DNA from: Mycoplana rhizolycopersici
GTDB taxonomy: Bacteria; Pseudomonadota; Alphaproteobacteria; Rhizobiales; Rhizobiaceae
DNA: 64,000 bases
Assembly: GCF_013378445.1 (NCBI RefSeq)
Contig: NZ_JABXYK010000004.1
Location: forward strand, 62,001 to 126,000
Reading direction: 5' to 3'
Shown here: piece after piece, positions 1 through 64,000 of the stretch
Layout of the letters: the number at the start of each line of letters is the position of its first letter
Numbering within the stretch: position 1 is the first letter of the stretch
The notes under the pieces: model-generated
Told to the model about the DNA's origin: nothing
Databases searched by the model: none
Seen by the model: the letters and a program-made list of their open reading frames with translations, nothing else
Made by a program: the position numbers and the translations under genes

Positions 1-16
1 TGGCCCCTCCCCTTTC

Positions 17-1004
<988 letters not shown>

Positions 1005-1078
1005 ATCCTCCCAGGATAGGCTGCGGGGTGGAGCGATCCACCTCGCGGCCGCATAATTTTATGACGGAGTGAGTTTCC

Positions 1079-1726
1079 ATGCCATTCATCCGGACTGGGA
1101 CGCTGACCGCTATGGTCGCGCTCGCGCTGGCTTTGTCGGCTTGCAAGATCATCAAGACGCCGACGGCGGAAGAAGCGGCCGAAGCCGCAAGCGGCGGGTT
1201 CAATCCCGAACGGCAGGCAAGCGAGCTCTGGGAGCCGAAGGTGCTCCCCTACCTTGACCAGCGAGCCGGCAGTTTCCAGGAGGTCTCTGCATTGGCAGGG
1301 AGCGATCCCGCTGCCGCAGGCGCCAAGTACGGCCACAAGGAAGAACAGGGAAGTGCGCCCTGGACGTTTGCGGCCAAGGTGTCGGGTACGGTCGTCAAGG
1401 CGGAGACGAAATCGCGCGCCGCCTATCTCGACACCGATGTCGATGGTGACGGAAAAGCCGATGTGCGCATCCAGATCGGCCCGGTCATCAAGGGCACGGC
1501 AATCCGCGACAGCCTGAACTTCGTCAATTTCAACGAGTTCAAGAACCAGATCCAGTGGGCAGAATTCGGCAAGGCCTTCAACAACCACCTGAACGCGGTG
1601 ACGCTGGACAAGCTCCCACGCGAAGGGTTGGAAGGCAGGAAGGTCGAGGCCGTCGGCGCCTATCCGCTGCCGGCGAAGGGACAATTGCCGCTTCTGACGC
1701 CGGCGACAATCACGATCGGGGATTGA
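1079..1726 (+). CDS. DUF2291 family lipoprotein of sugar ABC operon
   Basis: This 215-aa predicted lipoprotein has a hydrophobic N-terminus ending in a lipobox (LSAC, Cys near residue 22). The rest is soluble, with a repeated VSGTVVKAETKSRAAYLDTDVDGDGKAD-like strand region typical of DUF2291. Members of this family recur in alphaproteobacterial ribose-type ABC operons beside the binding protein, but their role is not established. It sits between the binding protein and the ATPase gene, 1 nt from the latter, so it is probably co-expressed. A periplasmic accessory of the transporter is the simplest guess; nothing in the sequence shows enzymatic motifs. Confidence 0.8.
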   Translation: MPFIRTGTLTAMVALALALSACKIIKTPTAEEAAEAASGGFNPERQASELWEPKVLPYLDQRAGSFQEVSALAGSDPAAAGAKYGHKEEQGSAPWTFAAKVSGTVVKAETKSRAAYLDTDVDGDGKADVRIQIGPVIKGTAIRDSLNFVNFNEFKNQIQWAEFGKAFNNHLNAVTLDKLPREGLEGRKVEAVGAYPLPAKGQLPLLTPATITIGD

Positions 1727-1727
1727 A

Positions 1728-3272
1728 ATGGCGGAGATCGAGGAAGGGGACATCATCCTCAAGCTGGACGACGTGACGAAGGTCTATTCCGGTATCGTCG
1801 CCGTCAAGCATGCAAACCTTGCCCTGCGGCGCGGCGCCGTCAACGTGCTGGTCGGCGAGAACGGCGCGGGCAAGTCGACGCTGATGCGCATGATCGCAGG
1901 CGTGGAGAAGCCTTCGCTCGGCCGCATCCTGCTGGACGGCAAGGAGGTCGAGTTCAATTCGCCGGCCGATGCGCAGAAACACGGCATCGGCATGGTGTTC
2001 CAGGAACTCAACCTGTTCGGCAATCTTTCGGTCGCCGAGAACATCTTCGCCACCCGCGAGATCACGCGCGGTGTGCGCGGCATCGACCACAAGGCACAGG
2101 TCGAGCGGGCCAACCACTTCCTCGACAAGCTGGACGCGGGCATCAGCGCCGAAACGATGGTCGAGGACCTGCCGATCGGACAGCAGCAGTTGGTTGAAAT
2201 CGCGAAGGCCATCTCGCTCGACACGCGCATTCTCATCCTCGACGAGCCGACGTCGGCGCTGTCGGCGGCGGAAGTCGACATCCTCTTCAAGGTCATCGGC
2301 GAACTGAAGGCGCAAGGTGTGGCGATCGTCTACATCTCGCACCGGCTGGAAGAGCTGATGCGCATCGGCGACTACATCACAGTTCTGCGCGACGGCCAGA
2401 TCACCGGCCAGGCGATGGTGAAGGACATCGATACCAAGTGGATCGTCCGGTCGATGATCGGTTCGGACGCCAAGGACTTCGCCAAGTCGATCGACCACAA
2501 GCTGGGCGGCGAGGCTTTTCGCGCCGAAGACATCAGCCTGCCGCGCAAGACAGGCGGCCTTGCTGTCGATCACCTCTCGATTTCGGTTCGTGCCGGCGAG
2601 GTGCTTGGCATCTACGGCCTGATGGGGGCCGGGCGCAGCGAGTTCTTCGAATGCGTCATGGGGCAGCATCCCCACTCCACCGGCAGGATCTTCGTCGCCG
2701 GCAAGGAGGTCATCGAGCGGGACACGCCGGCGCGGATCAAGCGCGGCCTTGCGCTTATCCCCGAAGACCGCCAGCGCGAGGGGCTCGTTCAGGTTCTCTC
2801 CATCGCGGCAAATCTCACGCTTGCCAGCCTGCAGAAGCTGACCCGCTTCGGCTTCCATATCAGCGGCCAGCGCGAACAGGCCGCCATCAGGGAGGCCATC
2901 AACGATCTCGCGATCAAGGCGCCGAACCCGGATTTCGACGTCACCTCCATGTCCGGCGGCAACCAGCAGAAGGTGGTGATCGGCAAGGCGCTGATGACCA
3001 ATCCGAAGGTCCTGCTGATGGACGAGCCGAGCCGTGGCATCGACGTCGGTGCCAAGGCGGACGTCTTCCGCACCATGCGTCGCCTCGCGGGCGAAGGTCT
3101 CGCCATCCTGTTTTCGACGTCCGACCTCGAGGAGGTCATGGCGCTCTCCGACCGCATCGCGGTGATGAGCAACGGAAAGATCACCAAGGTCATCGATCGG
3201 GCGGAGGCTACCGAGGAGATGATCGTCAAGGCCGCATCTGAAGGCCATAAATCGACAAGGGAATTCGCCTGA
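1728..3272 (+). CDS. Sugar ABC transporter ATP-binding protein, RbsA/MglA type
   Basis: This is a fused double-ATPase subunit (514 aa) that drives the pentose importer. The first cassette has a Walker A motif (GENGAGKST, about residues 43-51), a signature region around LPIGQQQLVEIAKA and a Walker B LILDEPTSAL. The second cassette has a degenerate Walker A (GLMGAGRSE), a canonical MSGGNQQKV signature and LLMDEPSRGID. This asymmetry is usual for the family. The gene starts 1 nt after the DUF2291 stop and its stop shares one base with the permease start, so translation is probably coupled. Confidence 0.93.
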   Translation: MAEIEEGDIILKLDDVTKVYSGIVAVKHANLALRRGAVNVLVGENGAGKSTLMRMIAGVEKPSLGRILLDGKEVEFNSPADAQKHGIGMVFQELNLFGNLSVAENIFATREITRGVRGIDHKAQVERANHFLDKLDAGISAETMVEDLPIGQQQLVEIAKAISLDTRILILDEPTSALSAAEVDILFKVIGELKAQGVAIVYISHRLEELMRIGDYITVLRDGQITGQAMVKDIDTKWIVRSMIGSDAKDFAKSIDHKLGGEAFRAEDISLPRKTGGLAVDHLSISVRAGEVLGIYGLMGAGRSEFFECVMGQHPHSTGRIFVAGKEVIERDTPARIKRGLALIPEDRQREGLVQVLSIAANLTLASLQKLTRFGFHISGQREQAAIREAINDLAIKAPNPDFDVTSMSGGNQQKVVIGKALMTNPKVLLMDEPSRGIDVGAKADVFRTMRRLAGEGLAILFSTSDLEEVMALSDRIAVMSNGKITKVIDRAEATEEMIVKAASEGHKSTREFA

Positions 3273-4336
3273 TGACCACGGTAACCACGACCCAGAACGC
3301 TCAAGCAGGCGACGGCGGTTCGATGCTGCTGACGCTGATGAAGCTGCGCACCTTCATCGCGCTTTTCGCCGTCATCGCCTTCTTCTCGATCTTCGCGCCG
3401 AATTTCCTGTCGACGGCGAACATCATCCTGATGTCGAAGCACGTGGCGCTGAACGCCTTCCTCGCCATGGGCATGACTTTCGTCATCATCACCGGCGGTA
3501 TCGATCTTTCGGTCGGCTCGATCGTCGGCCTGTGCGGCATGGTGGCAGGGGGACTGATCCTCTACGGCATCGACCTGCAGATCGGATACACCGTCTATTT
3601 CAACATCGTCGAGGTGGCGATCATCACGCTTCTGGTCGGCGTCGCGATCGGCGCGGTCAACGGCCTTCTGATCACCAAACTCAACGTCGCACCGTTCATC
3701 GCGACACTCGGCACGCTCTATGTCGCGCGCGGTTTCGCCCTGCTGTCGTCGGACGGCCAGACCTTCCCGAACCTCGCCGGCAATCCGGATCTCGGAACGA
3801 CCGGCTTTGCCTTCCTCGGTTCCGGCCGCATCTTCGGCCTGCCCGTATCGGTCTGGATCCTCGTCGTCGTCGCGCTTGCCGCCGCCTATATCGCGAAATA
3901 CACGCCGATCGGCCGTCAGATCTTCGCCGTCGGCGGCAATGAACGCGCCGCCCGCATGTCCGGCATCAAGGTCGACCGGGTGAAGATGTTCGTCTACATG
4001 TTCTCCGGCTTCTGCGCTGCGATCGTCGGCATCATCATCTCCTCGGAGCTGATGGCCTCGCACCCGGCGACCGGCAACTCCTTCGAGCTCAACGCCATTG
4101 CAGCTGCCGTTCTCGGCGGGACCTCGATGTCGGGCGGACGCGGGACTATTGGCGGCACGATCATCGGTGCCTTCGTCATCGGCATCCTGTCTGACGGCCT
4201 GGTGATGATGGGCGTTTCCTCCTTCTGGCAGATGGTCATCAAGGGTATCGTCATCATCGTCGCCGTCGTCGTGGACCAGGCACAGCGCCGTCTGCAGCAG
4301 CGGGTCGCGTTGATGCAGCTCGCCAAGAAGGATTGA
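3272..4336 (+). CDS. Sugar ABC transporter permease, RbsC type
   Basis: This 354-aa inner-membrane permease has about nine to ten hydrophobic segments and the family motifs GGIDLSVGSIVGLCGM (about residues 71-86) and NERAARMSGIKV in the cytoplasmic loop that contacts the ATPase. The C-terminal [20 protein letters not shown] motif is also typical. It partners with the ATPase immediately upstream and the binding protein at the operon head. It is followed 4 nt later by the sugar dehydrogenase gene, linking uptake to oxidation. Confidence 0.93.
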   Translation: MTTVTTTQNAQAGDGGSMLLTLMKLRTFIALFAVIAFFSIFAPNFLSTANIILMSKHVALNAFLAMGMTFVIITGGIDLSVGSIVGLCGMVAGGLILYGIDLQIGYTVYFNIVEVAIITLLVGVAIGAVNGLLITKLNVAPFIATLGTLYVARGFALLSSDGQTFPNLAGNPDLGTTGFAFLGSGRIFGLPVSVWILVVVALAAAYIAKYTPIGRQIFAVGGNERAARMSGIKVDRVKMFVYMFSGFCAAIVGIIISSELMASHPATGNSFELNAIAAAVLGGTSMSGGRGTIGGTIIGAFVIGILSDGLVMMGVSSFWQMVIKGIVIIVAVVVDQAQRRLQQRVALMQLAKKD

Positions 4337-4340
4337 ACGC

Positions 4341-5375
4341 ATGGCAGCACTACGTGGTGCCCTCATCGGCTGCGGCTTCTTTGCCGTCAACCAGATGCAC
4401 GCCTGGGCCGATGTCGCGGACGCGGAGATCGTCGCGATCTGCGACCGCGATCCCGAACGGCTGAAGCTCGTCGGCGACCAGTTCGGCATCGAGCGTCGCT
4501 ACAGTGACGCAGCCGAGATGTTCGCCGACGGCGGCTTCGACTTCGTCGATATCGCCACCACCGTCCAGAGCCATCGCGCCCTGGTGGAGATGGCTGCGGC
4601 GCACAGGATTCCGGCGATCTGCCAGAAGCCGTTCGCCAAGACGCTGGCGGACGCAAAGGCTATGGTCGCCGCCTGCAAGGCTGCGGGCGTGCCCCTGATG
4701 GTGCATGAGAATTTCCGCTGGCAGACGCCGATCCAGGCCGTGCGCAAGGCGCTCGACGCGGGCGCGATCGGGGAGCCTTTCTGGGGGCGCTTCTCTTTCC
4801 GCTCCGGCTTCGACGTCTTCTCCGGCCAGCCCTATCTTGCCGAGGGCGAGCGCTTCATCATCGAGGATCTTGGCATCCATACGCTCGACATCGCCCGCTA
4901 CATCCTCGGCGACGTGACGCGCCTGACGGCGCGGACGCGGCGGGTCAACCCGAAGATCAAGGGCGAGGACGTGGCGACAATCCTGCTCGACCATGACAAC
5001 GGCGCAACCTCCATCGTCGACGTAAGCTATGCGACGAAACTCGGCACGGAGCCCTTCCCCGAAACGCTCGTGGAGCTCGACGGCACGGACGGAACGATAC
5101 GGCTGTCGCAGGGCTACCGGCTGGAGATCACCAATGCGGGCGGCACCACCGTTGCCGATGTTTCGCCGAAGCTTCTCTCCTGGGCCGCGCGGCCCTGGCA
5201 CAACATCCAGGAGAGCGTCTTTGCGATCCAGCAGCACTGGGCCGAACGCCTGAAGGACGGCGGCGAAACTTCTACTTCCGGCGCAGACAATCTCAAGACC
5301 TTCGCGCTGGTGGAGGCGGCCTATGAGAGCGCTGCATCGGGCAGGCCGGTCGATATCAAAGCGATGCTGAAATGA
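4341..5375 (+). CDS. apsD: Gfo/Idh/MocA oxidoreductase, probable D-apiose dehydrogenase
   Basis: This is a 344-aa NAD(P)-dependent sugar dehydrogenase. The N-terminal Rossmann fold starts with GALIGCGFFAVNQ (residues 5-17), and the EKP-like signature appears as CQKPFAKTL near residue 95. The C-terminal Gfo/Idh domain contains the ED-LGIHTLDIARYILG catalytic histidine region (about residues 172-190). In known D-apiose pathways a Gfo/Idh enzyme (ApsD) oxidises D-apiose to apionolactone, which ApnL hydrolyses. The same gene order with a ribose-type transporter and an ApnL-like protein is seen here. The family call is firm; the substrate is inferred from the neighbour, with which it shares an ATGA overlap. 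Confidence 0.72.
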   Translation: MAALRGALIGCGFFAVNQMHAWADVADAEIVAICDRDPERLKLVGDQFGIERRYSDAAEMFADGGFDFVDIATTVQSHRALVEMAAAHRIPAICQKPFAKTLADAKAMVAACKAAGVPLMVHENFRWQTPIQAVRKALDAGAIGEPFWGRFSFRSGFDVFSGQPYLAEGERFIIEDLGIHTLDIARYILGDVTRLTARTRRVNPKIKGEDVATILLDHDNGATSIVDVSYATKLGTEPFPETLVELDGTDGTIRLSQGYRLEITNAGGTTVADVSPKLLSWAARPWHNIQESVFAIQQHWAERLKDGGETSTSGADNLKTFALVEAAYESAASGRPVDIKAMLK

Positions 5376-7237
5376 GTGCAGATCCGTTCCAGCTCTACGG
5401 CACGAAGGAGGCGGAGACGCCTCCGGTGCGGCTTGCGGCCGGACGGCTTGCAGCCGATCTCGCGGACGGCAATCTCCGCACCATCACTTACGATGGCGTC
5501 GAGGTCCTGCGCGCGGTCTCCTATCTCGTGCGCGATCGCGACTGGGGAACCTACAGCCCCGGGATAGAGGATCTTGCAATCGCCCAATCGGAGGGCGGCT
5601 TCACCGTCACCTATCGCGCGCGATGCGACGGTCCGGAAGGCACCATGCTGTCGATTGACGTGCGCATCTCCGCAAGCGAAAATCAACTGACCTTCGAGGC
5701 CGAGGCAAGCTCTCCGACCGGGTTCGAGACGAACCGTTGCGGTTTCTGCATCCTGCATCCGATCGTAGGCGTGGCGGGTAGCGCCGTTGCCGTTGAGCAC
5801 GTCGACGGCAGGCTCGACGAAACCCGTTTCCCCGATCTCATCGAGCCGTGGCAGCCTTTTAAGGACATACGCGCCATCACCCATACCGTGGTTGCCGGTG
5901 TTTCGGCAGAATGCCGGATGGAGGGGGATACCTTCGAGATGGAAGACCAGCGCAACTGGTCCGATGCATCCTACAAGACCTATGTCCGGCCGCTCGCCCT
6001 TCCATGGCCCTACAGAATTGACGCAGGCGATACCGTGCGCCAGCGGATCGTGCTTGCAATCAACGACAGGCGCGCAGCGGCCGCCCCAAAAGCGGGCCTG
6101 TCCGCTGGAGCCGTCGTCGTCGAAGCGGGTGAACGGACCGGCCGGATGCCGGCGATCGGCCTGATCGTGACCCCGGAGGAAGCGCGCACGACGCTTGCCG
6201 CCCGTGCGCTTCTGGCGGAGATCGCGCCGCAGGAACTGCTGTTCCATTTCGACCCCGCGGCCGGTCACGGCAAAGCCGCATTATCCGATTTTGCAGATGT
6301 TGCCGGCATTCACCGCGGCCGGACGACGCTGGAAATAGCCCTCCCCTGCCGGGCAGCCCTGGCCGGCGAGACGGCAGAGATCGCACGCCAGATGCGGGAA
6401 GCTGGCCTGCGGCCGGATGCGATCCTGATTTCGCCTGCCGTCGACCGACAATCAACGCCGCCCGGCAGCACATGGCCCGAGTGCCCTCCCCTTGAAGAAG
6501 TCTACGCGGCGGCGCATGACGCATTTGCCGGCGTCCGCGTCGGCGGCGGCATGCTGAGTTATTTCACCGAACTGAACCGCAAGCGCGTGCCCGCTGAAAC
6601 CCTGTCCTTCGTCTCCCACTGCACCAACCCGATCGTGCACGCGGCCGACGACCTGAGCGTGATGCAGACGCTGGAGGCGCTGCCCTTCATCACCCGTTCG
6701 GTAAGAGCGATCTACGGCGACAAGCCTTACCGGATCGGGCCATCGACCATTCCGATGCGCCAGAACCCCTATGGCAGCCGCACGATGGACAATCCGCGTC
6801 TCGGGCGCGTCCCCATGGCGAACCGCGACCCGAGGCATAACGGGATGTTCGCGGAAGCCTTCGCACTGGGTTATGCGATCGGGGTGCTGGATGCCGATCT
6901 GGAATGCCTCACGCTTTCCGCACTCACCGGCCCGTCCGGCCTCGTCGCGCAGGACGGCGAGCCGATGCCGGCCGGAGCGGCGCGCCCGCTGTTTCGAACG
7001 GTGAAGACGTTGTCGGAACTTGCCGGACGGCCCTGGCGGCAATGCCGGTCGTCGGCGCCGTCGGACGTGCAGGCGGCGATCGTGCAGTCCGGTCGTGGCC
7101 CAGTCCTTCTGCTGGTCAATCTCACCGCATGCGAGCAGCCTGTCGATCTCCGCGCGTTTCAGCTTGGGGCGGGGGTGAATGAGGGCCGCGTCGTGCTCGG
7201 CGCCTATGCCACCAGAACCGTTTCCTTGGCGGGATAG
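5372..7237 (+). CDS. apnL: Probable D-apionate lactonase
   Basis: A large soluble protein (621 aa) with no signal peptide or membrane segment. It matches what I recall of the D-apionate lactonase family: similar length, a strand-rich N-terminal half with a region near residues 190-210 (MEDQRNWSDASYKTYVRPL), and a C-terminal half that looks like a TIM-barrel hydrolase (the GGGMLSYFTELNRKR and VSHCTNPIVHAADD stretches near residues 390-430). ApnL opens the lactone made by ApsD. The start codon overlaps the dehydrogenase stop (ATGA), supporting coupled expression. The later enzymes of the pathway (ApnO, OiaK or OiaC) are not in this operon. Recognition rests on memory and context, so the function is probable, not proven. 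Confidence 0.65.
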   Translation: MSADPFQLYGTKEAETPPVRLAAGRLAADLADGNLRTITYDGVEVLRAVSYLVRDRDWGTYSPGIEDLAIAQSEGGFTVTYRARCDGPEGTMLSIDVRISASENQLTFEAEASSPTGFETNRCGFCILHPIVGVAGSAVAVEHVDGRLDETRFPDLIEPWQPFKDIRAITHTVVAGVSAECRMEGDTFEMEDQRNWSDASYKTYVRPLALPWPYRIDAGDTVRQRIVLAINDRRAAAAPKAGLSAGAVVVEAGERTGRMPAIGLIVTPEEARTTLAARALLAEIAPQELLFHFDPAAGHGKAALSDFADVAGIHRGRTTLEIALPCRAALAGETAEIARQMREAGLRPDAILISPAVDRQSTPPGSTWPECPPLEEVYAAAHDAFAGVRVGGGMLSYFTELNRKRVPAETLSFVSHCTNPIVHAADDLSVMQTLEALPFITRSVRAIYGDKPYRIGPSTIPMRQNPYGSRTMDNPRLGRVPMANRDPRHNGMFAEAFALGYAIGVLDADLECLTLSALTGPSGLVAQDGEPMPAGAARPLFRTVKTLSELAGRPWRQCRSSAPSDVQAAIVQSGRGPVLLLVNLTACEQPVDLRAFQLGAGVNEGRVVLGAYATRTVSLAG

Positions 7238-7454
7238 ACGGACGCATCCTGCCCTCATCCTTAAGCCTTGCCGGTCGAGGGGCGAGGAAGTCCGGATAGG
7301 CCATTCTTCCCTGAACGCGGCGGTATCCGGCGCGTCGGTTTGCGTTCGGGGTCTCATCTCTCCGCCTCGATGTTGGCGCTACGGCCAAATGCGTACGGCC
7401 CCGCTTGCCGGGTGCGCCCCGCGTTCTATTTGCTCGTGGAACGGAGGGCGCCGC

Positions 7455-9404
7455 ATGGCCGATGGAATGGACGCATATCGCAGCCTGGACGTGCCGACGC
7501 TGCAGGGCGCGCGGCCGAACATGCCGACGCTCGTGACATTCGTCGGCGGTGTCGCGATGCTCTATCTCGCGCGTGATGTCTTCCTCCCGATCGCGATCGC
7601 GCTGCTTCTCACCTTCGCTCTCGCTCCGGTCGCGACCGCCCTGCGCAGGGCTGGGTTCCCACGCCTGCTTGCGGTAATATCGACAGCGCTCATCGCGTTC
7701 TCGCTGATTGCCGTCGTCAGCCTCGTCATCGCCGTTCAGGTGACCCAACTGGCACGCAATATCCCGGCCTACCAGTCCAATGTGGTGACGAAGATCGAGG
7801 CGATGCGAGAGGCTAGTTCGGGCACCGGAATCGTGGGCCGGGTTTCGGCGATCTTCGAGCGGATCAGCCGGGAGATCAGCCGGTCGGAAACGGCGGCGCC
7901 AGCCGGGGAGGTCGCCACGCGCCCCGAGCCAGTGCTGGTCGAGATCTACGCGCCCGATCACCCGATCCAGGTATTGACGAATTTGATCGCGCCGCTGATC
8001 GCGCCGGTTGCGATGGCCGGTCTCGTCATCGTCGTCGTCATCTTCATGCTGCTGGAGCGCGAGGACCTGCGTGACCGGTTCATCCGGCTCATGGGCTACG
8101 GCGATCTTCACCGGACGACCGAGGCGCTCGAGGATGCGGGCACGCGCGTCGGGCACTATCTGCTGATGCAACTCGTGGTGAACGTGCTCTACGGCGTTCC
8201 GGTGGCGATCGGTCTCTGGTTGATCGGCATTCCGAACGCGGTATTGTGGGGGCTTCTCGCCATCATCTTCAGGTTCGTCCCGTATATCGGGCCGATCATT
8301 GCGATGATCCTGCCGCTGTTTCTCGCCGTTGCTGTCGATTCCGGCTGGTCGATGCTGGTCTGGACAGCGCTCCTCTTCGTCGTGATGGAGCTTGTCATCA
8401 ACAATGTCGTCGAGCCGACCCTCTACGGTTCGAAGACCGGCCTGTCGCCGCTTGCGATCATTGTGTCCGCGATCTTCTGGGCATGGATCTGGGGACCGGT
8501 GGGACTGGTGCTGTCGACGCCTTTGACCGTCTGTCTGGTCGTGCTCGGCAAGCATGTCCCGCAATTCGGCTTCCTGCAGGTGCTGTTCGGCAGCGACCCC
8601 GTGCTCGCGCCGCATGCGCGGCTTTACCAGCGGCTGCTCGCGGGTGATCCCGACGAAGCCACGGACCAGGCCGAGGAAATCCTCGAAGACGACTACCTGA
8701 TCGACTACTACGACAAGGTTGCCATCCCCGCGCTCATCCTTGCGGAACGCGACCGTGCCCGTGGCGTCATGAGCGAGGAACAGCGCCTGCGGCTGGCTGA
8801 CAGCGGCATGGCGCTCGTGGCCAACATGGGCGACATCGCCGCGCAGGAGGCGGACGACGATGACGGCGAGAGCGTGCTTGCCGACGACGAGACGGGCGAC
8901 ACGGATGCCAAGGTGCTCTCCGGGGAAGGCGCGCGCATTCTCTGTGTCGGCGGACGCGGCGAGCTCGACGATGTGACGGCGGCCATGCTGGCGCAGGTGC
9001 TTTGCGTGGAAGGGGCGGATGCGAAAGCGGAAAGCTTCCGCCAGATCGACCCCTCGCACATCCGGGCCCTGCCAATCGCCGATCTCGACACGATCGTGTT
9101 GTGCTACCTCAATCAGGAATCGACGCGGCAGGCGCGCTTTGCGGTGCGGCGCTTCAAGCGGATCAGCGCGAGCCTGCGGGTCGGCGTGGTGATGTGGAGC
9201 CTGGACGAACAGAACGCCGGCGGCGCTGAGGGTCCAGGGCCGTCAGGTGCCGCTCTCGATGCGGATTTCCTCTGCACTGGGATGACGGCCGCGGCAATCG
9301 CAGCGCTGACGCGGGCCCCTGCGATCCCGCTGGCGCCGCCGGAGAAAGTCCGCAGCCGGAAGCGGCTGGTGCCGGAACGCGCAAAGGTGGTTAGCCTCCG
9401 GTGA
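7455..9404 (+). CDS. AI-2E family transporter with long acidic C-terminal extension
   Basis: I choose ATG 7455, which follows a GGAGGG site by 6 nt; an upstream in-frame extension to 7179 has low-quality composition. The 649-aa product carries about eight transmembrane helices in its first ~350 residues, including the PYIGPIIAMILPL and LYGSKTGLSPLAIIVSAIFWAWIWGP motifs of AI-2E/PerM exporters. The last ~280 residues are soluble: an acidic stretch (EADDDDGESVLADDETGD), then an alpha/beta region (ARILCVGGRGELDD) that recalls a Rossmann-like or regulatory fold. Members export quorum signals or act in ion homeostasis; the substrate here is unknown. It stands alone between the apiose operon and repA. 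Confidence 0.82.
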   Translation: MADGMDAYRSLDVPTLQGARPNMPTLVTFVGGVAMLYLARDVFLPIAIALLLTFALAPVATALRRAGFPRLLAVISTALIAFSLIAVVSLVIAVQVTQLARNIPAYQSNVVTKIEAMREASSGTGIVGRVSAIFERISREISRSETAAPAGEVATRPEPVLVEIYAPDHPIQVLTNLIAPLIAPVAMAGLVIVVVIFMLLEREDLRDRFIRLMGYGDLHRTTEALEDAGTRVGHYLLMQLVVNVLYGVPVAIGLWLIGIPNAVLWGLLAIIFRFVPYIGPIIAMILPLFLAVAVDSGWSMLVWTALLFVVMELVINNVVEPTLYGSKTGLSPLAIIVSAIFWAWIWGPVGLVLSTPLTVCLVVLGKHVPQFGFLQVLFGSDPVLAPHARLYQRLLAGDPDEATDQAEEILEDDYLIDYYDKVAIPALILAERDRARGVMSEEQRLRLADSGMALVANMGDIAAQEADDDDGESVLADDETGDTDAKVLSGEGARILCVGGRGELDDVTAAMLAQVLCVEGADAKAESFRQIDPSHIRALPIADLDTIVLCYLNQESTRQARFAVRRFKRISASLRVGVVMWSLDEQNAGGAEGPGPSGAALDADFLCTGMTAAAIAALTRAPAIPLAPPEKVRSRKRLVPERAKVVSLR

Positions 9405-9427
9405 TGACGGGCACCCGCCGGAGGCTA
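9392..9427 (+). terminator. 10-bp inverted repeat at end of AI-2E gene
   Basis: TAGCCTCCGG (9392-9401) and its exact complement (9418-9427) bracket the stop codon. An overlapping second stem is formed by CACCCGCC (9412-9419) with GGCGGGTG (9436-9443). There is no T-run, so any termination would be weak or factor-dependent. Confidence 0.4.
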
Positions 9428-9776
9428 TGTGCCGCGGCGGGTGGCGGAAGGCAACACTCCGCCGGCCCTCCCCCTCTTTCGTGCCCGCGCTTGGCGGCCT
9501 TCGCTGCGCATGTCTTGCGCTGCTGGCGGTCGCGAGGCGGTCGCTGTGATCGGCGAAGCTCGACTTGTCTCTGTGACGCCACGTGCTGGCAGGCGGCCAG
9601 CTTGTTTCTCCCTCCCCTCCCCTTCTGACACTTGGGCGTTCCTTGTTTGTTCGGACCGCCTTGAACGCGCTCTTAACCTTTCGTTAACGATAAACCGTTT
9701 GACCAGACGCGCAAATCAGTTGAAAACGGTCGCGACGGAATTTTTCCGACTTTCCTCAATTAACCGTCGGACAATC
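9428..9776. other. Non-coding leader upstream of repA
   Basis: About 350 bp without a convincing gene. Its last ~140 bp are clearly AT-richer than the flanks (around TTAACCTTTCGTTAACGATAAACC at 9674-9697), as expected for a repABC promoter/partition region. I looked for the repABC parS consensus GTTNNNNGCNNNNAAC and did not find a clear copy by eye. Confidence 0.45.
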
Positions 9777-10994
9777 ATGGACAACGTGCTCAGACAATCC
9801 CCCGACCTGCCCTCCTCGGCTGACCGGATCATGCGGCATTCGCAGCTCCTGTCGGTTCAATTACAGAACCTCCGCCAGCAGATGTATCCGCCGGAGGCGA
9901 TGAAATCGCTTCGAACCTTTTCGTCAAAGGATGCCGCCGCTCTGCTTGGCATTGCCGAATCCACCCTGCGCCAGATGTCGCTGGATGGCGAGGCGGTGAT
10001 CCCGGACCGGCAGGACAACGGCCGCCGCGTCTATACGCTGCCGCAGCTGAACGAGATCCGCGCCTACCTCGCCAATCGGCGCCCATCGGAGGGGCTGGAC
10101 TTCCATCCGCGCCGGCGCGTCGGCGACAAGCTCCAGGTGCTTGCGATCGCCAATTTCAAGGGCGGATCGGCCAAGACGACCACGACGGTGCATCTGGCGC
10201 ACTACCTCGCCCTGCAGGGGCTGCGCGTGCTGGCGATCGATCTCGATCCGCAGGCGTCGCTCTCGACGATGTTCGGCTACCAGCCGGAATTCGACGTGGA
10301 TGCCAACCAGACGCTCTACGCCGCGATCCGCTATGACGAGAATGAGCGCGTTCCCCTCTCCGCGGTCATCCGCAGGACCTATTTCGACGGCGTCGACATC
10401 GTGCCGGGAAATCTCGAGCTGATGGAATACGAGCACGAGACCCCGCAAGCGATTGCCAAGGGCCTCTCGCGCGGCGACGGCATGTTCTTCCGACGGCTGA
10501 AGACGGTGCTTGCGGAGGTGGAGGATAATTACGACGTCGTGCTGATCGACGCGCCGCCACAGCTCGGTTACCTGACGCTGGGCGCGCTCTATGCGGCGAC
10601 CGGTCTGCTCATTACGGTCCACCCCGCCATGCTCGACGTGGCTTCGATGAACCAGTTCCTCGCGATGACGAGTGACCTGCTCGGCGTAATCGAGGATGCC
10701 GGCGGCTCGCTGGAGCACGACTTCATCCGTTACGTGCTGACCCGCCACAATCCGCATGACGTGCCGCAGGTGAACGTGGTGGCGCTGCTGCGATCCTTGT
10801 TCGGCCAGGACGTGCTGGCTGCTTCGGTGGTCGATACGACGGCGATCGCAAGTGCGGGACTGGAGAAGAAGAGCCTGTACGAGATGACCCGCGGAAGCGT
10901 CGGTCGTGATACGCTGAACCGTGCGCTCGAATCGGTCGATGCCGTCAACGCCGAGATCTTCCGCCACATCAAGACAGTCTGGGGACGCAAATGA
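9777..10994 (+). CDS. repA: Plasmid partitioning protein RepA (ParA-type ATPase)
   Basis: This 405-aa protein is a repABC-type ParA. It has an N-terminal winged HTH-like segment (FSSKDAAALLGIAESTLRQ, about residues 46-64) and a deviant Walker A (FKGGSAKTTTTVHLAH, about residues 125-140). The ATPase core includes IDLDPQASLSTMFG and VVLIDAPPQLGY. ATG 9777 is chosen because the protein then has the usual RepA length and N-terminus; the open frame extends back to 9429 without family sequence. RepA represses its own operon and drives replicon segregation with RepB. It overlaps repB by 4 nt. Its presence argues for a plasmid, chromid or former plasmid segment. Confidence 0.92.
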   Translation: MDNVLRQSPDLPSSADRIMRHSQLLSVQLQNLRQQMYPPEAMKSLRTFSSKDAAALLGIAESTLRQMSLDGEAVIPDRQDNGRRVYTLPQLNEIRAYLANRRPSEGLDFHPRRRVGDKLQVLAIANFKGGSAKTTTTVHLAHYLALQGLRVLAIDLDPQASLSTMFGYQPEFDVDANQTLYAAIRYDENERVPLSAVIRRTYFDGVDIVPGNLELMEYEHETPQAIAKGLSRGDGMFFRRLKTVLAEVEDNYDVVLIDAPPQLGYLTLGALYAATGLLITVHPAMLDVASMNQFLAMTSDLLGVIEDAGGSLEHDFIRYVLTRHNPHDVPQVNVVALLRSLFGQDVLAASVVDTTAIASAGLEKKSLYEMTRGSVGRDTLNRALESVDAVNAEIFRHIKTVWGRK

Positions 10995-12022
10995 ACAGCG
11001 CCAGTGATCGCTCCAAGAGAATGAAAGCCATGTTCGGGGGCATCAACCCCGAGGAGCTTGCCGCTACCGTGGCGCCCTCCCCGCTGTCGCAGGCCGGCCG
11101 CCGCGTGTCTTCCGGCGCCGTGCGGTCGATGCAGGACTCCTTTTCGGCGATCGAAGACGAAAATGCACGGCTGCGCGACCAGCTTGCCGGTTCAGAGGCA
11201 GTGGTCGAGATTGCACCGGATCAGATTGAGCCGTCCTTCGTGCGCGACCGGATGGAGGATGAGGTGGACCCCGGTCTTGCCGATCTCGTGCGTAGTATCG
11301 GCGAGCACGGGCAGCAGGTGCCGATCCTCGTCCGTCCGCATCCAGATGCGAGCGGTCGTTACCAGATCGCCTATGGCCATCGCCGCTGGAAGGCGTCGCG
11401 CCAACTGAACCGTGCAGTCAAGGCGATCGTCCGGCCGCTTTCCGACGACGCGCTGGTTATCGCGCAGGGCAAGGAAAACAGCGAACGCAAGGATCTGTCC
11501 TTCATCGAGCAGGCGCTGTTTGCACAGGAACTGAAGGAACGCAGCTTCGACCGTCAGACGATCGCGGCCGCCTTGGGGCGCAGCGAGGACAAGGGGCTGG
11601 CCTATATCTCGATCCTGACCTCGCTGGCGAGCACTCTGTCGCTGGACATCGTTCGCAAGATCGGGCCTGCGCCGAAGACGGGACGCCCGAGATGGGAAAA
11701 GCTGGCGGCGCATTTTTCCGACCGCAAGCTTCCGGCCGCGCGCTCCTCGGCGGCGAATGGGCTGATGTCTTCCGAAAAGTGGCTCGCCGCCGACAGCGAC
11801 GCGCGCTTCTCGATGCTGCTGTCGCTGCTGGACGCGAAGGAGAAGCCGGTGTCCGCCAGGAGCATCATCAAGGGCGGGGCAGGGCAGGAGGCCGTGGCAA
11901 TCGAGCGGACGGGACAAGTGACCCGTTTCGCGGTCGACGAGCGCCAGAATCCGGGCTTTGCGGAATGGCTTGCCCGGGAGCTTCCGTCACTTGTGACGCG
12001 CTTCGAGCAGGAGCGCGGCTAA
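10991..12022 (+). CDS. repB: Plasmid partitioning protein RepB (ParB-type centromere binder)
   Basis: A 343-aa ParB/RepB protein. The N-terminus (KRMKAMFGGINPEELA) is typical of RepB. The ParB catalytic/CTP region contains YQIAYGHRRWKAS (about residues 119-131) and QGKENSERKDLSFIEQA (about residues 158-174). This is followed by a helix-turn-helix (FDRQTIAAALGRSEDKGLAYISILTSL) that would bind parS. Its start is inside repA (ATGA). In a normal repABC operon repC, the replication initiator, would follow after ~150 bp; instead the next gene is an fba aldolase. The pair is therefore a partition-only locus as seen here. Confidence 0.92.
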   Translation: MNSASDRSKRMKAMFGGINPEELAATVAPSPLSQAGRRVSSGAVRSMQDSFSAIEDENARLRDQLAGSEAVVEIAPDQIEPSFVRDRMEDEVDPGLADLVRSIGEHGQQVPILVRPHPDASGRYQIAYGHRRWKASRQLNRAVKAIVRPLSDDALVIAQGKENSERKDLSFIEQALFAQELKERSFDRQTIAAALGRSEDKGLAYISILTSLASTLSLDIVRKIGPAPKTGRPRWEKLAAHFSDRKLPAARSSAANGLMSSEKWLAADSDARFSMLLSLLDAKEKPVSARSIIKGGAGQEAVAIERTGQVTRFAVDERQNPGFAEWLARELPSLVTRFEQERG

Positions 12023-12030
12023 GGAATCGT

Positions 12031-12054
12031 GGGCGAGGGGACCCCTCCTCGCCC
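12031..12054 (+). terminator. Hairpin after repB
   Basis: An 8-bp stem GGGCGAGG (12031-12038)/CCTCGCCC (12047-12054) begins 9 nt after the repB stop. A second weaker stem (GGCGGA/TCCGCC) follows at about 12061-12083. No T-run follows. In place of repC, this region could also be a relic of the repB-repC spacer. Confidence 0.45.
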
Positions 12055-12296
12055 GATTGCGGCGGACCTGAGTCCGATTCCGCCGACCAGCACAAGGGCT
12101 GAACCTGCAAAACGGCCCTATTCCACTGAAAATAAAGCGAAAAATTCCACGGCGTATCAACTGTAACACCGAAGGCGGTGCAAAGGGCCGACGGGGCTGT
12201 AGACGGTCGCTCCCGGTGTCCCATCCGGAGCGTCTCCTTGACGAACTAGCTCCGCGAATTGCGACAGGCATGTGTCTTCATGTGGATACCAAGGCC

Positions 12297-12341
12297 TTGA
12301 ATTTTCTTACTAATCGATTTGATATTGTTTCAATCGATTTG
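12297..12341 (+). promoter_or_regulatory. fba promoter with twin AATCGATTTG repeats
   Basis: The 417-bp gap between repB and fba holds a candidate sigma-70 promoter, TTGAAT (12297-12302) and GATATT (12321-12326) with an 18-bp spacer. The 10-mer AATCGATTTG occurs twice, at 12312-12321 and 12332-12341, exactly 20 bp apart (two helical turns). One copy lies between -35 and -10, the other just after -10, as repressor half-sites often do. AATCGATT is the CG-centred core of many LacI-family operators. The rest of the gap shows no gene. Confidence 0.5.
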
Positions 12342-12439
12342 GGTTAAACTGTTTTGCCGGTAGGGCTGTTGCAAGGTCCGTCGCTTCTGTGATTAGTGCC
12401 AAGCATCTTGGCAATCCGACTGGAAAAGGGAGATACGGA

Positions 12440-13486
12440 ATGGCGTTGATTACGATGCGGCAGTTGCTCGATCATGCTGCGGAGAACGACTACGCGCTGC
12501 CTGCGTTCAACGTGAATAACCTGGAATACATCCAGGCTGTCATGCGCGCAGCCGACGCGACCGATTCGCCGGTGATCCTGCAGGCAAGCCGCGGTGCACG
12601 CGCCTATGCCGGCGACGCCTTCCTGCGTCACCTCATCCTCGGTGCTGCCGAAGAATATCCGCATATTCCAGTATGCCTTCATCTCGACCACGGCGATCAG
12701 CCTTCGACCTGCATCTCGGCCATCACGAACGGCTTCACGTCGGTGATGATGGATGGATCGCTGCTGGCGGACGGCAAGACCGTGGCAAGCTACGAATACA
12801 ATGTCGACGTCACTGCCGAAGTGGTGAAGATCGCCCATGCGGCTGGCGTCTCCGTCGAGGGCGAGCTTGGATGTCTCGGCAACCTCGAGACCGGTGCCGG
12901 CGACAAGGAAGACGGTCACGGCTTCGAGGGCAAGCTGTCGCGCGAGGAACTGCTGACCGATCCGGACCAGGCGCTGGACTTCGTCAGCAAGACCGGCGTC
13001 GATGCTCTGGCCGTCGCCATCGGCACCAGCCACGGCGCCTACAAGTTTACCCGCGAGCCGGACGGCGAGATCCTCTCGATCGAGACGATCGCCAGGATCA
13101 ACAAGAAGCTGCCGAACACGCATCTCGTCATGCACGGCTCGTCGTCCGTTCCGAAGGAGCTTCAGGATCTGTTCAACAGCTATGGCGGCCAGATGAAGCC
13201 GACCTGGGGCGTTCCGGTGTCGGAGATCCAGAAGGCGATCCCGCTTGGCGTGCGCAAGGTCAACATCGATACGGACCTGCGCCTGGCGATGACCGGTACG
13301 ATCCGCAAGAGCTTCACCGAGGCGCCGGAAAATTTCGACCCGCGCAACTATCTGAAGCCTGCGACCGCGCTGATGGCAGAGGTCTGCAGGGAACGCTTCG
13401 AAGCCTTCAGGACGGCCGGCAAGGCCTCGAAGATCCGCGTGAAGCGGCTGCCGGAAATGGCGAAGTTCTACACGTCTGGCAAATAA
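12440..13486 (+). CDS. fba: Class II fructose-bisphosphate aldolase, Calvin-cycle subtype
   Basis: This 348-aa zinc-dependent aldolase interconverts fructose-1,6-bisphosphate with DHAP and glyceraldehyde-3-phosphate. ATG 12440 gives the family N-terminus [27 protein letters not shown], with an AAAAGGGAGA site upstream. Metal and catalytic motifs are visible: HLDHGDQPS (about residues 80-88), [22 protein letters not shown] (about 138-159), GTSHGAYKF and [20 protein letters not shown] near residue 275 binds the phosphate. It stands alone after repAB and before the minus-strand RuBisCO-like cluster. Since aldolase products feed triose phosphate pools, it could serve the neighbouring sugar pathways, but no operon link is seen. 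Confidence 0.93.
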
Positions 13487-13504
13487 GGCAGCGCTCGACG
13501 ACGG

Positions 13505-13527
13505 GGAGGGCAGGGCTTCCTGCCTCC
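13505..13527 (+). terminator. Hairpin downstream of fba
   Basis: GGAGG-G-CAGG pairs with CCTG-CCTCC around a 4-nt loop, 19 nt after the fba stop. It is stable but lacks a U-tract. Confidence 0.5.
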
Positions 13528-13930
13528 CTCCAAGCACGCCTCTTTGGGGCGGTGCCGGCCTGAGAGGGGAGGGCGTGGTGCTCCCCCGCTCCGGCTTCAA
13601 CATATCATCGCGCCGGCGCTACCGCTCTGAGATCGCTCACCTGTTGGTGGCTCCAGTTATGGTTAACAGTCGGTAGCGAAAGTGATTGTCTATTTATCTT
13701 TCATAGCTTGGCGCCATCCGCATTAAATCAATATGTTAACCGTTCATTCAATTGTTTTCGCTTCCACCAAAATTGCGGGTGAAGCGGGAGGCATGCGATC
13801 CTGCCATGTTTCCCTGATGGATGAGCCGACGCGCGATCTGCCCGACCGGGTGTCGCGATGGCGCTCCCGTAGCGCGGCACGATTGGCGCAGATCGCTGGG
13901 TGAAGGCTGGCCCACTGGCCCTATAGCCGG
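13528..13930. other. Intergenic region between fba and the RuBisCO-like gene
   Basis: About 400 bp between convergent genes with no credible ORF. Positions ~13660-13770 are strikingly AT-rich compared with the surroundings. I see no repeat, tRNA or transposase remnant. A transcription terminator for the leftward operon should lie here, but no classical hairpin-plus-T-run was found. Confidence 0.4.
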
Positions 13931-15049
13931 TCAGGCATGGACGGCTGCGACCAGTCGACGGCAGGCGTCTACCAGGTTGGGTTCTTGAAGCAGTGCCCCT
14001 CCGATGAGGTACATGACGTCGTTGCCGTAGGCATCCCGCATCTCGGGCACACGGCCGAAGGTCATGCCGCCGCCGGGGGCGGCGACGATAGCCTTTCGGC
14101 CACCCATGTTCACCGCGCAGGCGGCTGCGATCGACAAGCATTCTTCGCGGGTAAAACCGAAGCGGCCGCCGAAATTCGGATAGATCACCGCGTCAGCGCC
14201 CATCAGGCGGTGCAGCGTGCCGTAGAAGGTGCGGTGCGAAAAGCCGCAATCGGGAGAAATCACGTTGGCGCCGGAAAAGGCCGGATGCGAGACAATCGGC
14301 AAGGTGAAATCCGGATCGGCGGCGAGCGCGCGCACGACATCGTAGCCGGCGAGCGCCGGCGCGATCATGACGCCGCCGGCGCCGCATTCCTGCGCCTGCA
14401 TCGCCCGCTCGATGATCGCAGTCGCCGGGCCGGTGATGTTGGGAACGAAGCTCGCCCGGCCTCCGCTTTTCGCATTTGCCTCACCAACGGCTTCTACGCA
14501 GGCTTTCAGCCGCTCGTCGAACGGCGCGGTCTTCTGGTCGACGAGGCCGTGGTCGTCCTTGATATAGTTCATGCCGCCCAGCGCGAAATCGTGGGCGAGG
14601 CGGGCAAGGGCTATGGTTGAAAGACCCACCGGCTTGATCGCCGACATCAGCAGCGGTTCGTCGCCGATACCCGCGCGGGCCCGCAGACCGGCGATGCCGT
14701 GGCGCGGGCCCGCGCAGAGGTCGAGCAAGCCGGGCGAGAGGCCGATGTCCTCCACCTTGAGGCCTGGCTTGATGGAACTGTTGCCGAAGACGATGTTGAG
14801 GAACTGCAGAAAATCCTCGCCGATATCGTCCTCCGAATAGGAGATGGTCGCAAGATAGCCCGGCCGGCCTTCCGGGTCCTTTTGCAGATTTTCCAGCCGG
14901 CCGAGAATCTCGTCCTCGACGTAGCCTTTCGGCACTGCGCTGCGCGGGATCTCCACGGTCTGCTCCAGCGCGATATCCAGCGCCCGCGCCTTCGCCTCCG
15001 CCTGGTCGGCGGCACGCACGAAATAGGTAACCGTGAAGCGCTTTGCCAT
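13931..15049 (-). CDS. RuBisCO-like protein (form IV), probable sugar-phosphate isomerase/enolase-type enzyme
   Basis: This 372-aa RuBisCO large-subunit homologue is not a carboxylase. The open frame extends upstream into the transketolase gene, but ATG 15049 fits the family N-terminus (MAKRFTVTYF) and shares a base with the upstream stop (TGATG). It keeps the proton-shuttling Lys (IKPVGLS, K139) and the carbamylation/metal motif (NYIKDDHGL, K164-D165-D166, with His in place of the usual Glu). The loop-6 catalytic Lys is absent: the region reads YPNFGGRFGF (about 290-299). Form IV proteins include DK-MTP-1-P enolase, the 5-methylthioribulose-1-P isomerase of Rhodospirillum rubrum and 3-oxo-isoapionate-4-P decarboxylase. 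Co-operonic mtnA/mtnK favour a methylthio- or deoxy-pentose phosphate substrate; the nearby apiose genes leave the third option open. Confidence 0.88.
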   Translation of the reverse strand: MAKRFTVTYFVRAADQAEAKARALDIALEQTVEIPRSAVPKGYVEDEILGRLENLQKDPEGRPGYLATISYSEDDIGEDFLQFLNIVFGNSSIKPGLKVEDIGLSPGLLDLCAGPRHGIAGLRARAGIGDEPLLMSAIKPVGLSTIALARLAHDFALGGMNYIKDDHGLVDQKTAPFDERLKACVEAVGEANAKSGGRASFVPNITGPATAIIERAMQAQECGAGGVMIAPALAGYDVVRALAADPDFTLPIVSHPAFSGANVISPDCGFSHRTFYGTLHRLMGADAVIYPNFGGRFGFTREECLSIAAACAVNMGGRKAIVAAPGGGMTFGRVPEMRDAYGNDVMYLIGGALLQEPNLVDACRRLVAAVHA

Positions 15050-16050
15050 CAGAGGGCCTCGGCTTTCTGTGCGGAATGCACATGGTCGAGGCGAACTTCT
15101 GCCAGTTCCTCCTCGCCGATGGCGAGTTGTCTGGCGATCAGGGTTTCGACGGCGGCGACGAGCGCGCCGGCATCGAGCCCGTATTTCTTCATGAGGTAAG
15201 GCTTCGAGGCGCCATGGGCGAAGGTGTCGTTGAGGCCCAGGCGCCTCAGGCGGATGCCAAGCCCTTCTTCGGCAAGGAATTCCGCGACCAGTGAGCCGAG
15301 GCCGCCGATGATCGTGTGGTTCTCCAGCGTGACGATGCCCTTCTTGCCGCGCGCGGCTTTCAGGAGGCCTTCCCGGTCGAACGGCTTTAAAGTCGATGCA
15401 TGCAGATGGTGGATGCCGACACCGCGTGCCGCGATCGGCCCGGTGGCGCGCAACGCCTCTTCCGTGCATACGCCGGAGGAGACGACGAGGATGTCGTCTC
15501 CTTCCGAGAGCGTGCGCAGCCTGTTGAATTCGAAGGGAGTCGCGAAGAGACGGGGTACTTCGCCGCGCAGGACGCGCACATAGACCGGTCCGTCGATGCT
15601 GTCGGCGACATCCAGAACGGTCTCGACTTCCGTCGCGTCGCCCGTTTCGAGGATCGTCATGTTCGGTACGGCCCGCAGCACGGCGATGTCCTCGATCGCC
15701 TGGTGCGTGATGCCGCCGGGCGTGGTGATGCCGGGCAGGAACCCCATCAGCCTGACCTTGCGGTTGGAATAGGCGATCGAGTTGATCAACTGGTCGTAGG
15801 GGCGGCGATAGAGGAAGACCGAGAAGGTGTGGACGAACGGCCGGAACCCCTGCATGGCAAGGCCGCCGGCGAAGGAGAGCATGTTTTGCTCGGCCATGCC
15901 GAGCGACAGGAACTGTTCGGGATGCCGGTCGCGAAAACCGTCTACCTCGCAGGAAGAGGTGAGGTCGGCGGAGAGGCAGAGGACTTCAGGGCGCGCGGCC
16001 GCGAAGGCTTCGAACGCCTTGGCATAGGGGCGGTTGACGATTTCGACCAT
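15049..16050 (-). CDS. Half-transketolase, C-terminal (pyrimidine-binding) subunit
   Basis: This 333-aa protein matches the central and C-terminal domains of transketolase, split from its partner. It has the catalytic Glu that activates thiamine diphosphate (GMAEQNML, E54), the HQAIEDIAVLRAVPNM motif (H116) and a C-terminal regulatory domain (GIVTLENHTIIGGLGSLVAEFLAEEGL). It would pair with the N-half encoded 2 nt upstream to move a two-carbon ketol unit between sugar phosphates. Split transketolases are known for apulose-4-phosphate (AptAB). Here the operon also carries mtnK, mtnA and a RuBisCO-like protein, so a 1-modified xylulose phosphate is an attractive but untested substrate. Confidence 0.88.
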   Translation of the reverse strand: MVEIVNRPYAKAFEAFAAARPEVLCLSADLTSSCEVDGFRDRHPEQFLSLGMAEQNMLSFAGGLAMQGFRPFVHTFSVFLYRRPYDQLINSIAYSNRKVRLMGFLPGITTPGGITHQAIEDIAVLRAVPNMTILETGDATEVETVLDVADSIDGPVYVRVLRGEVPRLFATPFEFNRLRTLSEGDDILVVSSGVCTEEALRATGPIAARGVGIHHLHASTLKPFDREGLLKAARGKKGIVTLENHTIIGGLGSLVAEFLAEEGLGIRLRRLGLNDTFAHGASKPYLMKKYGLDAGALVAAVETLIARQLAIGEEELAEVRLDHVHSAQKAEAL

Positions 16051-16052
16051 GG

Positions 16053-16988
16053 TCAGGCCCCTTCCATCGCGATGAGATCGATGCCGAGTTCGGCGGCGAG
16101 AGCCGCCTGCATTTCCAGCCGCTCCTCCGCGCTCTTGAAGCGGACATAATGCAGGCGCGGAAAACGCTTCCTCAGGAAATCCATGCCCTGATAGGGCGAG
16201 GTGTTGGCGAGGATGATCAGCGGTTTGTCGGTTTCGGCGCTGTCCGCTGCGGCCCGTAGCGCGCCGAGATCGTGGCCGTCCACCGAGCGGCAGGTGACGC
16301 CGAATGCGGAAACACGTGCGGCCAGATCGCCAAGGTCGAGCACCGAGGACATGGCGCCGTCACATTGTTGGCGGTTCACGTCGACGATGACGCGGACATT
16401 GTCGATCTTGTGATGGCTCATCGCCGTAAGGCATTCCCAGGTCTGGCCCTCCTGGAATTCGCCGTCGGACATATAGACCCAGACCTTGCCGGGCTCATTT
16501 TTTTTCAGCCGCGCCCAGGCGACGCCGGAGGCCATCGAGAGGCCCTGCGCCAACGAACCGGTCGTCACTTCCATGCCTGGGCTGTGCTCGGCGCCGATCA
16601 TCTCGACCGAGCCGCCGTCGTTGTTGAAATGGTCGAGCGCATGTTCGTCCATGCGGCCGGTCTCGATCAGCGCGGAATAGATGACGAGCGCATAATGGGC
16701 GGGCGAGATGAAGAAGCGGTCGAAGTCCGGGCCGGCCGGGCCGTGATAGCCCGCGCCGGTGAAGGCATCCGGATTGTGCGCCGACGGAACGCCGCGGAAG
16801 GGCAGGGGTACCTTCGGCAGCGTCGGTTCGCCGAGCTTCAGCAACTCGTTATAGAGCAGCGCGAGGCTCTCGGCGGCCGAGCAGGCCTGGCTGAGATAAC
16901 CGCCATTGTGCTTCATCGTGTGGAAGAACACGCGCCGGCGGATGCCGAGCGCGATATCCTCTGTGGTTTTTTCGTTGGGCAGGATCAT
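16053..16988 (-). CDS. Half-transketolase, N-terminal (ThDP pyrophosphate-binding) subunit
   Basis: A 311-aa protein corresponding to the N-terminal transketolase domain. The ThDP/Mg motif is recognisable: SDGEFQEGQ (about 174-182) to NRQQCDG (N205), with Ser for the first Gly of the usual GDG. GSLAQGLSMASGVA (about 144-157) is conserved. Two canonical motifs are altered: SKGH appears as SPAH (about 95-98), and the early GHPGGSLS histidine motif reads GGYLSQACSAAE (about 29-40). This suggests an atypical substrate pocket. It is 2 nt upstream of the C-half and 4 nt downstream of mtnA in one operon. Confidence 0.87.
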   Translation of the reverse strand: MILPNEKTTEDIALGIRRRVFFHTMKHNGGYLSQACSAAESLALLYNELLKLGEPTLPKVPLPFRGVPSAHNPDAFTGAGYHGPAGPDFDRFFISPAHYALVIYSALIETGRMDEHALDHFNNDGGSVEMIGAEHSPGMEVTTGSLAQGLSMASGVAWARLKKNEPGKVWVYMSDGEFQEGQTWECLTAMSHHKIDNVRVIVDVNRQQCDGAMSSVLDLGDLAARVSAFGVTCRSVDGHDLGALRAAADSAETDKPLIILANTSPYQGMDFLRKRFPRLHYVRFKSAEERLEMQAALAAELGIDLIAMEGA

Positions 16989-16992
16989 CGTC

Positions 16993-18087
16993 TCAACTCC
17001 GTTCGGGAAAGAGCGCCTTCAGCCCCTCGGGCGACGGTGTGGCGATGCCGCGCTCGGTGATGAGGCCGGTGATCAGGCGCGCGGGCGTCACGTCGAAGGC
17101 GGGGTTGGCCGCGGGGCTGCCCTCCGGCGAGATGCGCACGCTGGCAATAGAGCCATCGGCGGCGCGACCCTGGACGAAGCTCACTTCGTCGGAAGTGCGT
17201 TCCTCGATCGGGATTTCCTTGACGCCGTCATGCACCGCCCAGTCAATGGTGGGCGAGGGGAGTGCCACATAGAACGGCACGCCGTTGTCGCGCGCGGCAA
17301 GCGCCTTCAGATAGGTGCCGATCTTGTTGCAGACGTCGCCGTTCGCCGTGGTGCGGTCGGTGCCGACGATCACCATGTCGATATCGCCATGCTGCATGAG
17401 GTGGCCACCGGCATTGTCGACGATCAGCGTGTGCGGCACGCCATGGCCGTTCATCTCCCAGGCGGTGAGATAGGCGCCCTGGTTGCGCGGCCGCGTCTCG
17501 TCGACATAGACGTGGACCGGAATGCCTTCCTCGACGGCCATGTAGATCGGCGCGGTCGCAGTTCCGTAGTCGACGGTCGCAAGCCAGCCGGCGTTGCAAT
17601 GGGTGAGAATGCGCACGGGCTCGCCCGGCTCTTTCCTGGAGGCAATCTCGCGAATGACATCGAGGCCGTTCGCGCCGATGGCGCGGTTGAGTTCGACATC
17701 CTCCTCGGCGATCTCGGCGGCGCGCACGTAGGCGGCGTCAGCGCGTTCGCCCTCGGGCAACGGGCGCAGATACTCGCGCATCGCATTCAGCGCCCAGCGC
17801 AGATTGATGGCGGTCGGACGGGTTTCGTTCAGCTCTTCCCAGACGGAATCGAGTTGCGCATCCGACGGATCCTTCGCCATGGCGATGGCGACGCCATAGG
17901 CAGCCGTGACGCCGATCAGCGGTGCGCCGCGCACCCACATGTCCCTGATGGCGACAGCGACATCGGCGACGGTCTTCAGCGTGACGACGCGGAATTCGTG
18001 CGGAAGCCAGCGCTGGTCGATGATGTCGACGGAGCGGCCGTCTTCGCTGAGCCAGATCGTATGGTAGTGTCGTTCTCCGACTTTCAC
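16993..18087 (-). CDS. mtnA: S-methyl-5-thioribose-1-phosphate isomerase (MtnA family)
   Basis: This 364-aa aldose-ketose isomerase converts 5-methylthioribose-1-P, or the analogous 5-deoxyribose-1-P, to the ribulose-1-P form. The catalytic Cys lies in [15 protein letters not shown] (C164), a variant of the usual CNTGSLAT, and the catalytic Asp in [11 protein letters not shown] (D244). [19 protein letters not shown] and NKIGTY are also conserved. The start is GTG 18087, overlapping the mtnK stop (GTGA), with AAGGAG 8 nt upstream. It belongs to the five-gene mtnK-mtnA-TK-TK-RuBisCO-like operon. eIF2B-alpha-like paralogues share this fold, but the kinase neighbour makes the sugar-phosphate role likely. 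Confidence 0.9.
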
Positions 18088-19355
18088 GCGAGAATCTCCT
18101 TTTCAAGCCGCTCCACCGTCTCGCGGATGTCCCTGAGGCTATGGATGCGCTGCCGGTTGACGGCGAGGTGACGCCCGAGCTTCAGCGCCTTGCTTTCGCA
18201 GGACGCACGGCGGTCGGGGTCGGTGATGGTTTCAAAATCGGCATTGTGGGCAAGGCCGAGAATGCGCCGGTGGATCTCGATCCCGGCGAAGCCCAGCATT
18301 TCGCTCCAGATTTCGTCGATCACGATATTGAGGGCCTGCTCGGCGGCGAGCGGGTCCTGGCGGTCCTCGAAGAGGCTCGCCTGATAGAGGATGCCCTTAC
18401 GCTCGGTGTGCCAGAGATGGGCGAATTCGTTGCGGAACGTCTCCCAAAGCGTGTCGATTGTAGCGAGCAGGTAGGCGCGCATGCTGTCGCGCGCGCCAGG
18501 TGCCGTCTCATGGCCGGACTGGGAAAAATAGCTCATCCAGAAATTGGCGATCAGCATGCCGACATCGAAGCTGATCGGGCCGTAGAAGGCGAATTCCGGG
18601 TCGATGACGCGCGTCTCGTCGTCGGTCACCATGACGGAACCGGTATGCAGGTCGCCATGGCAAAGCGTTTCGGTCTTGGCCGAGAAGAGGTGTTTCAACC
18701 GCTGCGCTTCCACCTTGAGATCGCGATCGGCGCGCAGTTCGGCAACGAGCGGATCGAGCTGCGGCGTGGTGTGGCGGTTGAGTGCCGCCTCGAAATAGGG
18801 ATCGGAAAAGACAAGGTTTTCCGTGATGTCGCAGAGTTCGACATTGTCGGAGAACAGCGCGACATCGGCCTTCTTCTCGCGGGTCTCCATGGAGAGGTCT
18901 GAGCCGCGGAACAGCGTGCGGGCGACGAACAGGCCGAGGTCGCTGCCGATCTTCGGCAGTTCGCGCCCCTGGATCAGCGCGTGGCGCAGGATGACGTGAG
19001 GCGTCAGGAATTCCATGACGATGATGGCCTGCGCCTCGTCAAAGAACAGGATTTCCGGCACCATGCCCGGGTCGCGCTCGCCCTGGCGCTTCAGCGCTTG
19101 ATACTCGAAGAAGGAGCGCTTGAGCGGCAGTGGCCAGCTCTCGCCGACAAGGCGCACATAGGGCAGTGCCTGCTTGACGATCACGGCCCCCGTCTCGCCC
19201 GTCACGATAAAGACGAGGTTGAGGTTGCCGTCGCCGACTTCCTCGATGCTCCAGCGGGACGATTCGTCGCCGATCTTCTCTTTCACGGCGGCATTGCCGC
19301 CCAGCCGAACTGGCAATGTCTCGGCGCTCAGCGCCTCGAAGACGTGGCTGTCCAT
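18084..19355 (-). CDS. mtnK: S-methyl-5-thioribose kinase (MtnK family)
   Basis: This 423-aa kinase has the aminoglycoside-phosphotransferase/choline-kinase fold. Features are the nucleotide-binding N-lobe ([14 protein letters not shown]), the catalytic loop HGDLHTGS (233-240) and the Mg-binding DPEFAFYGP (252-260). These are the hallmarks of 5-methylthioribose kinase, which makes the 1-phosphate. ATG 19355 follows an AGGAGGAGA ribosome site. It heads the minus-strand operon and is divergent from the sugar transporter, with a palindromic operator between them. 5-deoxyribose is an accepted alternative substrate in related salvage pathways. Confidence 0.92.
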
Positions 19356-19433
19356 GATGTTCTCCTCCTGCGCATGGGGCTGCCTCCACCGCCCGCCGCC
19401 ATGCCGTCCTTGTCCACAGCTAAGGCATCATTC

Positions 19434-19457
19434 TGTCAATTGTCAATGATATTGACA
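19434..19457. promoter_or_regulatory. Palindromic operator between mtnK operon and sugar ABC operon
   Basis: TGTCAAT occurs twice in tandem (19434-19440, 19441-19447), and the second copy forms a perfect 7-3-7 palindrome with ATTGACA at 19451-19457. The site lies midway in the 146-bp divergent promoter region. TTGACA/TGACA elements also occur in the promoter of the SorC-type regulator at 26372-26405, so I infer one regulator controlling both. Confidence 0.6.
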
Positions 19458-19501
19458 TTTGATGAGAGCCTATCCTAACGTGGCGTCAATGGGAGGAGAG
19501 A

Positions 19502-21016
19502 ATGGGCGAACAGGCAGTGTTTCGCATTGAGGGCGTGCGCAAATCCTTTGGGCCGGTAACGGTGCTTCAGGGTGTGGACCTCGACCTCAAGGCAGGCGCA
19601 GTGACGGTTTTGATGGGTGCCAATGGCGCCGGCAAATCCACGCTCGTGCGCATCCTCTCCGGCGTTTACACACGCAATGCCGGCACGATTGCGCTTGCGG
19701 GTGCGGCCTTCGATCCGGCGACGCCGGCCGAGGCGATCCGCTCCGGTGTCGTCACCGTGCACCAGAACATCAATGACGGCGTCGTCGCTGATCTCGATGT
19801 CGCGACCAATCTCACGCTCGACCGGCTGAACGGTCGCGGCGCCCGGCTGCTCTTCAATCCGCGCCGTGTGCGCCGCGAAGCGGCCGCCGTCGCCTCCCGC
19901 ATGGGCCTTGCCATCGATCTTACGGCCAATATCAACGATCTAACGCTTGCCGACCGCCAGATGGTGGCGATTGCGCGCGCCATGGCGCATGAGCCGAAGG
20001 TGCTGATCCTCGACGAGCCCACCTCTTCGCTTTCCAGCGCCGAGGCCGACCGCCTGTTTAAACTCGTAGACCGCCTGAAGGCGCGGGGCGTCGCCATTCT
20101 CTATATCTCGCACCGCATGTCGGATATCCGGCGCCTAGGCGACAGCATCGTCTCGCTGCGCGATGGCCGCATCACCGGCCGTTTCGAAGGGCCGGAGCTC
20201 GACTACGAAGGCGCGGTCAATGCCATGCTCGGGCGCAAGGTGTCCGCCGGTGCCGTGGCCGTTCGCGATGCGGGCCGTCCGGTCTTCAGCGTGCGCGGCC
20301 TCAAACTCTCCGAACAGACGCGGCCTTTCGATTTCGATCTCGGCGAAGGCGAGATCGTCGCCGTCACCGGTCTAGTCGGCGTGGGCAAGACGGCGCTCGC
20401 CGAAACGCTTTTTGGCGCCCGCGCTCCGGCAGCCGGTGAAATGACGCTGGACGGCGCGCGCTATGCGCCGAAGACGACGGGTCAAGCGATTGCCCACGGC
20501 ATCTTCCTTGTCGCCAAGGACCGCGCGATCAGTGGCATCGTGCCGGATTTCAACATTTACGAGAATATCAGCCTGCCCTTCCTGCGTCGGTTTTCGGCCT
20601 TCGGTGTTGCCAGCCGACGGGCGGAGAAGGCGAAAGCGCGCCAGCAGATTTCGGCGCTCGGCGTCGTCTGCCGCAGCGAGCGCGACGAGATGCAGACGCT
20701 GTCGGGCGGCAACCAGCAGAAGGTCATGGTCGGGCGCTGGCTTTCGGAGCCCTCGCGGGTGCTCATCCTCGACGAACCCTTCCAGGGCGTCGATATCGCC
20801 GCCCGCCGCGACATCGGCGAGAAGCTGCGTGTCTCCGCCGCCGGGCGAACCACCATTCTTTTCCTGACGGAGCTCGACGAAGCCTTCGAGGTCGCCGACC
20901 GCATCCTCGTGATGTCGGAACAGACCATCGTGGGTGAGCACCGCAATGCCGACATCGACGTCGAGCGGCTGCTCTCCGAGATCGCCGGGCAATTCTATCA
21001 ACAGGTCAGCGCATGA
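19502..21016 (+). CDS. Sugar ABC transporter ATP-binding protein, RbsA type
   Basis: A 504-aa fused double ATPase. The first cassette has Walker A GANGAGKST (about residues 39-47), a degenerate signature (LTLADRQMVAIARA) and Walker B LILDEPTSSL. The second has GLVGVGKTA, a canonical LSGGNQQKVMVGRW and LILDEPFQGVD. The start follows GGGAGGAGA by 2-8 nt. It is the first gene of a three-gene transporter operon divergent from mtnK. The likely cargo is the sugar phosphorylated by MtnK (5-methylthioribose or 5-deoxyribose), inferred only from position. Confidence 0.9.
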   Translation: MGEQAVFRIEGVRKSFGPVTVLQGVDLDLKAGAVTVLMGANGAGKSTLVRILSGVYTRNAGTIALAGAAFDPATPAEAIRSGVVTVHQNINDGVVADLDVATNLTLDRLNGRGARLLFNPRRVRREAAAVASRMGLAIDLTANINDLTLADRQMVAIARAMAHEPKVLILDEPTSSLSSAEADRLFKLVDRLKARGVAILYISHRMSDIRRLGDSIVSLRDGRITGRFEGPELDYEGAVNAMLGRKVSAGAVAVRDAGRPVFSVRGLKLSEQTRPFDFDLGEGEIVAVTGLVGVGKTALAETLFGARAPAAGEMTLDGARYAPKTTGQAIAHGIFLVAKDRAISGIVPDFNIYENISLPFLRRFSAFGVASRRAEKAKARQQISALGVVCRSERDEMQTLSGGNQQKVMVGRWLSEPSRVLILDEPFQGVDIAARRDIGEKLRVSAAGRTTILFLTELDEAFEVADRILVMSEQTIVGEHRNADIDVERLLSEIAGQFYQQVSA

Positions 21017-22065
21017 TGATGAGTGAACAAAGCAAATCCGCCGCCACCGGCGCCGTCCCGCCTGTCCGTCTGAACATCCGGGAAGCCGCGATGAAATACG
21101 GCTTCCTCGTGCTGCTCGCCGGCATTGTGCTCTACTTCTCGCTGGTTACCGGCGGCTTTGCCTCGCCGCAGAGCGCGGTCTTCATCCTGCAATCCGTCTC
21201 GATCACTGGCATTCTGGCGCTCGGCGTCACGGCAACGCTGGTCGTCGGCGGTTTCGACCTTTCGATCGGTTCCGTCGCCACCACAGCCATGATGGCCTCG
21301 TCCTATGTGATGGTGGTGATGGGCGGCGATGCGGTGACGGCGACACTCGTCTGCCTCGCCGTTGGTGTGCTCGTCGGCCTCGTAAACGGGATCATCATTG
21401 TTTATATGCGCGTGCCGGATCTGCTGGCGACGCTCGGCATGATGTTCCTGCTGCTCGGTCTCCAGCGCATTCCGACCGAGGGGCGTTCGATCGCCACGGG
21501 CATGACGCTGCCGGACGGCTCGACGGCAACGGGCGCCTTCAGCCCGGCCTTTTTGGCACTCGGCCGTCACCGCTTCGATCTGATACTGCCCAATCTCGTT
21601 CCTGTCTCGGTGGTAGTACTGATCGTGCTCGCCATCCTCATCTGGTTCTTCCTCGAATACACCCGCTTCGGCCGCATGATGTATGCCGTCGGCTCCAACG
21701 AGCGGGCTGCGAGCCTCGCTGGCGCGCCGGTCAATACCTACAAGATCTTTGCCTACATCATCTCGGGCGTCTTTGCCTCGATCGGCGGCATCCTGCTTGC
21801 CGCCCGCCTTGGGCGCGGCGACATTGCCTCGGGCAACAACCTTCTTCTCGACGCCGTTGCGGCAGCCCTCATCGGTTTTGCCGTGCTCGGTGCCGCCAAG
21901 CCGAATGCCTTCGGCACGGCGATCGGCGCGCTGTTTGTCGGTATCCTGCTGCAGGGCCTGACGATGATGAACGCGCCTTACTACACACAGGATTTCGTCA
22001 AGGGCGCCGTGCTCGTCATCGCCCTGATCTTCACATTTGCGCTCTCGAAAAGAGGCAAACGCTGA
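21013..22065 (+). CDS. Sugar ABC transporter permease, RbsC type
   Basis: This 350-aa integral membrane protein has about ten hydrophobic helices. It carries the family motifs GGFDLSIGSVATTAMM (about residues 77-92) and NERAASLAGAPVNTYK in the cytoplasmic loop. Three in-frame ATGs (21013, 21016, 21019) overlap the ATPase stop, so the exact start is uncertain by two codons. It forms the membrane channel for the transporter opposite mtnK. Confidence 0.9.
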   Translation: MMMSEQSKSAATGAVPPVRLNIREAAMKYGFLVLLAGIVLYFSLVTGGFASPQSAVFILQSVSITGILALGVTATLVVGGFDLSIGSVATTAMMASSYVMVVMGGDAVTATLVCLAVGVLVGLVNGIIIVYMRVPDLLATLGMMFLLLGLQRIPTEGRSIATGMTLPDGSTATGAFSPAFLALGRHRFDLILPNLVPVSVVVLIVLAILIWFFLEYTRFGRMMYAVGSNERAASLAGAPVNTYKIFAYIISGVFASIGGILLAARLGRGDIASGNNLLLDAVAAALIGFAVLGAAKPNAFGTAIGALFVGILLQGLTMMNAPYYTQDFVKGAVLVIALIFTFALSKRGKR

Positions 22066-22116
22066 GTGTGGGAGCCCTCGGCGGATAATCAAAGCTCACC
22101 AGTGGAGGAGACTGAC

Positions 22117-23160
22117 ATGAATTTTACTCGCAGAACCCTGGGCAAGATAACGCTCGGGCTGATGGGTGCGGCGGCGTTCGCCGTGCCATCCGTTGCCGCC
22201 GATATGCCTAAGCCCTTCGACAAGCCCGGCGATGTGAAGATTGCGCTCGTGCGCTATCTTTCGACCGGTGACTTCTTCCAGTCCTACCTTGCCGGCGTGG
22301 AAGCCCAGGCCAAGGCGCTGGGCGTCCAGCTTCAGGTCCTGGACAGCCGTCAGGACGCGGCACTGCAGGCAGACATGGTCGACCAGGCTATTGCGCTTGG
22401 CGTGCAGGGCATCATCATCCAGCACGGGCTGACGGAATCCATGAAGGAAGCCGCCCAGCGCGCGGTTGATGCCGGCATCAAGGTCGTCGCCTTCGACGTC
22501 AACGTCGAGAATGACAAGATCCCGCAGGTCGAGCAGTCCGACCGTGACCTTGCCCGTCTCGCGCTCGAACAGGCGATCAAGGACAACGGCGACAGTTTCA
22601 AGGCAGGCTATGTGTACGTTGCCGGGATCGCGCCGCTCGATCGCCGCGACGAGACCTGGAAGGAGTTCAAGGCGAAGTATTCGGGCATCAACGAAGCCGC
22701 CCAGTTCGGTACAATGGACAACCCGATCGCCAACTCTGTCGCCAATCAGGCGCGTTCGGTGATCTCCGCCAACCCCGACATCACCGTGATGTTCGCCCCC
22801 TATGATGAATTCGCCAAGGGCGTGAAGATCGCCGTCGATGAAGCCGGAATGTCGTCGAGCGTCAAGATCTACTCGGCCGACATCTCGACCTCCGACATCG
22901 CCGCCATGCGCGAACCCGGCTCGGCCTGGGCCGCAACGGCTGCGACGAACCCGGCTGTGGTCGGCCAGGTCTCGGTACGTTCGCTCGCCATGCTGCTCGC
23001 CGGCGAAGACCCGGGCAAGCAGGTCATCGTGCCGCCGACGCTGATCACGCAGCAGGATCTCAACGACCAAGACATCAAGAACATGGAGGAGCTCGGCGTA
23101 AAGCTGCCGCAGTTCGCCCATGCCGATGTCGCCATGCCGGCATGGATGCCGAAACCCTGA
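22117..23160 (+). CDS. Sugar ABC transporter substrate-binding protein
   Basis: This is a 347-aa periplasmic binding protein of the ribose/autoinducer-2 (RbsB/LsrB) class. ATG 22117 follows GGAGGAG by 6 nt; the upstream in-frame extension lacks family sequence. A signal peptide ends at VPSVAA-DMP (about residue 28). Ligand-pocket-type motifs include ALVRYLSTGDFFQSYLAG, DSRQDAALQADMVDQAIALGVQGIII and FAPYDEFAKGV. It closes the transporter operon and is followed by a strong bidirectional terminator. The ligand is inferred from the flanking MtnK/MtnA and aldolase genes to be a 5-modified pentose. Confidence 0.9.
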   Translation: MNFTRRTLGKITLGLMGAAAFAVPSVAADMPKPFDKPGDVKIALVRYLSTGDFFQSYLAGVEAQAKALGVQLQVLDSRQDAALQADMVDQAIALGVQGIIIQHGLTESMKEAAQRAVDAGIKVVAFDVNVENDKIPQVEQSDRDLARLALEQAIKDNGDSFKAGYVYVAGIAPLDRRDETWKEFKAKYSGINEAAQFGTMDNPIANSVANQARSVISANPDITVMFAPYDEFAKGVKIAVDEAGMSSSVKIYSADISTSDIAAMREPGSAWAATAATNPAVVGQVSVRSLAMLLAGEDPGKQVIVPPTLITQQDLNDQDIKNMEELGVKLPQFAHADVAMPAWMPKP

Positions 23161-23180
23161 TTTGTCGTGAGGGAATGAAG

Positions 23181-23212
23181 AAGGGGCGGTCCATAGGGCC
23201 GCCCCTTTGTTT
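23181..23212. terminator. Bidirectional rho-independent terminator
   Basis: A 9-bp stem AAGGGGCGG (23181-23189)/CCGCCCCTT (23199-23207) with a 9-nt loop is followed by TGTTTTG. It lies between the convergent binding-protein and aldolase genes and can serve both. Confidence 0.8.
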
Positions 23213-23257
23213 TGTCCGATCGAGCGAGTGGAGCAGCGTGCCTGCCCCGTCCGGAAA

Positions 23258-25312
23258 TCAGCGCATCGCGGCAGCGATGTTGCCGCCGTCGACGGTGGTC
23301 ACGTCGGCGGTGGTGCGCTCGGCGAGTGCGTGGTGCACGAAGGCGCGGGCGACGTCTTCGGCCGTCACTTCAAGGCCGAGCAGGTTGCCACCCATGTATT
23401 CCTTGACGGAGAGGCCGCGTGCTGCCGCACGATTGGCGATCATCTCGTCGTTGAGCAAACCCGAACGGATGCGGTCGGCATTGACGGCGTTGACGCGGAT
23501 GTTGTCTGCGCCATGTTCCAACGCATATTGCCGCGACAGGAAGAGTGTTGCCGCCTTCGGCAGGCCGTAGGCGCCGAATTTCGCGCCCGGATTGACGGCC
23601 TGCTTGGATGCGTTGAAGAGCAGCACGCCGCCGGTCTTTTGCGCCTTCATGATGCGTACGGCATTCTGCGCGACGGTCTGATGGGCGAAGAAGTTCAGCT
23701 CGAAGCTCTTGCGCAGCAGCGCGTCGTCCATCGTTGCGATAGGGCTTTCCCAGGCAGCCCCGGCATTGGAAACGACGATGTCGACGCCGCCGAAGGTGGC
23801 GATCGCCTTGTCGAAGGCGGCGCGGACGGATGCGGGTTCGGTGATGTCGCAGGCGACACCGATCGAATTGTTACCGGCCGCCCTGGCAACGGCCGCCGCC
23901 TTCTCGCCGTCAAGATCGAGCGCCACGACATGCGCGCCCTCCGCCGCAAAAGCCTTGACGACCGCCGCCCCAATGGCACCCGCACCGCCGGTGACGATCG
24001 CGACCTGTCCCGTGAACGGCTTCGGTTTGGCACCCGCCAACTTCGCCTGCTCCAGCGACCAATATTCGAGATCGAAGAGATCCGGCGGGCTCACCGGCTC
24101 GAACCGGCCGACGGATTCGGCATCCCGTGCCGCCTCGATCCACATCTCGCCGACGTCGACGGCGATCGCTGCATCCTTGAAGGTTCGCCCGTGGCCGAAC
24201 ATGCCGAGACCAGGCACCAGCGTCAGGCGCGGCATGGGGTCAAGCATGATGCGCTTGACGTCGTCGCGGGCGTCATTGCTGCGGAAGTATTCGGTGTAGT
24301 TGGCGGCAAAGGCGGCGACGCGTTCGTCGATGACAGCGCGGTAGCCGGCGAGATCGTCCATTGCCGGCGCCGGCAGCACCATCGGACCGGTCTTGATGCG
24401 GATGGAAAGATCCGGCGTGGACACCCCGCGCGCAGCCATGTCGGCAACCTCCGCAGCATTGACGAAGTTGAGAATGGCTGGTGACGTGCGGAAGACGTTG
24501 ACCATGCGGTCATAGCGGCCTTCGCCCTTGGCCACGGCGACGGCGCCGCGCAGCATGGGGGAAATGTCATTGGCGCTTGCAAGCGAAGAGGGCAGGGCGG
24601 CCGGCGTGAAGGGGTTGCGGCCGTTTTTCTTCACATGGTCTTCGGCGACCGTGACGTAATGGATCATCCGGTCATAGGCTTCCTTCGCCGTGTCGCCGAA
24701 GGTGAAGATGCCGTGCTTGTCGAGGATCAGGCCCTCGACTGTCGGGTCCTGCTCGAACACTTCCGCCGCCGACTTGGCGAGCGCGAAGCCGGGCATGATA
24801 TAGGGCACGAAGCCCATCTTCCTGCCAAAGAGTTCGGCGCTCATTTCCCGGCTCTTCGCCTGATCGGCGATAGCGAGAATGGCGGTCGAATGGGTGTGGT
24901 CGACGAATTTGTGCGGCAGGAAGGCATGCAGCAGCGCTTCCACGGATGGGTTCGGTGCCGCGGGATCGATCAGGTTGGCGCGCAGCAGCGTCACCATGTC
25001 CTCGTCCGAGAGCTTTTCGAGCTTGCGGCTTTTGAGCAGCGGACCGATCTTGACGGCGGGCAGGCCCGGCGGCTCGATCGTGCCCATGTCCCAGCCGCTG
25101 CCCTTCACGCAGAGCACGGCATGGGTGTCGCCCACGAGATCGGTCACCTCGGTCTTCACGGAGGTGTTGCCACCGCCATGCAGGACGAGCCGCGGCTCCG
25201 CGCCGAGCAGCCGTGTCGTATAGGTGCGCAGCGCCAGATCGCGGTTGATGCCCTTCGCCGCATATCCGGCGACGACCTTTTCCGCCTCGTCGTCGCGCCA
25301 GAGATTTTCCAT
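23258..25312 (-). CDS. Bifunctional ketose-1-phosphate aldolase / short-chain dehydrogenase
   Basis: This is a 684-aa fusion. The N-terminal ~380 residues are a class II aldolase/adducin domain with metal-binding histidines in DHTHSTAIL (H139, H141) and the phosphate-pocket stretch GGGNTSVKTE. The C-terminal ~250 residues are an SDR with VTGGAGAIGAA (near residue 440) and the YGLPK active-site YxxxK. The layout matches rhizobial RhaD, which cleaves rhamnulose-1-P to DHAP and lactaldehyde. No rhamnose isomerase, kinase or transporter is present. Beside mtnK/mtnA it more plausibly cleaves 5-methylthio- or 5-deoxy-ribulose-1-P to DHAP and an aldehyde that the SDR domain then oxidises or reduces, as in the DHAP shunt. 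Confidence 0.88.
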   Translation of the reverse strand: MENLWRDDEAEKVVAGYAAKGINRDLALRTYTTRLLGAEPRLVLHGGGNTSVKTEVTDLVGDTHAVLCVKGSGWDMGTIEPPGLPAVKIGPLLKSRKLEKLSDEDMVTLLRANLIDPAAPNPSVEALLHAFLPHKFVDHTHSTAILAIADQAKSREMSAELFGRKMGFVPYIMPGFALAKSAAEVFEQDPTVEGLILDKHGIFTFGDTAKEAYDRMIHYVTVAEDHVKKNGRNPFTPAALPSSLASANDISPMLRGAVAVAKGEGRYDRMVNVFRTSPAILNFVNAAEVADMAARGVSTPDLSIRIKTGPMVLPAPAMDDLAGYRAVIDERVAAFAANYTEYFRSNDARDDVKRIMLDPMPRLTLVPGLGMFGHGRTFKDAAIAVDVGEMWIEAARDAESVGRFEPVSPPDLFDLEYWSLEQAKLAGAKPKPFTGQVAIVTGGAGAIGAAVVKAFAAEGAHVVALDLDGEKAAAVARAAGNNSIGVACDITEPASVRAAFDKAIATFGGVDIVVSNAGAAWESPIATMDDALLRKSFELNFFAHQTVAQNAVRIMKAQKTGGVLLFNASKQAVNPGAKFGAYGLPKAATLFLSRQYALEHGADNIRVNAVNADRIRSGLLNDEMIANRAAARGLSVKEYMGGNLLGLEVTAEDVARAFVHHALAERTTADVTTVDGGNIAAAMR

Positions 25313-25371
25313 CGTGTTCAGCCTCCCGATAAACCGGCCCGGCCGGCATCGGCGGACCTAAATATGCTAGC

Positions 25372-26352
25372 TCAAGCCTTACTCGAACCGCTCTTGCCGA
25401 GCCCTTCCCGGGCCCAGCGTTCAAGGACCCGCCGCGCCATCGAGGTGGTGATGACGAGATGCGAGGCAAAGCCGCCTTTCAGCGCTGCCATCAGCGGCTC
25501 GAACTTGTTTTCTTCCTGCACGACGAGCATGCGTTTCCTGATGGCCCGGATCGATTCGAGATCGGCGGAAATACAGCGCCTGTTGTGATTGCAATCCATC
25601 CATTGGCCGTCATGGTCGATCAGTTGGCCGGCAATGACACCGGCGGCACCCTGCACGCCCATGGCATGCATGTCGGCGGCGGAAAGCGCGCCACACTTGA
25701 CGAGATGACTGTCGTCCTCGATGCCCCCCACGGAATAGAGTGCGAGATCGCAATCCGAAATCGTCGCCAATTGCTCCTTGATTACGGGTTCGCCGCGCAG
25801 CTCATTGGCGAGGCGCTCGGAGGAGAGGACGAGCGGCGCATAGAAATTGATGCCTTCCGCATTGAGGCGTCGGGCGATTTCGGTGGTGCACTGGTCCGGC
25901 CGGTAGGAGTAGGGGGCGCCCAGATTGCCGCAGAGCTGCACGACGGTAACGCCGCGCAGGTCCGCAAATGGCATGACGTCGGCGATGTGGTAGACGGTGC
26001 GGCCCCAGGCAACACCGACCCGGTCACCCTTGTTGAGAAGTTCGAGGAAGACCGAAGCGGCAACGACGGGCATTTCGGCGGCCGGATCCATTGCCTGCCG
26101 GTCTTCCGGCACCAGCCAGGCCGTGTTCAGCCCCGTCGCGTCTTCAAGCTCCCGGGCCAGCACATCGTCGGAGAAGAGCTCCGTGGAGGTTGAGATGGTA
26201 ACGATCCCCATCTCGCGTGCCTTGCGCAAGTACATGGCGATCGAGGCGCGCGAGATCTCCAGCCGTTGGGCGACTTCGTCCTGACGCAGCCCGTGGTTGT
26301 AGTACAGCCAGGCGGCCTTGTGGATGATTTGATCGTTGGTGCGGATGGGCAT
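25372..26352 (-). CDS. SorC/DeoR-type sugar-binding transcriptional regulator
   Basis: A 326-aa regulator with an N-terminal helix-turn-helix (YYNHGLRQDEVAQRLEISRASIAMYLRKAREMG, about residues 17-49). A C-terminal SorC sugar-phosphate-binding domain contains GDRVGVAWGRTVYHIAD, LCGNLGAPYSYRPDQ and YSVGGIEDDSHLVKCG. SorC regulators respond to phosphorylated sugars. It lies 59 nt upstream of the aldolase/dehydrogenase gene in the same direction and probably shares its transcript. Its promoter contains TTGACA/TGACAAAAGTCA elements like those between mtnK and the transporter, so it likely controls the whole 13.9-26.4 kb locus and itself. Confidence 0.88.
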   Translation of the reverse strand: MPIRTNDQIIHKAAWLYYNHGLRQDEVAQRLEISRASIAMYLRKAREMGIVTISTSTELFSDDVLARELEDATGLNTAWLVPEDRQAMDPAAEMPVVAASVFLELLNKGDRVGVAWGRTVYHIADVMPFADLRGVTVVQLCGNLGAPYSYRPDQCTTEIARRLNAEGINFYAPLVLSSERLANELRGEPVIKEQLATISDCDLALYSVGGIEDDSHLVKCGALSAADMHAMGVQGAAGVIAGQLIDHDGQWMDCNHNRRCISADLESIRAIRKRMLVVQEENKFEPLMAALKGGFASHLVITTSMARRVLERWAREGLGKSGSSKA

Positions 26353-26371
26353 ATGAGTCTTTCTTGGATCG

Positions 26372-26405
26372 TTTTGACATTATTCATTCACCCTGACAAA
26401 AGTCA
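26372..26405 (-). promoter_or_regulatory. Promoter/operator of the SorC-type regulator
   Basis: On the minus strand a TTGACT -35 is followed after about 17 nt by an ATAATG-like -10. An imperfect palindrome TGACAAAAGTCA (26394-26405) overlaps the -35, and TTTTGACA lies at 26372-26379. These resemble the TGTCAAT/ATTGACA operator at 19434-19457. Confidence 0.5.
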
Positions 26406-26716
26406 ACAAGTCCCTGACTTGGGATGCGCGGTCTCGTCGCCTCGTCGCATTTGCATCATGTGGTGGTGGGTCTTGCAGGGAACTGTCACGCTATAGATGA
26501 AATCGTGCACGGCCGCCGCGATTGTACCGAGATCATTCCGCGCCGGTCGTCGGTGATGATCCGGCGTAGTCTGTATGTGTCGCTTCCTCCGCTATTGCCC
26601 AGTCGTTCCGCCAAGCTGGCCCGCTTGCAGGCAACGACGCTTGACGAAGCGTATCTGACGTATTATTAGTGACGAAATAAGAAAATCATCATTCGAAACG
26701 CAGGATTGGATCAGGC
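26406..26716. other. Divergent intergenic region with TetR promoter
   Basis: No gene is supported here. Near its right end, ACGCTT-GACG-AAGCGT (26637-26652) is a 6-4-6 inverted repeat overlapping a candidate -35 TTGACG (26641-26646). The candidate -10 TATTAG (26664-26669) follows with a 17-bp spacer. This fits a TetR-type autoregulatory operator for the downstream regulator. Confidence 0.5.
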
Positions 26717-27325
26717 ATGGCTGGAGCAATAGATACTGTCGCGGATGCCGCGCGGCAGGAGAACGTTGCGCGTATTCTCGATGCAGCTGAGCGCCTGTTC
26801 CGGCATTACGGCTACTCGAAGACGAACGTGGCCGACATTGCCCGTGATCTCGGCATGTCGCCCGCCAATATCTATCGTTTCTTCGCCTCGAAGGCCGAGA
26901 TTCACCAGGCGCTCTGTGCGCGGATGCTTGACGTCGTCCATGCCGTGGCGCTGGAAATCTGCCGTTCGAAGGAAAGTGCGGCCGACCGCCTCCGTCGCTA
27001 TAGCCTGGCCCAGTATCGGCTCACCGTCGAGACGATGATGGACCAGGAGAAGGTCCACGAGATGGTGGTCGTCGCTTTGGAACGGGACTGGCACGTCATC
27101 GACCAGCATATCGACCGAATGAACGCGCTGCTTGCCGAAGTCATCCGCGAGGGAATTGCAGCCGGAGAGTTTCCCGAGCAGGACGCCAATGTTGCGGCAC
27201 GTTGCTTCGGAGCGGCGACCGTGACGATGTGCCATCCGCAAATGGTGGCGCAGTGTCTGGCGAAGGAGAACCGCGCGACACCCGACGAACTGATCGATTT
27301 CGCGATCAGGGCACTGAAGAACTAG
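26717..27325 (+). CDS. TetR family transcriptional regulator
   Basis: This 202-aa repressor has a typical TetR HTH (VARILDAAERLFRHYGYSKTNVADIARDLGMSPANIYRFFASKAEI, about residues 17-62). The helical ligand-binding C-terminal domain is more variable. The gene is immediately upstream of, and codirectional with, an RND efflux membrane-fusion protein and pump, so it most likely represses them and is relieved by a pump substrate. A candidate operator is in its own promoter at 26637-26652. Confidence 0.9.
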   Translation: MAGAIDTVADAARQENVARILDAAERLFRHYGYSKTNVADIARDLGMSPANIYRFFASKAEIHQALCARMLDVVHAVALEICRSKESAADRLRRYSLAQYRLTVETMMDQEKVHEMVVVALERDWHVIDQHIDRMNALLAEVIREGIAAGEFPEQDANVAARCFGAATVTMCHPQMVAQCLAKENRATPDELIDFAIRALKN

Positions 27326-27379
27326 ACGGGCGGCCAGGCCGCCATCCGACACATTGCTATTCAATCAGGAGTGCGAACA

Positions 27380-28522
27380 ATGTTTTCGCCGAAGGCCACA
27401 CGCGTGCCTATCTCGTTGCCAAACATCGTGATGCTGATGGCTCTTGGTCTCGTCCTTTCCGGCTGCTCGGAGGAGAAGGTCGAGACGAAGGAAATCGTCC
27501 GGCCCGTCAAGGTCGTCGTGGTTGCGGATGCCGGCGAAGCACGAAAACTCGACTATTCCGGCTCGGTCAAGGCCCGGACCGAGATGAACCTCGGCTTCCG
27601 CGTGGCGGGCAAGATCACCGAGCGGCACGTCAACATCGGCGATCGGGTTGAGCCCGGTGATCTCTTGGCCCGCATCGATCCGACGGACTATAAACTCGCC
27701 GTGACGTCGGCAGAGGCCAACCTCGTTGCCGCCGAGAAGCAGGTGGAGACGACCGGGCTTGCCAAGGCACGTGCCGACCAGCTTTTCGCCAAGAACGTCA
27801 CCTCCAAATCCCAGCTCGAAGAAGCCGCACTTGCACAAGAGCAGGCGGTCTCGGCGCGGGACGCGGCCATTGCCTCCCTCGACCAGGCCAAAAACCAGGT
27901 GCGCTATACGGATCTCAGATCCGACCAGAGCGGTATCGTGACGGCCGTCAATGCCGATATCGGCCAGGTGATCGGTGCAGGATCGCCCGTGGTGGCCGTC
28001 GCCGTCGACGGCGAGAAGGAAGCCGAAATCGCCGTCCCTGAAATGGACATCGCCAATTTCCGGCCGGGCCAAGCGGTCACGGCGCGGTTCTGGTCGGACG
28101 AGGGGCTCGTGCTGGACGGAAAGGTCCGTGAAGTCGCGGGCAGCGCGGACCGGCTGTCGCGTACGTTTGCCGTGCGCGTCAGTCTTCCGAACGACCAGCG
28201 GGTGCTTCTCGGCATGACGGCCACGATAGAGACGACCGGCGAGGTCGGACAAAGCTTCATCTCCGTTCCCCTCAGCGCGCTCTCCGAGAAGGATGGCAAA
28301 AAGATCGTGTGGGTGGTCAAGCATGAGACCGGGACCGTGCATGCCCGCGAGATCGTCGTCTCAGATTTCAGCGGCGACGGCGTCAACGTCACGCAAGGCC
28401 TGAAGCCCGGCGACATCGTGGTTGCCGCCGGTACGCAGTTCATGAGCGACAATCTGAAGGTGAAGCTGCCGGCGACCGAAGCGTTGTCCGCCCAGGCAGA
28501 AACCGACCAGATCATTCGCTGA
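27380..28522 (+). CDS. RND efflux membrane-fusion (periplasmic adaptor) lipoprotein
   Basis: A 380-aa HlyD/AcrA-type adaptor. ATG 27380 is preceded by CAGGA; an in-frame GTG at 27371 is possible. A lipobox LSGC (about residue 26) predicts an inner-membrane-anchored lipoprotein. The barrel-sandwich and hairpin regions follow (SGSVKARTEMNLGFRVAGKITERHVNIGDRVEPGDLLARID; then LFAKNVTSKSQLEEAALAQEQA as coiled coil). It links the RND pump encoded 29 nt downstream to an outer-membrane channel. No OMF gene is present, so a shared TolC-type channel is probably used. Confidence 0.92.
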   Translation: MFSPKATRVPISLPNIVMLMALGLVLSGCSEEKVETKEIVRPVKVVVVADAGEARKLDYSGSVKARTEMNLGFRVAGKITERHVNIGDRVEPGDLLARIDPTDYKLAVTSAEANLVAAEKQVETTGLAKARADQLFAKNVTSKSQLEEAALAQEQAVSARDAAIASLDQAKNQVRYTDLRSDQSGIVTAVNADIGQVIGAGSPVVAVAVDGEKEAEIAVPEMDIANFRPGQAVTARFWSDEGLVLDGKVREVAGSADRLSRTFAVRVSLPNDQRVLLGMTATIETTGEVGQSFISVPLSALSEKDGKKIVWVVKHETGTVHAREIVVSDFSGDGVNVTQGLKPGDIVVAAGTQFMSDNLKVKLPATEALSAQAETDQIIR

Positions 28523-28551
28523 CCCCGACATCGACAGAACGGAATGATGCC

Positions 28552-31500
28552 ATGAGTGCCTCGACCTCCGACCGCAAGCCGTTCAACCTCTCCCGTTGGG
28601 CGATCGGCCATCCGAGCATTGCCCGTTTCCTCTTCGGCCTGATCCTTGTCACCGGCGTTCTGGGCCTGATGCGCATGGGCCAGAAGGAGGACCCGGATTT
28701 CACCTTCCGCATCATGGTGGTCCAGGCCGTCTGGCCGGGCGCCTCGATCGAGGAGATGCAGGACCAGGTGGTCAACAAGATCGAGCGCAAGCTACAGGAA
28801 ACGCCGCATCTCGACTGGGTGAAATCCTATACGCGCGCCGGCAGCTCCATCATCACACTCCAGGTCCAGGGCGACACCGATGCCGCCGACGTCGCCGACG
28901 CGTTCTACCAGGTCCGCAAGAAGGTGGGCGACATTTCCGGCGAGCTGCCGGAAGGCGTGCTCGGCCCCTACTTCAACGACGAGTTCGGTGACACTTTCAT
29001 CACGCTGCATTCACTCAGCGGCGATGGCTACACTTATCCCGAGCTGAAGCGGTTCGCGGTCCAGGCGCGCGACATGCTGCTGACGACGCCCGGCGTCGAG
29101 AAGGCTGTCATCATCGGCGACCAGCCGGAGAAGATCTACGTGGATGTCTCCTCCAAGGCGCTGGCCGAGCGCGGGCTGACGATCGTCGACCTGCAAAACG
29201 CCATCAAGGGCCAGAACAACGTCGATCCGGCAGGCAGCGTCGATACCGGCACGCGGTCGGTCCGCATTTCCGTCGAAGGCAGCGTCGACCGGGCAGATGA
29301 CATCCGTGAACTTCGGCTGCGCACCGGAAGCCAGGTGATTCGACTCGGCGACATCGCGACCGTCACCTCGGGCCTCGAGGATCCCTATCAGCGCAAGTAC
29401 CGCTTCAACGGCCACGACAGTGTCCAGCTCGGCGTGGTCATGGCCAAGGGCTTCAACGTTACCGATGTTGGAAAGGCAGTCGACGAGACCTACGCCAGGT
29501 TCGAAAGCGGCTTGCCGTATGGCGTGGTCGTCGACCAGATCTCCAACCAGCCCGAGGTCGTCACCGAGGCCATCGGCGAATTCATGAAGGCGCTTGGCGA
29601 GGCTCTCGTCATCGTGCTGGTGGTGTCCTTTCTGTCGATCGGCTGGCGCTCGGGCCTGGTGATCGCGATTGCCATTCCGCTGGTGCTGGCCGCGACCTTT
29701 GCCATCATGTACGAACTCGGCATCGACCTGCAGCGCATCTCGCTCGGCGCGCTCATCATCGCTCTCGGCCTGCTTGTCGATGACGCGATGATCGTCGTGG
29801 AGATGATGGAGCGCAAGCTGGAGGAGGGTCTTGAGAAAGTCGAGGCGGCAAGCTTCGCCTATTCCTCGACCGCATTTCCCATGCTGACCGGGACGCTGAT
29901 CACCACCGCCGGCTTCATCCCAGTCGGCTTCGCGGCATCGACCGCTGGCGAATATGTCCGCTCGCTGTTCTTTGTCGTCGGCATCGCGCTCGTCGTCTCG
30001 TGGTTCGTCGCCGTGTATTTCACTCCATGGCTTGGCTACATGATCCTGAAGCAGCGCGCACATGCGGGCGAGCATCACGATGTGTTCGACACGCGCTTCT
30101 ATAAGCGGTTGCGGGCGACCGTCGGCTGGGCCGTGCGCCATCGAGTCGCCGTCCTGCTGCTGACGCTCGGCACCTTCGCCAGCAGTCTCTGGGCCTTCCA
30201 GTTCATTCCGCAGAACTTCTTTCCGCAGTCCTCGCGGCCGGAGATCCTGGTCGACCTGTGGCTGCCGGAGGGCACCAGCATCAGTGAGGTCGAAAATCAG
30301 GCGAAGGCACTCGAGGCCCGTATGATGGACGATCCGGACAAGCGTTTCATCGCCACCTATATCGGCGAGGGCGCGCCGCGCTTCTTCCTCCCGCTGGACC
30401 AGCAACTGCGCAATCCGAACTTCGCCCAGCTTCTCGTCATGGCCAACGACGAGCCGGCGCGCGAGCGGCTGATCGTCAAGCTCCGGACCATTCTTGCCGA
30501 GGACTTCCCCTCGATCCGCTCAAAGGTTGACCGCCTGTTCCTCGGGCCGCCGACCGGCTGGCCGGTGCAGTTGCGCGTGATCGGGCCAGACCGCCAGGAG
30601 GTTCGTCGCATCGCCGACGCGGTGAAGGCGAAATTCGAAGAAAATCCCTTGCTCGGCGCCGTCCATGATGACTGGCTGGAACCCGTGCCGGCGATGAAGC
30701 TGGTGATCGACCAGGACCGCGCCCGCGCGCTTGGCGTCACCTCGCAACGAATCCGCCAGATGCTGCAGGCAACGATGGCCGGGGTGCCGCTCGACGATTT
30801 CCGCGACGGCGAGGAGACGGTCTCGATCGTCGCTCGCGAGCCCGACTCGAACCGCCGCCTGCTGTCCGCTGTCAACTCGATCTATGTTCCGACCGATTTA
30901 GGCGGCTTCGTCCCGGTATCCCAGGTCGCCAAGGTCGTCCCGGTGCTGGAACAAGGCATCGAATGGCGGCGCGACCGCCTGCCGACAATCACAGTTCGCG
31001 CCACACTGCCTGATGGCCTCCAGTCGAACGACGTCACGATGAAGCTCTATGACGAACTCAAGGGCCTGCGTGACGGCCTGGCGCCCGGCTACAAGGTCGA
31101 GATACAGGGCGGCGCCGAAGACGCGGCCGAAAGCCAGGCCTCGATCGCCGCAAAGGCGCCGATCATGCTTCTCGTCATCGTCCTTCTGCTGATGGTGCAG
31201 CTGCAACACTTCGGCAAGGCGATGCTGGTGCTCGCCACCGGCCCGCTCGGCATCATCGGCGCCGCCGCCGCCCTTCTGATCAGCGGAGCGCCCTTCGGCT
31301 TCGTGGCGATCCTCGGCGTCATAGCGCTGCTCGGCATCATCATCCGCAACTCGATCATCCTCGTCGACCAGATCGACCAGGACATCGCCGCCGGCATGGA
31401 GCGCTCCGAGGCGATCGTGGGCGCTGCCGTACGCCGCTTCCGGCCGATTATGCTCACGGCGCTGGTGGCCGTGCTGGCATTGATCCCGATCTCGCGCGGC

Positions 31501-31704
31501 GTCTTCTGGGGGCCGCTCGCCTACGCCATGATGGGCGGCATCTTGGTTGCCACGGTCCTGACCATCCTCGTCCTGCCAGCCGCCTATGCGCTGTTCTTCG
31601 GCAAGGAAAAGAAGGGCAAGGGGGTGGATGCGCCTCTTTCGGACAGTGCCGGCGATGACGAAGATCGCGCGGTTCCCGCCCCGGTGGCTATCGCGGCCGA
31701 GTAG
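28552..31704 (+). CDS. RND efflux transporter permease
   Basis: This 1050-aa pump has the RND layout: a helix at the N-terminus, a large periplasmic loop, five helices, then the pattern repeated. Proton-relay acidic residues lie in GLLVDDAMIVVEMMERKLEEG (about residues 405-425), and the second-half motif is LLGIIIRNSIILVDQIDQDI (about 925-945). Sequence style (RMGQKEDPDFTFRIMVVQAVWPGAS) places it in the hydrophobe/amphiphile efflux group rather than the metal (CusA) group. It is codirectional with the adaptor and TetR genes. Substrates cannot be told from sequence. Confidence 0.93.
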   Translation: MSASTSDRKPFNLSRWAIGHPSIARFLFGLILVTGVLGLMRMGQKEDPDFTFRIMVVQAVWPGASIEEMQDQVVNKIERKLQETPHLDWVKSYTRAGSSIITLQVQGDTDAADVADAFYQVRKKVGDISGELPEGVLGPYFNDEFGDTFITLHSLSGDGYTYPELKRFAVQARDMLLTTPGVEKAVIIGDQPEKIYVDVSSKALAERGLTIVDLQNAIKGQNNVDPAGSVDTGTRSVRISVEGSVDRADDIRELRLRTGSQVIRLGDIATVTSGLEDPYQRKYRFNGHDSVQLGVVMAKGFNVTDVGKAVDETYARFESGLPYGVVVDQISNQPEVVTEAIGEFMKALGEALVIVLVVSFLSIGWRSGLVIAIAIPLVLAATFAIMYELGIDLQRISLGALIIALGLLVDDAMIVVEMMERKLEEGLEKVEAASFAYSSTAFPMLTGTLITTAGFIPVGFAASTAGEYVRSLFFVVGIALVVSWFVAVYFTPWLGYMILKQRAHAGEHHDVFDTRFYKRLRATVGWAVRHRVAVLLLTLGTFASSLWAFQFIPQNFFPQSSRPEILVDLWLPEGTSISEVENQAKALEARMMDDPDKRFIATYIGEGAPRFFLPLDQQLRNPNFAQLLVMANDEPARERLIVKLRTILAEDFPSIRSKVDRLFLGPPTGWPVQLRVIGPDRQEVRRIADAVKAKFEENPLLGAVHDDWLEPVPAMKLVIDQDRARALGVTSQRIRQMLQATMAGVPLDDFRDGEETVSIVAREPDSNRRLLSAVNSIYVPTDLGGFVPVSQVAKVVPVLEQGIEWRRDRLPTITVRATLPDGLQSNDVTMKLYDELKGLRDGLAPGYKVEIQGGAEDAAESQASIAAKAPIMLLVIVLLLMVQLQHFGKAMLVLATGPLGIIGAAAALLISGAPFGFVAILGVIALLGIIIRNSIILVDQIDQDIAAGMERSEAIVGAAVRRFRPIMLTALVAVLALIPISRGVFWGPLAYAMMGGILVATVLTILVLPAAYALFFGKEKKGKGVDAPLSDSAGDDEDRAVPAPVAIAAE

Positions 31705-31721
31705 CAGGCGACGCCTGCTAC
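31701..31721. repeat. Perfect palindrome at the end of the RND gene
   Basis: Two 10-bp arms (GTAGCAGGCG and its complement) flank a single A and include the RND stop codon. The same 10-mer recurs at 31817-31826. It may act as a weak bidirectional terminator between the convergent RND and LacI genes; there is no T-run. Confidence 0.5.
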
Positions 31722-31847
31722 AGTGCACCGATGAGGCGACACCGGGCCGGCGGGCCGTCGAGGCGCCGGTTGCCCAGCGCGAGGGAGTTCTCCGGGAACG
31801 TCGCGTGTAAGGCCCGGTAGCAGGCGGCAGCTATGGCTCGAACCTGT

Positions 31848-32849
31848 TCAAGGCCGCGTTGTTTGCCGCGTGACCAGTTCCACGGGCACGACATGGGCAT
31901 GTCCCGAAATCTCGGAAGGATCAGATTCCAATATCGACGCAACTGCACTGACAATGGCGCTCACCGGTTGGCGGATGGTCGTGAGCGCGTGCGAGGGCCA
32001 TCCGGCTTCTTCGATGTCGTCGAAGCCGACAATTCCGATTTCTGAAGGCACGTCCAGACCCAGGTCGAAACGGCACGTGTTGAGAAAGCCCAGAGCGATG
32101 CGGTCGGTCGTGCAGAAGACACCGTCTACCGCGCTGCGCATTCGAAGCTCGCGCGCAGCATTGCGACCGCTTTCATAGCCCCCTTCACCGCCCAGCCAGT
32201 GCCGCACCGTCAGGCCCTTCTCTTCCGCAGCCTCAGCAAAACCCTGGGCGCGGCGGCGCTGGCTTGGCGTGTCCGATGCTTCGCGCACGACGGCAAGGTT
32301 GCGATAACCCCGTTCGATCATGTGGCAAGCCGCAAGCCTGCCGCCGGCACGGTCATCTGTCTGGATGATGTCGACGTTCCCGCTTTCCTGTACCCGGTTG
32401 ATGAGGATGGTGCGTTGGCGGCTCTTCAGACATTGCTCGACAAGCTTCTCCGATGGCGCGCCCGACAGGATGATGACGGCCTTCACGCGATATTCGAGAA
32501 CAAGGTTCATCATCGCGGCCATGTCGCGCCTTGCCCCGCTATTGAGAAGAAGCGTCTGCAATTCCCGGTCGGCCAGCATCGCACTGAGGGCGTCGATCTG
32601 CGCGGCGATGAAGGGCTCTGACAGCTTGGAGGCAAGGATCGCCACAAGGCTGGATTCAGAGGTCAGCAGCGACTTTGCCAGCCGGTTGATCCTGTATCCC
32701 ATCTCTTCTGCGGCCAGCAGCACCTTCTCGCGCACTTCGGGCGACACATAGGCACCGGGCGTAAAGGTGCGTGATACTGCCGAGCGCGACACGCCCGCCC
32801 GGTCCGCCACCTGCGCTGACGTCACGAAGTTTCTCTTCATCTTCCCCAC
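31848..32849 (-). CDS. LacI family transcriptional regulator
   Basis: A 333-aa repressor with the LacI HTH (VTSAQVADRAGVSRSAVSRTFTPGAYVSPEVREKVLLAAEEMGYRIN, about residues 9-54) and a periplasmic-binding-protein-like ligand domain (ILASKLSEPFIAAQIDALSAML; GIVGFDDIEEAGWPSHALTTIRQP near residues 275-298). ATG 32849 or the second ATG at 32840 may be used. It is divergent from the AfuABC/Fbp-like transporter operon and probably represses it, with the effector likely being a transported compound or its product. Confidence 0.9.
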   Translation of the reverse strand: MGKMKRNFVTSAQVADRAGVSRSAVSRTFTPGAYVSPEVREKVLLAAEEMGYRINRLAKSLLTSESSLVAILASKLSEPFIAAQIDALSAMLADRELQTLLLNSGARRDMAAMMNLVLEYRVKAVIILSGAPSEKLVEQCLKSRQRTILINRVQESGNVDIIQTDDRAGGRLAACHMIERGYRNLAVVREASDTPSQRRRAQGFAEAAEEKGLTVRHWLGGEGGYESGRNAARELRMRSAVDGVFCTTDRIALGFLNTCRFDLGLDVPSEIGIVGFDDIEEAGWPSHALTTIRQPVSAIVSAVASILESDPSEISGHAHVVPVELVTRQTTRP

Positions 32850-32904
32850 CCAAGGTCCGATCGCAGTGCACCGTCGTCATAAAACTGAAGCACGGCATTC
32901 CTAT

Positions 32905-32912
32905 TGTGCACA
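32905..32912. promoter_or_regulatory. Candidate LacI-type operator core
   Basis: TGTGCACA is an 8-bp palindrome in the 132-bp divergent region between the LacI gene and the transporter operon. It is short and unsupported by a second copy, so treat it as a candidate only. Confidence 0.3.
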
Positions 32913-32981
32913 CGAGTGCAGATGACGCAACGGCTGAGAAACAAGGCGGTTGCGACGGATACGGGCAGGATACTGATCGCT

Positions 32982-34058
32982 ATGGTTTCGATCGCTCTCA
33001 AGCGAATTACGAAGGATTTCGCGAAGAAGCGCGTCCTGGACGATGTTTCGTTGCAGGTCGAAAACGGAGAGTTCGTCGCCATTCTCGGGCCGTCCGGCTG
33101 CGGCAAGACGACCATGCTGCGGCTGATCGCCGGTTTCGAACAGATGAATTCCGGCACGATCCATTTCAATGACGAAATCATCGCCTCGCCGGAAAGGAAT
33201 CTGCCGCCGGAAAAGCGCAATGTCGGCATCGTGTTCCAAAACTATGCGCTGTGGCCGCATATGAATGTCGAGCAGAATGTCGGCTATGCGCTGAAAATCG
33301 CGGGCGTGTCTTCCGACGAACGGCGCAGGCGGAGCCTCGATGCGCTCGCAACCGTCGCCATGGAAAATTTCGCCGGACGGGCGCCGGCCGATCTTTCCGG
33401 CGGCCAGCGGCAGCGTGTGGCGCTCGCCCGCTGCCTGGCGGCAAATCCTTCCGTCATGCTGCTCGACGAGCCGCTTGCAAATCTCGACGTCCATCTCCGC
33501 GCCTCGATGGAACGCGAGTTCTCCGATTTCCATCGCCGCACCCGCGCGACGATGATCTACATCACACATGACCAGTCGGAAGCGATGGCGCTGGCGGACC
33601 GGATCGCGGTGATGGACGCCGGTCGCGTCATGCAGTTCGCGCGCCCGCACGAGCTTTACCGCGAGCCGCGCAACGAGATGGTGGCGCGCTTCATCGGCAA
33701 TGGCCTTGTTCTGCCGGTTGCTGATCTTCAGCGCGGCCGCGCCGATGGAACGGTCAATGTCGACATTTTCGGCCACCGCAGCGAAGTGCGTGCCCGCAAG
33801 GACCAGGCCAAGCTGGCCGGGGCGAGCCTCGGCGTCCACCCGGACGATCTGAAGCTGGCCGACAGTCCCGTCGAAGGCTTCGCCGCCGAGGTGGAGCGCA
33901 TCACCTATCGCGGCAGCCATGTGCAGGTCCATTTCCGTCCGCGCCACGCGCCGGATCTGTCGCTTAGTCTGCACGCCCCTCACGATCGCCCCGTCTCGGC
34001 GGGCGACACGATTTCAGTTTGCGTCGGCGATGGCTGGGTCATCCCCGAGGCGGCTTGA
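32982..34058 (+). CDS. ABC transporter ATP-binding protein (Fe3+/sugar-phosphate/phosphonate type)
   Basis: A 358-aa ATPase of the spermidine/iron/2-aminoethylphosphonate class. ATG 32982 gives MVSIALKRITKDFAKKRVLDD, the normal beginning; the frame extends upstream without family sequence. Walker A is GPSGCGKTTML (about residues 36-46), the signature LSGGQRQRVALARC (about 137-150) and Walker B MLLDEPLANLDVHLR. A C-terminal TOBE-like domain follows from about residue 245. It is the first gene of an operon with a binding protein, fused permease, MBL-fold protein and phosphatase. Confidence 0.9.
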   Translation: MVSIALKRITKDFAKKRVLDDVSLQVENGEFVAILGPSGCGKTTMLRLIAGFEQMNSGTIHFNDEIIASPERNLPPEKRNVGIVFQNYALWPHMNVEQNVGYALKIAGVSSDERRRRSLDALATVAMENFAGRAPADLSGGQRQRVALARCLAANPSVMLLDEPLANLDVHLRASMEREFSDFHRRTRATMIYITHDQSEAMALADRIAVMDAGRVMQFARPHELYREPRNEMVARFIGNGLVLPVADLQRGRADGTVNVDIFGHRSEVRARKDQAKLAGASLGVHPDDLKLADSPVEGFAAEVERITYRGSHVQVHFRPRHAPDLSLSLHAPHDRPVSAGDTISVCVGDGWVIPEAA

Positions 34059-34098
34059 TCTCCTCCTCCCTTCCGACCATCCAATCAAGGAAAACTCC

Positions 34099-35061
34099 AT
34101 GCGTCTTCTCTCCACCTTCGCGTTCGTCCTCATGGCCGGGACGGCAAGCGCCGAAACGATCACGCTCTACACCTCGCAGTCTCCTGAAATAGCGCAGCAG
34201 ACCGTCGATGCCTTCCAGGCAAAGTACCCGGACATCAAGGTTGAGTGGACCCGCAATGGCACCAGTCAGTTGCTCAACATCCTGCGTGCCGAAATCACGG
34301 CCGGTGACGTCAAGCCGGACGTGCTACTGGTTGCCGACACGATCAATCTCGGTCAGCTCAAGGCGGAAGGCCGTCTGATGGCCTATCCGGAAGCCAAGGT
34401 CGACGGCTACGATGCCGGCACCTACGACAAGGACAAGGCCTTCTTCGGCACGAAGATCATCTCCACCGGCATCGCCTACAACACGCAGACCGCCCAGCCG
34501 GTCGAGACCTGGAACGACCTTCTCGTCGAAGCCAACAAGGGCCAGATCGCCGTTCCGAGCCCGCTCTATTCGGGTGCCGCTCTCAACCACCTGCACAGCG
34601 TCATCGACGTCGACAGCATCGGCTGGGATTTCTACAAGAAACTCGCCGAACTCGACATCGCGCCTGAAGGCGGCAACGGCCCGGCGCTCAAGGCTGTCGC
34701 AAGCGGCCTTGCCAAGTACGGCATCATCGCCGATGCCGACGTGATCCGCGCCAAGGCTAGCGGGTCGCCGGTCGACCTGATCTTTCCGAAGGATGGCGTG
34801 TCCTTCATCACCGAGCCGGTCGCCATCATGTCCACCGCGAAGGAGCCGGAAGCCGCCAAGCGTTTCGTCGATTTCCTCCTGTCCAAGGAAGGTCAGGAAC
34901 TGGTTGCCAAGCAGGGTAACCTGCCGATCGATGCATCGGTAGCGCCGCCTGCCGGTTTCCCGAAGCTCTCCGAGATCAAGCTCCTGCCGATGGATGCCGA
35001 CAAGGCCGTCAAGAGCGATCAGGACGTGCGCAAGCAGTTCACGGACGTCTTCGGCGGCTGA
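34099..35061 (+). CDS. ABC transporter substrate-binding protein, AfuA/FbpA-like
   Basis: A 320-aa periplasmic protein with a short signal peptide cut at TASA-ETI (about residue 18). ATG 34099 follows CAAGGAAAA. The mature part (LYTSQSPEIAQQTVDAFQAKYPDIKVEWTRNGTSQLLNILRAE, ADTINLGQLKAEG, FPKDGVSFITEPVAIM) is typical of extracellular-binding families that include iron(III), sugar-phosphate (AfuA) and 2-aminoethylphosphonate binders. The tyrosine pair expected of FbpA iron binders is not obvious. A LacI regulator and a phosphatase nearby favour an organophosphate or sugar phosphate over iron. Confidence 0.85.
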   Translation: MRLLSTFAFVLMAGTASAETITLYTSQSPEIAQQTVDAFQAKYPDIKVEWTRNGTSQLLNILRAEITAGDVKPDVLLVADTINLGQLKAEGRLMAYPEAKVDGYDAGTYDKDKAFFGTKIISTGIAYNTQTAQPVETWNDLLVEANKGQIAVPSPLYSGAALNHLHSVIDVDSIGWDFYKKLAELDIAPEGGNGPALKAVASGLAKYGIIADADVIRAKASGSPVDLIFPKDGVSFITEPVAIMSTAKEPEAAKRFVDFLLSKEGQELVAKQGNLPIDASVAPPAGFPKLSEIKLLPMDADKAVKSDQDVRKQFTDVFGG

Positions 35062-35064
35062 TCC

Positions 35065-36798
35065 ATGACAGATATCGCGGCAGTGATGCCAGGGGAGCGC
35101 CGGCCTGTGCCGGCGATCCGCCTCGGTCCCGAAACGCTCACGCTCGGCATTCTCGTCATCTTCGTGGCAACGATCTCGCTTGCGCCGCTCGGCCGTCTGG
35201 CGCTGACCGCCATCGCACCTGACGGCACGCTCGATCTCGCCAGCACATGGAGCGTCCTTGCGCGGCCGCGCGTCTTTACGGCGGCGCTGAATTCCCTTTA
35301 CGTGGCCCTGGCCTCGACGCTACTTGCCGTCGTGCTGGGCAGTATCGCCGCCGTTCTGACAGTGCACGGCAATATACGCTTCAAAGCCGTGTGGGTTTTC
35401 GGCTTCGTGCTGCCGCTGATGATCCCGCCGCAGGTCACAGCACTTGCCTGGGTGCAGGCGTTTTCGCCGACCAGTCCGGTGCTCGGCCTTTTTGGTCTGG
35501 CCTTGACACCCGGTGTGCGGCATCCGTTGTTTTCCGCCGGTGGCATCATCTTCCTGCTCGGAATCTACAATGCACCGCTGGTGTTTCTGACCGTGCGTGC
35601 GGCGCTGCGCCGACTGCCGGCCAACCTTGCCGAAGCCGCCCGCGCATCGGGCGCCGGAAATCTCCAGCTCGTCTTTACCGTGCTGCTTCCGCTTGCCCGG
35701 GCCGGCATCTTCGCCGGTGCGGCCATCGCCTTCGTCTCGGCGATCGGCAATTTCGGCATTCAGGCAATGCTCGGCATTCCCGCCCGCTTTCCGACCCTCA
35801 TAACCCTGATCTACCAGCAGCTGAACAGCTATGGCCCGTCGGGACTGTCCGACATGGCAGCGCTGTCGCTGCTCCTGTCGCTGATCACCGTGATCGCGCT
35901 TGGCCTCAGCAACTGGCTCGGCGGACGAGGCGACGTGCGCGTTGAGGAAGGTGGTCGGCCGGCGGAAATCGACCTTGGACGCTGGAGATTGCCTGTGGAG
36001 GCCGGAGCCTGGCTCTACCTTTCGGCGACCTTGCTGCTGCCGCTCTCGGCCCTCTTTGCAACCTCGCTGGTGAAGGGTTTCGGGCAGCAGCTCGGCTGGG
36101 ATACGCTGACATTGACCAACTATGCCAATGCGCTTTTCCATCACGCCTCGATCCGGGACGCGTTTGCGACGAGTCTCCTTCTGACCGTCACCGCTGTCTT
36201 GCTCCTCAGCGTCATTTCGCTGGTGCTGGCCTATTTCATCAGCTGGAAGAAAAGCCCCCTCGTGCGGTTGATCCAGATGGCGGCCGAGCTTTCCTATGTC
36301 CTGCCGGGCATTGTTCTCGGCGTTGCCATGATCCTGTACTTCCTTCGGCCCCTGCCGCTTCTGGGCTTCAGCATCTATGGCACGATCTGGATCATTCTGG
36401 CCGCCTACCTCTCCAACTTCCTGGCGCTGGCGCTGCGGCCGCTGCTGGGCGGGTTCTCCCAGATCGACCGGTCGCTGGAAGATGCGGCGCGCGTGGCCGG
36501 CGCCGGCTTCGTCCAGCGCATGCGCGACATCATCCTGCCGATGCTGGCGCCCGCCGTCATCGCCGGCGGCATCATCGTCTTCATGTCGGCGCTCAATGAA
36601 ATCCAGGTTTCGATCCTGCTGGTTTCCTCCAGCGCGCGCACCATTGGGCCGATGATCGTCTTCCTCGAGGAAGGCGGCTCCTCGACACTTGCGGCGGCCG
36701 TCGGCTGCCTGATGATCCTGATCGTCCTGGCGCTGATGGGCATCGCTTCGCTGTTTGCCAATCGCCTGCCGAAGGGAGCACTGCCATGGCGCGATTGA
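35065..36798 (+). CDS. ABC transporter permease, fused double domain (AfuB/FbpB type)
   Basis: This 577-aa permease contains two binding-protein-dependent transport domains in one chain, each with the EAA loop: NLAEAARASGAGNLQLVFTVLLPLARAGI (about residues 187-215) and SLEDAARVAGAGFVQRMRDIILPMLAPAVI (about 471-500). About twelve hydrophobic helices are present. It begins 3 nt after the binding-protein stop and overlaps the next gene by 13 nt, so all five genes seem to be one transcript. Confidence 0.9.
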   Translation: MTDIAAVMPGERRPVPAIRLGPETLTLGILVIFVATISLAPLGRLALTAIAPDGTLDLASTWSVLARPRVFTAALNSLYVALASTLLAVVLGSIAAVLTVHGNIRFKAVWVFGFVLPLMIPPQVTALAWVQAFSPTSPVLGLFGLALTPGVRHPLFSAGGIIFLLGIYNAPLVFLTVRAALRRLPANLAEAARASGAGNLQLVFTVLLPLARAGIFAGAAIAFVSAIGNFGIQAMLGIPARFPTLITLIYQQLNSYGPSGLSDMAALSLLLSLITVIALGLSNWLGGRGDVRVEEGGRPAEIDLGRWRLPVEAGAWLYLSATLLLPLSALFATSLVKGFGQQLGWDTLTLTNYANALFHHASIRDAFATSLLLTVTAVLLLSVISLVLAYFISWKKSPLVRLIQMAAELSYVLPGIVLGVAMILYFLRPLPLLGFSIYGTIWIILAAYLSNFLALALRPLLGGFSQIDRSLEDAARVAGAGFVQRMRDIILPMLAPAVIAGGIIVFMSALNEIQVSILLVSSSARTIGPMIVFLEEGGSSTLAAAVGCLMILIVLALMGIASLFANRLPKGALPWRD

Positions 36799-37904
36799 CG
36801 GCAATCAGCGGGCTCGGCGGCAAGCTTCCTGCCGCCTTCCTGCTGGAAGTGGGAACAAAGCGGCTGCTGCTCGATCTGGGCGAGGGACCGGAACCGGGCG
36901 TTTTTCCCGATGTGAGTGATCTAGGCGAGGTCGATGCGATCTGCCTGTCGCATGCCCATGTCGATCACGCCGGCGCGCTGCACCTGGCCGAAAGGATCGG
37001 CAATCCGCCGGTCTATGCGACACGCACCACCTTCCGGCAGATCGGCATCGACCCGCTTGTCGATCCACGCTGTCGTCTCCTGCCGGAACAAGGACAGACG
37101 AGCGTTGAAACAGTTCCCGTGACCGTCGGTCGCTGCGGTCATGCGCCGGGCGGCATCTGGTTTCATTTCGCCATGGATGGTGGTGTTCTCTATACCGGCG
37201 ACTGGAGCATGGAGTCGCAGCTCCTGCCGTTCGACAGGCCGCCGGCAGCGGAGTTCATCGTTACCGACGCCTCCTACGGCGACAGGCAGACGGGCCTTCA
37301 CGACCAGATCGACGCCATTGCCGAACTGGCGCGGGGAGGGGCGGTGCTGCCGGTTCCCTCGGGCGGGCGCGGGCCGGAAATGGCGCTTGCCCTTGCCGCG
37401 CGTGGCCTGCCCGTGCAGGTCGACGCACAGATCCGCAACGAAATCGCAAACCTTGCGGAGACGCGCGAAATGACTGGAGGGCCATTGCAGGAAAGGCTCA
37501 AGGCCCTGCTGGCAGATCTGCCGGAGACGAAGGAAGCGGACTGGGGTCCTTCCGACGTTCTCATTGCCAGTGAAGCAAACGGAGAGGCGGGCGCCTCTGC
37601 GACCCTGGTCGCAAGGATTGACGAAGGATTTCGTTTCATTTTTTCAAGCCACGTCCCGCATGGCACACCGGCCGAGCGGCTGATTGCCGAAAAAGGGGCG
37701 GTTTGGCTCGGCTGGAACGTTCATCCACGCCTTGACGATGTGCTTCATCTGGCGGACATGACCGGCGCACGCCGCGTCATGCCGGTTTTCGTCAGGCCGG
37801 AGGCCATGACGCTTCTGGCCGAAAGACTTGGAGACCGCCTGGTGCTCGACAGATCCGTCGAGACCTATGCTCACCGATCCTTGAACCATGGAAATGCCGC
37901 ATGA
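36786..37904 (+). CDS. Metallo-beta-lactamase-fold hydrolase of unknown substrate
   Basis: A 372-aa cytosolic MBL-fold protein with the metal motif SHAHVDHAGAL (HxHxDH, about residues 57-67) and a later metal Asp in YTGDWSMES (about residues 137-145). The C-terminal part resembles the beta-CASP/RNase J-like lineage (GAVLPVPSGGRGPEMALALAARG; FSSHVPHGTPAERLI) but is short. It starts inside the permease gene and overlaps the phosphatase gene by 4 nt (ATGA). Given the transporter and phosphatase partners, a phosphodiesterase acting on an imported ester is a reasonable guess, not shown by sequence. Confidence 0.78.
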   Translation: MARLTAISGLGGKLPAAFLLEVGTKRLLLDLGEGPEPGVFPDVSDLGEVDAICLSHAHVDHAGALHLAERIGNPPVYATRTTFRQIGIDPLVDPRCRLLPEQGQTSVETVPVTVGRCGHAPGGIWFHFAMDGGVLYTGDWSMESQLLPFDRPPAAEFIVTDASYGDRQTGLHDQIDAIAELARGGAVLPVPSGGRGPEMALALAARGLPVQVDAQIRNEIANLAETREMTGGPLQERLKALLADLPETKEADWGPSDVLIASEANGEAGASATLVARIDEGFRFIFSSHVPHGTPAERLIAEKGAVWLGWNVHPRLDDVLHLADMTGARRVMPVFVRPEAMTLLAERLGDRLVLDRSVETYAHRSLNHGNAA

Positions 37905-38491
37905 CTGTAAAGCCGCACACTGCGCAGTTCACCGAAGAACAGGAAGACGAGCTTGCCGTCCTCTTTCCCGTGCTTGAAGCAACCGGCTCGCACGGGCTGA
38001 CACTGTTCATCGGCAACAGGGTCGCAGCAGCAAATCCTGTTCTCCTTCAGGAGAACAACATCACCTCCACGATGAACCTCGCGGTCAACATCGAGATCGC
38101 GCCGCTCTCGCTGCCGGACGGCACTCGCGTCCGCCGCACGCATATCGGGCTGATCGACGGGCCAGGCAATACGCCCGAGCACCTGCTCGCGGCAGCTTTC
38201 GCGATCTCCGGCATCGTAGAACAGGAAAGCCCCGGAAAGTCGCACTATCCGGCGCATCGTCGCGGGAACCTTCTGGTTCACTGCAGGGGAGGGCGCAGCC
38301 GTTCCGCAACGGCCATTGCGCTGTACATGCACATGCATCATCCCGATCGGTTCGAGACGATCGAGGCTGCGGTCGATCATGTCAGGCGCGTGCGTGGGCT
38401 GGACACGACCCAGCCGCAGCCGGCCATGCTCGAGATGGCGCGGGCCGCATGCAGGATGATTCCCGCGTTTCGCCGGCCAGACGTTTGTTGA
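37901..38491 (+). CDS. Dual-specificity/protein-tyrosine-type phosphatase
   Basis: A 196-aa phosphatase with the Cx5R active-site loop HCRGGRSRSATA (about residues 127-138) and an upstream general-acid Asp candidate in HIGLIDGPGNT (about residues 81-91). It closes the LacI-controlled transporter operon. Such Cx5R enzymes act on proteins, inositol phosphates, RNA caps or small phosphate esters. Next to a transporter of the sugar-phosphate/phosphonate class, I infer removal of phosphate from an imported small molecule. Confidence 0.8.
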   Translation: MTVKPHTAQFTEEQEDELAVLFPVLEATGSHGLTLFIGNRVAAANPVLLQENNITSTMNLAVNIEIAPLSLPDGTRVRRTHIGLIDGPGNTPEHLLAAAFAISGIVEQESPGKSHYPAHRRGNLLVHCRGGRSRSATAIALYMHMHHPDRFETIEAAVDHVRRVRGLDTTQPQPAMLEMARAACRMIPAFRRPDVC

Positions 38492-38678
38492 CGAGGCGAA
38501 CTGACCACCCGCTACGGTCGATGGTCGGCCAACGGCGGAATGAAGCCTCTTGGTTTGCGCTAGGAACCGCTTTTGGCCGATAGATCGATAGCCGAGGGCG
38601 GACAGACCATCGCTACCACGACGCTAAAGGACCGTTGGGCTTGCGATCAGCGCTCGGCTTGCGCCCCGGACGCCCATG

Positions 38679-39197
38679 TCAGGCTGTGTCGGAAAAGACG
38701 AGGTGGCTCGAGGGCTCGGCAAGTGCGAGGAAAGCGAGAAGGTCCTCGCGCGAGAGCGCTGCGCATCCCGCCGTCGGCGTGTATCCGGGTCGGGCGATAT
38801 GCAGAAAGACCGCGCTGCCCGCACCCGGGATGGGCGGATCGTCATTGTGACCCAGCACCACAACGATGTCGTAGATGTCGTCCTCCATCCAGAGTTCTTC
38901 GTGGCTTGCCGCAAAGGGTAGCTTTACCTGGCGATTGTATTCCGGGTGCGAAGGGGCGTCGCACCAGCCGTCCAGGCGGTCGATGGCTTGTACCGGAAAG
39001 GGGGATGCCGGCTGTGCCAGCCTGTCGGCACGGTAGAAAACCTGACGGATCGGCCAACACCCGATCGGGCTCGCGCCGTCGCCCTCGACCTTCTCGCTTG
39101 CCGCGCGCAGCCCGCCGCGGCCGACGGCGCAGCGCCAGCGCTTGTCTCCGTAGGCGGCCTGCCAGCCATCTCCGTTTCGAGATACGATCAGATCCAA
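38679..39197 (-). CDS. L,D-transpeptidase-like (YkuD/ErfK family) protein
   Basis: This short YkuD-type protein has the catalytic block VFLHIARPGYTPTAGCAAL, where His and the TAGC cysteine match the family's H...S/TxGC signature. The frame is open back to ATG 39272, but a TTG at 39197 is preceded by AAGGAG at 7 nt spacing and gives a 172-aa protein starting at DLIVSRNGDG, the usual beginning of this group. It also clears the OxyR site upstream. No clear signal peptide is visible, which is common in this subgroup. It may modify peptidoglycan, though substrate and location are not certain. It is divergent from ahpC. Confidence 0.72.
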   Translation of the reverse strand: MDLIVSRNGDGWQAAYGDKRWRCAVGRGGLRAASEKVEGDGASPIGCWPIRQVFYRADRLAQPASPFPVQAIDRLDGWCDAPSHPEYNRQVKLPFAASHEELWMEDDIYDIVVVLGHNDDPPIPGAGSAVFLHIARPGYTPTAGCAALSREDLLAFLALAEPSSHLVFSDTA

Positions 39198-39261
39198 CTC
39201 CAAACTCCTTCCCTGAAGCGATACGCCCCCCCGATCGCAGATTGACGTCCCGACTGCGGCG

Positions 39262-39298
39262 ATAGTTCGCATCTATCGAAATTACAGAATTTATCTAT
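39262..39298 (+). promoter_or_regulatory. OxyR tetramer binding site upstream of ahpC
   Basis: The sequence reads ATAG-N7-CTAT-N7-ACAG-N7-CTAT, matching the OxyR consensus (ATAG-N7-CTAT-N7-ATAG-N7-CTAT) at 15 of 16 fixed positions with exact spacing. It lies 80 bp upstream of ahpC, and oxyR is encoded 2.4 kb downstream. Confidence 0.8.
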
Positions 39299-39378
39299 TT
39301 CATTTATGAGGGGCGCCTGTCTATGTTGCGCCGCGAAGGCGAGTTTTCGCTTTGCAGCAATTTGTACAGGAGATCCCA

Positions 39379-39942
39379 ATGTCCGTCCTCAACACCACCA
39401 TCAAGCCGTTCAAGGCGCAGGCCTTCAAGCAGGGCAAATTCATCGAAGTGACCGAAGCCGATATCCAGGGCAAGTGGGCGATCTTCTTCTTCTATCCGGC
39501 CGACTTCACCTTCGTCTGCCCGACCGAGCTCGGCGACCTTGCCGATCACTACGGCGAACTGCAGCGTCTTGGCGTAGAGGTGTTCTCCGTCTCGACGGAC
39601 ACGCATTTCTCCCACAAGGGCTGGCACGACGCCTCCGAAACGATCGGCAAGATCGAATATGCCATGATCGGCGATCCGACCGGCACGATCACCCGCAACT
39701 TCGAAGTGATGCGCGAAGGTGAAGGCCTTGCCGACCGCGGTACCTTCATCGTCGATCCCGACGGCGTGATCCAGGCCATGGAAATCACTGCGGAAGGCAT
39801 CGGCCGCAACGCCGCCGACCTGCTGCGCAAGGTCAAGGCCGCGCAGTACGTGCGCTCGCATCCGGGCGAAGTCTGCCCGGCCAAGTGGGAAGAGGGCGAA
39901 AAGACGCTCGCCCCCTCGCTGCACCTCGTCGGCAAGATCTGA
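39379..39942 (+). CDS. ahpC: Alkyl hydroperoxide reductase subunit C (peroxiredoxin)
   Basis: At 187 aa this has exactly the length of classical AhpC. The peroxidatic cysteine sits in [13 protein letters not shown] (about residues 36-48) and the resolving cysteine in GEVCPAKW (about residues 163-170), making it a typical 2-Cys peroxiredoxin. ATG 39379 follows CAGGAGA; an upstream in-frame ATG at 39352 is less likely. It reduces H2O2 and alkyl peroxides and is recycled by AhpF, encoded 112 nt downstream. The upstream OxyR site indicates peroxide induction. Confidence 0.96.
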
Positions 39943-40054
39943 CGCGACGCTATGAACGAACCGCCGTCCCGACGATTGCGGGGCGGCGAGCCAAACTTGC
40001 CGCGCCTCCTCCCAAGACCGCGGCCGCGATATTCATGAATTCCCGGAGTGCCAG

Positions 40055-41635
40055 ATGCTCGACGACAATCTCAAAGCCCAGCTCAAAGCCTATCTCGAAA
40101 AGCTCGTCCGGCCCGTCGAGATCGTCGCCTCGACCGACGACAGCGTGAAGTCCCGGGAGATGATCGCGCTGCTGGACGATCTGGTCGCCCTCAGCGACAA
40201 GATCACCGTGAGCCGGCGCAGCGGCGACGGCGAGCGTGCGCCATCCTTCGCCCTGAATAGCCCCGGCCACGACATCCACCTGCGCTTTGCCGGCATTCCG
40301 CTCGGGCACGAATTCACCTCGCTGGTGCTGGCGCTTCTGCAGGTCGGCGGGCATCCGCCGCGCACGGAGCAGGCGATCATCGACCAGATCCGCGATCTCG
40401 ACGGCGACCTGACCTTCGAGACCTATTTTTCGCTGTCGTGCCAGAACTGCCCGGACGTGGTTCAGGCACTGAACCTGATGGCCGTGCTCAACCCGCGCAT
40501 CAAGCATGTGGCGATCGACGGCGGCGTGTTCCCGGCCGAAGTCGAAAGCCGCCAGGTGATGTCTGTCCCGACCGTCTACCTCAACGGCGAGATCTTTGCG
40601 CAGGGCCGCATGGAGATCGAAGAGATCGTTGCAAAGCTCGACACCAACTCCGCTGCGCGGGCGGCGGAGAAGCTGAACGAGCGCGAGCCTTACGACGTGC
40701 TTGTGATCGGCGGTGGCCCGGCGGGCGCGGCGGCTGCGATCTATGCGGCACGCAAGGGCATCCGCACGGGCATTGCCGCGGAGCGTTTCGGCGGCCAGGT
40801 GCTCGACACCATGGCAATCGAGAATTTCATCTCCCTGCGGCATACCGAGGGTCCGCAGCTCGCAGCCTCGCTCGAGGCACATGTAAAGGACTATGACGTC
40901 GACGTCATGAACCTGCAGCGCGCACAAAAGCTGGTGCCGGGGATCGATCATGTTTCCGTCGAACTTGCCAACGGCGCCACCCTGCGTTCCAAGACCGTGA
41001 TCCTCTCCACCGGCGCCCGCTGGCGGCAGATGGGCGTTCCCGGCGAGGACCAGTACCGCAACAAGGGCGTTGCCTATTGCCCGCATTGCGATGGGCCGCT
41101 GTTCAAGGGCAAGCGCGTGGCGGTGATCGGTGGGGGTAATTCCGGCGTGGAGGCCGCGATCGATCTCGCCAACATCGTCAGCCATGTCACCCTGATCGAG
41201 TTCGACGGCAAGCTGCGCGCCGACGACGTGCTGCAGCGCAAGCTTCGCAGCCTGCCGAACGTCGATGTCCTGCTGAATGCCAGGACTTCTGAGGTTCTGG
41301 GGGACGGCAAGAAGGTCACCGGCCTCGTCTATGAGAACAGGATTGCGGGCCAGCGCCATACGCTTTCGCTCGACGGCATCTTCGTGCAGATCGGCCTTTT
41401 GCCGAACACCGAGTGGCTGAAGGGTACGGTGGAACTTTCCTCGCGCGGCGAGATCGTCGTCGATCATCACGGCCAGACGTCGGTGCCGGGCGTCTTTGCG
41501 GCAGGCGATTGCACCACGGTGCCCTACAAGCAGATCGTTATCGCCGTCGGGGAAGGGGCGAAGGCATCGCTCTCGGCGTTCGATCACCTGATGCGGACTT
41601 CGGCACCGGACACCGACAACGCCAAGGCCGCCTGA
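40055..41635 (+). CDS. ahpF: Alkyl hydroperoxide reductase subunit F
   Basis: A 526-aa FAD-dependent NAD(P)H:peroxiredoxin reductase. The N-terminal double thioredoxin-fold domain has the CxxC SCQNCPDV (about residues 128-135). The C-terminal thioredoxin-reductase-like part has the FAD motif [19 protein letters not shown] (about 215-233), the redox CPHCDG (about 346-351) and the NADH-binding [16 protein letters not shown]. AhpF passes electrons to AhpC. The gene order ahpC-ahpF-oxyR suggests an OxyR-controlled peroxide module. Confidence 0.96.
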
Positions 41636-41644
41636 TCGATCGGC

Positions 41645-41667
41645 GCGCCACCCCATTGGAGTGGCGC
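41645..41667 (+). terminator. Hairpin after ahpF
   Basis: A 7-bp stem GCGCCAC/GTGGCGC with a 9-nt loop starts 10 nt after the ahpF stop. The following sequence has only scattered Ts, so it may attenuate rather than fully stop transcription into oxyR. Confidence 0.5.
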
Positions 41668-41745
41668 TTACCTGTTTGAATGTCGCGCTCGGCGCCCGCC
41701 GGACCGGATCCTGCGGGCGCCTGCGTGCGAAGGATTGATGCCGCC

Positions 41746-42660
41746 ATGACCCTGCGCGAGCTGGAATACCTCATCGCCCTTGCCGATCATCGGCATTTTG
41801 GCCGCGCGGCCGAGGTATGCCGTGTCAGTCAGAAGACGCTTTCGACACAGATCCGCAAGCTGGAAGACCATCTCGGGGCGGCGCTGATCGAGCGCACGCC
41901 GCGCTCGGTCATGCTGACCCCGTTCGGTCGCGATGCCGTGGCGCGGGCGCGGCGGATCATGGGGGAGGTCGAGGAAATGCGCCGGGCGGCGCTGAGCTGC
42001 CGCAACCCGGAGATTGGATCGCTGCGGCTCGGCATCTTCCCGACGCTCGGGCCCTATCTGCTGCCACACGTCGTGCCTAGGCTCCGGGAACGCTACCCGC
42101 AACTCGAACTCCTCCTGTTGGAGGAGAAGAGCGAGAACCTGCTTGCGCGTTTGCGCGAAGGCAAGCTCGACGCGGCCGTGCTGGCGCTGCCGATCGAGGA
42201 CGAGCGGCTGCAGGTGGAATTTCTGTTCGAGGAGCGCTTCCTGCTGGCCGTGCCGGCGAGGCACCCGTTGGCGCGCCGCGATACGCTCGCGTTGAACGAG
42301 CTTGGCGGCTACGACCTGATGCTGCTGGAGGAGGGGCATTGCCTGCGCGATCAGGCGCTCGACGTCTGCCGCGTCTCGGGAGCGGCGGAGCGGGCCTCGT
42401 TCCGCGCCACGAGCCTGGAAACGCTGCGCCAGATGGTCGGGGCGGAGGTGGGGATGACATTGCTTCCCGAGCTCGCCGCCCGCAGCCCGGCGTCGGCGCA
42501 GATAAGCTTGCTGCGGTTCAACGATCCGGCGCCGAGCCGTCGCCTGGCGCTGTGCTGGCGTCGCAGTTCTGCGATGAGCCAGTTCCTGAAGGAGATCGCG
42601 GCGCTGCTGCGCGAAATTTCCTTGGAGCTTCTGCCCGATGGTGAACAGAACGCAGCCTGA
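41746..42660 (+). CDS. oxyR: Hydrogen-peroxide sensor OxyR (LysR family)
   Basis: I choose ATG 41746, which gives the standard LysR start MTLRELEYLIALADHRHFGRAAEVCRVSQKTLSTQIRKLE (304 aa); the frame extends upstream to 41680. The redox switch is visible in the effector domain as EEGHCLRDQALDVC (about residues 195-208), two cysteines spaced as in E. coli OxyR (199 and 208). On oxidation it should activate ahpCF through the tetramer site at 39262-39298. Codirectional with ahpF, it may also be read from that promoter. Confidence 0.95.
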   Translation: MTLRELEYLIALADHRHFGRAAEVCRVSQKTLSTQIRKLEDHLGAALIERTPRSVMLTPFGRDAVARARRIMGEVEEMRRAALSCRNPEIGSLRLGIFPTLGPYLLPHVVPRLRERYPQLELLLLEEKSENLLARLREGKLDAAVLALPIEDERLQVEFLFEERFLLAVPARHPLARRDTLALNELGGYDLMLLEEGHCLRDQALDVCRVSGAAERASFRATSLETLRQMVGAEVGMTLLPELAARSPASAQISLLRFNDPAPSRRLALCWRRSSAMSQFLKEIAALLREISLELLPDGEQNAA

Positions 42661-42793
42661 GATCGTCCTGCCATCCGCGGAGCCAAGGCATTTGTCCGGA
42701 AGCGGATTCCGTTTGACCAAGGCAGGCGGGAATCCCGAAGCAAAGGCGCTCAAGGCGTGTCCAGCGGACTAGCGATGAAACGCGGGCAAAGGT

Positions 42794-43180
42794 CTAGCTG
42801 ACACTCTCTCGCCGCGCGAGCTTGCCCTCCTCTGCCTTGTAGAAATACTGGCTGGCAACGAGCCAGCCCTTCAGCGGCCGCAGCGGCGGAATGCAGGTCA
42901 GGAGCATGAACGGCGCGGTGACGAGGAAGTGCACCCAGAGGGCGGGCGCGAAGGTCACCTCCAGCCAGACGCCCAGCAGCACGCTCGGAACGCAGGCAAA
43001 GCAGATCACGAAAAACGCCGGGCCGTCGGCCGGATCGGCGAAGGAATAGTCGAGCCCGCAGGCCTCGCAGGAGGGGCGCAGCGCCAGGAAGCCGTCGAAC
43101 AGATGGCCTTCCCCGCAACGCGGACAACGGCCACGAACACCGGTCTGCATCGGCGGCAAGGCGGGATATTGCATGGACAT
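42794..43180 (-). CDS. DUF983 family membrane protein
   Basis: A 128-aa protein with two CxxC pairs near the N-terminus (RCPRCGEG and SCEACGLDY, about residues 18-45), suggesting a small zinc ribbon. Two to three hydrophobic helices follow (FFVICFACVPSVLLGVWLEV, LWVHFLVTAPFMLLTCIPPL). This is the DUF983 pattern, widespread in Alphaproteobacteria, sometimes near cytochrome oxidase assembly genes; the function is unknown. It stands alone, divergent from nothing obvious. Confidence 0.85.
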   Translation of the reverse strand: MSMQYPALPPMQTGVRGRCPRCGEGHLFDGFLALRPSCEACGLDYSFADPADGPAFFVICFACVPSVLLGVWLEVTFAPALWVHFLVTAPFMLLTCIPPLRPLKGWLVASQYFYKAEEGKLARRESVS

Positions 43181-43286
43181 GATTGTATGTCTCCATCAAG
43201 ATTGAATGGATAATAGCATGAAGCGAATGCATTCAAATCTGCGATAATGTCGCAGCCTGACAGGTGGTGAAAAGGATTCCGGTCGA

Positions 43287-44693
43287 TCAGAAGAAAGAGC
43301 CGGTCATCTCGGGCGGCCCCGCAAGCGAATGGGCCATGAAGCCGAGGGCACCAGCGAGGCGGTCGCGACCGATCGGCCCGCCCAGGCACACGCGGACCGT
43401 TTCCGGCGCGGGACCTTCGACCGTGAAAGCGTCGCTCGCCACGACGCTGATGCCGGACGAGCGCATGTGTGCCGTGAAATTCGACAGGTTCCAGCCGTTT
43501 CTCAGCGTCAGCCAGATGTTGAAGCTCTGCGGGGCGGCGCTATAGGTTTCGGCCGACAGCAGGCTGGCCGCGACTTCCTGCCGGTGAGCGGCTTCGGTGC
43601 GGACGAATTGCAGAAGATCGTCGGCCGTGCCGTCCTCGATCCAGCGCGTCAGCAGTGCGATGTTCAACGGCGAGGCCATGACGTTGCTGGCGCGCATGGC
43701 GGCGATGAAGGGCCAAGGCGCCTTCGTTGCCGGCGCCAGGACATAGGCAAGCCGCAAGCCGGCGCCGATGCATTTCGATAGCCCCGCAATGTGCCAAGTG
43801 AGATCGGGCGCGAAGTCGGCGAGCGGCGCAGGCGCATCGGGGGACACGAAACCATAGGCGTCGTCTTCCACGATCGGAATGCCGAAGCGGTCCACGATGG
43901 CGCAAATCGCTGCACGGCGCTCGGAGGACATCGTCAGCGTTGTGGGGTTCTGCAGCGTCGGATTGAGATAGAGGGCTTTCGGGGCCCGGTCCCGACACGC
44001 CGCTTCCAGCGCGTCGGGCAAAATGCCTTGCTTGTCCATCGGCAATCCCGCGATCTGCAGGCGCAACTGCGCGGCAATGGAGCGGATGCCGGGATAGGTG
44101 ATCTTTTCCGACAGGATCGTCTCGCCGGGCTTTGCCAGCGTGCCGACGATCGCCAGGAGCGCTGGATGCGCGCCGGGTGCGATGAAGATGCGCTCGGTCG
44201 GTGCGGAGATACCACGGCGGGCGAGCCACAGGGCCGCCGCCTCCTTGTCCATCTCTGCGCCCCCGAATTCCTGATAGCGCAGCAGCGGCACGAGGTCGGC
44301 AGCGACCGCGCCAAGTCCCGCGCGCATCCGCTCCAGCAAGCCGGGATCTTCCGGCTCCGGCGGCAGGTTCATCGAGAGATCGGCCGCGGCGGTGCGGCGG
44401 GGATCCGAATCGAAAGTGCCGGTCTCGAAGTGACGTTTCTTGTGCGACGTGCGGCCGGTCACGAAGGTGCCTCGGCCGACCTGCGTATCGACGAGGCCCC
44501 GCTTGCGCGCCTCGACGTAACCGCGCGCGACCGTCGTGAAATCGATGCTCAGGCGGCGCGCAAGTTCGCGCTGCGGCGGCAGCCGATCGCCGGCTGCAAG
44601 CGTGCCGTCGCGCAGGTCCATCTCTATGAGATCGGCGATGGCGATGTAGCGCGGGCTGCTGCTACGGGTCAGGTCGGGAAGCCAGTCGGTCAT
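43287..44693 (-). CDS. MocR-type GntR regulator with aminotransferase domain
   Basis: A 468-aa fusion of an N-terminal GntR winged helix (YIAIADLIEMDLRDGTLAAGDRLPPQRELARRLSIDFTTVARGY, about residues 16-59) and a fold-type I aminotransferase domain. The PLP-binding lysine is in HIAGLSKCIGAGLRLAY (about residues 303-319) and the cofactor Asp/Tyr region in FGIPIVEDDAYGF. MocR regulators use PLP or an amino-acid adduct as effector and often control amino-acid, GABA or vitamin B6 genes. The target is unclear; no codirectional partner is adjacent. Confidence 0.9.
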   Translation of the reverse strand: MTDWLPDLTRSSSPRYIAIADLIEMDLRDGTLAAGDRLPPQRELARRLSIDFTTVARGYVEARKRGLVDTQVGRGTFVTGRTSHKKRHFETGTFDSDPRRTAAADLSMNLPPEPEDPGLLERMRAGLGAVAADLVPLLRYQEFGGAEMDKEAAALWLARRGISAPTERIFIAPGAHPALLAIVGTLAKPGETILSEKITYPGIRSIAAQLRLQIAGLPMDKQGILPDALEAACRDRAPKALYLNPTLQNPTTLTMSSERRAAICAIVDRFGIPIVEDDAYGFVSPDAPAPLADFAPDLTWHIAGLSKCIGAGLRLAYVLAPATKAPWPFIAAMRASNVMASPLNIALLTRWIEDGTADDLLQFVRTEAAHRQEVAASLLSAETYSAAPQSFNIWLTLRNGWNLSNFTAHMRSSGISVVASDAFTVEGPAPETVRVCLGGPIGRDRLAGALGFMAHSLAGPPEMTGSFF

Positions 44694-44798
44694 TGCTGCG
44701 CCTTTGGATCATGCCGTGCGAATTGACTGTATATTGTTGCATCGCATGGCTGTCATCCGCGAACTTGCGGTGCTGAGGTGGCGAGACGGTTTGCCGAG

Positions 44799-45281
44799 CT
44801 AGCGGGAGAGCCGGTTCTCGTCATCCACAAGACGCAGGCGCGCCGGGGCGCTGTCGCTCCATGACCAGAGGATGAGGTTGAGATCGCCGGTCGTGGCGCC
44901 GGGGGCATAGCTGCGCACGAGGAGGCCGTGAAAGCCTTCCTCTGCAAGGCGCCGGGCGAAGCTTTGCGTACGGGCTTCGCCGGCATGCTTCATCTGATCG
45001 CGCCACGTCGTATCGGCAAGGCGCGCGGCATCCATTCCGAACTTTGCGAGCGCAGTTTCGTCGCGACTGTCGAAGACGTGGTCGATATCGGCCTCGTAGG
45101 AGACGAGCGTCGTCGGCTGGAGGTTTCCGACCTGGTTGGCTTCCCGAAGCGCCGTCATGACGGAGAGCGAGGTGTAGAGCGCGGGCACGCCCTTCGCGTT
45201 GAACCGGCCGCCATACAGTTCGGCGCCGCGGCCGGAAAGCGGCTGGCGGGCGTAGACCGGGTTCAATGCGCGATAGAGCAT
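44799..45281 (-). CDS. RES-domain toxin (NAD+ phosphorylase type)
   Basis: A small protein (160 aa from ATG 45281; a TTG at 45296 would give 165 aa) with the RES domain: MLYRALNPVYARQPLSGRGAELYGGRFNAKGVPALYTSLSVMTALREA, containing the conserved Arg (YRA), the GGRFN motif and the Glu in the ALREA helix. RES toxins degrade NAD+. It lies directly downstream of an Xre/MbcA-type antitoxin in the same direction, forming a RES-Xre toxin-antitoxin pair. The long upstream extension of the frame runs through the antitoxin gene and is not real. Confidence 0.87.
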   Translation of the reverse strand: MLYRALNPVYARQPLSGRGAELYGGRFNAKGVPALYTSLSVMTALREANQVGNLQPTTLVSYEADIDHVFDSRDETALAKFGMDAARLADTTWRDQMKHAGEARTQSFARRLAEEGFHGLLVRSYAPGATTGDLNLILWSWSDSAPARLRLVDDENRLSR

Positions 45282-45306
45282 TCCGACGTAGTGCAAGACC
45301 GCGACC

Positions 45307-45657
45307 CTAGGCGTGCACGCCGGCGTCGACCGCGTCGATATATTCCAACACCTCGTCGGCACGGCCGCTCTGAACCAGTTGCATGGCCGTCTGGCCCGAA
45401 AATCCGGGCAGCGGTTCTGAGCGATACCAGGCATAGGCGATGAGGGCCGAGCCGAAGCGAACCTCGACCTTGTTGACGACCTCGATCATTTCGCGCAGCC
45501 GCCTCTGCGTCCGGTCGGATTTCACCCGATCCTTTCGCTGGATGGCATCCCTGCCAAGGCCTGCGGTGCGCGCGACCTCTTCGCTTGTGGTGCGAAAGGC
45601 TTCCGCGATCTTGCGCGGGGCGAACAAGCCGTTGTCCGCATACTGTGCGAGTCCCAT
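45307..45657 (-). CDS. Xre/MbcA/ParS-type antitoxin
   Basis: A 116-aa antitoxin of the RES-Xre system. The N-terminal part (FAPRKIAEAFRTTSEEVARTAGLGRDAI) is an Xre-like HTH and the C-terminal part (MIEVVNKVEVRFGSALIAYAWYRSEPLPGFSGQTAMQLVQSGRADEVLEYIDAVDAG) is the toxin-binding MbcA/ParS domain. CAGGAGAA provides a strong ribosome site. An inverted repeat covers its -10 box, consistent with autoregulation. The toxin gene follows within about 25 nt. Confidence 0.88.
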   Translation of the reverse strand: MGLAQYADNGLFAPRKIAEAFRTTSEEVARTAGLGRDAIQRKDRVKSDRTQRRLREMIEVVNKVEVRFGSALIAYAWYRSEPLPGFSGQTAMQLVQSGRADEVLEYIDAVDAGVHA

Positions 45658-45686
45658 CAGATTTCTCCTGCGGAGCCTTTAGATCA

Positions 45687-45720
45687 GACGCAATATAGCG
45701 TCAGTACGTGCGGCATTCAA
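45687..45720 (-). promoter_or_regulatory. Toxin-antitoxin promoter with operator over -10
   Basis: On the minus strand, TTGAAT (-35, 45715-45720) and TATATT (-10, 45692-45697) have a 17-bp spacer. The -10 is enclosed by a GACGC-N6-GCGTC inverted repeat (45687-45702), ideal for repression by the antitoxin complex. Confidence 0.7.
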
Positions 45721-45843
45721 CATGGAGAGTGCCCTGATGATCGGGTTGCGGGAGAACCAGGGCGGCAGCGGCCATGGTGGCACCCTCTACCCGAAGTTCG
45801 CGCGCCCGGTTTGTCCTGAGAGATGATCGCGGCACGGCCGCTG

Positions 45844-46416
45844 TCAACGTCGCTCGATTCGTATGACGTAAACTTCCCCGCGGTCCTCGGGCGTCAAATA
45901 CACCCGGGCTCCCCGCGGGATGTCGCCAATCCCGTCGAGCGCTTGGCCCGCGAAAAGCCCTTCCGCAAGTTTGGCCGTCACATTGCTGTTGAAGACGATC
46001 AGCGTCTCGTCCGTCTCGCCGTCGATCGCGATCGCGTGGTCGAAGACCAGTTTTTCGATCCGGTGTTCGAACTGTCCCCGCCGGGTCATGACGTTAAGAT
46101 CCGTCGTCTCGCCGCTGACGATCGACGCCGTGACGGCCGCTTCGCCATCGAACGAATGGGGTCCTGCGTCCCGCGTCAGGAGCGTGTCGCCATCGGAAGC
46201 GTGCAGAACGATACCGGCCCCCTTCAGAACCGCAATCGTGCGATCGATGCCCTCAAATCGCGAGAACGGCCCGGGCTGGCTTACGGTCGCCATGCTGACG
46301 CGCCAAAGGAACTCCGGTAGGACGGCGGGATCCGACCTGACCGCGATTTCGCGTGTGACGCCGCCCCCGTTCTTCCAAGGGGTGGCCCGTTGATCCTCGT
46401 AGCGCAGAAATTTCAC
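45844..46416 (-). CDS. hutD: HutD family protein
   Basis: A 190-aa cupin-like protein of the HutD family: starts MKFLRYEDQRATPWKNGGGVTREIAV and has the conserved WRVSMATVSQPGPFSRFEGIDRTIAVLKG block (about residues 39-67). HutD is a small protein often found in hut operons, thought to tune histidine utilisation; its biochemical role is not settled. It is the last gene of the minus-strand hutI-H-G-U-D operon, 58 nt after hutU. Confidence 0.92.
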   Translation of the reverse strand: MKFLRYEDQRATPWKNGGGVTREIAVRSDPAVLPEFLWRVSMATVSQPGPFSRFEGIDRTIAVLKGAGIVLHASDGDTLLTRDAGPHSFDGEAAVTASIVSGETTDLNVMTRRGQFEHRIEKLVFDHAIAIDGETDETLIVFNSNVTAKLAEGLFAGQALDGIGDIPRGARVYLTPEDRGEVYVIRIERR

Positions 46417-46474
46417 GGGGCTCCTCCGTCAGGATTGAAAGGCCCTCTGGCTGAAGGGCCTTCGTGCTCGCTCA

Positions 46475-48160
46475 TCAGTTGCCGAGGATGCCCGGCAGGC
46501 GGAGACCCTTTTCCTTGGCGCAGTCCAACGCGATGTCGTAGCCGGCATCGGCATGGCGCATGACGCCGGTCGCCGGGTCATTCCACAACACGCGCTCCAG
46601 ACGCTTGGCCGCGTCGTCGCTTCCGTCGGCGCAGATCACGACGCCGGAGTGCTGGGAAAAGCCCATGCCGACGCCGCCGCCATGATGGAGCGAGACCCAG
46701 GTGGCTCCCGAGGCGGTGTTGAGCAGGGCGTTCAGCAGCGGCCAGTCGGAAACGGCATCCGAGCCGTCCTTCATCGCTTCCGTTTCGCGGTTCGGCGAGG
46801 CGACCGAACCGGAATCGAGGTGATCGCGGCCGATGACGATCGGGGCCGAAAGTTCTCCGCTTCTGACCATGTCGTTGAAAGCCAACGCCAGGCGGTGGCG
46901 GTCGCCGAGGCCGACCCAGCAGATGCGCGCCGGCAGGCCCTGGAAGGAAATCCGCTCGCGGGCCATGTCCAGCCAATTGTGCAGGTGCTTGTTGTCCGGC
47001 AGCAGTTCCTTCACCTTGGCATCGGTCTTGTAGATGTCCTGCGGATCGCCGGAAAGGGCCGCCCAGCGGAACGGGCCGATGCCGCGGCAGAACAGCGGGC
47101 GGATATAGGCCGGCACGAAGCCCGGGAAGGCAAACGCGTTGTCCAGGCCCTCGTCCTTCGCCACCTGGCGGATGTTGTTGCCGTAGTCGAGCGTAGGCAC
47201 GCCGGCATCCCAGAAGGCGACCATGGCCTCCACATGCACCTTCATCGAGGCGCGGGCGGCCGCTTCGACAGCCTTGGGATCGCTCTCGCGCTTGGCCTTG
47301 TGTTCGGCCACCGTCCAGCCGATCGGCAGGTAGCCGTTCAATGGATCATGCGCGGAGGTCTGGTCGGTCACGATGTCGGGGCGCGGCCCGCCAGCCTTCA
47401 TGCGTTCGACCAGTTGCGGGAAGATCTCCGCGGCATTGCCGAGCAGCCCGACGGATTTGGCTTCGCCGGCCTTCGTCCACTTGTCTATCAGCGCGAGGGC
47501 TTCGTCGAGCGTCTTTGCCTTTTCATCGACGTAGCGGGTGCGCAGGCGGAAATCGATGCGTGTTTCGTCGCACTCGACGGCCAGGCAGCAGGCGCCGGCC
47601 ATGACGGCCGCGAGCGGCTGGGCGCCGCCCATGCCGCCGAGGCCGCCCGTCAGGATCCACTTGCCCTTGAGATTGCCGTCATAATGCTGGCGCCCGGCCT
47701 CGACAAATGTTTCGTAGGTGCCCTGAACGATGCCCTGCGTGCCGATATAGATCCATGAGCCGGCCGTCATCTGGCCGTACATGGCAAGGCCCTTCTTATC
47801 CAGCTCGTTGAAATGGTCCCACGTGGCCCAGTGCGGCACGAGGTTGGAGTTGGCGATAAGTACGCGGGGAGCGTCCTTGTGCGTCCGGAAAACGCCGACC
47901 GGTTTGCCGGACTGGACGAGCAGCGTCTCGTCCTCCGTCAATGTCTTTAAGGTCGCGACGATGCGGTCGAAGTCGTCCCAGGTCCGTGCCGCGCGACCAA
48001 TGCCGCCATAGACGACCAGTTCGTGCGGGTTCTCGGCGACGTCCGGGTCGAGATTGTTCATCAGCATGCGCAGCGGCGCTTCTGTCATCCAGCTTTTCGC
48101 GTTCAGTTCGGTTCCGCGCGGTGCGCGAACGTCGCGAATGTTGTGGCGGGGATTGGTCAT
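46475..48160 (-). CDS. hutU: Urocanate hydratase (urocanase)
   Basis: A 561-aa NAD+-dependent enzyme converting urocanate to imidazolone propionate, second step of histidine breakdown. Near the N-terminus [15 protein letters not shown], in the middle [13 protein letters not shown] and the NAD-binding [14 protein letters not shown] (about residues 174-187), and toward the C-terminus the active-site cysteine in [16 protein letters not shown] are visible. Length is normal for the family. It lies between hutG and hutD in the operon. Confidence 0.96.
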
Positions 48161-48178
48161 GGCGTCTTGCTCCAGAAA

Positions 48179-48979
48179 TTATTTCGCAAGTTCGGGCGCG
48201 CGGCGCTCGATACGGGAAAGGATGTCCTTGAGATGGATGCGCAGGCGCGTAGCCTTATTCGTATCATAAGCGAAAGGTGGGGCTTCCGCGGAAAGATGGG
48301 TGGATTGTGCCAGTTCCATCTGAATGGCATGTACCCCCAGTCCAGGCTGCCCGTAGTGCCGGGTCGTCCAGCCGCCCTTGAAGCGGCCGTTGAGAACGCT
48401 CGTATAGCCGGCTGCGGCCGACGTGACTTCGACGGCGATACGTTCGATTGCCGGATCGCAGGTCGCGCCGTTGTCGGTGCCGATATTGAAATCGGCAAGC
48501 CTGCCCTCGAAGAGGAAGGGTATGTGCGAGCGGATGGAATGGCAGTCGTAGAGAATGGCTATGCCGTGGATTGCCTTGACCCGTTCGATCTCCGCCGCGA
48601 GCGCTGCGTGATAGGGGGCATGGAAGGCCGCGGCCCGTGCGGCGATGTCCTCGATGTTAGGCTCGGCGCCGTCCCTCCAGATCGGCTTGCCGTCGAAATC
48701 CGTCTCCGGCACAAGGCCGGTCGTGTTCTGGCCCGGGTAGAGACTGGCGCCCGACGGGTCCCTGTTCGCATCGATGACGTAGCGATGGAACGTCGCGCGA
48801 ACCGTCGTCGCATCGGCGAGAAGGCCGTCGTAGAGCTCATGAATATGCCAGTCGGTATCGGCCTGCATCTGCCCGTTGTCGTTCAGGCGCTCCCAGATAT
48901 CCGGCGGGACGTGTGTTCCGGTATGCGGCAGTCCGAGAATGACCGGCGATGTACCCTGCTTGACCTCAAAGCTTTCCAT
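48179..48979 (-). CDS. hutG: N-formylglutamate deformylase
   Basis: ATG 48979 gives a 266-aa protein starting MESFEVKQG; the upstream extension runs into hutH and is not used. The zinc-amidohydrolase motifs GLPHTGTHVPPDI (about residues 17-29), HSIRSHIPFLFEGRLADFNIGT and RFKGGWTTRHYGQP match N-formylglutamate amidohydrolase, which forms glutamate and formate. Together with hutF this completes the five-step pathway through formylglutamate. It starts 4 nt after the hutH stop. Confidence 0.93.
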   Translation of the reverse strand: MESFEVKQGTSPVILGLPHTGTHVPPDIWERLNDNGQMQADTDWHIHELYDGLLADATTVRATFHRYVIDANRDPSGASLYPGQNTTGLVPETDFDGKPIWRDGAEPNIEDIAARAAAFHAPYHAALAAEIERVKAIHGIAILYDCHSIRSHIPFLFEGRLADFNIGTDNGATCDPAIERIAVEVTSAAAGYTSVLNGRFKGGWTTRHYGQPGLGVHAIQMELAQSTHLSAEAPPFAYDTNKATRLRIHLKDILSRIERRAPELAK

Positions 48980-48983
48980 CGCC

Positions 48984-50519
48984 TCAACCCTCCAGCACCG
49001 GCAGGATGCCGGCGGAAATGGAGGCGACGAGCGCGCCGGATGCAACGAGACTGGACGCGGCGGCCAGATCCGGTGCCATGTATCGGTCCCCTTCGAGCGT
49101 GGGCACCGCCGAGCGCAGCACCGCGACGGCCCTCTCCAGCTCAGGGCTGGTCTTGAGTGGCCCGCGAAGCTCGACGCCCTGAACGGCAGCCAGCGCCTCG
49201 ATACCGAGAATCCCGAACAGGTTCTCCGTCATGGCCAGAAGGCGGCGCGCGCCATGGCAGGCCATCGACACGTGGTCTTCCTGATTGGCGGAAGTAGGCG
49301 TCGAGTCGACCGAGGCCGGATGCGACATCTGCTTGTTCTCGCTCATCAAGGCAGCCGATGTGACTTCGGCGATCATCAGACCGGAGTTGAGTCCCGGCTT
49401 CTTCGACAGAAATGCCGGCAGGCCGTAGGAAAGCGCGGGATCGACGAGGAGTGCGATACGCCGCTGCGCGATCGCGCCGATCTCGCATATGGCAAGCGCC
49501 ATCTGGTCGGCGGCAAAGGCCACCGGTTCGGCGTGGAAATTGCCGCCGGAAACGACCTCATTGTCGGAGAGCACGAGCGGATTGTCAGTCACCGCGTTGG
49601 CTTCGATCTCCAGTGTCCGGGCGACCGAGCGCAGAAGATCGAGGCAGGCACCGTCGACCTGCGGCTGGCAGCGGATGCAATAGGGGTCCTGCACCCGTTC
49701 GTCGCCCTCGATATGGCTTTCGCGGATCTCCGAGCCTTCGAGCAACCGGCGCAAGGCTGCGCCCGCGTCGATCTGGCCCCGGTGGCCGCGCAGGGCATGA
49801 ATGTCGGGATGGAAGGGCGCGGACGAACCCATGGCCGCATCGGTCGACAATGCACCGGTGACGAGTGCCGTCTGGGCTGCGCGATGGGCGCGGAACAGGC
49901 CGGCGAGCGCCAGCGCCGTCGAGGTCTGCGTACCGTTGATCAGCGCCAGCCCTTCCTTTGCTGCCAGCACGACCGGCACCAGTCCGGCCTTGTCCAGCGC
50001 GTGGCGGGAAGCCATGCGCTCGCCACCGAAGAAAGCCTCGCCTTCGCCCATCATGGTTGCCGACATATGCGCCAGCGGCGCAAGGTCACCGGAGGCGCCG
50101 ACCGAGCCCTTTTCCGGGATGACCGGGATGACGCCCTTTTCGAGCATCCCCTCGATGAGCCGGATAAGCTCTATCCGGACGCCGGAGGCGCCGCGGCCGA
50201 GGGAAATGAGCTTCAGCGCCATGATCAGGCGCACGACGTTTTCCGGCAGCGGCGCACCCAGCCCGCAGCAATGCGACAGGATAAGGTTGCGTTGCAGGGT
50301 GGTAAGATCGGCGCTGTCGATCTTGATCGAGGCGAGCTTACCGAAACCGGTATTGATGCCGTAGACCGGCGCATTGCCGGAGGCGATCTCGGCGATCCGC
50401 GCGGCGCCCTTCAGCACGGCGGCGTCGAAGGACGGGTCCAGCCTGGCCGAGCCGTTGTTCCAATAGATGTCGGCGAGTTCGGCGAGTGTGACCCGACCAG
50501 GATGAAGCGTGATCGTCAT
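48984..50519 (-). CDS. hutH: Histidine ammonia-lyase
   Basis: ATG 50519 gives a 511-aa histidase ([20 protein letters not shown]). The self-forming MIO cofactor motif is [15 protein letters not shown] (A-S-G near residue 143). The active-site stretches [12 protein letters not shown] and [14 protein letters not shown] are also conserved. It removes ammonia from histidine to give urocanate, the first step of the pathway. It is 1 nt downstream of hutI and 4 nt upstream of hutG, so it is clearly operonic. Confidence 0.96.
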
Positions 50520-50520
50520 C

Positions 50521-51789
50521 TTATACCTGTTGCCCCCGGAAGATGCGGGAATGGAGAGGGTTGAAGCCGATGCGGTAGACGAGCTCCGCCGGCCGCTCGA
50601 TATTCCAGATCGCCAGGTCGGCCGATTTTCCGACCTCCAGAGTGCCGACTTGGCCGAGAAGCCCAAGGGCGCGGGCCGCCTCGCGCGTCGCACCTGCAAG
50701 GCATTCGTCCACCGTCAGGCGGAACAGGGTGGCGGCCATGTTCATGGCGAGGAGCATCGAGGTGAGCGGAGACGTGCCGGGATTGCAATCAGTCGCGATC
50801 GCGATCGACGTGCCGGCGTCGCGGAGCCACTGCATCGGCGGCTTCTGCGTCTCGTTGATGGCGTAGAAGGCGCCGGGGAGCAACACGGCGACGGTACCGG
50901 CCCTTGCCATTGCCTCTGCGCCCTCTGCATCCAGATATTCGACGTGGTCGGCCGACAGTGCGCCATAGGAGGCCGCCATCTTCGCCCCACCGAGATTGGA
51001 GAACTGCTCGGCGTGCAGCTTCATCGGAATGCCGAGCGCCTTTGCCTTGTCGAAGACGATGCGCATCTCATCGACGGAAAAAGCGATGCCCTCGCAAAAG
51101 CCGTCCACCGCATCGACAAGCCCCTCCGCGTGCGCCTTTTCCATGCCGGGCAGCACGACATCGGCGATATAGTCGCCATTGCGGCCCTTGTATTCGACGG
51201 GCGTCGCGTGCGCTGCGAGATAGGAGGTGACGATGCGTACCGGCCGGATCTTTTCGAGCGCGCGTGCGGCGCGCAGCATGTTGAGCTCGCCGTCGATGGA
51301 AAGCCCGTATCCGGATTTGATCTCGATGGTCGAGACGCCTTCGGCCAGGAGGGTGTCGAGCCTTGGCAGCGTTGCCGCGACGAGGCCGTCGACGGAGAGC
51401 GCATTGGTCGCCGTGACGGAGGAGACGATGCCGCCGCCGGCGCGTGCCACCTCTTCATAGGTGGCGCCGGCAAGACGCATCTCGAACTCCATCGCGCGAT
51501 CGCCACCGAAGACGAGGTGCGTATGGCAATCAATCAACGCCGGCGTGATCCACCGACCGCCGCAATCGACGATCATGGCACCTGCTTTCAAATCCTCAGG
51601 CAGATCGGAGGTCGCGCCGACAAAGACGATCACACCGTCCTTTGCGGCGATCGCGCCGTGCTCGACTACTCCCATTCCGTCGGAGCCTTCGGCGAACGTC
51701 GCAAGCCGGGCGTTGGTCCAGAGCGTGACGCCGGAGCTTTTATCCAAAGTATCAGAGAAGATGTCGGTCAAGTTTTCGGTCCCGCACAT
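50521..51789 (-). CDS. hutI: Imidazolonepropionase
   Basis: A 422-aa metal-dependent amidohydrolase that opens the imidazolone ring to N-formimino-glutamate. Metal ligands lie in [20 protein letters not shown] (about residues 81-100), with later [15 protein letters not shown] and TDCNPGTSP motifs. The first in-frame ATG (51789) gives about 15 extra N-terminal residues compared with common homologues, so a slightly later start is possible. It is the first gene of the minus-strand hut operon and is divergent from hutF across the HutC box. Confidence 0.94.
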
Positions 51790-51816
51790 CGATTGCGCCT
51801 TTCATTGCGTCAAAAC

Positions 51817-51828
51817 ATGTATATACAT
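51817..51828. promoter_or_regulatory. HutC box between hutI and hutF
   Basis: A perfect palindrome, ATGTATATACAT, in the 118-bp divergent region. It contains the TGTATATACA core recognised by HutC in other Proteobacteria. Copies at 62890-62901 (one mismatch) and 63918-63929 (perfect) support a local HutC regulon. Confidence 0.8.
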
Positions 51829-51907
51829 ATTAAACGCCTGACAAGGATATTTTTCGGCGTCATGTTCCGTCCCGGAATGGATTGCCGCAAGGGGAGAACG
51901 GACAAAG

Positions 51908-53269
51908 ATGACGAAATCAGCTGCCACGACGCTTCACGCGGCATCCGCGCTCTTGCCGGAAGGCTGGGCTTCCGATGTGCGCCTGACGATGGATGAGGGT
52001 GCCATCTCCGCCATCGAGATCAACGTCGAGGCTGAGGCTTTCGATCTGCGCCACGCGGTTCTCGTCCCGGCCATGGGCAATGTGCACAGCCATGCCTTCC
52101 AGCGCGCGATGTCCGGTCTGACGGAGCTGCGCGGCCCGGCCGACGACAGCTTCTGGAGCTGGCGCAACGTCATGTACCGCTTTGCGCTGAAGATGACGCC
52201 GGAGCAGGTCGAGGCGGTGGCCGCCGAGCTGTACATGGAAATGCTGGAGGCCGGCTTCTGCCGCGTCGGCGAGTTCCACTACCTGCACCATGATCATGAC
52301 GGTAAGCCATATGCCAATATCGCCGAGCTCGCAGAGCGTGTTGCCGCGGCGAGCGCGGATACCGGAATCGGCCTCACCCTTCTGCCTGTCTTCTATGCTC
52401 ACTCCGGTTTCGGCGGTGCCGCACCGATCGACGGCCAGCGCCGCTTCATCAACTCGCTCGAAAGCTTCAGCCGGCTGATGGAAGCCTGCCGCAAGATGCA
52501 GCCTCGTCTGGCCGGCATGCAACTCGGGATCGCCCCGCACAGCCTGCGGGCCGTGACGGCCGAGGAACTGACAGCCGTCCTGCCGCTGGCCGCCGGCGGG
52601 CCGGTCCATATCCATGTGGCCGAGCAGACGAAGGAAGTGGAAGACTGCATTGCCTGGTCCGGCGCCCGCCCCGTGGAATGGCTGCTGGAGAATGCGTCGG
52701 TCGACGATCGCTGGTGCCTGATCCATGCCACGCACCTGACGAAAAAGGAAACAGCCGATATGGCGGCGAGCGGGGCGGTGGCCGGGCTTTGCCCGATCAC
52801 CGAAGCCAATCTCGGCGACGGCACCTTCGCCGCGGCCGATTTCCTGTCCAGCGGCGGCCGCTTGGGGATCGGATCGGATTCCAACGTGCTGATCTCCCTG
52901 CCGGGAGAACTGCGGCAGCTGGAATATTCGCAACGCCTCTCGCTCAGAGCCCGCAACGTCATCGCCGAGCCGAACGGCTCGACCGGCCGGCGCCTCTTTG
53001 AGGCGGCCGTGGCCGGCGCGGGCGTGGCACTCGCATCGAAGACGGGGCTCGCTGTCGGCGCGCCTGCGGACATCGTCGCGCTCGATGTCTCAAGCGCGCC
53101 CTATCTCGCTAAAGACCAGTTGATCGACAACTGGATCTTTGGCGGCGACGTCACCGTCGACACGGTCTGGGCCCGGGGCAAGCGGCAGGTCGTTGGCGGC
53201 AGGCACGTCGCTCGCGGTGAAATCCGCAAGCGCTTCATCGGTGCAATGCAGGCCCTGATGGCTGGCTGA
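51908..53269 (+). CDS. hutF: Formimidoylglutamate deiminase
   Basis: A 453-aa amidohydrolase that converts N-formimino-L-glutamate to N-formyl-L-glutamate and ammonia. Metal motifs are GNVHSHAFQRAMSGLTE (about residues 57-73), HIHVAEQTKEV (about residues 236-246) and GIGSDSNVLISLPGELR. HutF plus HutG defines the five-step route rather than direct hydrolysis by formimidoylglutamase. It is divergently transcribed from the hutI operon and shares the HutC box. Confidence 0.95.
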   Translation: MTKSAATTLHAASALLPEGWASDVRLTMDEGAISAIEINVEAEAFDLRHAVLVPAMGNVHSHAFQRAMSGLTELRGPADDSFWSWRNVMYRFALKMTPEQVEAVAAELYMEMLEAGFCRVGEFHYLHHDHDGKPYANIAELAERVAAASADTGIGLTLLPVFYAHSGFGGAAPIDGQRRFINSLESFSRLMEACRKMQPRLAGMQLGIAPHSLRAVTAEELTAVLPLAAGGPVHIHVAEQTKEVEDCIAWSGARPVEWLLENASVDDRWCLIHATHLTKKETADMAASGAVAGLCPITEANLGDGTFAAADFLSSGGRLGIGSDSNVLISLPGELRQLEYSQRLSLRARNVIAEPNGSTGRRLFEAAVAGAGVALASKTGLAVGAPADIVALDVSSAPYLAKDQLIDNWIFGGDVTVDTVWARGKRQVVGGRHVARGEIRKRFIGAMQALMAG

Positions 53270-53316
53270 GGCCTGTCGTCAGGGGCGCGCAACTTTGTCG
53301 CCCGCTTTGCGGTTTC

Positions 53317-54480
53317 CTATGCGGCGGCGGCCAGGATCTTCTTCAGCCCGGCGGTGTCGAGCGGCACGGGGTTGCCGCCGGCGCACGGATCGGCGACGCC
53401 CATGGTTGCAACCTTGTCCACGTCGATTTCCGTCAGGCCCATGCCCGACAGCTTTTCCGGAATGGAAAGGTCGCGGCGCAACTCGACGATCCAGTCGACC
53501 ACACCTGTCGCATCCTTGCGCGGCAGGTCGAGGAAACGGGCGAGCAATTCGAGCTTGTCGTCGATTGCAGGCGTGTTGAATTCGATCACATAGGGCATCA
53601 GCACGGCATTCAGCAGGCCGTGGTGGGCGTCGTGGAGCGCGCCGAGCGGGTGGGCGAGCGCGTGGATTGCGCCGAGACCCTTCTGCAGGGCGACACAGCC
53701 CATGCCCGAGGCGGTGAGCATCTGTCCGCGCGCCCCGAGGTCGTCCCCGTGATGGACGGCGACCGGAAGCCATTTGCGGATGAGACGTAGCGCGTTGAGC
53801 GCAATGCCTTCGGCCATAGGGTGGAAGGAAGGTGCGCTGAAGGCTTCCAGTGCATGCGACAGCGCGTCCATGCCGGTAGCGGCGGTGATGTGGGCCGGCA
53901 GGCCGAGGGTCAATTCCGGGTCCATCACGACGACGTCGGGCATCATCCGCGGATGGAAGACGATGACCTTGCGCTTTTCCGTCTCGTGCGTGATCACGGA
54001 GGAACGGCCGAGCTCCGAGCCCGTGCCGGCGGTTGTCGGGATCGCGATCACGGGAACGAGATTTTTCGTCTCGGCGCGCCTCCAGTTGTCGCCGATATCC
54101 TCCAGATCCCACATCGGTACCGTCTGCCGCGCCATGAAGGCGATGGCCTTTGCCGCATCGAGAGCGCTGCCGCCGCCGATCGCGACCACCAGATCGTGGT
54201 CTCCACTGCGGAAAGCCTCGACGCCGTCAGCGACATTACTGCCCGTCGGGTTGGGCTTGACGCCGGAGTAGAGTGCGGCTGGCAGACCTGCGGAGTTCAA
54301 CGCTTCAAGGGTGCGCTGAACGGGATAGAGATCCTTCAGGCCGGCATCGGTGACGACGAGCGGCCGGCTGCCGCCGAGTTCGCGCACCATCTCGCCGAGG
54401 CTGGCGATGCGGCCGTTGCCGAAGCGCACGGCGGTCGGAAAACTCCAGTTGGCAGATGTGGCGGGCGTATCGAGGGGCAT
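53317..54480 (-). CDS. Iron-containing alcohol dehydrogenase
   Basis: A 387-aa group III (iron-type) dehydrogenase. The NAD-binding region includes AIGGGSALDAAKAIAF (about residues 95-110). Metal ligands lie in TGMDALSHALEAF (about 192-204), the HALAHPLGALHDAHHGLLNAV segment (about 260-280) and a preceding Asp. It is last in an operon with a PotABCD-like transporter and a glutamine-synthetase-like enzyme, so it probably oxidises or reduces an alcohol/aldehyde arising from the imported amine. Confidence 0.9.
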   Translation of the reverse strand: MPLDTPATSANWSFPTAVRFGNGRIASLGEMVRELGGSRPLVVTDAGLKDLYPVQRTLEALNSAGLPAALYSGVKPNPTGSNVADGVEAFRSGDHDLVVAIGGGSALDAAKAIAFMARQTVPMWDLEDIGDNWRRAETKNLVPVIAIPTTAGTGSELGRSSVITHETEKRKVIVFHPRMMPDVVVMDPELTLGLPAHITAATGMDALSHALEAFSAPSFHPMAEGIALNALRLIRKWLPVAVHHGDDLGARGQMLTASGMGCVALQKGLGAIHALAHPLGALHDAHHGLLNAVLMPYVIEFNTPAIDDKLELLARFLDLPRKDATGVVDWIVELRRDLSIPEKLSGMGLTEIDVDKVATMGVADPCAGGNPVPLDTAGLKKILAAAA

Positions 54481-54496
54481 GGGACAGACCTTGTTT

Positions 54497-55333
54497 TCAG
54501 GAGGCTGGATTGCCGGAGGACTGGCGCTTCAGCGCTCGCCGGCGAAAGACTTCGGCGGTAACGACAAGCAGCAATGCGGGCACGAGATTGAGGGTCGCCA
54601 GCGCCGGATAGATCGGCGACGAGCCGACGGCGATGCCGCTGTAGACGAAGATCGGCAGCGTGCGGGCGGTTCCTGCGAGCGAATAGGAAATGTAGAAGTT
54701 TCCCCAGGAGAGAAGGAAGGCGAAGATGGCGGCGGAGAAGATGCCCGGCCACAAAAGCGGGAACGTAACCTCGCGGAACACCTGCCAGCCGTTCGCCCCG
54801 GCATCGCGCGCCGCGTCCTCGAGCGTCTCGTCGAAGCCGTAGACCTGAACGGCCACGACGACCAGTGCAAACGGCGTGATGTAGACGACGTGCCCGATGA
54901 TGACGGTGAAGAGGCCGTTCGAAAAGCCGAGCCAGCTGCCGAGCACCGAGAACCACAGGAGCATGACGACGCCGAGCAGCAGCTGAGGGAAGAGCAGCGG
55001 CGCGAAGGTAAGTGCGCGAAAGGCGGCCTGCATGCGGAAGCGGTAGCGGATCCAGGCGACGGCTCCAGCGGTGCCCAGCACGGTGGCAAAGAGAGTCGAG
55101 ACCGCGGCGACCGCAGCCGAGTTGCGGACGGCCGGGAGGAAATCCGGCTTGCTGAACAGTTCGCCGTACCAGGCAAGCGAGAAGCTCTCTATCGGCAGCG
55201 TCAGCACGCGGCTCGACGTGAAGGAGAACGCAACCAGCGTCGCGATGGGCGCGTAGAAGAACAGCAGCAGCAGGACCACCGTTCCGACGAGCAGCGTGTC
55301 GACGAGTGCGTTGCGAAAGCGCTGGGCGTTCAT
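54497..55333 (-). CDS. Polyamine-type ABC transporter permease (PotC class)
   Basis: This 278-aa permease has six hydrophobic helices and an EAA loop, FDETLEDAARDAGANGWQVFREVTFPLLWPGIF (about residues 168-200). It pairs with the second permease directly upstream (4-nt overlap). Homology is to PotC-type subunits of spermidine/putrescine transporters. The actual substrate may be another biogenic amine. Confidence 0.9.
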   Translation of the reverse strand: MNAQRFRNALVDTLLVGTVVLLLLFFYAPIATLVAFSFTSSRVLTLPIESFSLAWYGELFSKPDFLPAVRNSAAVAAVSTLFATVLGTAGAVAWIRYRFRMQAAFRALTFAPLLFPQLLLGVVMLLWFSVLGSWLGFSNGLFTVIIGHVVYITPFALVVVAVQVYGFDETLEDAARDAGANGWQVFREVTFPLLWPGIFSAAIFAFLLSWGNFYISYSLAGTARTLPIFVYSGIAVGSSPIYPALATLNLVPALLLVVTAEVFRRRALKRQSSGNPAS

Positions 55334-56211
55334 GCCGGCCTCCCGGGAGCGGAACGGCGGCGCAGCGCGAAGGCGGACGAGAGCCCCAGCATCAGCGCGC
55401 CGGTGACGATGAGGACCATGGTGAGTGCGGCCCCCAGCGGCCAGTTCACGCGCGTCTCGAAGCTCTGGCGGATGAGTTCGGAGGCGAGCGGCGCCGTGCC
55501 GCCGCCCAGAACCTTCGGTTCCAGGAAGGCCCCGAGGCTGAGCACGAACACCAGCACCGCACCGGAATAGAGCCCGGGACGCGACAGCGGCAACGTCACC
55601 TCGAAGAAGGTCCTGAGGCGCGAAGCCCCGGCATCATAGGCTGCAAGCACCAGATCGCGATCGATGCGCACCAGAGACAGGTAGATGGTGAACATCGGGT
55701 AGGCGACGAGGTTGTAGACCATGCCGATCATCGTGCCGGCCGGCGTGAACAGGAGGTTCAGCGCATCCGGCGGAAAGCCGACATGCATCAGCAGCCAGTT
55801 CGCCACCCCGTTCTTGTCGAGGATGAGAATCCAGCCGAAGGTCTTGAGCACCGCGTCGGTGAGAAAGGCGAAGATGATGAGGATCTGGATCTGGGTCTTG
55901 AAGGTCTTCAGCCGGGTTGCCAGCGCATAGGCTGCCGGAAAGGCGATGGCAATGCAAATCGCCACGCACACCAGCGCCATGACGACCGTGCGCAGCATGA
56001 TCGTCCAGTAGTGCGGCTTGGAGAAAACCTCCGTCCAGATCTTGAGGTCCCAGCTCCAGGCGAGGCGGTAGTACTGCGTGGTCTGGAAGGTCAGCACCGC
56101 CGTCATCACGAGCGGCACGAGGAAGAAAGCGATCATGACGACCGCAAGCGGCGCCACGGCGGCAAGCAGAACCGGATCCTTCCAGGATTTGACTTCGATC
56201 TTCATGATCAC
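55330..56211 (-). CDS. Polyamine-type ABC transporter permease (PotB class)
   Basis: A 293-aa permease with six predicted helices and the EAA motif DLVLAAYDAGASRLRTFFEVTLPLSRPGLYSGAVLVF (about residues 184-220). It overlaps both the ATPase gene upstream and the PotC-class gene downstream by 4 nt, indicating tight translational coupling. Confidence 0.9.
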   Translation of the reverse strand: MIMKIEVKSWKDPVLLAAVAPLAVVMIAFFLVPLVMTAVLTFQTTQYYRLAWSWDLKIWTEVFSKPHYWTIMLRTVVMALVCVAICIAIAFPAAYALATRLKTFKTQIQILIIFAFLTDAVLKTFGWILILDKNGVANWLLMHVGFPPDALNLLFTPAGTMIGMVYNLVAYPMFTIYLSLVRIDRDLVLAAYDAGASRLRTFFEVTLPLSRPGLYSGAVLVFVLSLGAFLEPKVLGGGTAPLASELIRQSFETRVNWPLGAALTMVLIVTGALMLGLSSAFALRRRSAPGRPA

Positions 56212-57326
56212 TCCGACAGCAGGAATGCCTGGGTGGGATCAAAACCGATGCGGACCGTCTCGCCGACGCGGGCTGGCAGCACGATCGAGCCGGCAAGGTC
56301 GACGATCACGGCCGCCTCTAGGCCGCGCACGCGGATGCGGTACTGCGTCGAGGAGCCCTTGATGAAGTACTCCTCCACCACGCCCTCCAGCGTCCATTCG
56401 GCGGCGGTCGCGTCGTTGCGCACGATGCGGATGCTCTCCGGCCGGACCAGCAGCGCGGTTCCCTTTTCGGACAGGGACGGTGCGATATGTTCCGCTGCGA
56501 TTTCAGCGCCGGCGCCGGGGACGAGCGGGGACGTGACCTGCGCGCCGTTTCCTGCGCGGACGGCGTCGACGGGCAGGAAGTTGGTCTCACCGATGAAGCC
56601 GGCGACGAACATGTTGGCCGGCCGATAGTAGATGTCGGCCGGCGTGCCGACCTGGACCACGTGACCGCCGTGCATGACACAGATACGGTCGGCGAGCATC
56701 ATCGCCTCTTCCAGGTCGTGCGTGACGAGCACGAAACTGGTGCCGAGCTCGCGATGCAGCTTCTTCAGTTCGGCCTGGAGGGATTTCTTCAGCTTGGCGT
56801 CGAGCGCACTCATCGGTTCGTCGAGCAGGAGCACGCCGGGCCTTGAAACCAGCGCACGCGCCAGCGCCACGCGCTGCTGCTCTCCCCCCGAAAGCTGGGC
56901 CGGATAGCGCTGGAGATAGTCCGGCCTGAGATGCATCAGGTCGAGCATGCCGCGCACGCGGTCGTTTGTCTCCGCGACCGGCACCTTCTGCAGCTTCAGC
57001 GGAAACCCGATATTGTCGGCCACGGTCTTGTGCGGGAAGAGGGCCAGCTTCTGGAAGACCATGCGCGTCGGCCGGCTTGCCGCCGGGACGCCGCGCATGT
57101 CTTTTCCTTCGATTTCCAGGCGGCCGTCGGTCGGCTCCTCGAATCCGGCGAGGATCTTGAGAAGCGTCGTCTTTCCGCAACCGGAGGGCCCGACGAGTGC
57201 TACGAATTCGCCGGCGCCGACCTGCAGCGAGACGCCGTGAAGCGCGCGCGCCGAACCGTAGTCCTTCACAATCCCGGCGGCGTCGATGATGGGGCTGACC
57301 AAGCTCGATGTCCTTGATATCTGCAA
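56208..57326 (-). CDS. Polyamine-type ABC transporter ATP-binding protein (PotA class)
   Basis: A 372-aa ATPase with Walker A GPSGCGKTTLL (about residues 43-53), signature LSGGEQQRVALARAL (about 146-160), Walker B LLLDEPMSALDAK and LVTHDLEEAMML. A C-terminal TOBE domain (from about residue 285) is typical of PotA/PotG. It is the first gene after the binding protein in the minus-strand operon. Confidence 0.92.
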   Translation of the reverse strand: MQISRTSSLVSPIIDAAGIVKDYGSARALHGVSLQVGAGEFVALVGPSGCGKTTLLKILAGFEEPTDGRLEIEGKDMRGVPAASRPTRMVFQKLALFPHKTVADNIGFPLKLQKVPVAETNDRVRGMLDLMHLRPDYLQRYPAQLSGGEQQRVALARALVSRPGVLLLDEPMSALDAKLKKSLQAELKKLHRELGTSFVLVTHDLEEAMMLADRICVMHGGHVVQVGTPADIYYRPANMFVAGFIGETNFLPVDAVRAGNGAQVTSPLVPGAGAEIAAEHIAPSLSEKGTALLVRPESIRIVRNDATAAEWTLEGVVEEYFIKGSSTQYRIRVRGLEAAVIVDLAGSIVLPARVGETVRIGFDPTQAFLLSE

Positions 57327-57383
57327 CAGGTATGGACAGGCCGGCCATGGAAGGCAGGCCTGTCGGGTTCGATACGCTCAGGT

Positions 57384-58535
57384 TCAGCGGGCGGCGAGTT
57401 CTTCCTGCCAGATCGCCAGCATGTCGTCGATGTTCGGCGCGACCGTGTGGAACTGGCTGTTGTCCCAGGCCGTCCACATGTAGTCCATCTGCAACGCCTT
57501 CTTCTCCTCTTCCGAAAACAGCGCTTCGGCCTTGCTGTTGGGTACGAGGTTGCAGGTTGCGTCGGTGATCGCGAGTTGCTTGGCCACGTCCGGCGAAACG
57601 ATATATTTCAGGAAGTCGGCCGCGACCTGCGTGTTCTTGCCGTTGTCGATCAGGCCGGTCGCTTCCATCCAGATGATGCCCTGCTTCAGGCCGTCCTTCG
57701 GTTCGGGGACGATGGACTGGATGTAGTCGTGACCCTTGATGCGCAGCGACGAGGTGCAGTACGTGCCGCCGCCGATCAGGGCGCGGAAGGAGCCGTCGAG
57801 GAGACCTTTCTGCGCGACGGCAAGGTCGGCAACGATGGCGCGGGTATTCTTGAAGGCTGCGCGCAGTACCTTGCGCACCTCGTCGAGTGCGGCCTGGTCG
57901 AGTTCCTCGTAAGGATTGACGCCGGCATAGAGCGCGAGCGGCATGATCGGCCAGTCACCCCAGTCCAGCAGGCAGATCTTGTCCCTGTAGGCCGGGTCGA
58001 AGACCGGCGCATAGCTCGACCAGGTTTCCAGCTTGTCGAACTTGGTGTTGACGGTCGGGCCGACCCATCCCCAGCGCGTCGGAAGGCCCGTTGCCTTGCC
58101 TTCGAACTGCAGCGGCACGAACGGGGCGCGGAACTGCGGATAGAAATCCTCGTACTGCGCTGCGAAATCCTTGTCGTCGATGAAGCGGCAGAAGCCGGCC
58201 GGTCCCATGCGCTGGATCCAGGGGCTGTCGGAGGAGACGAGGTCGAAATCGCGAGACGCACCGGCAGCGAGCTTGGCGAAGCCGCCGGCCGAGTCGGTGA
58301 TCAGATCGATTGCGATCGATACGTCGTTGTTCTTCTGGAACGGGTCGAGGATGCTTGGGGCATTGTAGCCTTCCCAGCACATGTAGTTGAGGCTTTCGGC
58401 CGCCGATGCGCTGCGACGCCATGCCAGGAATCCGCTGCTCGCCGCTGCGATGCCAAGGCCGAGGCCGCCCATGCCCTTGAGGACCGAGCGGCGGCTGGCC
58501 GTGCCTGTCATGGTTTCTGCTGTTCCCTTTTTCAT
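57384..58535 (-). CDS. Polyamine-type ABC transporter binding protein (PotD class), Tat-exported
   Basis: A 383-aa periplasmic binding protein. The N-terminus has a twin-arginine signal (SRRSVLKGMGGLG, about residues 15-27) followed by a hydrophobic stretch ending near ASAAES, so it is probably exported folded by Tat. The mature protein begins LNYMCWEGYNAPSILDPFQKNNDV, typical of PotD/PotF. It lies between the GS-like gene and the ATPase gene. Confidence 0.9.
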   Translation of the reverse strand: MKKGTAETMTGTASRRSVLKGMGGLGLGIAAASSGFLAWRRSASAAESLNYMCWEGYNAPSILDPFQKNNDVSIAIDLITDSAGGFAKLAAGASRDFDLVSSDSPWIQRMGPAGFCRFIDDKDFAAQYEDFYPQFRAPFVPLQFEGKATGLPTRWGWVGPTVNTKFDKLETWSSYAPVFDPAYRDKICLLDWGDWPIMPLALYAGVNPYEELDQAALDEVRKVLRAAFKNTRAIVADLAVAQKGLLDGSFRALIGGGTYCTSSLRIKGHDYIQSIVPEPKDGLKQGIIWMEATGLIDNGKNTQVAADFLKYIVSPDVAKQLAITDATCNLVPNSKAEALFSEEEKKALQMDYMWTAWDNSQFHTVAPNIDDMLAIWQEELAAR

Positions 58536-58572
58536 TATCTTTCCCTTCCTTCTTTGATCGTTGTGACGGCGC

Positions 58573-59913
58573 TCAGACCACTCCCAGATAGCGTCTGATT
58601 TCCCATTCGCTCACCTGCCGCTGGTATTCGGCAAATTCGACGTCGCAGTTCTCGGTAAAACTGTCGATGAAGTCGTCGCCGAACAGCACACGCGCTGTCT
58701 TGCTGGCCCGCAGACGCGCCGAAGCCTCGTGAAGATCGCGCGGGAACGCCGCCTCCGGTGCGGGCCTTGCGGCATAGAAGTCCTCGGCGCTGCCTGCCGG
58801 CGGCTCGATGCCATCGCGAATGCCGGCGAGGCCGGCGCCGAGCAGCATGGAAAGGGCGAGATAGGGATTGGTGTCGGCGGAGGGCACACGGAACTCGATA
58901 CGGGTGCTGGCCGGCTGGTCGTTGATGACGCGTACGGCAGCCGTACGGTTCTGTACCCCCCAGTTCGCAGCCGTCGGCGCCCATGCACCGGGCACCAGCC
59001 GCTTGTAGGCATTCACCGTCGACGAACACATCGCCAAAAGTTCCGGCATGAACTTCAGCAGGCCGCCGAGGAAATGCCGCGCCGTGGCGCTGATCCCGTC
59101 CGGCGCCGACGGATCGGCAAAGACTGGATTGCCCGCCCCGTCGCGGAGTGAAAGATGCAGGTGGCCGGACTGGCCCGACAGCTTTGGCGACAGCTTCGAC
59201 ATGAAGCTGACCGTCTTGTCATTGCGGGCGAAATAGGCGCGGGCGAAGTTCTTAAAGAGCATGGCGTCGTCGGCGGCCTTGATGCCACTGGCATAGCTCA
59301 GCGGCGCTTCGAAGCAGCCGGGACCAAGCTCGGTATGCATGGCGTCGATCGCCACACCCATGGTCGCCATCGTCTGTTCCAGCCCCGACAGGAGATCGCC
59401 ATGGAGCGCGGAGGTCTGCAGCGAGTAGGTGCGGTTACCCTGCGCGAAATGGGTCAGATCGCGATATTGCTTGGCCCGCATGCTCTCAGGCGTCTCGTCG
59501 AACACGAAAAATTCGAATTCGAACGCGGCAAGGACGTCGAAACCGAGTTCGGCGGCACGCTCCAATTGCGCCAGGCAAACGTTTCGCGGGGTGCGCCTGC
59601 CGAATTCGCCATAGAAGTCCGCAAGGCAGAGCGCGGTGTTTGGCGCGAACGGATAGGTCCGGATCGTATCGTCGAACAACTTTGCCGGGCGATCGACGAA
59701 CGAGCCGTCGCGATAGGTGTTCTCGGCGATATCCCAGAAATAGAGGACCTCGCAGAAGGGATAGCCTTGCTCGGCAAGCTTGACGGCCTTGTCGGCCGAA
59801 ACCAGCTTGTCGCGGAATTCGCCTGCCGGATCCACCATGCCGATGTGAACGGCACGTGCACCGATTTCCTGAAGTTTGGTTTCGAAGGTGGACGGACTGC
59901 TTGATTTCGACAT
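58573..59913 (-). CDS. Glutamine-synthetase-family gamma-glutamyl-amine ligase (PuuA-like)
   Basis: A 446-aa GS-family ligase. The metal/glutamate motif LAAFEFEFFVFDE (about residues 128-140), the HTELGPGCFEAPLSYASG block and SGQSGHLHLSLRD (about residues 242-254, instead of the GSGMHVHQSL of true GS) indicate a PuuA-type enzyme that glutamylates an amine. The late NRTAAVRVIND and EFRVPSADTNPYLALS motifs are family-typical. It opens the minus-strand operon. The likely pathway is ATP-dependent glutamylation of a polyamine or ethanolamine-like substrate delivered by the transporter. Confidence 0.88.
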   Translation of the reverse strand: MSKSSSPSTFETKLQEIGARAVHIGMVDPAGEFRDKLVSADKAVKLAEQGYPFCEVLYFWDIAENTYRDGSFVDRPAKLFDDTIRTYPFAPNTALCLADFYGEFGRRTPRNVCLAQLERAAELGFDVLAAFEFEFFVFDETPESMRAKQYRDLTHFAQGNRTYSLQTSALHGDLLSGLEQTMATMGVAIDAMHTELGPGCFEAPLSYASGIKAADDAMLFKNFARAYFARNDKTVSFMSKLSPKLSGQSGHLHLSLRDGAGNPVFADPSAPDGISATARHFLGGLLKFMPELLAMCSSTVNAYKRLVPGAWAPTAANWGVQNRTAAVRVINDQPASTRIEFRVPSADTNPYLALSMLLGAGLAGIRDGIEPPAGSAEDFYAARPAPEAAFPRDLHEASARLRASKTARVLFGDDFIDSFTENCDVEFAEYQRQVSEWEIRRYLGVV

Positions 59914-59967
59914 GGCTTGTTTCCCGACTTGTGGGGTAGCCTAGAGTTGAGCCCTGTGGCATGAAAA

Positions 59968-59983
59968 TATCCCCTTGGGGATA
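59968..59983. promoter_or_regulatory. Palindrome between GS-like gene and luxR-type regulator
   Basis: TATCCCC-TT-GGGGATA is a perfect 7-2-7 inverted repeat in the 78-bp divergent region, 8 bp before the LuxR-type start. It is a plausible operator for that regulator, controlling both directions. Confidence 0.55.
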
Positions 59984-59991
59984 GAAGGTGC

Positions 59992-60834
59992 ATGCGTGCT
60001 CTGCGCCTGACGGCTTTCGGAAACGCGAAGGGGCAATTCTTGGACAAGGGGTTTGCGGCGTGGAACAGCGCGGTCGCCACGGCCATGGAAGCGATCGGCA
60101 CCAACGCCTTCGGCAATCGGCTGGAGGCTGCGCTTGCTACGATCGTGGATTTCGATATTTTGATGGTGTTCGGCTATAACGGCGCCGACAAGCCGGTCTG
60201 CTGCTACCACAACATCGATACGCTACGTGCCCGCACCGTCATCGACGCCTACATCTCCGGACCCTATCTGCTCGACCCGTTCTACAGCGCCACAATGGAT
60301 CGCAAGGGGGGCGGCATTCTGCGGCTGAAAGACTTGGCGCCCGACCATTTCTTCAGCTCCGAGTATTATCGGCGGCACTATGTCCTGACCGGCATTCGCG
60401 ACGAGATCGGCATTCTGTGCCGCCCGGTGAACTGGGCGGGCGTCGTCTTCAGTTTTACGCGTCCAATCGCGTCTCCAGCCTTCGGCCGCAAGGACCTGGC
60501 CTCGATACGCGACGCCGAGCCTTTGCTGCGCGCACTTGGGGAAAGCCACTGGGGCTTGTCGGACTATGCGCCGGTGACCGCACGGCCGGCCCATGCACAC
60601 GACCCGATCAACGATACCTTGAGCCGGATGACAAACGGCATACTGACGCCGCGCGAGGTGGAGATCACATCGCTCATCCTGCGGGGCCACTCGAACGCCT
60701 CGATTGCGGAGACGCTGAAAATCGCGCCCGGCACCGTGAAGATCCATCGCAAGAACATCCATCAGAAGCTGAATATTTCCAGCCAGGCGGAGCTCTTCGG
60801 ACTGTTCATCCAGCAACTGTCCTCGGGCTTGTAG
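59992..60834 (+). CDS. LuxR family transcriptional regulator
   Basis: A 280-aa regulator with a C-terminal LuxR HTH (LTPREVEITSLILRGHSNASIAETLKIAPGTVKIHRKNIHQKLNISSQAEL, about residues 221-271). The N-terminal ~190 residues resemble a small-molecule sensing domain, not a response-regulator receiver or a clear acyl-homoserine-lactone domain. ATG 59992 follows GAAGG. It is divergent from the amine operon, so it likely activates it in response to the amine or a gamma-glutamyl derivative. No luxI is present. Confidence 0.88.
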   Translation: MRALRLTAFGNAKGQFLDKGFAAWNSAVATAMEAIGTNAFGNRLEAALATIVDFDILMVFGYNGADKPVCCYHNIDTLRARTVIDAYISGPYLLDPFYSATMDRKGGGILRLKDLAPDHFFSSEYYRRHYVLTGIRDEIGILCRPVNWAGVVFSFTRPIASPAFGRKDLASIRDAEPLLRALGESHWGLSDYAPVTARPAHAHDPINDTLSRMTNGILTPREVEITSLILRGHSNASIAETLKIAPGTVKIHRKNIHQKLNISSQAELFGLFIQQLSSGL

Positions 60835-60971
60835 ATTCTGCAGCCGCGTTCGATGGATCATGATCATGTTGCCGGGTTCGGCCTCGGCCACACCGGTTGC
60901 AACAATTCGTTTCGGTTCTGGACGCCGCTGCGTTACATCAGCCGGAAAGCGAGAGAGAGGGCGGACCGAAC

Positions 60972-61700
60972 GTGACGGACAGGAATGGCAAGGATGCGAC
61001 CTTGCATCAGCGCATCTTGGGCGACATTGAGGGAAAGATCGTCTCCGGCGAATGGCCGCCGGGCCACCGCCTGCCGTTCGAGGTCGATCTCGCCGACCAG
61101 TACGACTGCTCGCGCATGACCGTAAACAAGGTGATGACCCAGCTTGCAAAGGCCGGGCTGATCGAGCGGCGAAAGAAATCCGGCTCCTTCGTCAAGCAGC
61201 CCCAGGCGCAATCGGCCGTCCTCGAGATCCATGATATCGAGGCAGAGGTGAAGTCGCTGAACCTGCCCTATTCCTTTCAGGTCACCCGACGCTCCGTGCG
61301 AACGGCGTCGGCGGAAGATGTGCGGCGCTTCGAGGTGCAGAGCGGGACGAAGCTGCTGGACATCGTCTGCACGCATTTTGCCGGCCCCCGTCAATTCTGC
61401 GTCGAGGAACGCCTGATCAACCTCGAGAACGTTCCGGAGGCGGGTGAAGCCGATTTCAAGGAGGTTTCGCCCGGTCGCTGGCTTCTGAGCCAGGTTCCGT
61501 GGAGCACGGCCGAGCACCGCATCCAGGCTGTCGCCGCCTCCGCCGAAATGGCAGCACTTCTGGGTGTGGCGCGCGGTACGGCCTGCCTCGTGGTCGAACG
61601 CCGTACGTGGAGCGGCCTCGGCCCCATCACCCAGGTTCGCTTCACCTATCCGGGCGACACGCACGCGCTCGTCGCCCGGTTCACTCCGGCCTCGCAGTAA
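60972..61700 (+). CDS. hutC: Histidine utilisation repressor HutC (GntR family)
   Basis: A 242-aa GntR/HutC regulator from GTG 60972 (MTDRNGKDATLHQRILGDIEGKIVSGEWPPGHRLPFEVDLADQYDCSRMTVNKVMTQLAKAGLIERRKKSGSFV); an alternative TTG start lies at 60897. The C-terminal UTRA effector domain (LLSQVPWSTAEHRIQAVAASAEMAALLGV... LVVERRTW) binds urocanate in known HutC proteins. It is 7.7 kb from hutF, separated by the amine operon, and 12 nt before the convergent hisC-like gene. Its targets are the ATGTATATACAT boxes. Confidence 0.92.
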   Translation: MTDRNGKDATLHQRILGDIEGKIVSGEWPPGHRLPFEVDLADQYDCSRMTVNKVMTQLAKAGLIERRKKSGSFVKQPQAQSAVLEIHDIEAEVKSLNLPYSFQVTRRSVRTASAEDVRRFEVQSGTKLLDIVCTHFAGPRQFCVEERLINLENVPEAGEADFKEVSPGRWLLSQVPWSTAEHRIQAVAASAEMAALLGVARGTACLVVERRTWSGLGPITQVRFTYPGDTHALVARFTPASQ

Positions 61701-61712
61701 GAGGGGTGGCGG

Positions 61713-62825
61713 CTACCGGCCGGCGCGGATGGCTTCGAGCGCGGCCAGGAAGTGGTCGTTTTCATCCGCCGAGCCGATGCTGGCGCGAACGAATGTGTCG
61801 AAGCCCTGCTGCTTCCAGGGCTTGACGATGACCCCACGCTTCAACAGCTCCTCCGCAAGGGCGGTCGAGTTCTCCCGCGCATCGAAGAAGAGGAAGTTGC
61901 ATTTCGACGGCGCGATGCGATAGCCGGACGACACCAGAGCTTCGCGGACCCGTTCACGCTCGCCGATCGCGTATTCGACGGACAGGCGCAGATGATCCTC
62001 GTCCGCCAGGGCGGCAATCGCCGAAGCCTGTGCGATCGCGTTCGTATTGAACGGCGTTCGCGCACGATCGAAGAACGAGCACAGATCTGCGCCGCTGACG
62101 ATCCCGTAGCCGATACGCAGGCCGGCAAGGCCGTAGGCCTTCGAGAAGGTGCGCAGGACGACCCAGTTGCCGCCGGTTTCGCGCAGCATGTCGACCGCGG
62201 AGGGGTAGTCCTCGCCGGCCGCATATTCCGCATAGGCTTCGTCGACGACGAGAAGCGTTTCGTCGCCCAGTGCCTCGATGACCGTCTTGAGCGCCGCCGG
62301 GGTCAGCCAGCTTCCGACGGGGTTCATCGGGTTTGAAAACATCAGCATGCGCGGCTTTCGGCGCGCGGCGGCGACCAGCGCGTCGAGATCGATTTCCAGA
62401 TCGTCGGCGACGGTCACGCGTTCGACGATGCCGCCCATCAGCGTCGCATAGTCTTCGTGCAGCGGAAAGGATGGATAGAGCGTTGCAACCGTGTCGCCGG
62501 GGCGCACGACCGAGCGGCAGACGACCGCAATCAGGTCCTCCGAGCCATTTCCCAAAATGACCTGCCCGGTGCCGACAGCGAAGTCCTCGGCGATCTTCGC
62601 GCAAAGGGCGCGACCCTGCGGATCGGGGTAGAGGCGTGCGAGATCGCCGATGTCGGCAAAGAGCGTCCGCAGATGCGGCGAAGGGCCGAGGGGATTTTCA
62701 TTGGACCCGAGTTTGGCGATACGATCCACTTGATAACGTGTGCGGACCTCTTCCAGCGTCAGCCCGGCATTGTATGGTGCGAGTGAACGGACTTCCGCGC
62801 GGATGGTGCTCGAAACGTCGGCCAT
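61713..62825 (-). CDS. HisC-type pyridoxal-phosphate aminotransferase
   Basis: A 370-aa fold-type I aminotransferase of the histidinol-phosphate aminotransferase family. It has IAKLGSNENPLGPS (about residues 35-48), FSNPMNPVGSW, VVDEAYAEYAAGE, the PLP lysine in TFSKAYGLAGLRIGYG (about 227-242) and the phosphate/substrate-anchoring FVRASIGSADEN. It may be a second hisC copy. Its promoter faces the SDR gene and contains a near-perfect HutC box, so transamination of histidine or histidinol-phosphate-like substrates within a HutC regulon is plausible. Confidence 0.88.
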   Translation of the reverse strand: MADVSSTIRAEVRSLAPYNAGLTLEEVRTRYQVDRIAKLGSNENPLGPSPHLRTLFADIGDLARLYPDPQGRALCAKIAEDFAVGTGQVILGNGSEDLIAVVCRSVVRPGDTVATLYPSFPLHEDYATLMGGIVERVTVADDLEIDLDALVAAARRKPRMLMFSNPMNPVGSWLTPAALKTVIEALGDETLLVVDEAYAEYAAGEDYPSAVDMLRETGGNWVVLRTFSKAYGLAGLRIGYGIVSGADLCSFFDRARTPFNTNAIAQASAIAALADEDHLRLSVEYAIGERERVREALVSSGYRIAPSKCNFLFFDARENSTALAEELLKRGVIVKPWKQQGFDTFVRASIGSADENDHFLAALEAIRAGR

Positions 62826-62889
62826 ATTGCATACTCCATGGGATGCGATCTTGCCCTAAGTCATAGGGCAGGAATCGACCTCTGTATAT

Positions 62890-62901
62890 ATGTATAGACA
62901 T
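62890..62901. promoter_or_regulatory. HutC-like box between hisC-type gene and SDR
   Basis: ATGTATAGACAT differs from the perfect hutI-hutF box by one base and lies in the 126-bp divergent region. TGTATATATG immediately to the left (62883-62892) overlaps as a partial second site. Confidence 0.65.
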
Positions 62902-62951
62902 TATTTCGAGAAAGTGTTGTCATCCCGTGGTGGATTTCAAAAGGAGCAGCC

Positions 62952-63719
62952 ATGACCCGACCCACCTTCGATCTGACCGGCCGTCTGGCTCTTGTCACCG
63001 GTGCCAGCCGCGGTATCGGTCAGTCGATTGCCGTTGCCCTGGCCGAAGCCGGCGCGGATGTTGCCGTCACGGCGCGCAAGGTCGAGAATCTTGCCGAAAC
63101 GGTGGCGCTGGTCGAGAAGGCGGGACGCAGAGGCATCGCGCTCGCCCAGGACGTGAGCGACGTGGAATCTTGCCGGTCGGTGACGGCCGCAGTCGCCGAT
63201 CAGTTGGGTGGGCTGGATATCCTCGTCAACAATGCCGGTTTTGAGAATGTGCAGCCGTCGCTGGACCTCGACGAGGCGATCTGGGACACGATCCTCTCGA
63301 TCAACCTGAAGGGTGCCTTCTTCTGCGCGCAGGCGGCCGGCCGCATCATGGCGACGCGGGGCGGCGGCGCGATGGTCAACCTCTGCTCGTTGACGTCCTA
63401 TGTGGGCGTGCCGACGGCAGTGCCTTACGGTGCATCCAAGTCCGGCCTGCTCGGCATGACAAGGGCGCTTGCGACGGAATGGGCTCCACACCGCATTCGG
63501 GTCAATGCGATCGCGCCCGGATATTTCCGTACCGCGATGACGGAGGTGTTCTATCGGGACGAGGATTGGCAGTCGCGGATGCTGGCAAGGATCCCGCAGG
63601 GCCGCTTCGGCGGGGAGGGGGACATAGGCGGTGTCGCCGTGTTCCTCTGCAGCGAGGCGGCAGCCTATGTGACTGGCCACTGCATACCCGTCGACGGCGG
63701 CTACCTTTCCTCGATCTAA
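62952..63719 (+). CDS. Short-chain dehydrogenase/reductase
   Basis: A 255-aa classical SDR: NAD(P)-binding TGASRGIGQ (about residues 16-24), NNAG (about 92-95), catalytic Ser in LCSLTSYVG and YxxxK in YGASKSGLLGM (about 157-167), and NAIAPGYFRT. It reduces or oxidises a hydroxyl/keto group; the substrate is not evident. AAAGGAGC gives a good ribosome site. Opposite a HisC-type aminotransferase across a HutC-like box, it could handle a keto acid from transamination. Confidence 0.88.
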   Translation: MTRPTFDLTGRLALVTGASRGIGQSIAVALAEAGADVAVTARKVENLAETVALVEKAGRRGIALAQDVSDVESCRSVTAAVADQLGGLDILVNNAGFENVQPSLDLDEAIWDTILSINLKGAFFCAQAAGRIMATRGGGAMVNLCSLTSYVGVPTAVPYGASKSGLLGMTRALATEWAPHRIRVNAIAPGYFRTAMTEVFYRDEDWQSRMLARIPQGRFGGEGDIGGVAVFLCSEAAAYVTGHCIPVDGGYLSSI

Positions 63720-64000
63720 AGTCATCACGATTTCGATATCCGGTGGCGCAGTTGCGGAAGACTGCGCCTTCACCCTTCCAGCGCGCTTGCCTTTTTTGCC
63801 TGCTGGGGCAAAGACAGAAGCTGGATTGATGGTGTATTTTGCATCTGCACAAATTGTGTGCGTTCTTTGCGCAAGTGCAATATTTACGCAATTGTCGTTG
63901 ACGGTAGTCGGCTCAATATGTATATACATCATCCATCCCGCTGGCGGATGGGAGTGTCTGCCGGTCGGATGAAACGAGCCCTTGGCTTGGTGGCGCGATG
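63720..64000 (+). other. Intergenic region, possible next gene start
   Basis: No complete gene. An AT-richer stretch at ~63830-63930 leads to the HutC box at 63918-63929. An ATG at 63969 opens a frame (MKRALGLVAR...) that looks like the beginning of a signal peptide but is cut by the window end. The perfect box just upstream suggests this next gene is HutC-controlled. Confidence 0.35.
63918..63929. promoter_or_regulatory. HutC box near window end
   Basis: A perfect ATGTATATACAT, identical to the hutI-hutF site. It is about 40 bp upstream of a candidate ATG at 63969. Confidence 0.7.

Follow-up and report, generated by a model that had tools for sequence, protein, structure and literature searches.

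What does a RuBisCO-like protein (RLP) do beside the two halves of a split transketolase (TK-N and TK-C), and which sugar feeds them? The question is raised by a locus in a stretch of 64,000 nucleotides of Mycoplana rhizolycopersici DNA (the window), in which the genes for MtnK, MtnA, TK-N, TK-C and RLP lie on one strand (-), with a divergent importer (19502-23160, +) and, nearby, an aldolase/short-chain dehydrogenase (SDR) fusion and a SorC regulator. Judged from sequence, the locus probably encodes a pathway for the breakdown of 5-modified riboses, with 5-methylthioribose as the likeliest substrate, in which isomerization by the RLP would be followed by transketolase cleavage. The genes are listed here, with X standing for the modification of the sugar and with match counts from the survey of 80 loci described below.

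18084..19355 (-): mtnK, first gene of the operon, 5-methylthioribose (5-modified ribose) kinase; TIGR01767, 493.7 bits (cut-off 275)
16993..18087 (-): mtnA, 5-methylthioribose-1-phosphate isomerase; TIGR00512, 442.2 bits (cut-off 279)
16053..16988 (-): TK-N, N-terminal half, binding ThDP, of an atypical split transketolase; PF00456; best PDB match 6yak (N chain of a split transketolase)
15049..16050 (-): TK-C, the half of the split transketolase with the pyrimidine and C-terminal parts; PF02779 and PF02780; best PDB match 6yaj
13931..15049 (-): RLP, RuBisCO-like protein of 372 aa, predicted 5-X-ribulose-1-phosphate 1,3-isomerase; PF00016; best PDB match 3qfw (233 bits)
19502..21016 (+): ATP-binding protein of a sugar ABC importer; PF00005 in two stretches; match in 71/80 loci
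21013..22065 (+): permease of the sugar ABC importer; open reading frame (ORF); match in 72/80 loci
22117..23160 (+): ribose-type substrate-binding protein; PF13407, weak similarity to RbsB; match in 69/80 loci
23258..25312 (-): class II aldolase/SDR fusion; NF006192, 1157.6 bits (cut-off 639); PF00596 and PF00106; match in 52/80 loci
25372..26352 (-): SorC-type sugar-binding transcriptional regulator; PF04198; SorC-type match in 48/80 loci (in 47 the window protein was the best query)

Curated model scores, Pfam domains and ORFs confirmed, at or near these positions, all genes that an earlier note on this DNA had named; MtnK and MtnA, identified there as such, both exceed their curated cut-offs. 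MtnK carries the motifs HGDLH and IDPE and matched the PDB entries 2pyw (uncharacterised) and 2olc, a methylthioribose kinase, while MtnA matched 1t9k, 6a34 and 2yrf; the two genes overlap by 4 bases. The listed ORF of the RLP (13931-15469) was judged too long at its 5' end because position 15049 has an ATG that overlaps with the stop codon of TK-C, and the start was placed at this ATG. The ORF of the substrate-binding protein opens at 22066; the gene was taken from 22117. Expected motifs were found in seven proteins of the locus, the exception being one RLP pattern (K.V.G), which was unmatched. A fructose-bisphosphate aldolase gene (12443-13486) was ruled out as a pathway member, being present in 1/80 loci.

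A neighbourhood survey of the kind proposed in the earlier note revealed that the RLP co-occurs with the split transketolase, MtnK and MtnA. Among 80 named loci found by TK-C alone, some of them cut by contig ends, RLP was present in 75, TK-N in 76, MtnA in 70, MtnK in 69 and the aldolase fusion in 52. Given this co-occurrence, the gene block is no chance neighbourhood. The set was extended to 136 loci with 14 from an RLP genome search, four from an RLP plasmid search, two from a TK-C plasmid search and 36 from TK-C genome searches; L036, whose TK-C is cut by a contig end, was dropped. TK-C is present in all 136 by construction, as is the RLP in the 18 loci found through it, which were chosen for having TK-C; in all 120 RLP-bearing loci the RLP gene follows TK-C directly on the same strand. 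Removal of near-identical TK-C left 121 non-redundant loci.

In a tree of 42 rows, RLPs of the window type and cupin-linked RLPs formed one branch of 38 rows (99/96) that was separate from MtnW, OiaX and RbcL, each represented by a single reference on a long branch; the position of the cupin group inside the branch is partly settled. The window RLP carries KDDHGL and NFGGRFG. The motif K[DE]DHGL was found in 91/94 window-type RLPs (one short row omitted), 8/8 cupin-linked RLPs, 3/5 other RLPs and 0/3 references, and GGRF in 93/94, 8/8, 2/5 and 0/3, respectively; both were noticed as group markers in the present analysis and are not taken from a published definition. The PDB entry 3qfw has both. 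According to the accessible parts of two reports, RLPs of the DeepYkr type in R. rubrum and R. palustris act as isomerases that turn 5-methylthioribulose-1-phosphate into 1-methylthioxylulose-5-phosphate (PMC4958253, PMC5893883). A cupin beside the RLP is the gene arrangement of the known 5-methylthioribulose-1-phosphate isomerases. Grouping and common motifs suggest that the window RLP is a relative of these known isomerases with a predicted isomerase activity, in agreement with the role that the earlier note had given it.

That the RLP is instead MtnW, an enolase, or OiaX, an apionate enzyme, is scarcely credible. These proteins belong to the same superfamily, and an apionate cluster with an OiaX of its own adjoins the window locus, but the window RLP scored far below the cut-offs for MtnW (NF007095, 203.1 vs 409 bits; TIGR03332, 159.6 vs 513.6) and OiaX (59.1 vs 700 bits), and tree and motifs rule out both assignments. 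The genome's own OiaX is a different protein (782 bits, cut-off 700), whose gene belongs to the adjoining cluster and lies outside the window, some 2.3 kb upstream of it. Classical methionine salvage was likewise rejected, the genome's own match to the dioxygenase ARD being short and partial (27.8 bits, cut-off 27). A consistent linkage of the RLP clade to apionate genes, which the earlier note had regarded as contrary to its reading, was not seen, as such genes lie near 1/136 loci (L069). They flank the window locus itself, though they are this rare in the survey. The apiose and apionate pathways comprise a two-part catabolic transketolase, the apulose-4-phosphate transketolase AptAB, and OiaX, an RLP in sugar-acid catabolism; these enzymes differ from the window proteins in their substrates, and the OiaX model fails on the window RLP.

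The split transketolase was compared by alignment with TktA of E. coli, whose numbering is used here. Equivalents of the ThDP residues Asp155 and Asn185 were kept in 94/94 TK-N rows (two short rows omitted), and those of the catalytic Glu411 and the phosphate-binding Ser385 and Arg520 in 99, 98 and 100 of 100 TK-C rows; at Arg358, also a phosphate-binding residue, 90/100 rows have Arg and 9/100 Lys. The window TK-C itself keeps the equivalents of Ser385, Glu411, His473 and Arg520. Changes were found at His26, His100 and Asp469, which we take to be functional residues of canonical transketolases: the His26 equivalent is Tyr in 94/94 TK-N rows, that of His100 is Ile in 94/94 rows (Met in 6/6 rows of another alignment) and that of Asp469 is Gly in 100/100 TK-C rows. 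His100 of TktA touches the C1-OH of the donor. By alignment, the enzyme keeps its ThDP and phosphate sites while having an altered pocket. The alteration also occurs outside the window type: in four other split transketolases the position of His26 is occupied by Tyr and that of His100 by a residue other than His, and His26 to Tyr was dropped as a diagnostic feature for this reason.

The proposed pathway would comprise the following steps: (i) uptake of the 5-modified ribose by the importer; (ii) conversion by MtnK to the sugar 1-phosphate and by MtnA to 5-X-ribulose-1-phosphate; (iii) isomerization of the latter by the RLP to 1-X-xylulose-5-phosphate; (iv) a cut between C2 and C3 by the split transketolase, which would free glyceraldehyde-3-phosphate and hold X-CH2-C(OH)= on thiamine diphosphate. 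That the transketolase acts on the RLP product had been suggested in the earlier note; gene placement supports this part, and the reaction stays a prediction. To our knowledge, none of the enzymes in this RLP/transketolase group has been assayed, and no paper describing an RLP-plus-transketolase sugar pathway was found in the open-access literature. If true, the pathway would provide a further fate for the product of a RuBisCO-like isomerase besides the cupin route and a function for a transketolase group annotated in records only as transketolase or DXP-synthase domain; it would also explain how methylthio- or deoxy-riboses could serve as carbon and sulfur sources in rhizobia, in roseobacters and in some large sulfur bacteria.

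Among known systems, the MTA-isoprenoid shunt of R. rubrum and R. palustris (MtnP, MtnA, DeepYkr RLP and cupin methylsulfurylase, as far as described in the accessible parts of PMC4958253 and PMC5893883) has MtnA, an RLP of the same larger group with the same motifs and presumably the intermediate 1-methylthioxylulose-5-phosphate in common with the window pathway. The window locus differs in that it has a split transketolase beside the RLP, a dedicated sugar importer, MtnK and a SorC regulator; the cupin 1-methylthioxylulose-5-phosphate methylsulfurylase was found in 0/80 loci and not in the window genome (one cupin query, without positive control). In the sulfo-TK pathway, a transketolase (SqwGH, acting on sulfofructose) likewise cleaves a sulfur-bearing sugar catabolically; there, according to the available text of PMC9594981, the modified end stays on the released aldose and an ordinary ketol is transferred, whereas at the window locus C1 of the donor would bear the modification.

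The aldolase/SDR fusion, whose PF00596 domain has DHTHS and a second His motif, would form a parallel branch of the DHAP-shunt type from the same 5-X-ribulose-1-phosphate. The DHAP shunt of E. coli, B. thuringiensis and R. palustris consists of MtnK or MtnP, MtnA and a class II aldolase in the parts available of PMC6079011, PMC12632272 and PMC5893883; the window has mtnK and mtnA, but its aldolase is fused to an SDR and an additional RLP and transketolase branch is present. An aldolase branch alongside the RLP, as put forward in the earlier note, is supported, with 5-X-ribulose-1-phosphate as the predicted substrate of the aldolase. It is probably a dispensable side branch, since the fusion is missing from otherwise complete loci (L086, L088). 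One might regard the fusion as the main route, with an ordinary transketolase confined to the recycling of triose and pentose phosphates and an RLP for minor salvage. Its presence in 52/80 loci agrees with this, as do the parallel aldolase and RLP branches already known from R. palustris (PMC5893883, seen in part). We consider it improbable, given the complete clusters lacking the fusion, the invariable position of the RLP after TK-C, the changes at canonical transketolase residues and the five other TK-C-like matches in the window genome.

With respect to X, we infer a methylthio group. A bisC-family S/N-oxide reductase lies near the transketolase in 14/121 non-redundant loci (matches of 810-901 bits, below the model cut-off of 1017), and the related loci L041 and L042 both have a homocysteine S-methyltransferase domain at a distance of 2-6 kb from the block (104, below the NCBIfam cut-off of 215). 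Both neighbours hint at an involvement of sulfur. As the reductase and MtnK occurred together in 0/121 loci, this evidence comes from sister loci and not from the window type.

It is unlikely, albeit conceivable, that the sugar is 5-deoxyribose (X = H), from which the RLP would form 1-deoxyxylulose-5-phosphate and the transketolase glyceraldehyde-3-phosphate and acetaldehyde or an acyloin, so that the isoprenoid precursor pool would be fed or drained. TK-C matches models of 1-deoxyxylulose-5-phosphate synthase, below cut-off, and clusters of MtnK, MtnA and aldolase act on 5-deoxyribose (accessible parts of PMC6079011 and PMC12632272). In addition, promiscuous transketolase reactions on 5-deoxypentoses were reported for Synechococcus (7-deoxysedoheptulose) and suggested for M. 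jannaschii (PMC8102628); transketolase meets 5-deoxypentose salvage there as at the window locus, but in the text available the enzyme is an ordinary one, the deoxypentose is the acceptor and RuBisCO is not mentioned (0 occurrences). Against this reading, the characterised RLP relatives are described with a methylthio substrate (PMC4958253, PMC5893883, both seen in part), and 5-deoxyribose would leave reductase and S-methyltransferase of the sister loci without a role.

Arsenosugars and the like were considered as well. A group that is neither methylthio nor H, such as dimethylarsinoyl or another heteroatom in algal or bacterial sugars, for which the oxide reductase would prepare the substrate, is very improbable: the name of the reductase family refers to S- and N-oxides and several of the hosts come from the sea or from cultures of algae or cyanobacteria, but no arsenic-handling gene was noticed when the annotated regions were read and the S-methyltransferase domain indicates sulfur.

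For the two-carbon piece left from a methylthio sugar, we infer as favoured last step a phosphoketolase-like loss of X (methanethiol) to yield an acetyl unit; alternatively, X-acetaldehyde would be released or the piece would be transferred to an acceptor sugar. Phosphoketolase, and pyruvate dehydrogenase acting on 3-fluoropyruvate, form acetyl-ThDP by beta-elimination from the ThDP enamine; the chemistry is the same, but their leaving group is OH or F, not methylthio, and the protein families differ. In its full form, the transketolase would be a methylthio-eliminating enzyme that converts 1-methylthioxylulose-5-phosphate to glyceraldehyde-3-phosphate, methanethiol and an acetyl unit and that is served by three interchangeable routes: the free sugar would enter through MtnK, a nucleoside through PNP, and a pentitol or pentulose through a dehydrogenase and a xylulokinase-like kinase, in many cases accompanied by an S-oxide reductase. 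This proposal is tentative, and was rated lower because acetate kinase and phosphotransacetylase are all but missing (1/136 and 0/136 loci, E. coli AckA and Pta queries), which leaves the acetyl-forming step without genomic support, and because aldehyde dehydrogenase was found in few loci (7/136, two queries). ORF clusters common to at least four loci, read by eye, included a separate SDR (11 loci) and an aldehyde-dehydrogenase-like ORF (four loci); most unlabelled clusters were shadow ORFs in GC-rich DNA, among which small partners could escape. If true, elimination would give methylthio-pentoses a general route that is independent of oxygen, and would add to the biological sources of methanethiol, whose release is relevant to the sulfur cycle.

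Beyond what the earlier note had described, the survey contains RLP-less loci with a xylulokinase-like kinase, nucleoside-fed versions (PNP, a deaminase-like protein and MtnA) and versions linked to the S/N-oxide reductase. No RLP was detected in 16/136 loci, a type represented by Marinovum and Paracoccus seriniphilus; two of these are cut within 400 bases and four end 177-921 bases after TK-C, so that an RLP is not fully excluded in the latter. The kinase was present in 9/16 RLP-less loci and in 2/120 RLP loci (p 1.7e-8, rows not independent; FGGY kinases were counted over the whole locus in the 136-locus set and within 9.5 kb only in the 121-locus set). TK-C of 13/16 RLP-less loci is 87-93% identical to RLP-linked TK-C; in the TK-C tree (48 rows after merging of rows more than 88% identical, L133 with broken frames omitted) only four RLP-less rows were left. 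The kinase together with the near-identical TK-C points to a 1-modified xylulose-5-phosphate as the transketolase substrate, which would be reached by two routes. A FucU/RbsD mutarotase, found in 13/121 non-redundant loci, hints at feeding by the free sugar.

The genes mtnK, mtnA, TK-N and TK-C (the N-terminal, ThDP half and the pyrimidine plus C-terminal half of a split transketolase) and RLP (RuBisCO-like protein) lie on the same strand, and their ends overlap or almost touch. Expected motifs were found in the named enzymes, with the exception of one RLP pattern that had no match.

Features of the locus (positions in the window)
18084-19355, same strand as mtnA, TK-N, TK-C and RLP: mtnK, curated cut-off exceeded
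16993-18087, same strand as mtnK: mtnA, curated cut-off exceeded
16053-16988, same strand as mtnK: TK-N
15049-16050, same strand as mtnK: TK-C
13931-15049, same strand as mtnK: RLP, Pfam PF00016 passed
19502-23160, divergent from the mtnK-RLP run: ribose-type ABC importer
23258-25312: aldolase/SDR fusion
25372-26352: SorC-type regulator

An RLP query against 397 genomes of the order gave matches in 172, RuBisCOs included, and the best 30 were kept. In the neighbourhoods fetched after this search, TK-N and TK-C adjoin the RLP in one group. In a second group of eight loci including Terrarubrum (L048-L053, L057, L066) a cupin adjoins it and transketolase is absent; loci L044 and L054-L056 have neither. 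Further, the TK-C alignment was scanned against a named genome collection, yielding 449 encoding stretches. The earlier note had taken MtnK, MtnA, RLP and split transketolase for a candidate 5-modified-ribose catabolic system and had proposed a co-occurrence survey. At >90 bits, the best 80 of the 449 loci contain RLP (75), TK-N (76), MtnA (70), MtnK (69), the importer ATPase (71), the aldolase fusion (52) and the regulator (47, counted where the window protein was the best query). A cupin was present in none of these 80 loci, and one of them has the class II fructose-bisphosphate aldolase that adjoins the window RLP. Their hosts are chiefly Rhizobiaceae (Rhizobium, Shinella, Ensifer), Devosia, Martelella, Pannonibacter and roseobacters, and include Parabeggiatoa and Thiomargarita. 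Plasmid records hold the same cluster, and Vibrio nigripulchritudo a related one. At E up to 1e-100, TK-C relatives occurred in 3 of 385 class-sample and 5 of 398 phylum-sample genomes (own genome in both) and in 32 of 394 genomes of one family, taken as roseobacter-like because, in the seven genes compared, its locus L193 shares 95-99% identity with the cluster of Ponticoccus. Outside the main host groups the cluster is sparse.

Across all 136 loci with TK-C (18 of them found via RLP and chosen for TK-C), TK-N adjoins TK-C in 126, and an RLP was found in 120, where it is always the next gene after TK-C in the same orientation (120/120). No RLP was found in the other 16. Its absence is not certain in L142, L191, L146 and L198, because the sequence stops 373, 177, 921 and 921 bases past TK-C, respectively; the other 12 continue for at least 1975 bases. 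A xylulokinase-like FGGY kinase is present in nine of the 16 loci versus two of the 120 with RLP (L063, L205; Fisher p 1.7e-8, rows not independent). Marinovum and Paracoccus seriniphilus also carry zinc dehydrogenase, class II aldolase, SorC regulator and oxide reductase. TK-C is 87-93% identical to an RLP-adjacent TK-C in 13 of the 16, and 85, 60 and 53% identical in L137, L220 and L221. On the TK-C tree the RLP label requires four changes, at least three of them forced by well-supported branches, and RLP-less L202 falls among RLP rows. The pattern fits one transketolase fed by either RLP or pentulose kinase, with a 1-modified xylulose-5-phosphate as its substrate. Loci L064, L065, L191 and L202, in which no RLP was seen, combine transketolase with oxide reductase, zinc dehydrogenase, class II aldolase and xylulokinase-like kinase; three of these loci (L064, L065, L191) also have a Tau-type importer and two (L064, L065) a sulfatase. 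This set may form a pathway of its own, acting on an oxidised sulfur pentitol or pentulose.

The window RLP scored below the cut-off of all six RLP/RuBisCO NCBIfam models matched; MtnW (203 bits, cut-off 409) and OiaX (59 bits, cut-off 700) were rejected as assignments. Its closest solved structure is 3qfw (233 bits), presumably an R. palustris RLP, which is also the top structure for a cupin-linked RLP (354 bits) and likewise has the KDDHGL and GGRF motifs. In a 42-row tree, transketolase-linked and cupin-linked RLPs stood together, apart from MtnW, OiaX and RbcL (99/96), the long branches (L063 from Vibrio, L055, references) being unsure. The eight cupin-linked RLPs and L054 formed one group (100/100) whose placement among the transketolase-linked rows is partly uncertain. 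K[DE]DHGL occurs in 91 of 94 transketolase-linked (missing from L063, L140 and L143 only), 8 of 8 cupin-linked and 3 of 5 other RLPs, and in 0 of 3 references. L044 pairs a sugar importer with an RLP of this group (8743-9789), and the fetched stretch contains no transketolase. According to PMC4958253 and PMC5893883, DeepYkr RLPs that have been characterised turn 5-methylthioribulose-1-P into 1-methylthioxylulose-5-P, after which a cupin frees methanethiol.

The cluster has natural variants. Ponticoccus has a BMP-type (nucleoside-like) importer, purine-nucleoside phosphorylase, deaminase-like amidohydrolase, MtnA and molybdopterin S/N-oxide reductase, followed by TK-N, TK-C and RLP. The phosphorylase-deaminase pair also lies beside the full cluster in four Devosia/Pelagibacterium loci (L110, L118, L120, L128). 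FucU/RbsD mutarotases, found in 13 of 121 loci with non-redundant TK-C, would suit a free sugar. In L131, MtnK, MtnA, mutarotase, TK-N, TK-C, RLP, aldolase/SDR and an LsrF-type protein form a single run; the last (14308-15189), a thiolase downstream of aldolase/SDR in an otherwise window-like cluster, scored 505 bits (cut-off 297). A deoxy modification is suggested by clusters of MtnK, MtnA and aldolase that handle 5-deoxyribose (PMC6079011 and PMC12632272). A methylthio group is suggested by the RLP group, by the MtnK and MtnA families, by a bisC-family S/N-oxide reductase in 14 of 121 loci (810-901 bits, under the model cut-off of 1017) and by a homocysteine S-methyltransferase domain, under its NCBIfam cut-off, in the close relatives L041 and L042. 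As MtnK and oxide reductase never co-occur (0/121), the evidence for sulfur is drawn from sister loci.

The best solved match of both TK-C (6yaj) and TK-N (6yak) is the Carboxydothermus split transketolase. Alignment with E. coli TktA shows that the residues binding ThDP and phosphate are retained (Glu411 99/100, Ser385 98/100, Arg520 100/100); Arg358 is kept in 90 of 100 and is Lys in another 9. The remainder at Glu411, Ser385 and Arg358 are gaps or one Asn. His26 is replaced by Tyr in 94 of 94 TK-N, His100 by Ile (94/94) in one alignment and Met (6/6) in another, and Asp469 by Gly in 100 of 100 TK-C. We take these changed positions to act at the C1-OH, C3-OH and acceptor OH. 6yak keeps both His in the printed alignment. 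Four other atypical split transketolases share Tyr at position 26 and have Ser or Asn at position 100, so only the residue combination is distinctive. These four are L149-L152 (Azospirillum, Sinorhizobium, Cnuibacter, Variovorax); in three of them the phosphate-binding Arg358 and Ser385 are missing, and their substrates may be unphosphorylated sugars.

Methylthio leaves far more readily than the hydroxyl expelled by phosphoketolase, so that its elimination from the ThDP enamine would be chemically natural. Genomic support for this step was not found: of 136 loci, one has an acetate kinase nearby and none a phosphotransacetylase. Given these counts, an aldehyde dehydrogenase near 7 of 136 and an SDR encoded separately in 11 loci, the enzyme may instead release an aldehyde that general enzymes then process.

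An open-access full-text search found no paper combining RLP, transketolase and methylthioribose, and no title or abstract start found in that literature names an RLP plus transketolase pathway. None of PMC6302742, PMC6079011, PMC4958253, PMC5893883 and PMC10672854 uses the word "transketolase". PMC7895386 mentions it in a Calvin cycle context, PMC8102628 reports a promiscuous transketolase on 5-deoxyribose, and PMC5893883 describes an aldolase branch alongside the RLP branch in R. palustris. Since both branches are known from there and no RLP-transketolase paper was found, we regard the system as a variant of a known pathway type whose transketolase reaction may be new.

The left end of the window falls within a D-apionate cluster (ApnL at 5372-7237, 1053 bits, cut-off 750). 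Just upstream of the window (own contig 58381-61019; L003 13382-16020) lie OiaX (782 bits, cut-off 700) and an OiaK-like kinase (456 bits, under the cut-off of 700); thus two RLPs of different type lie about 16 kb apart on one contig. Between the apionate and RLP clusters, partitioning genes RepA and RepB exceed their cut-offs (9621-12022), so the contig probably represents a repABC plasmid or chromid. In L086, too, the RLP is followed by ORFs that look RepA/RepB-like by eye.
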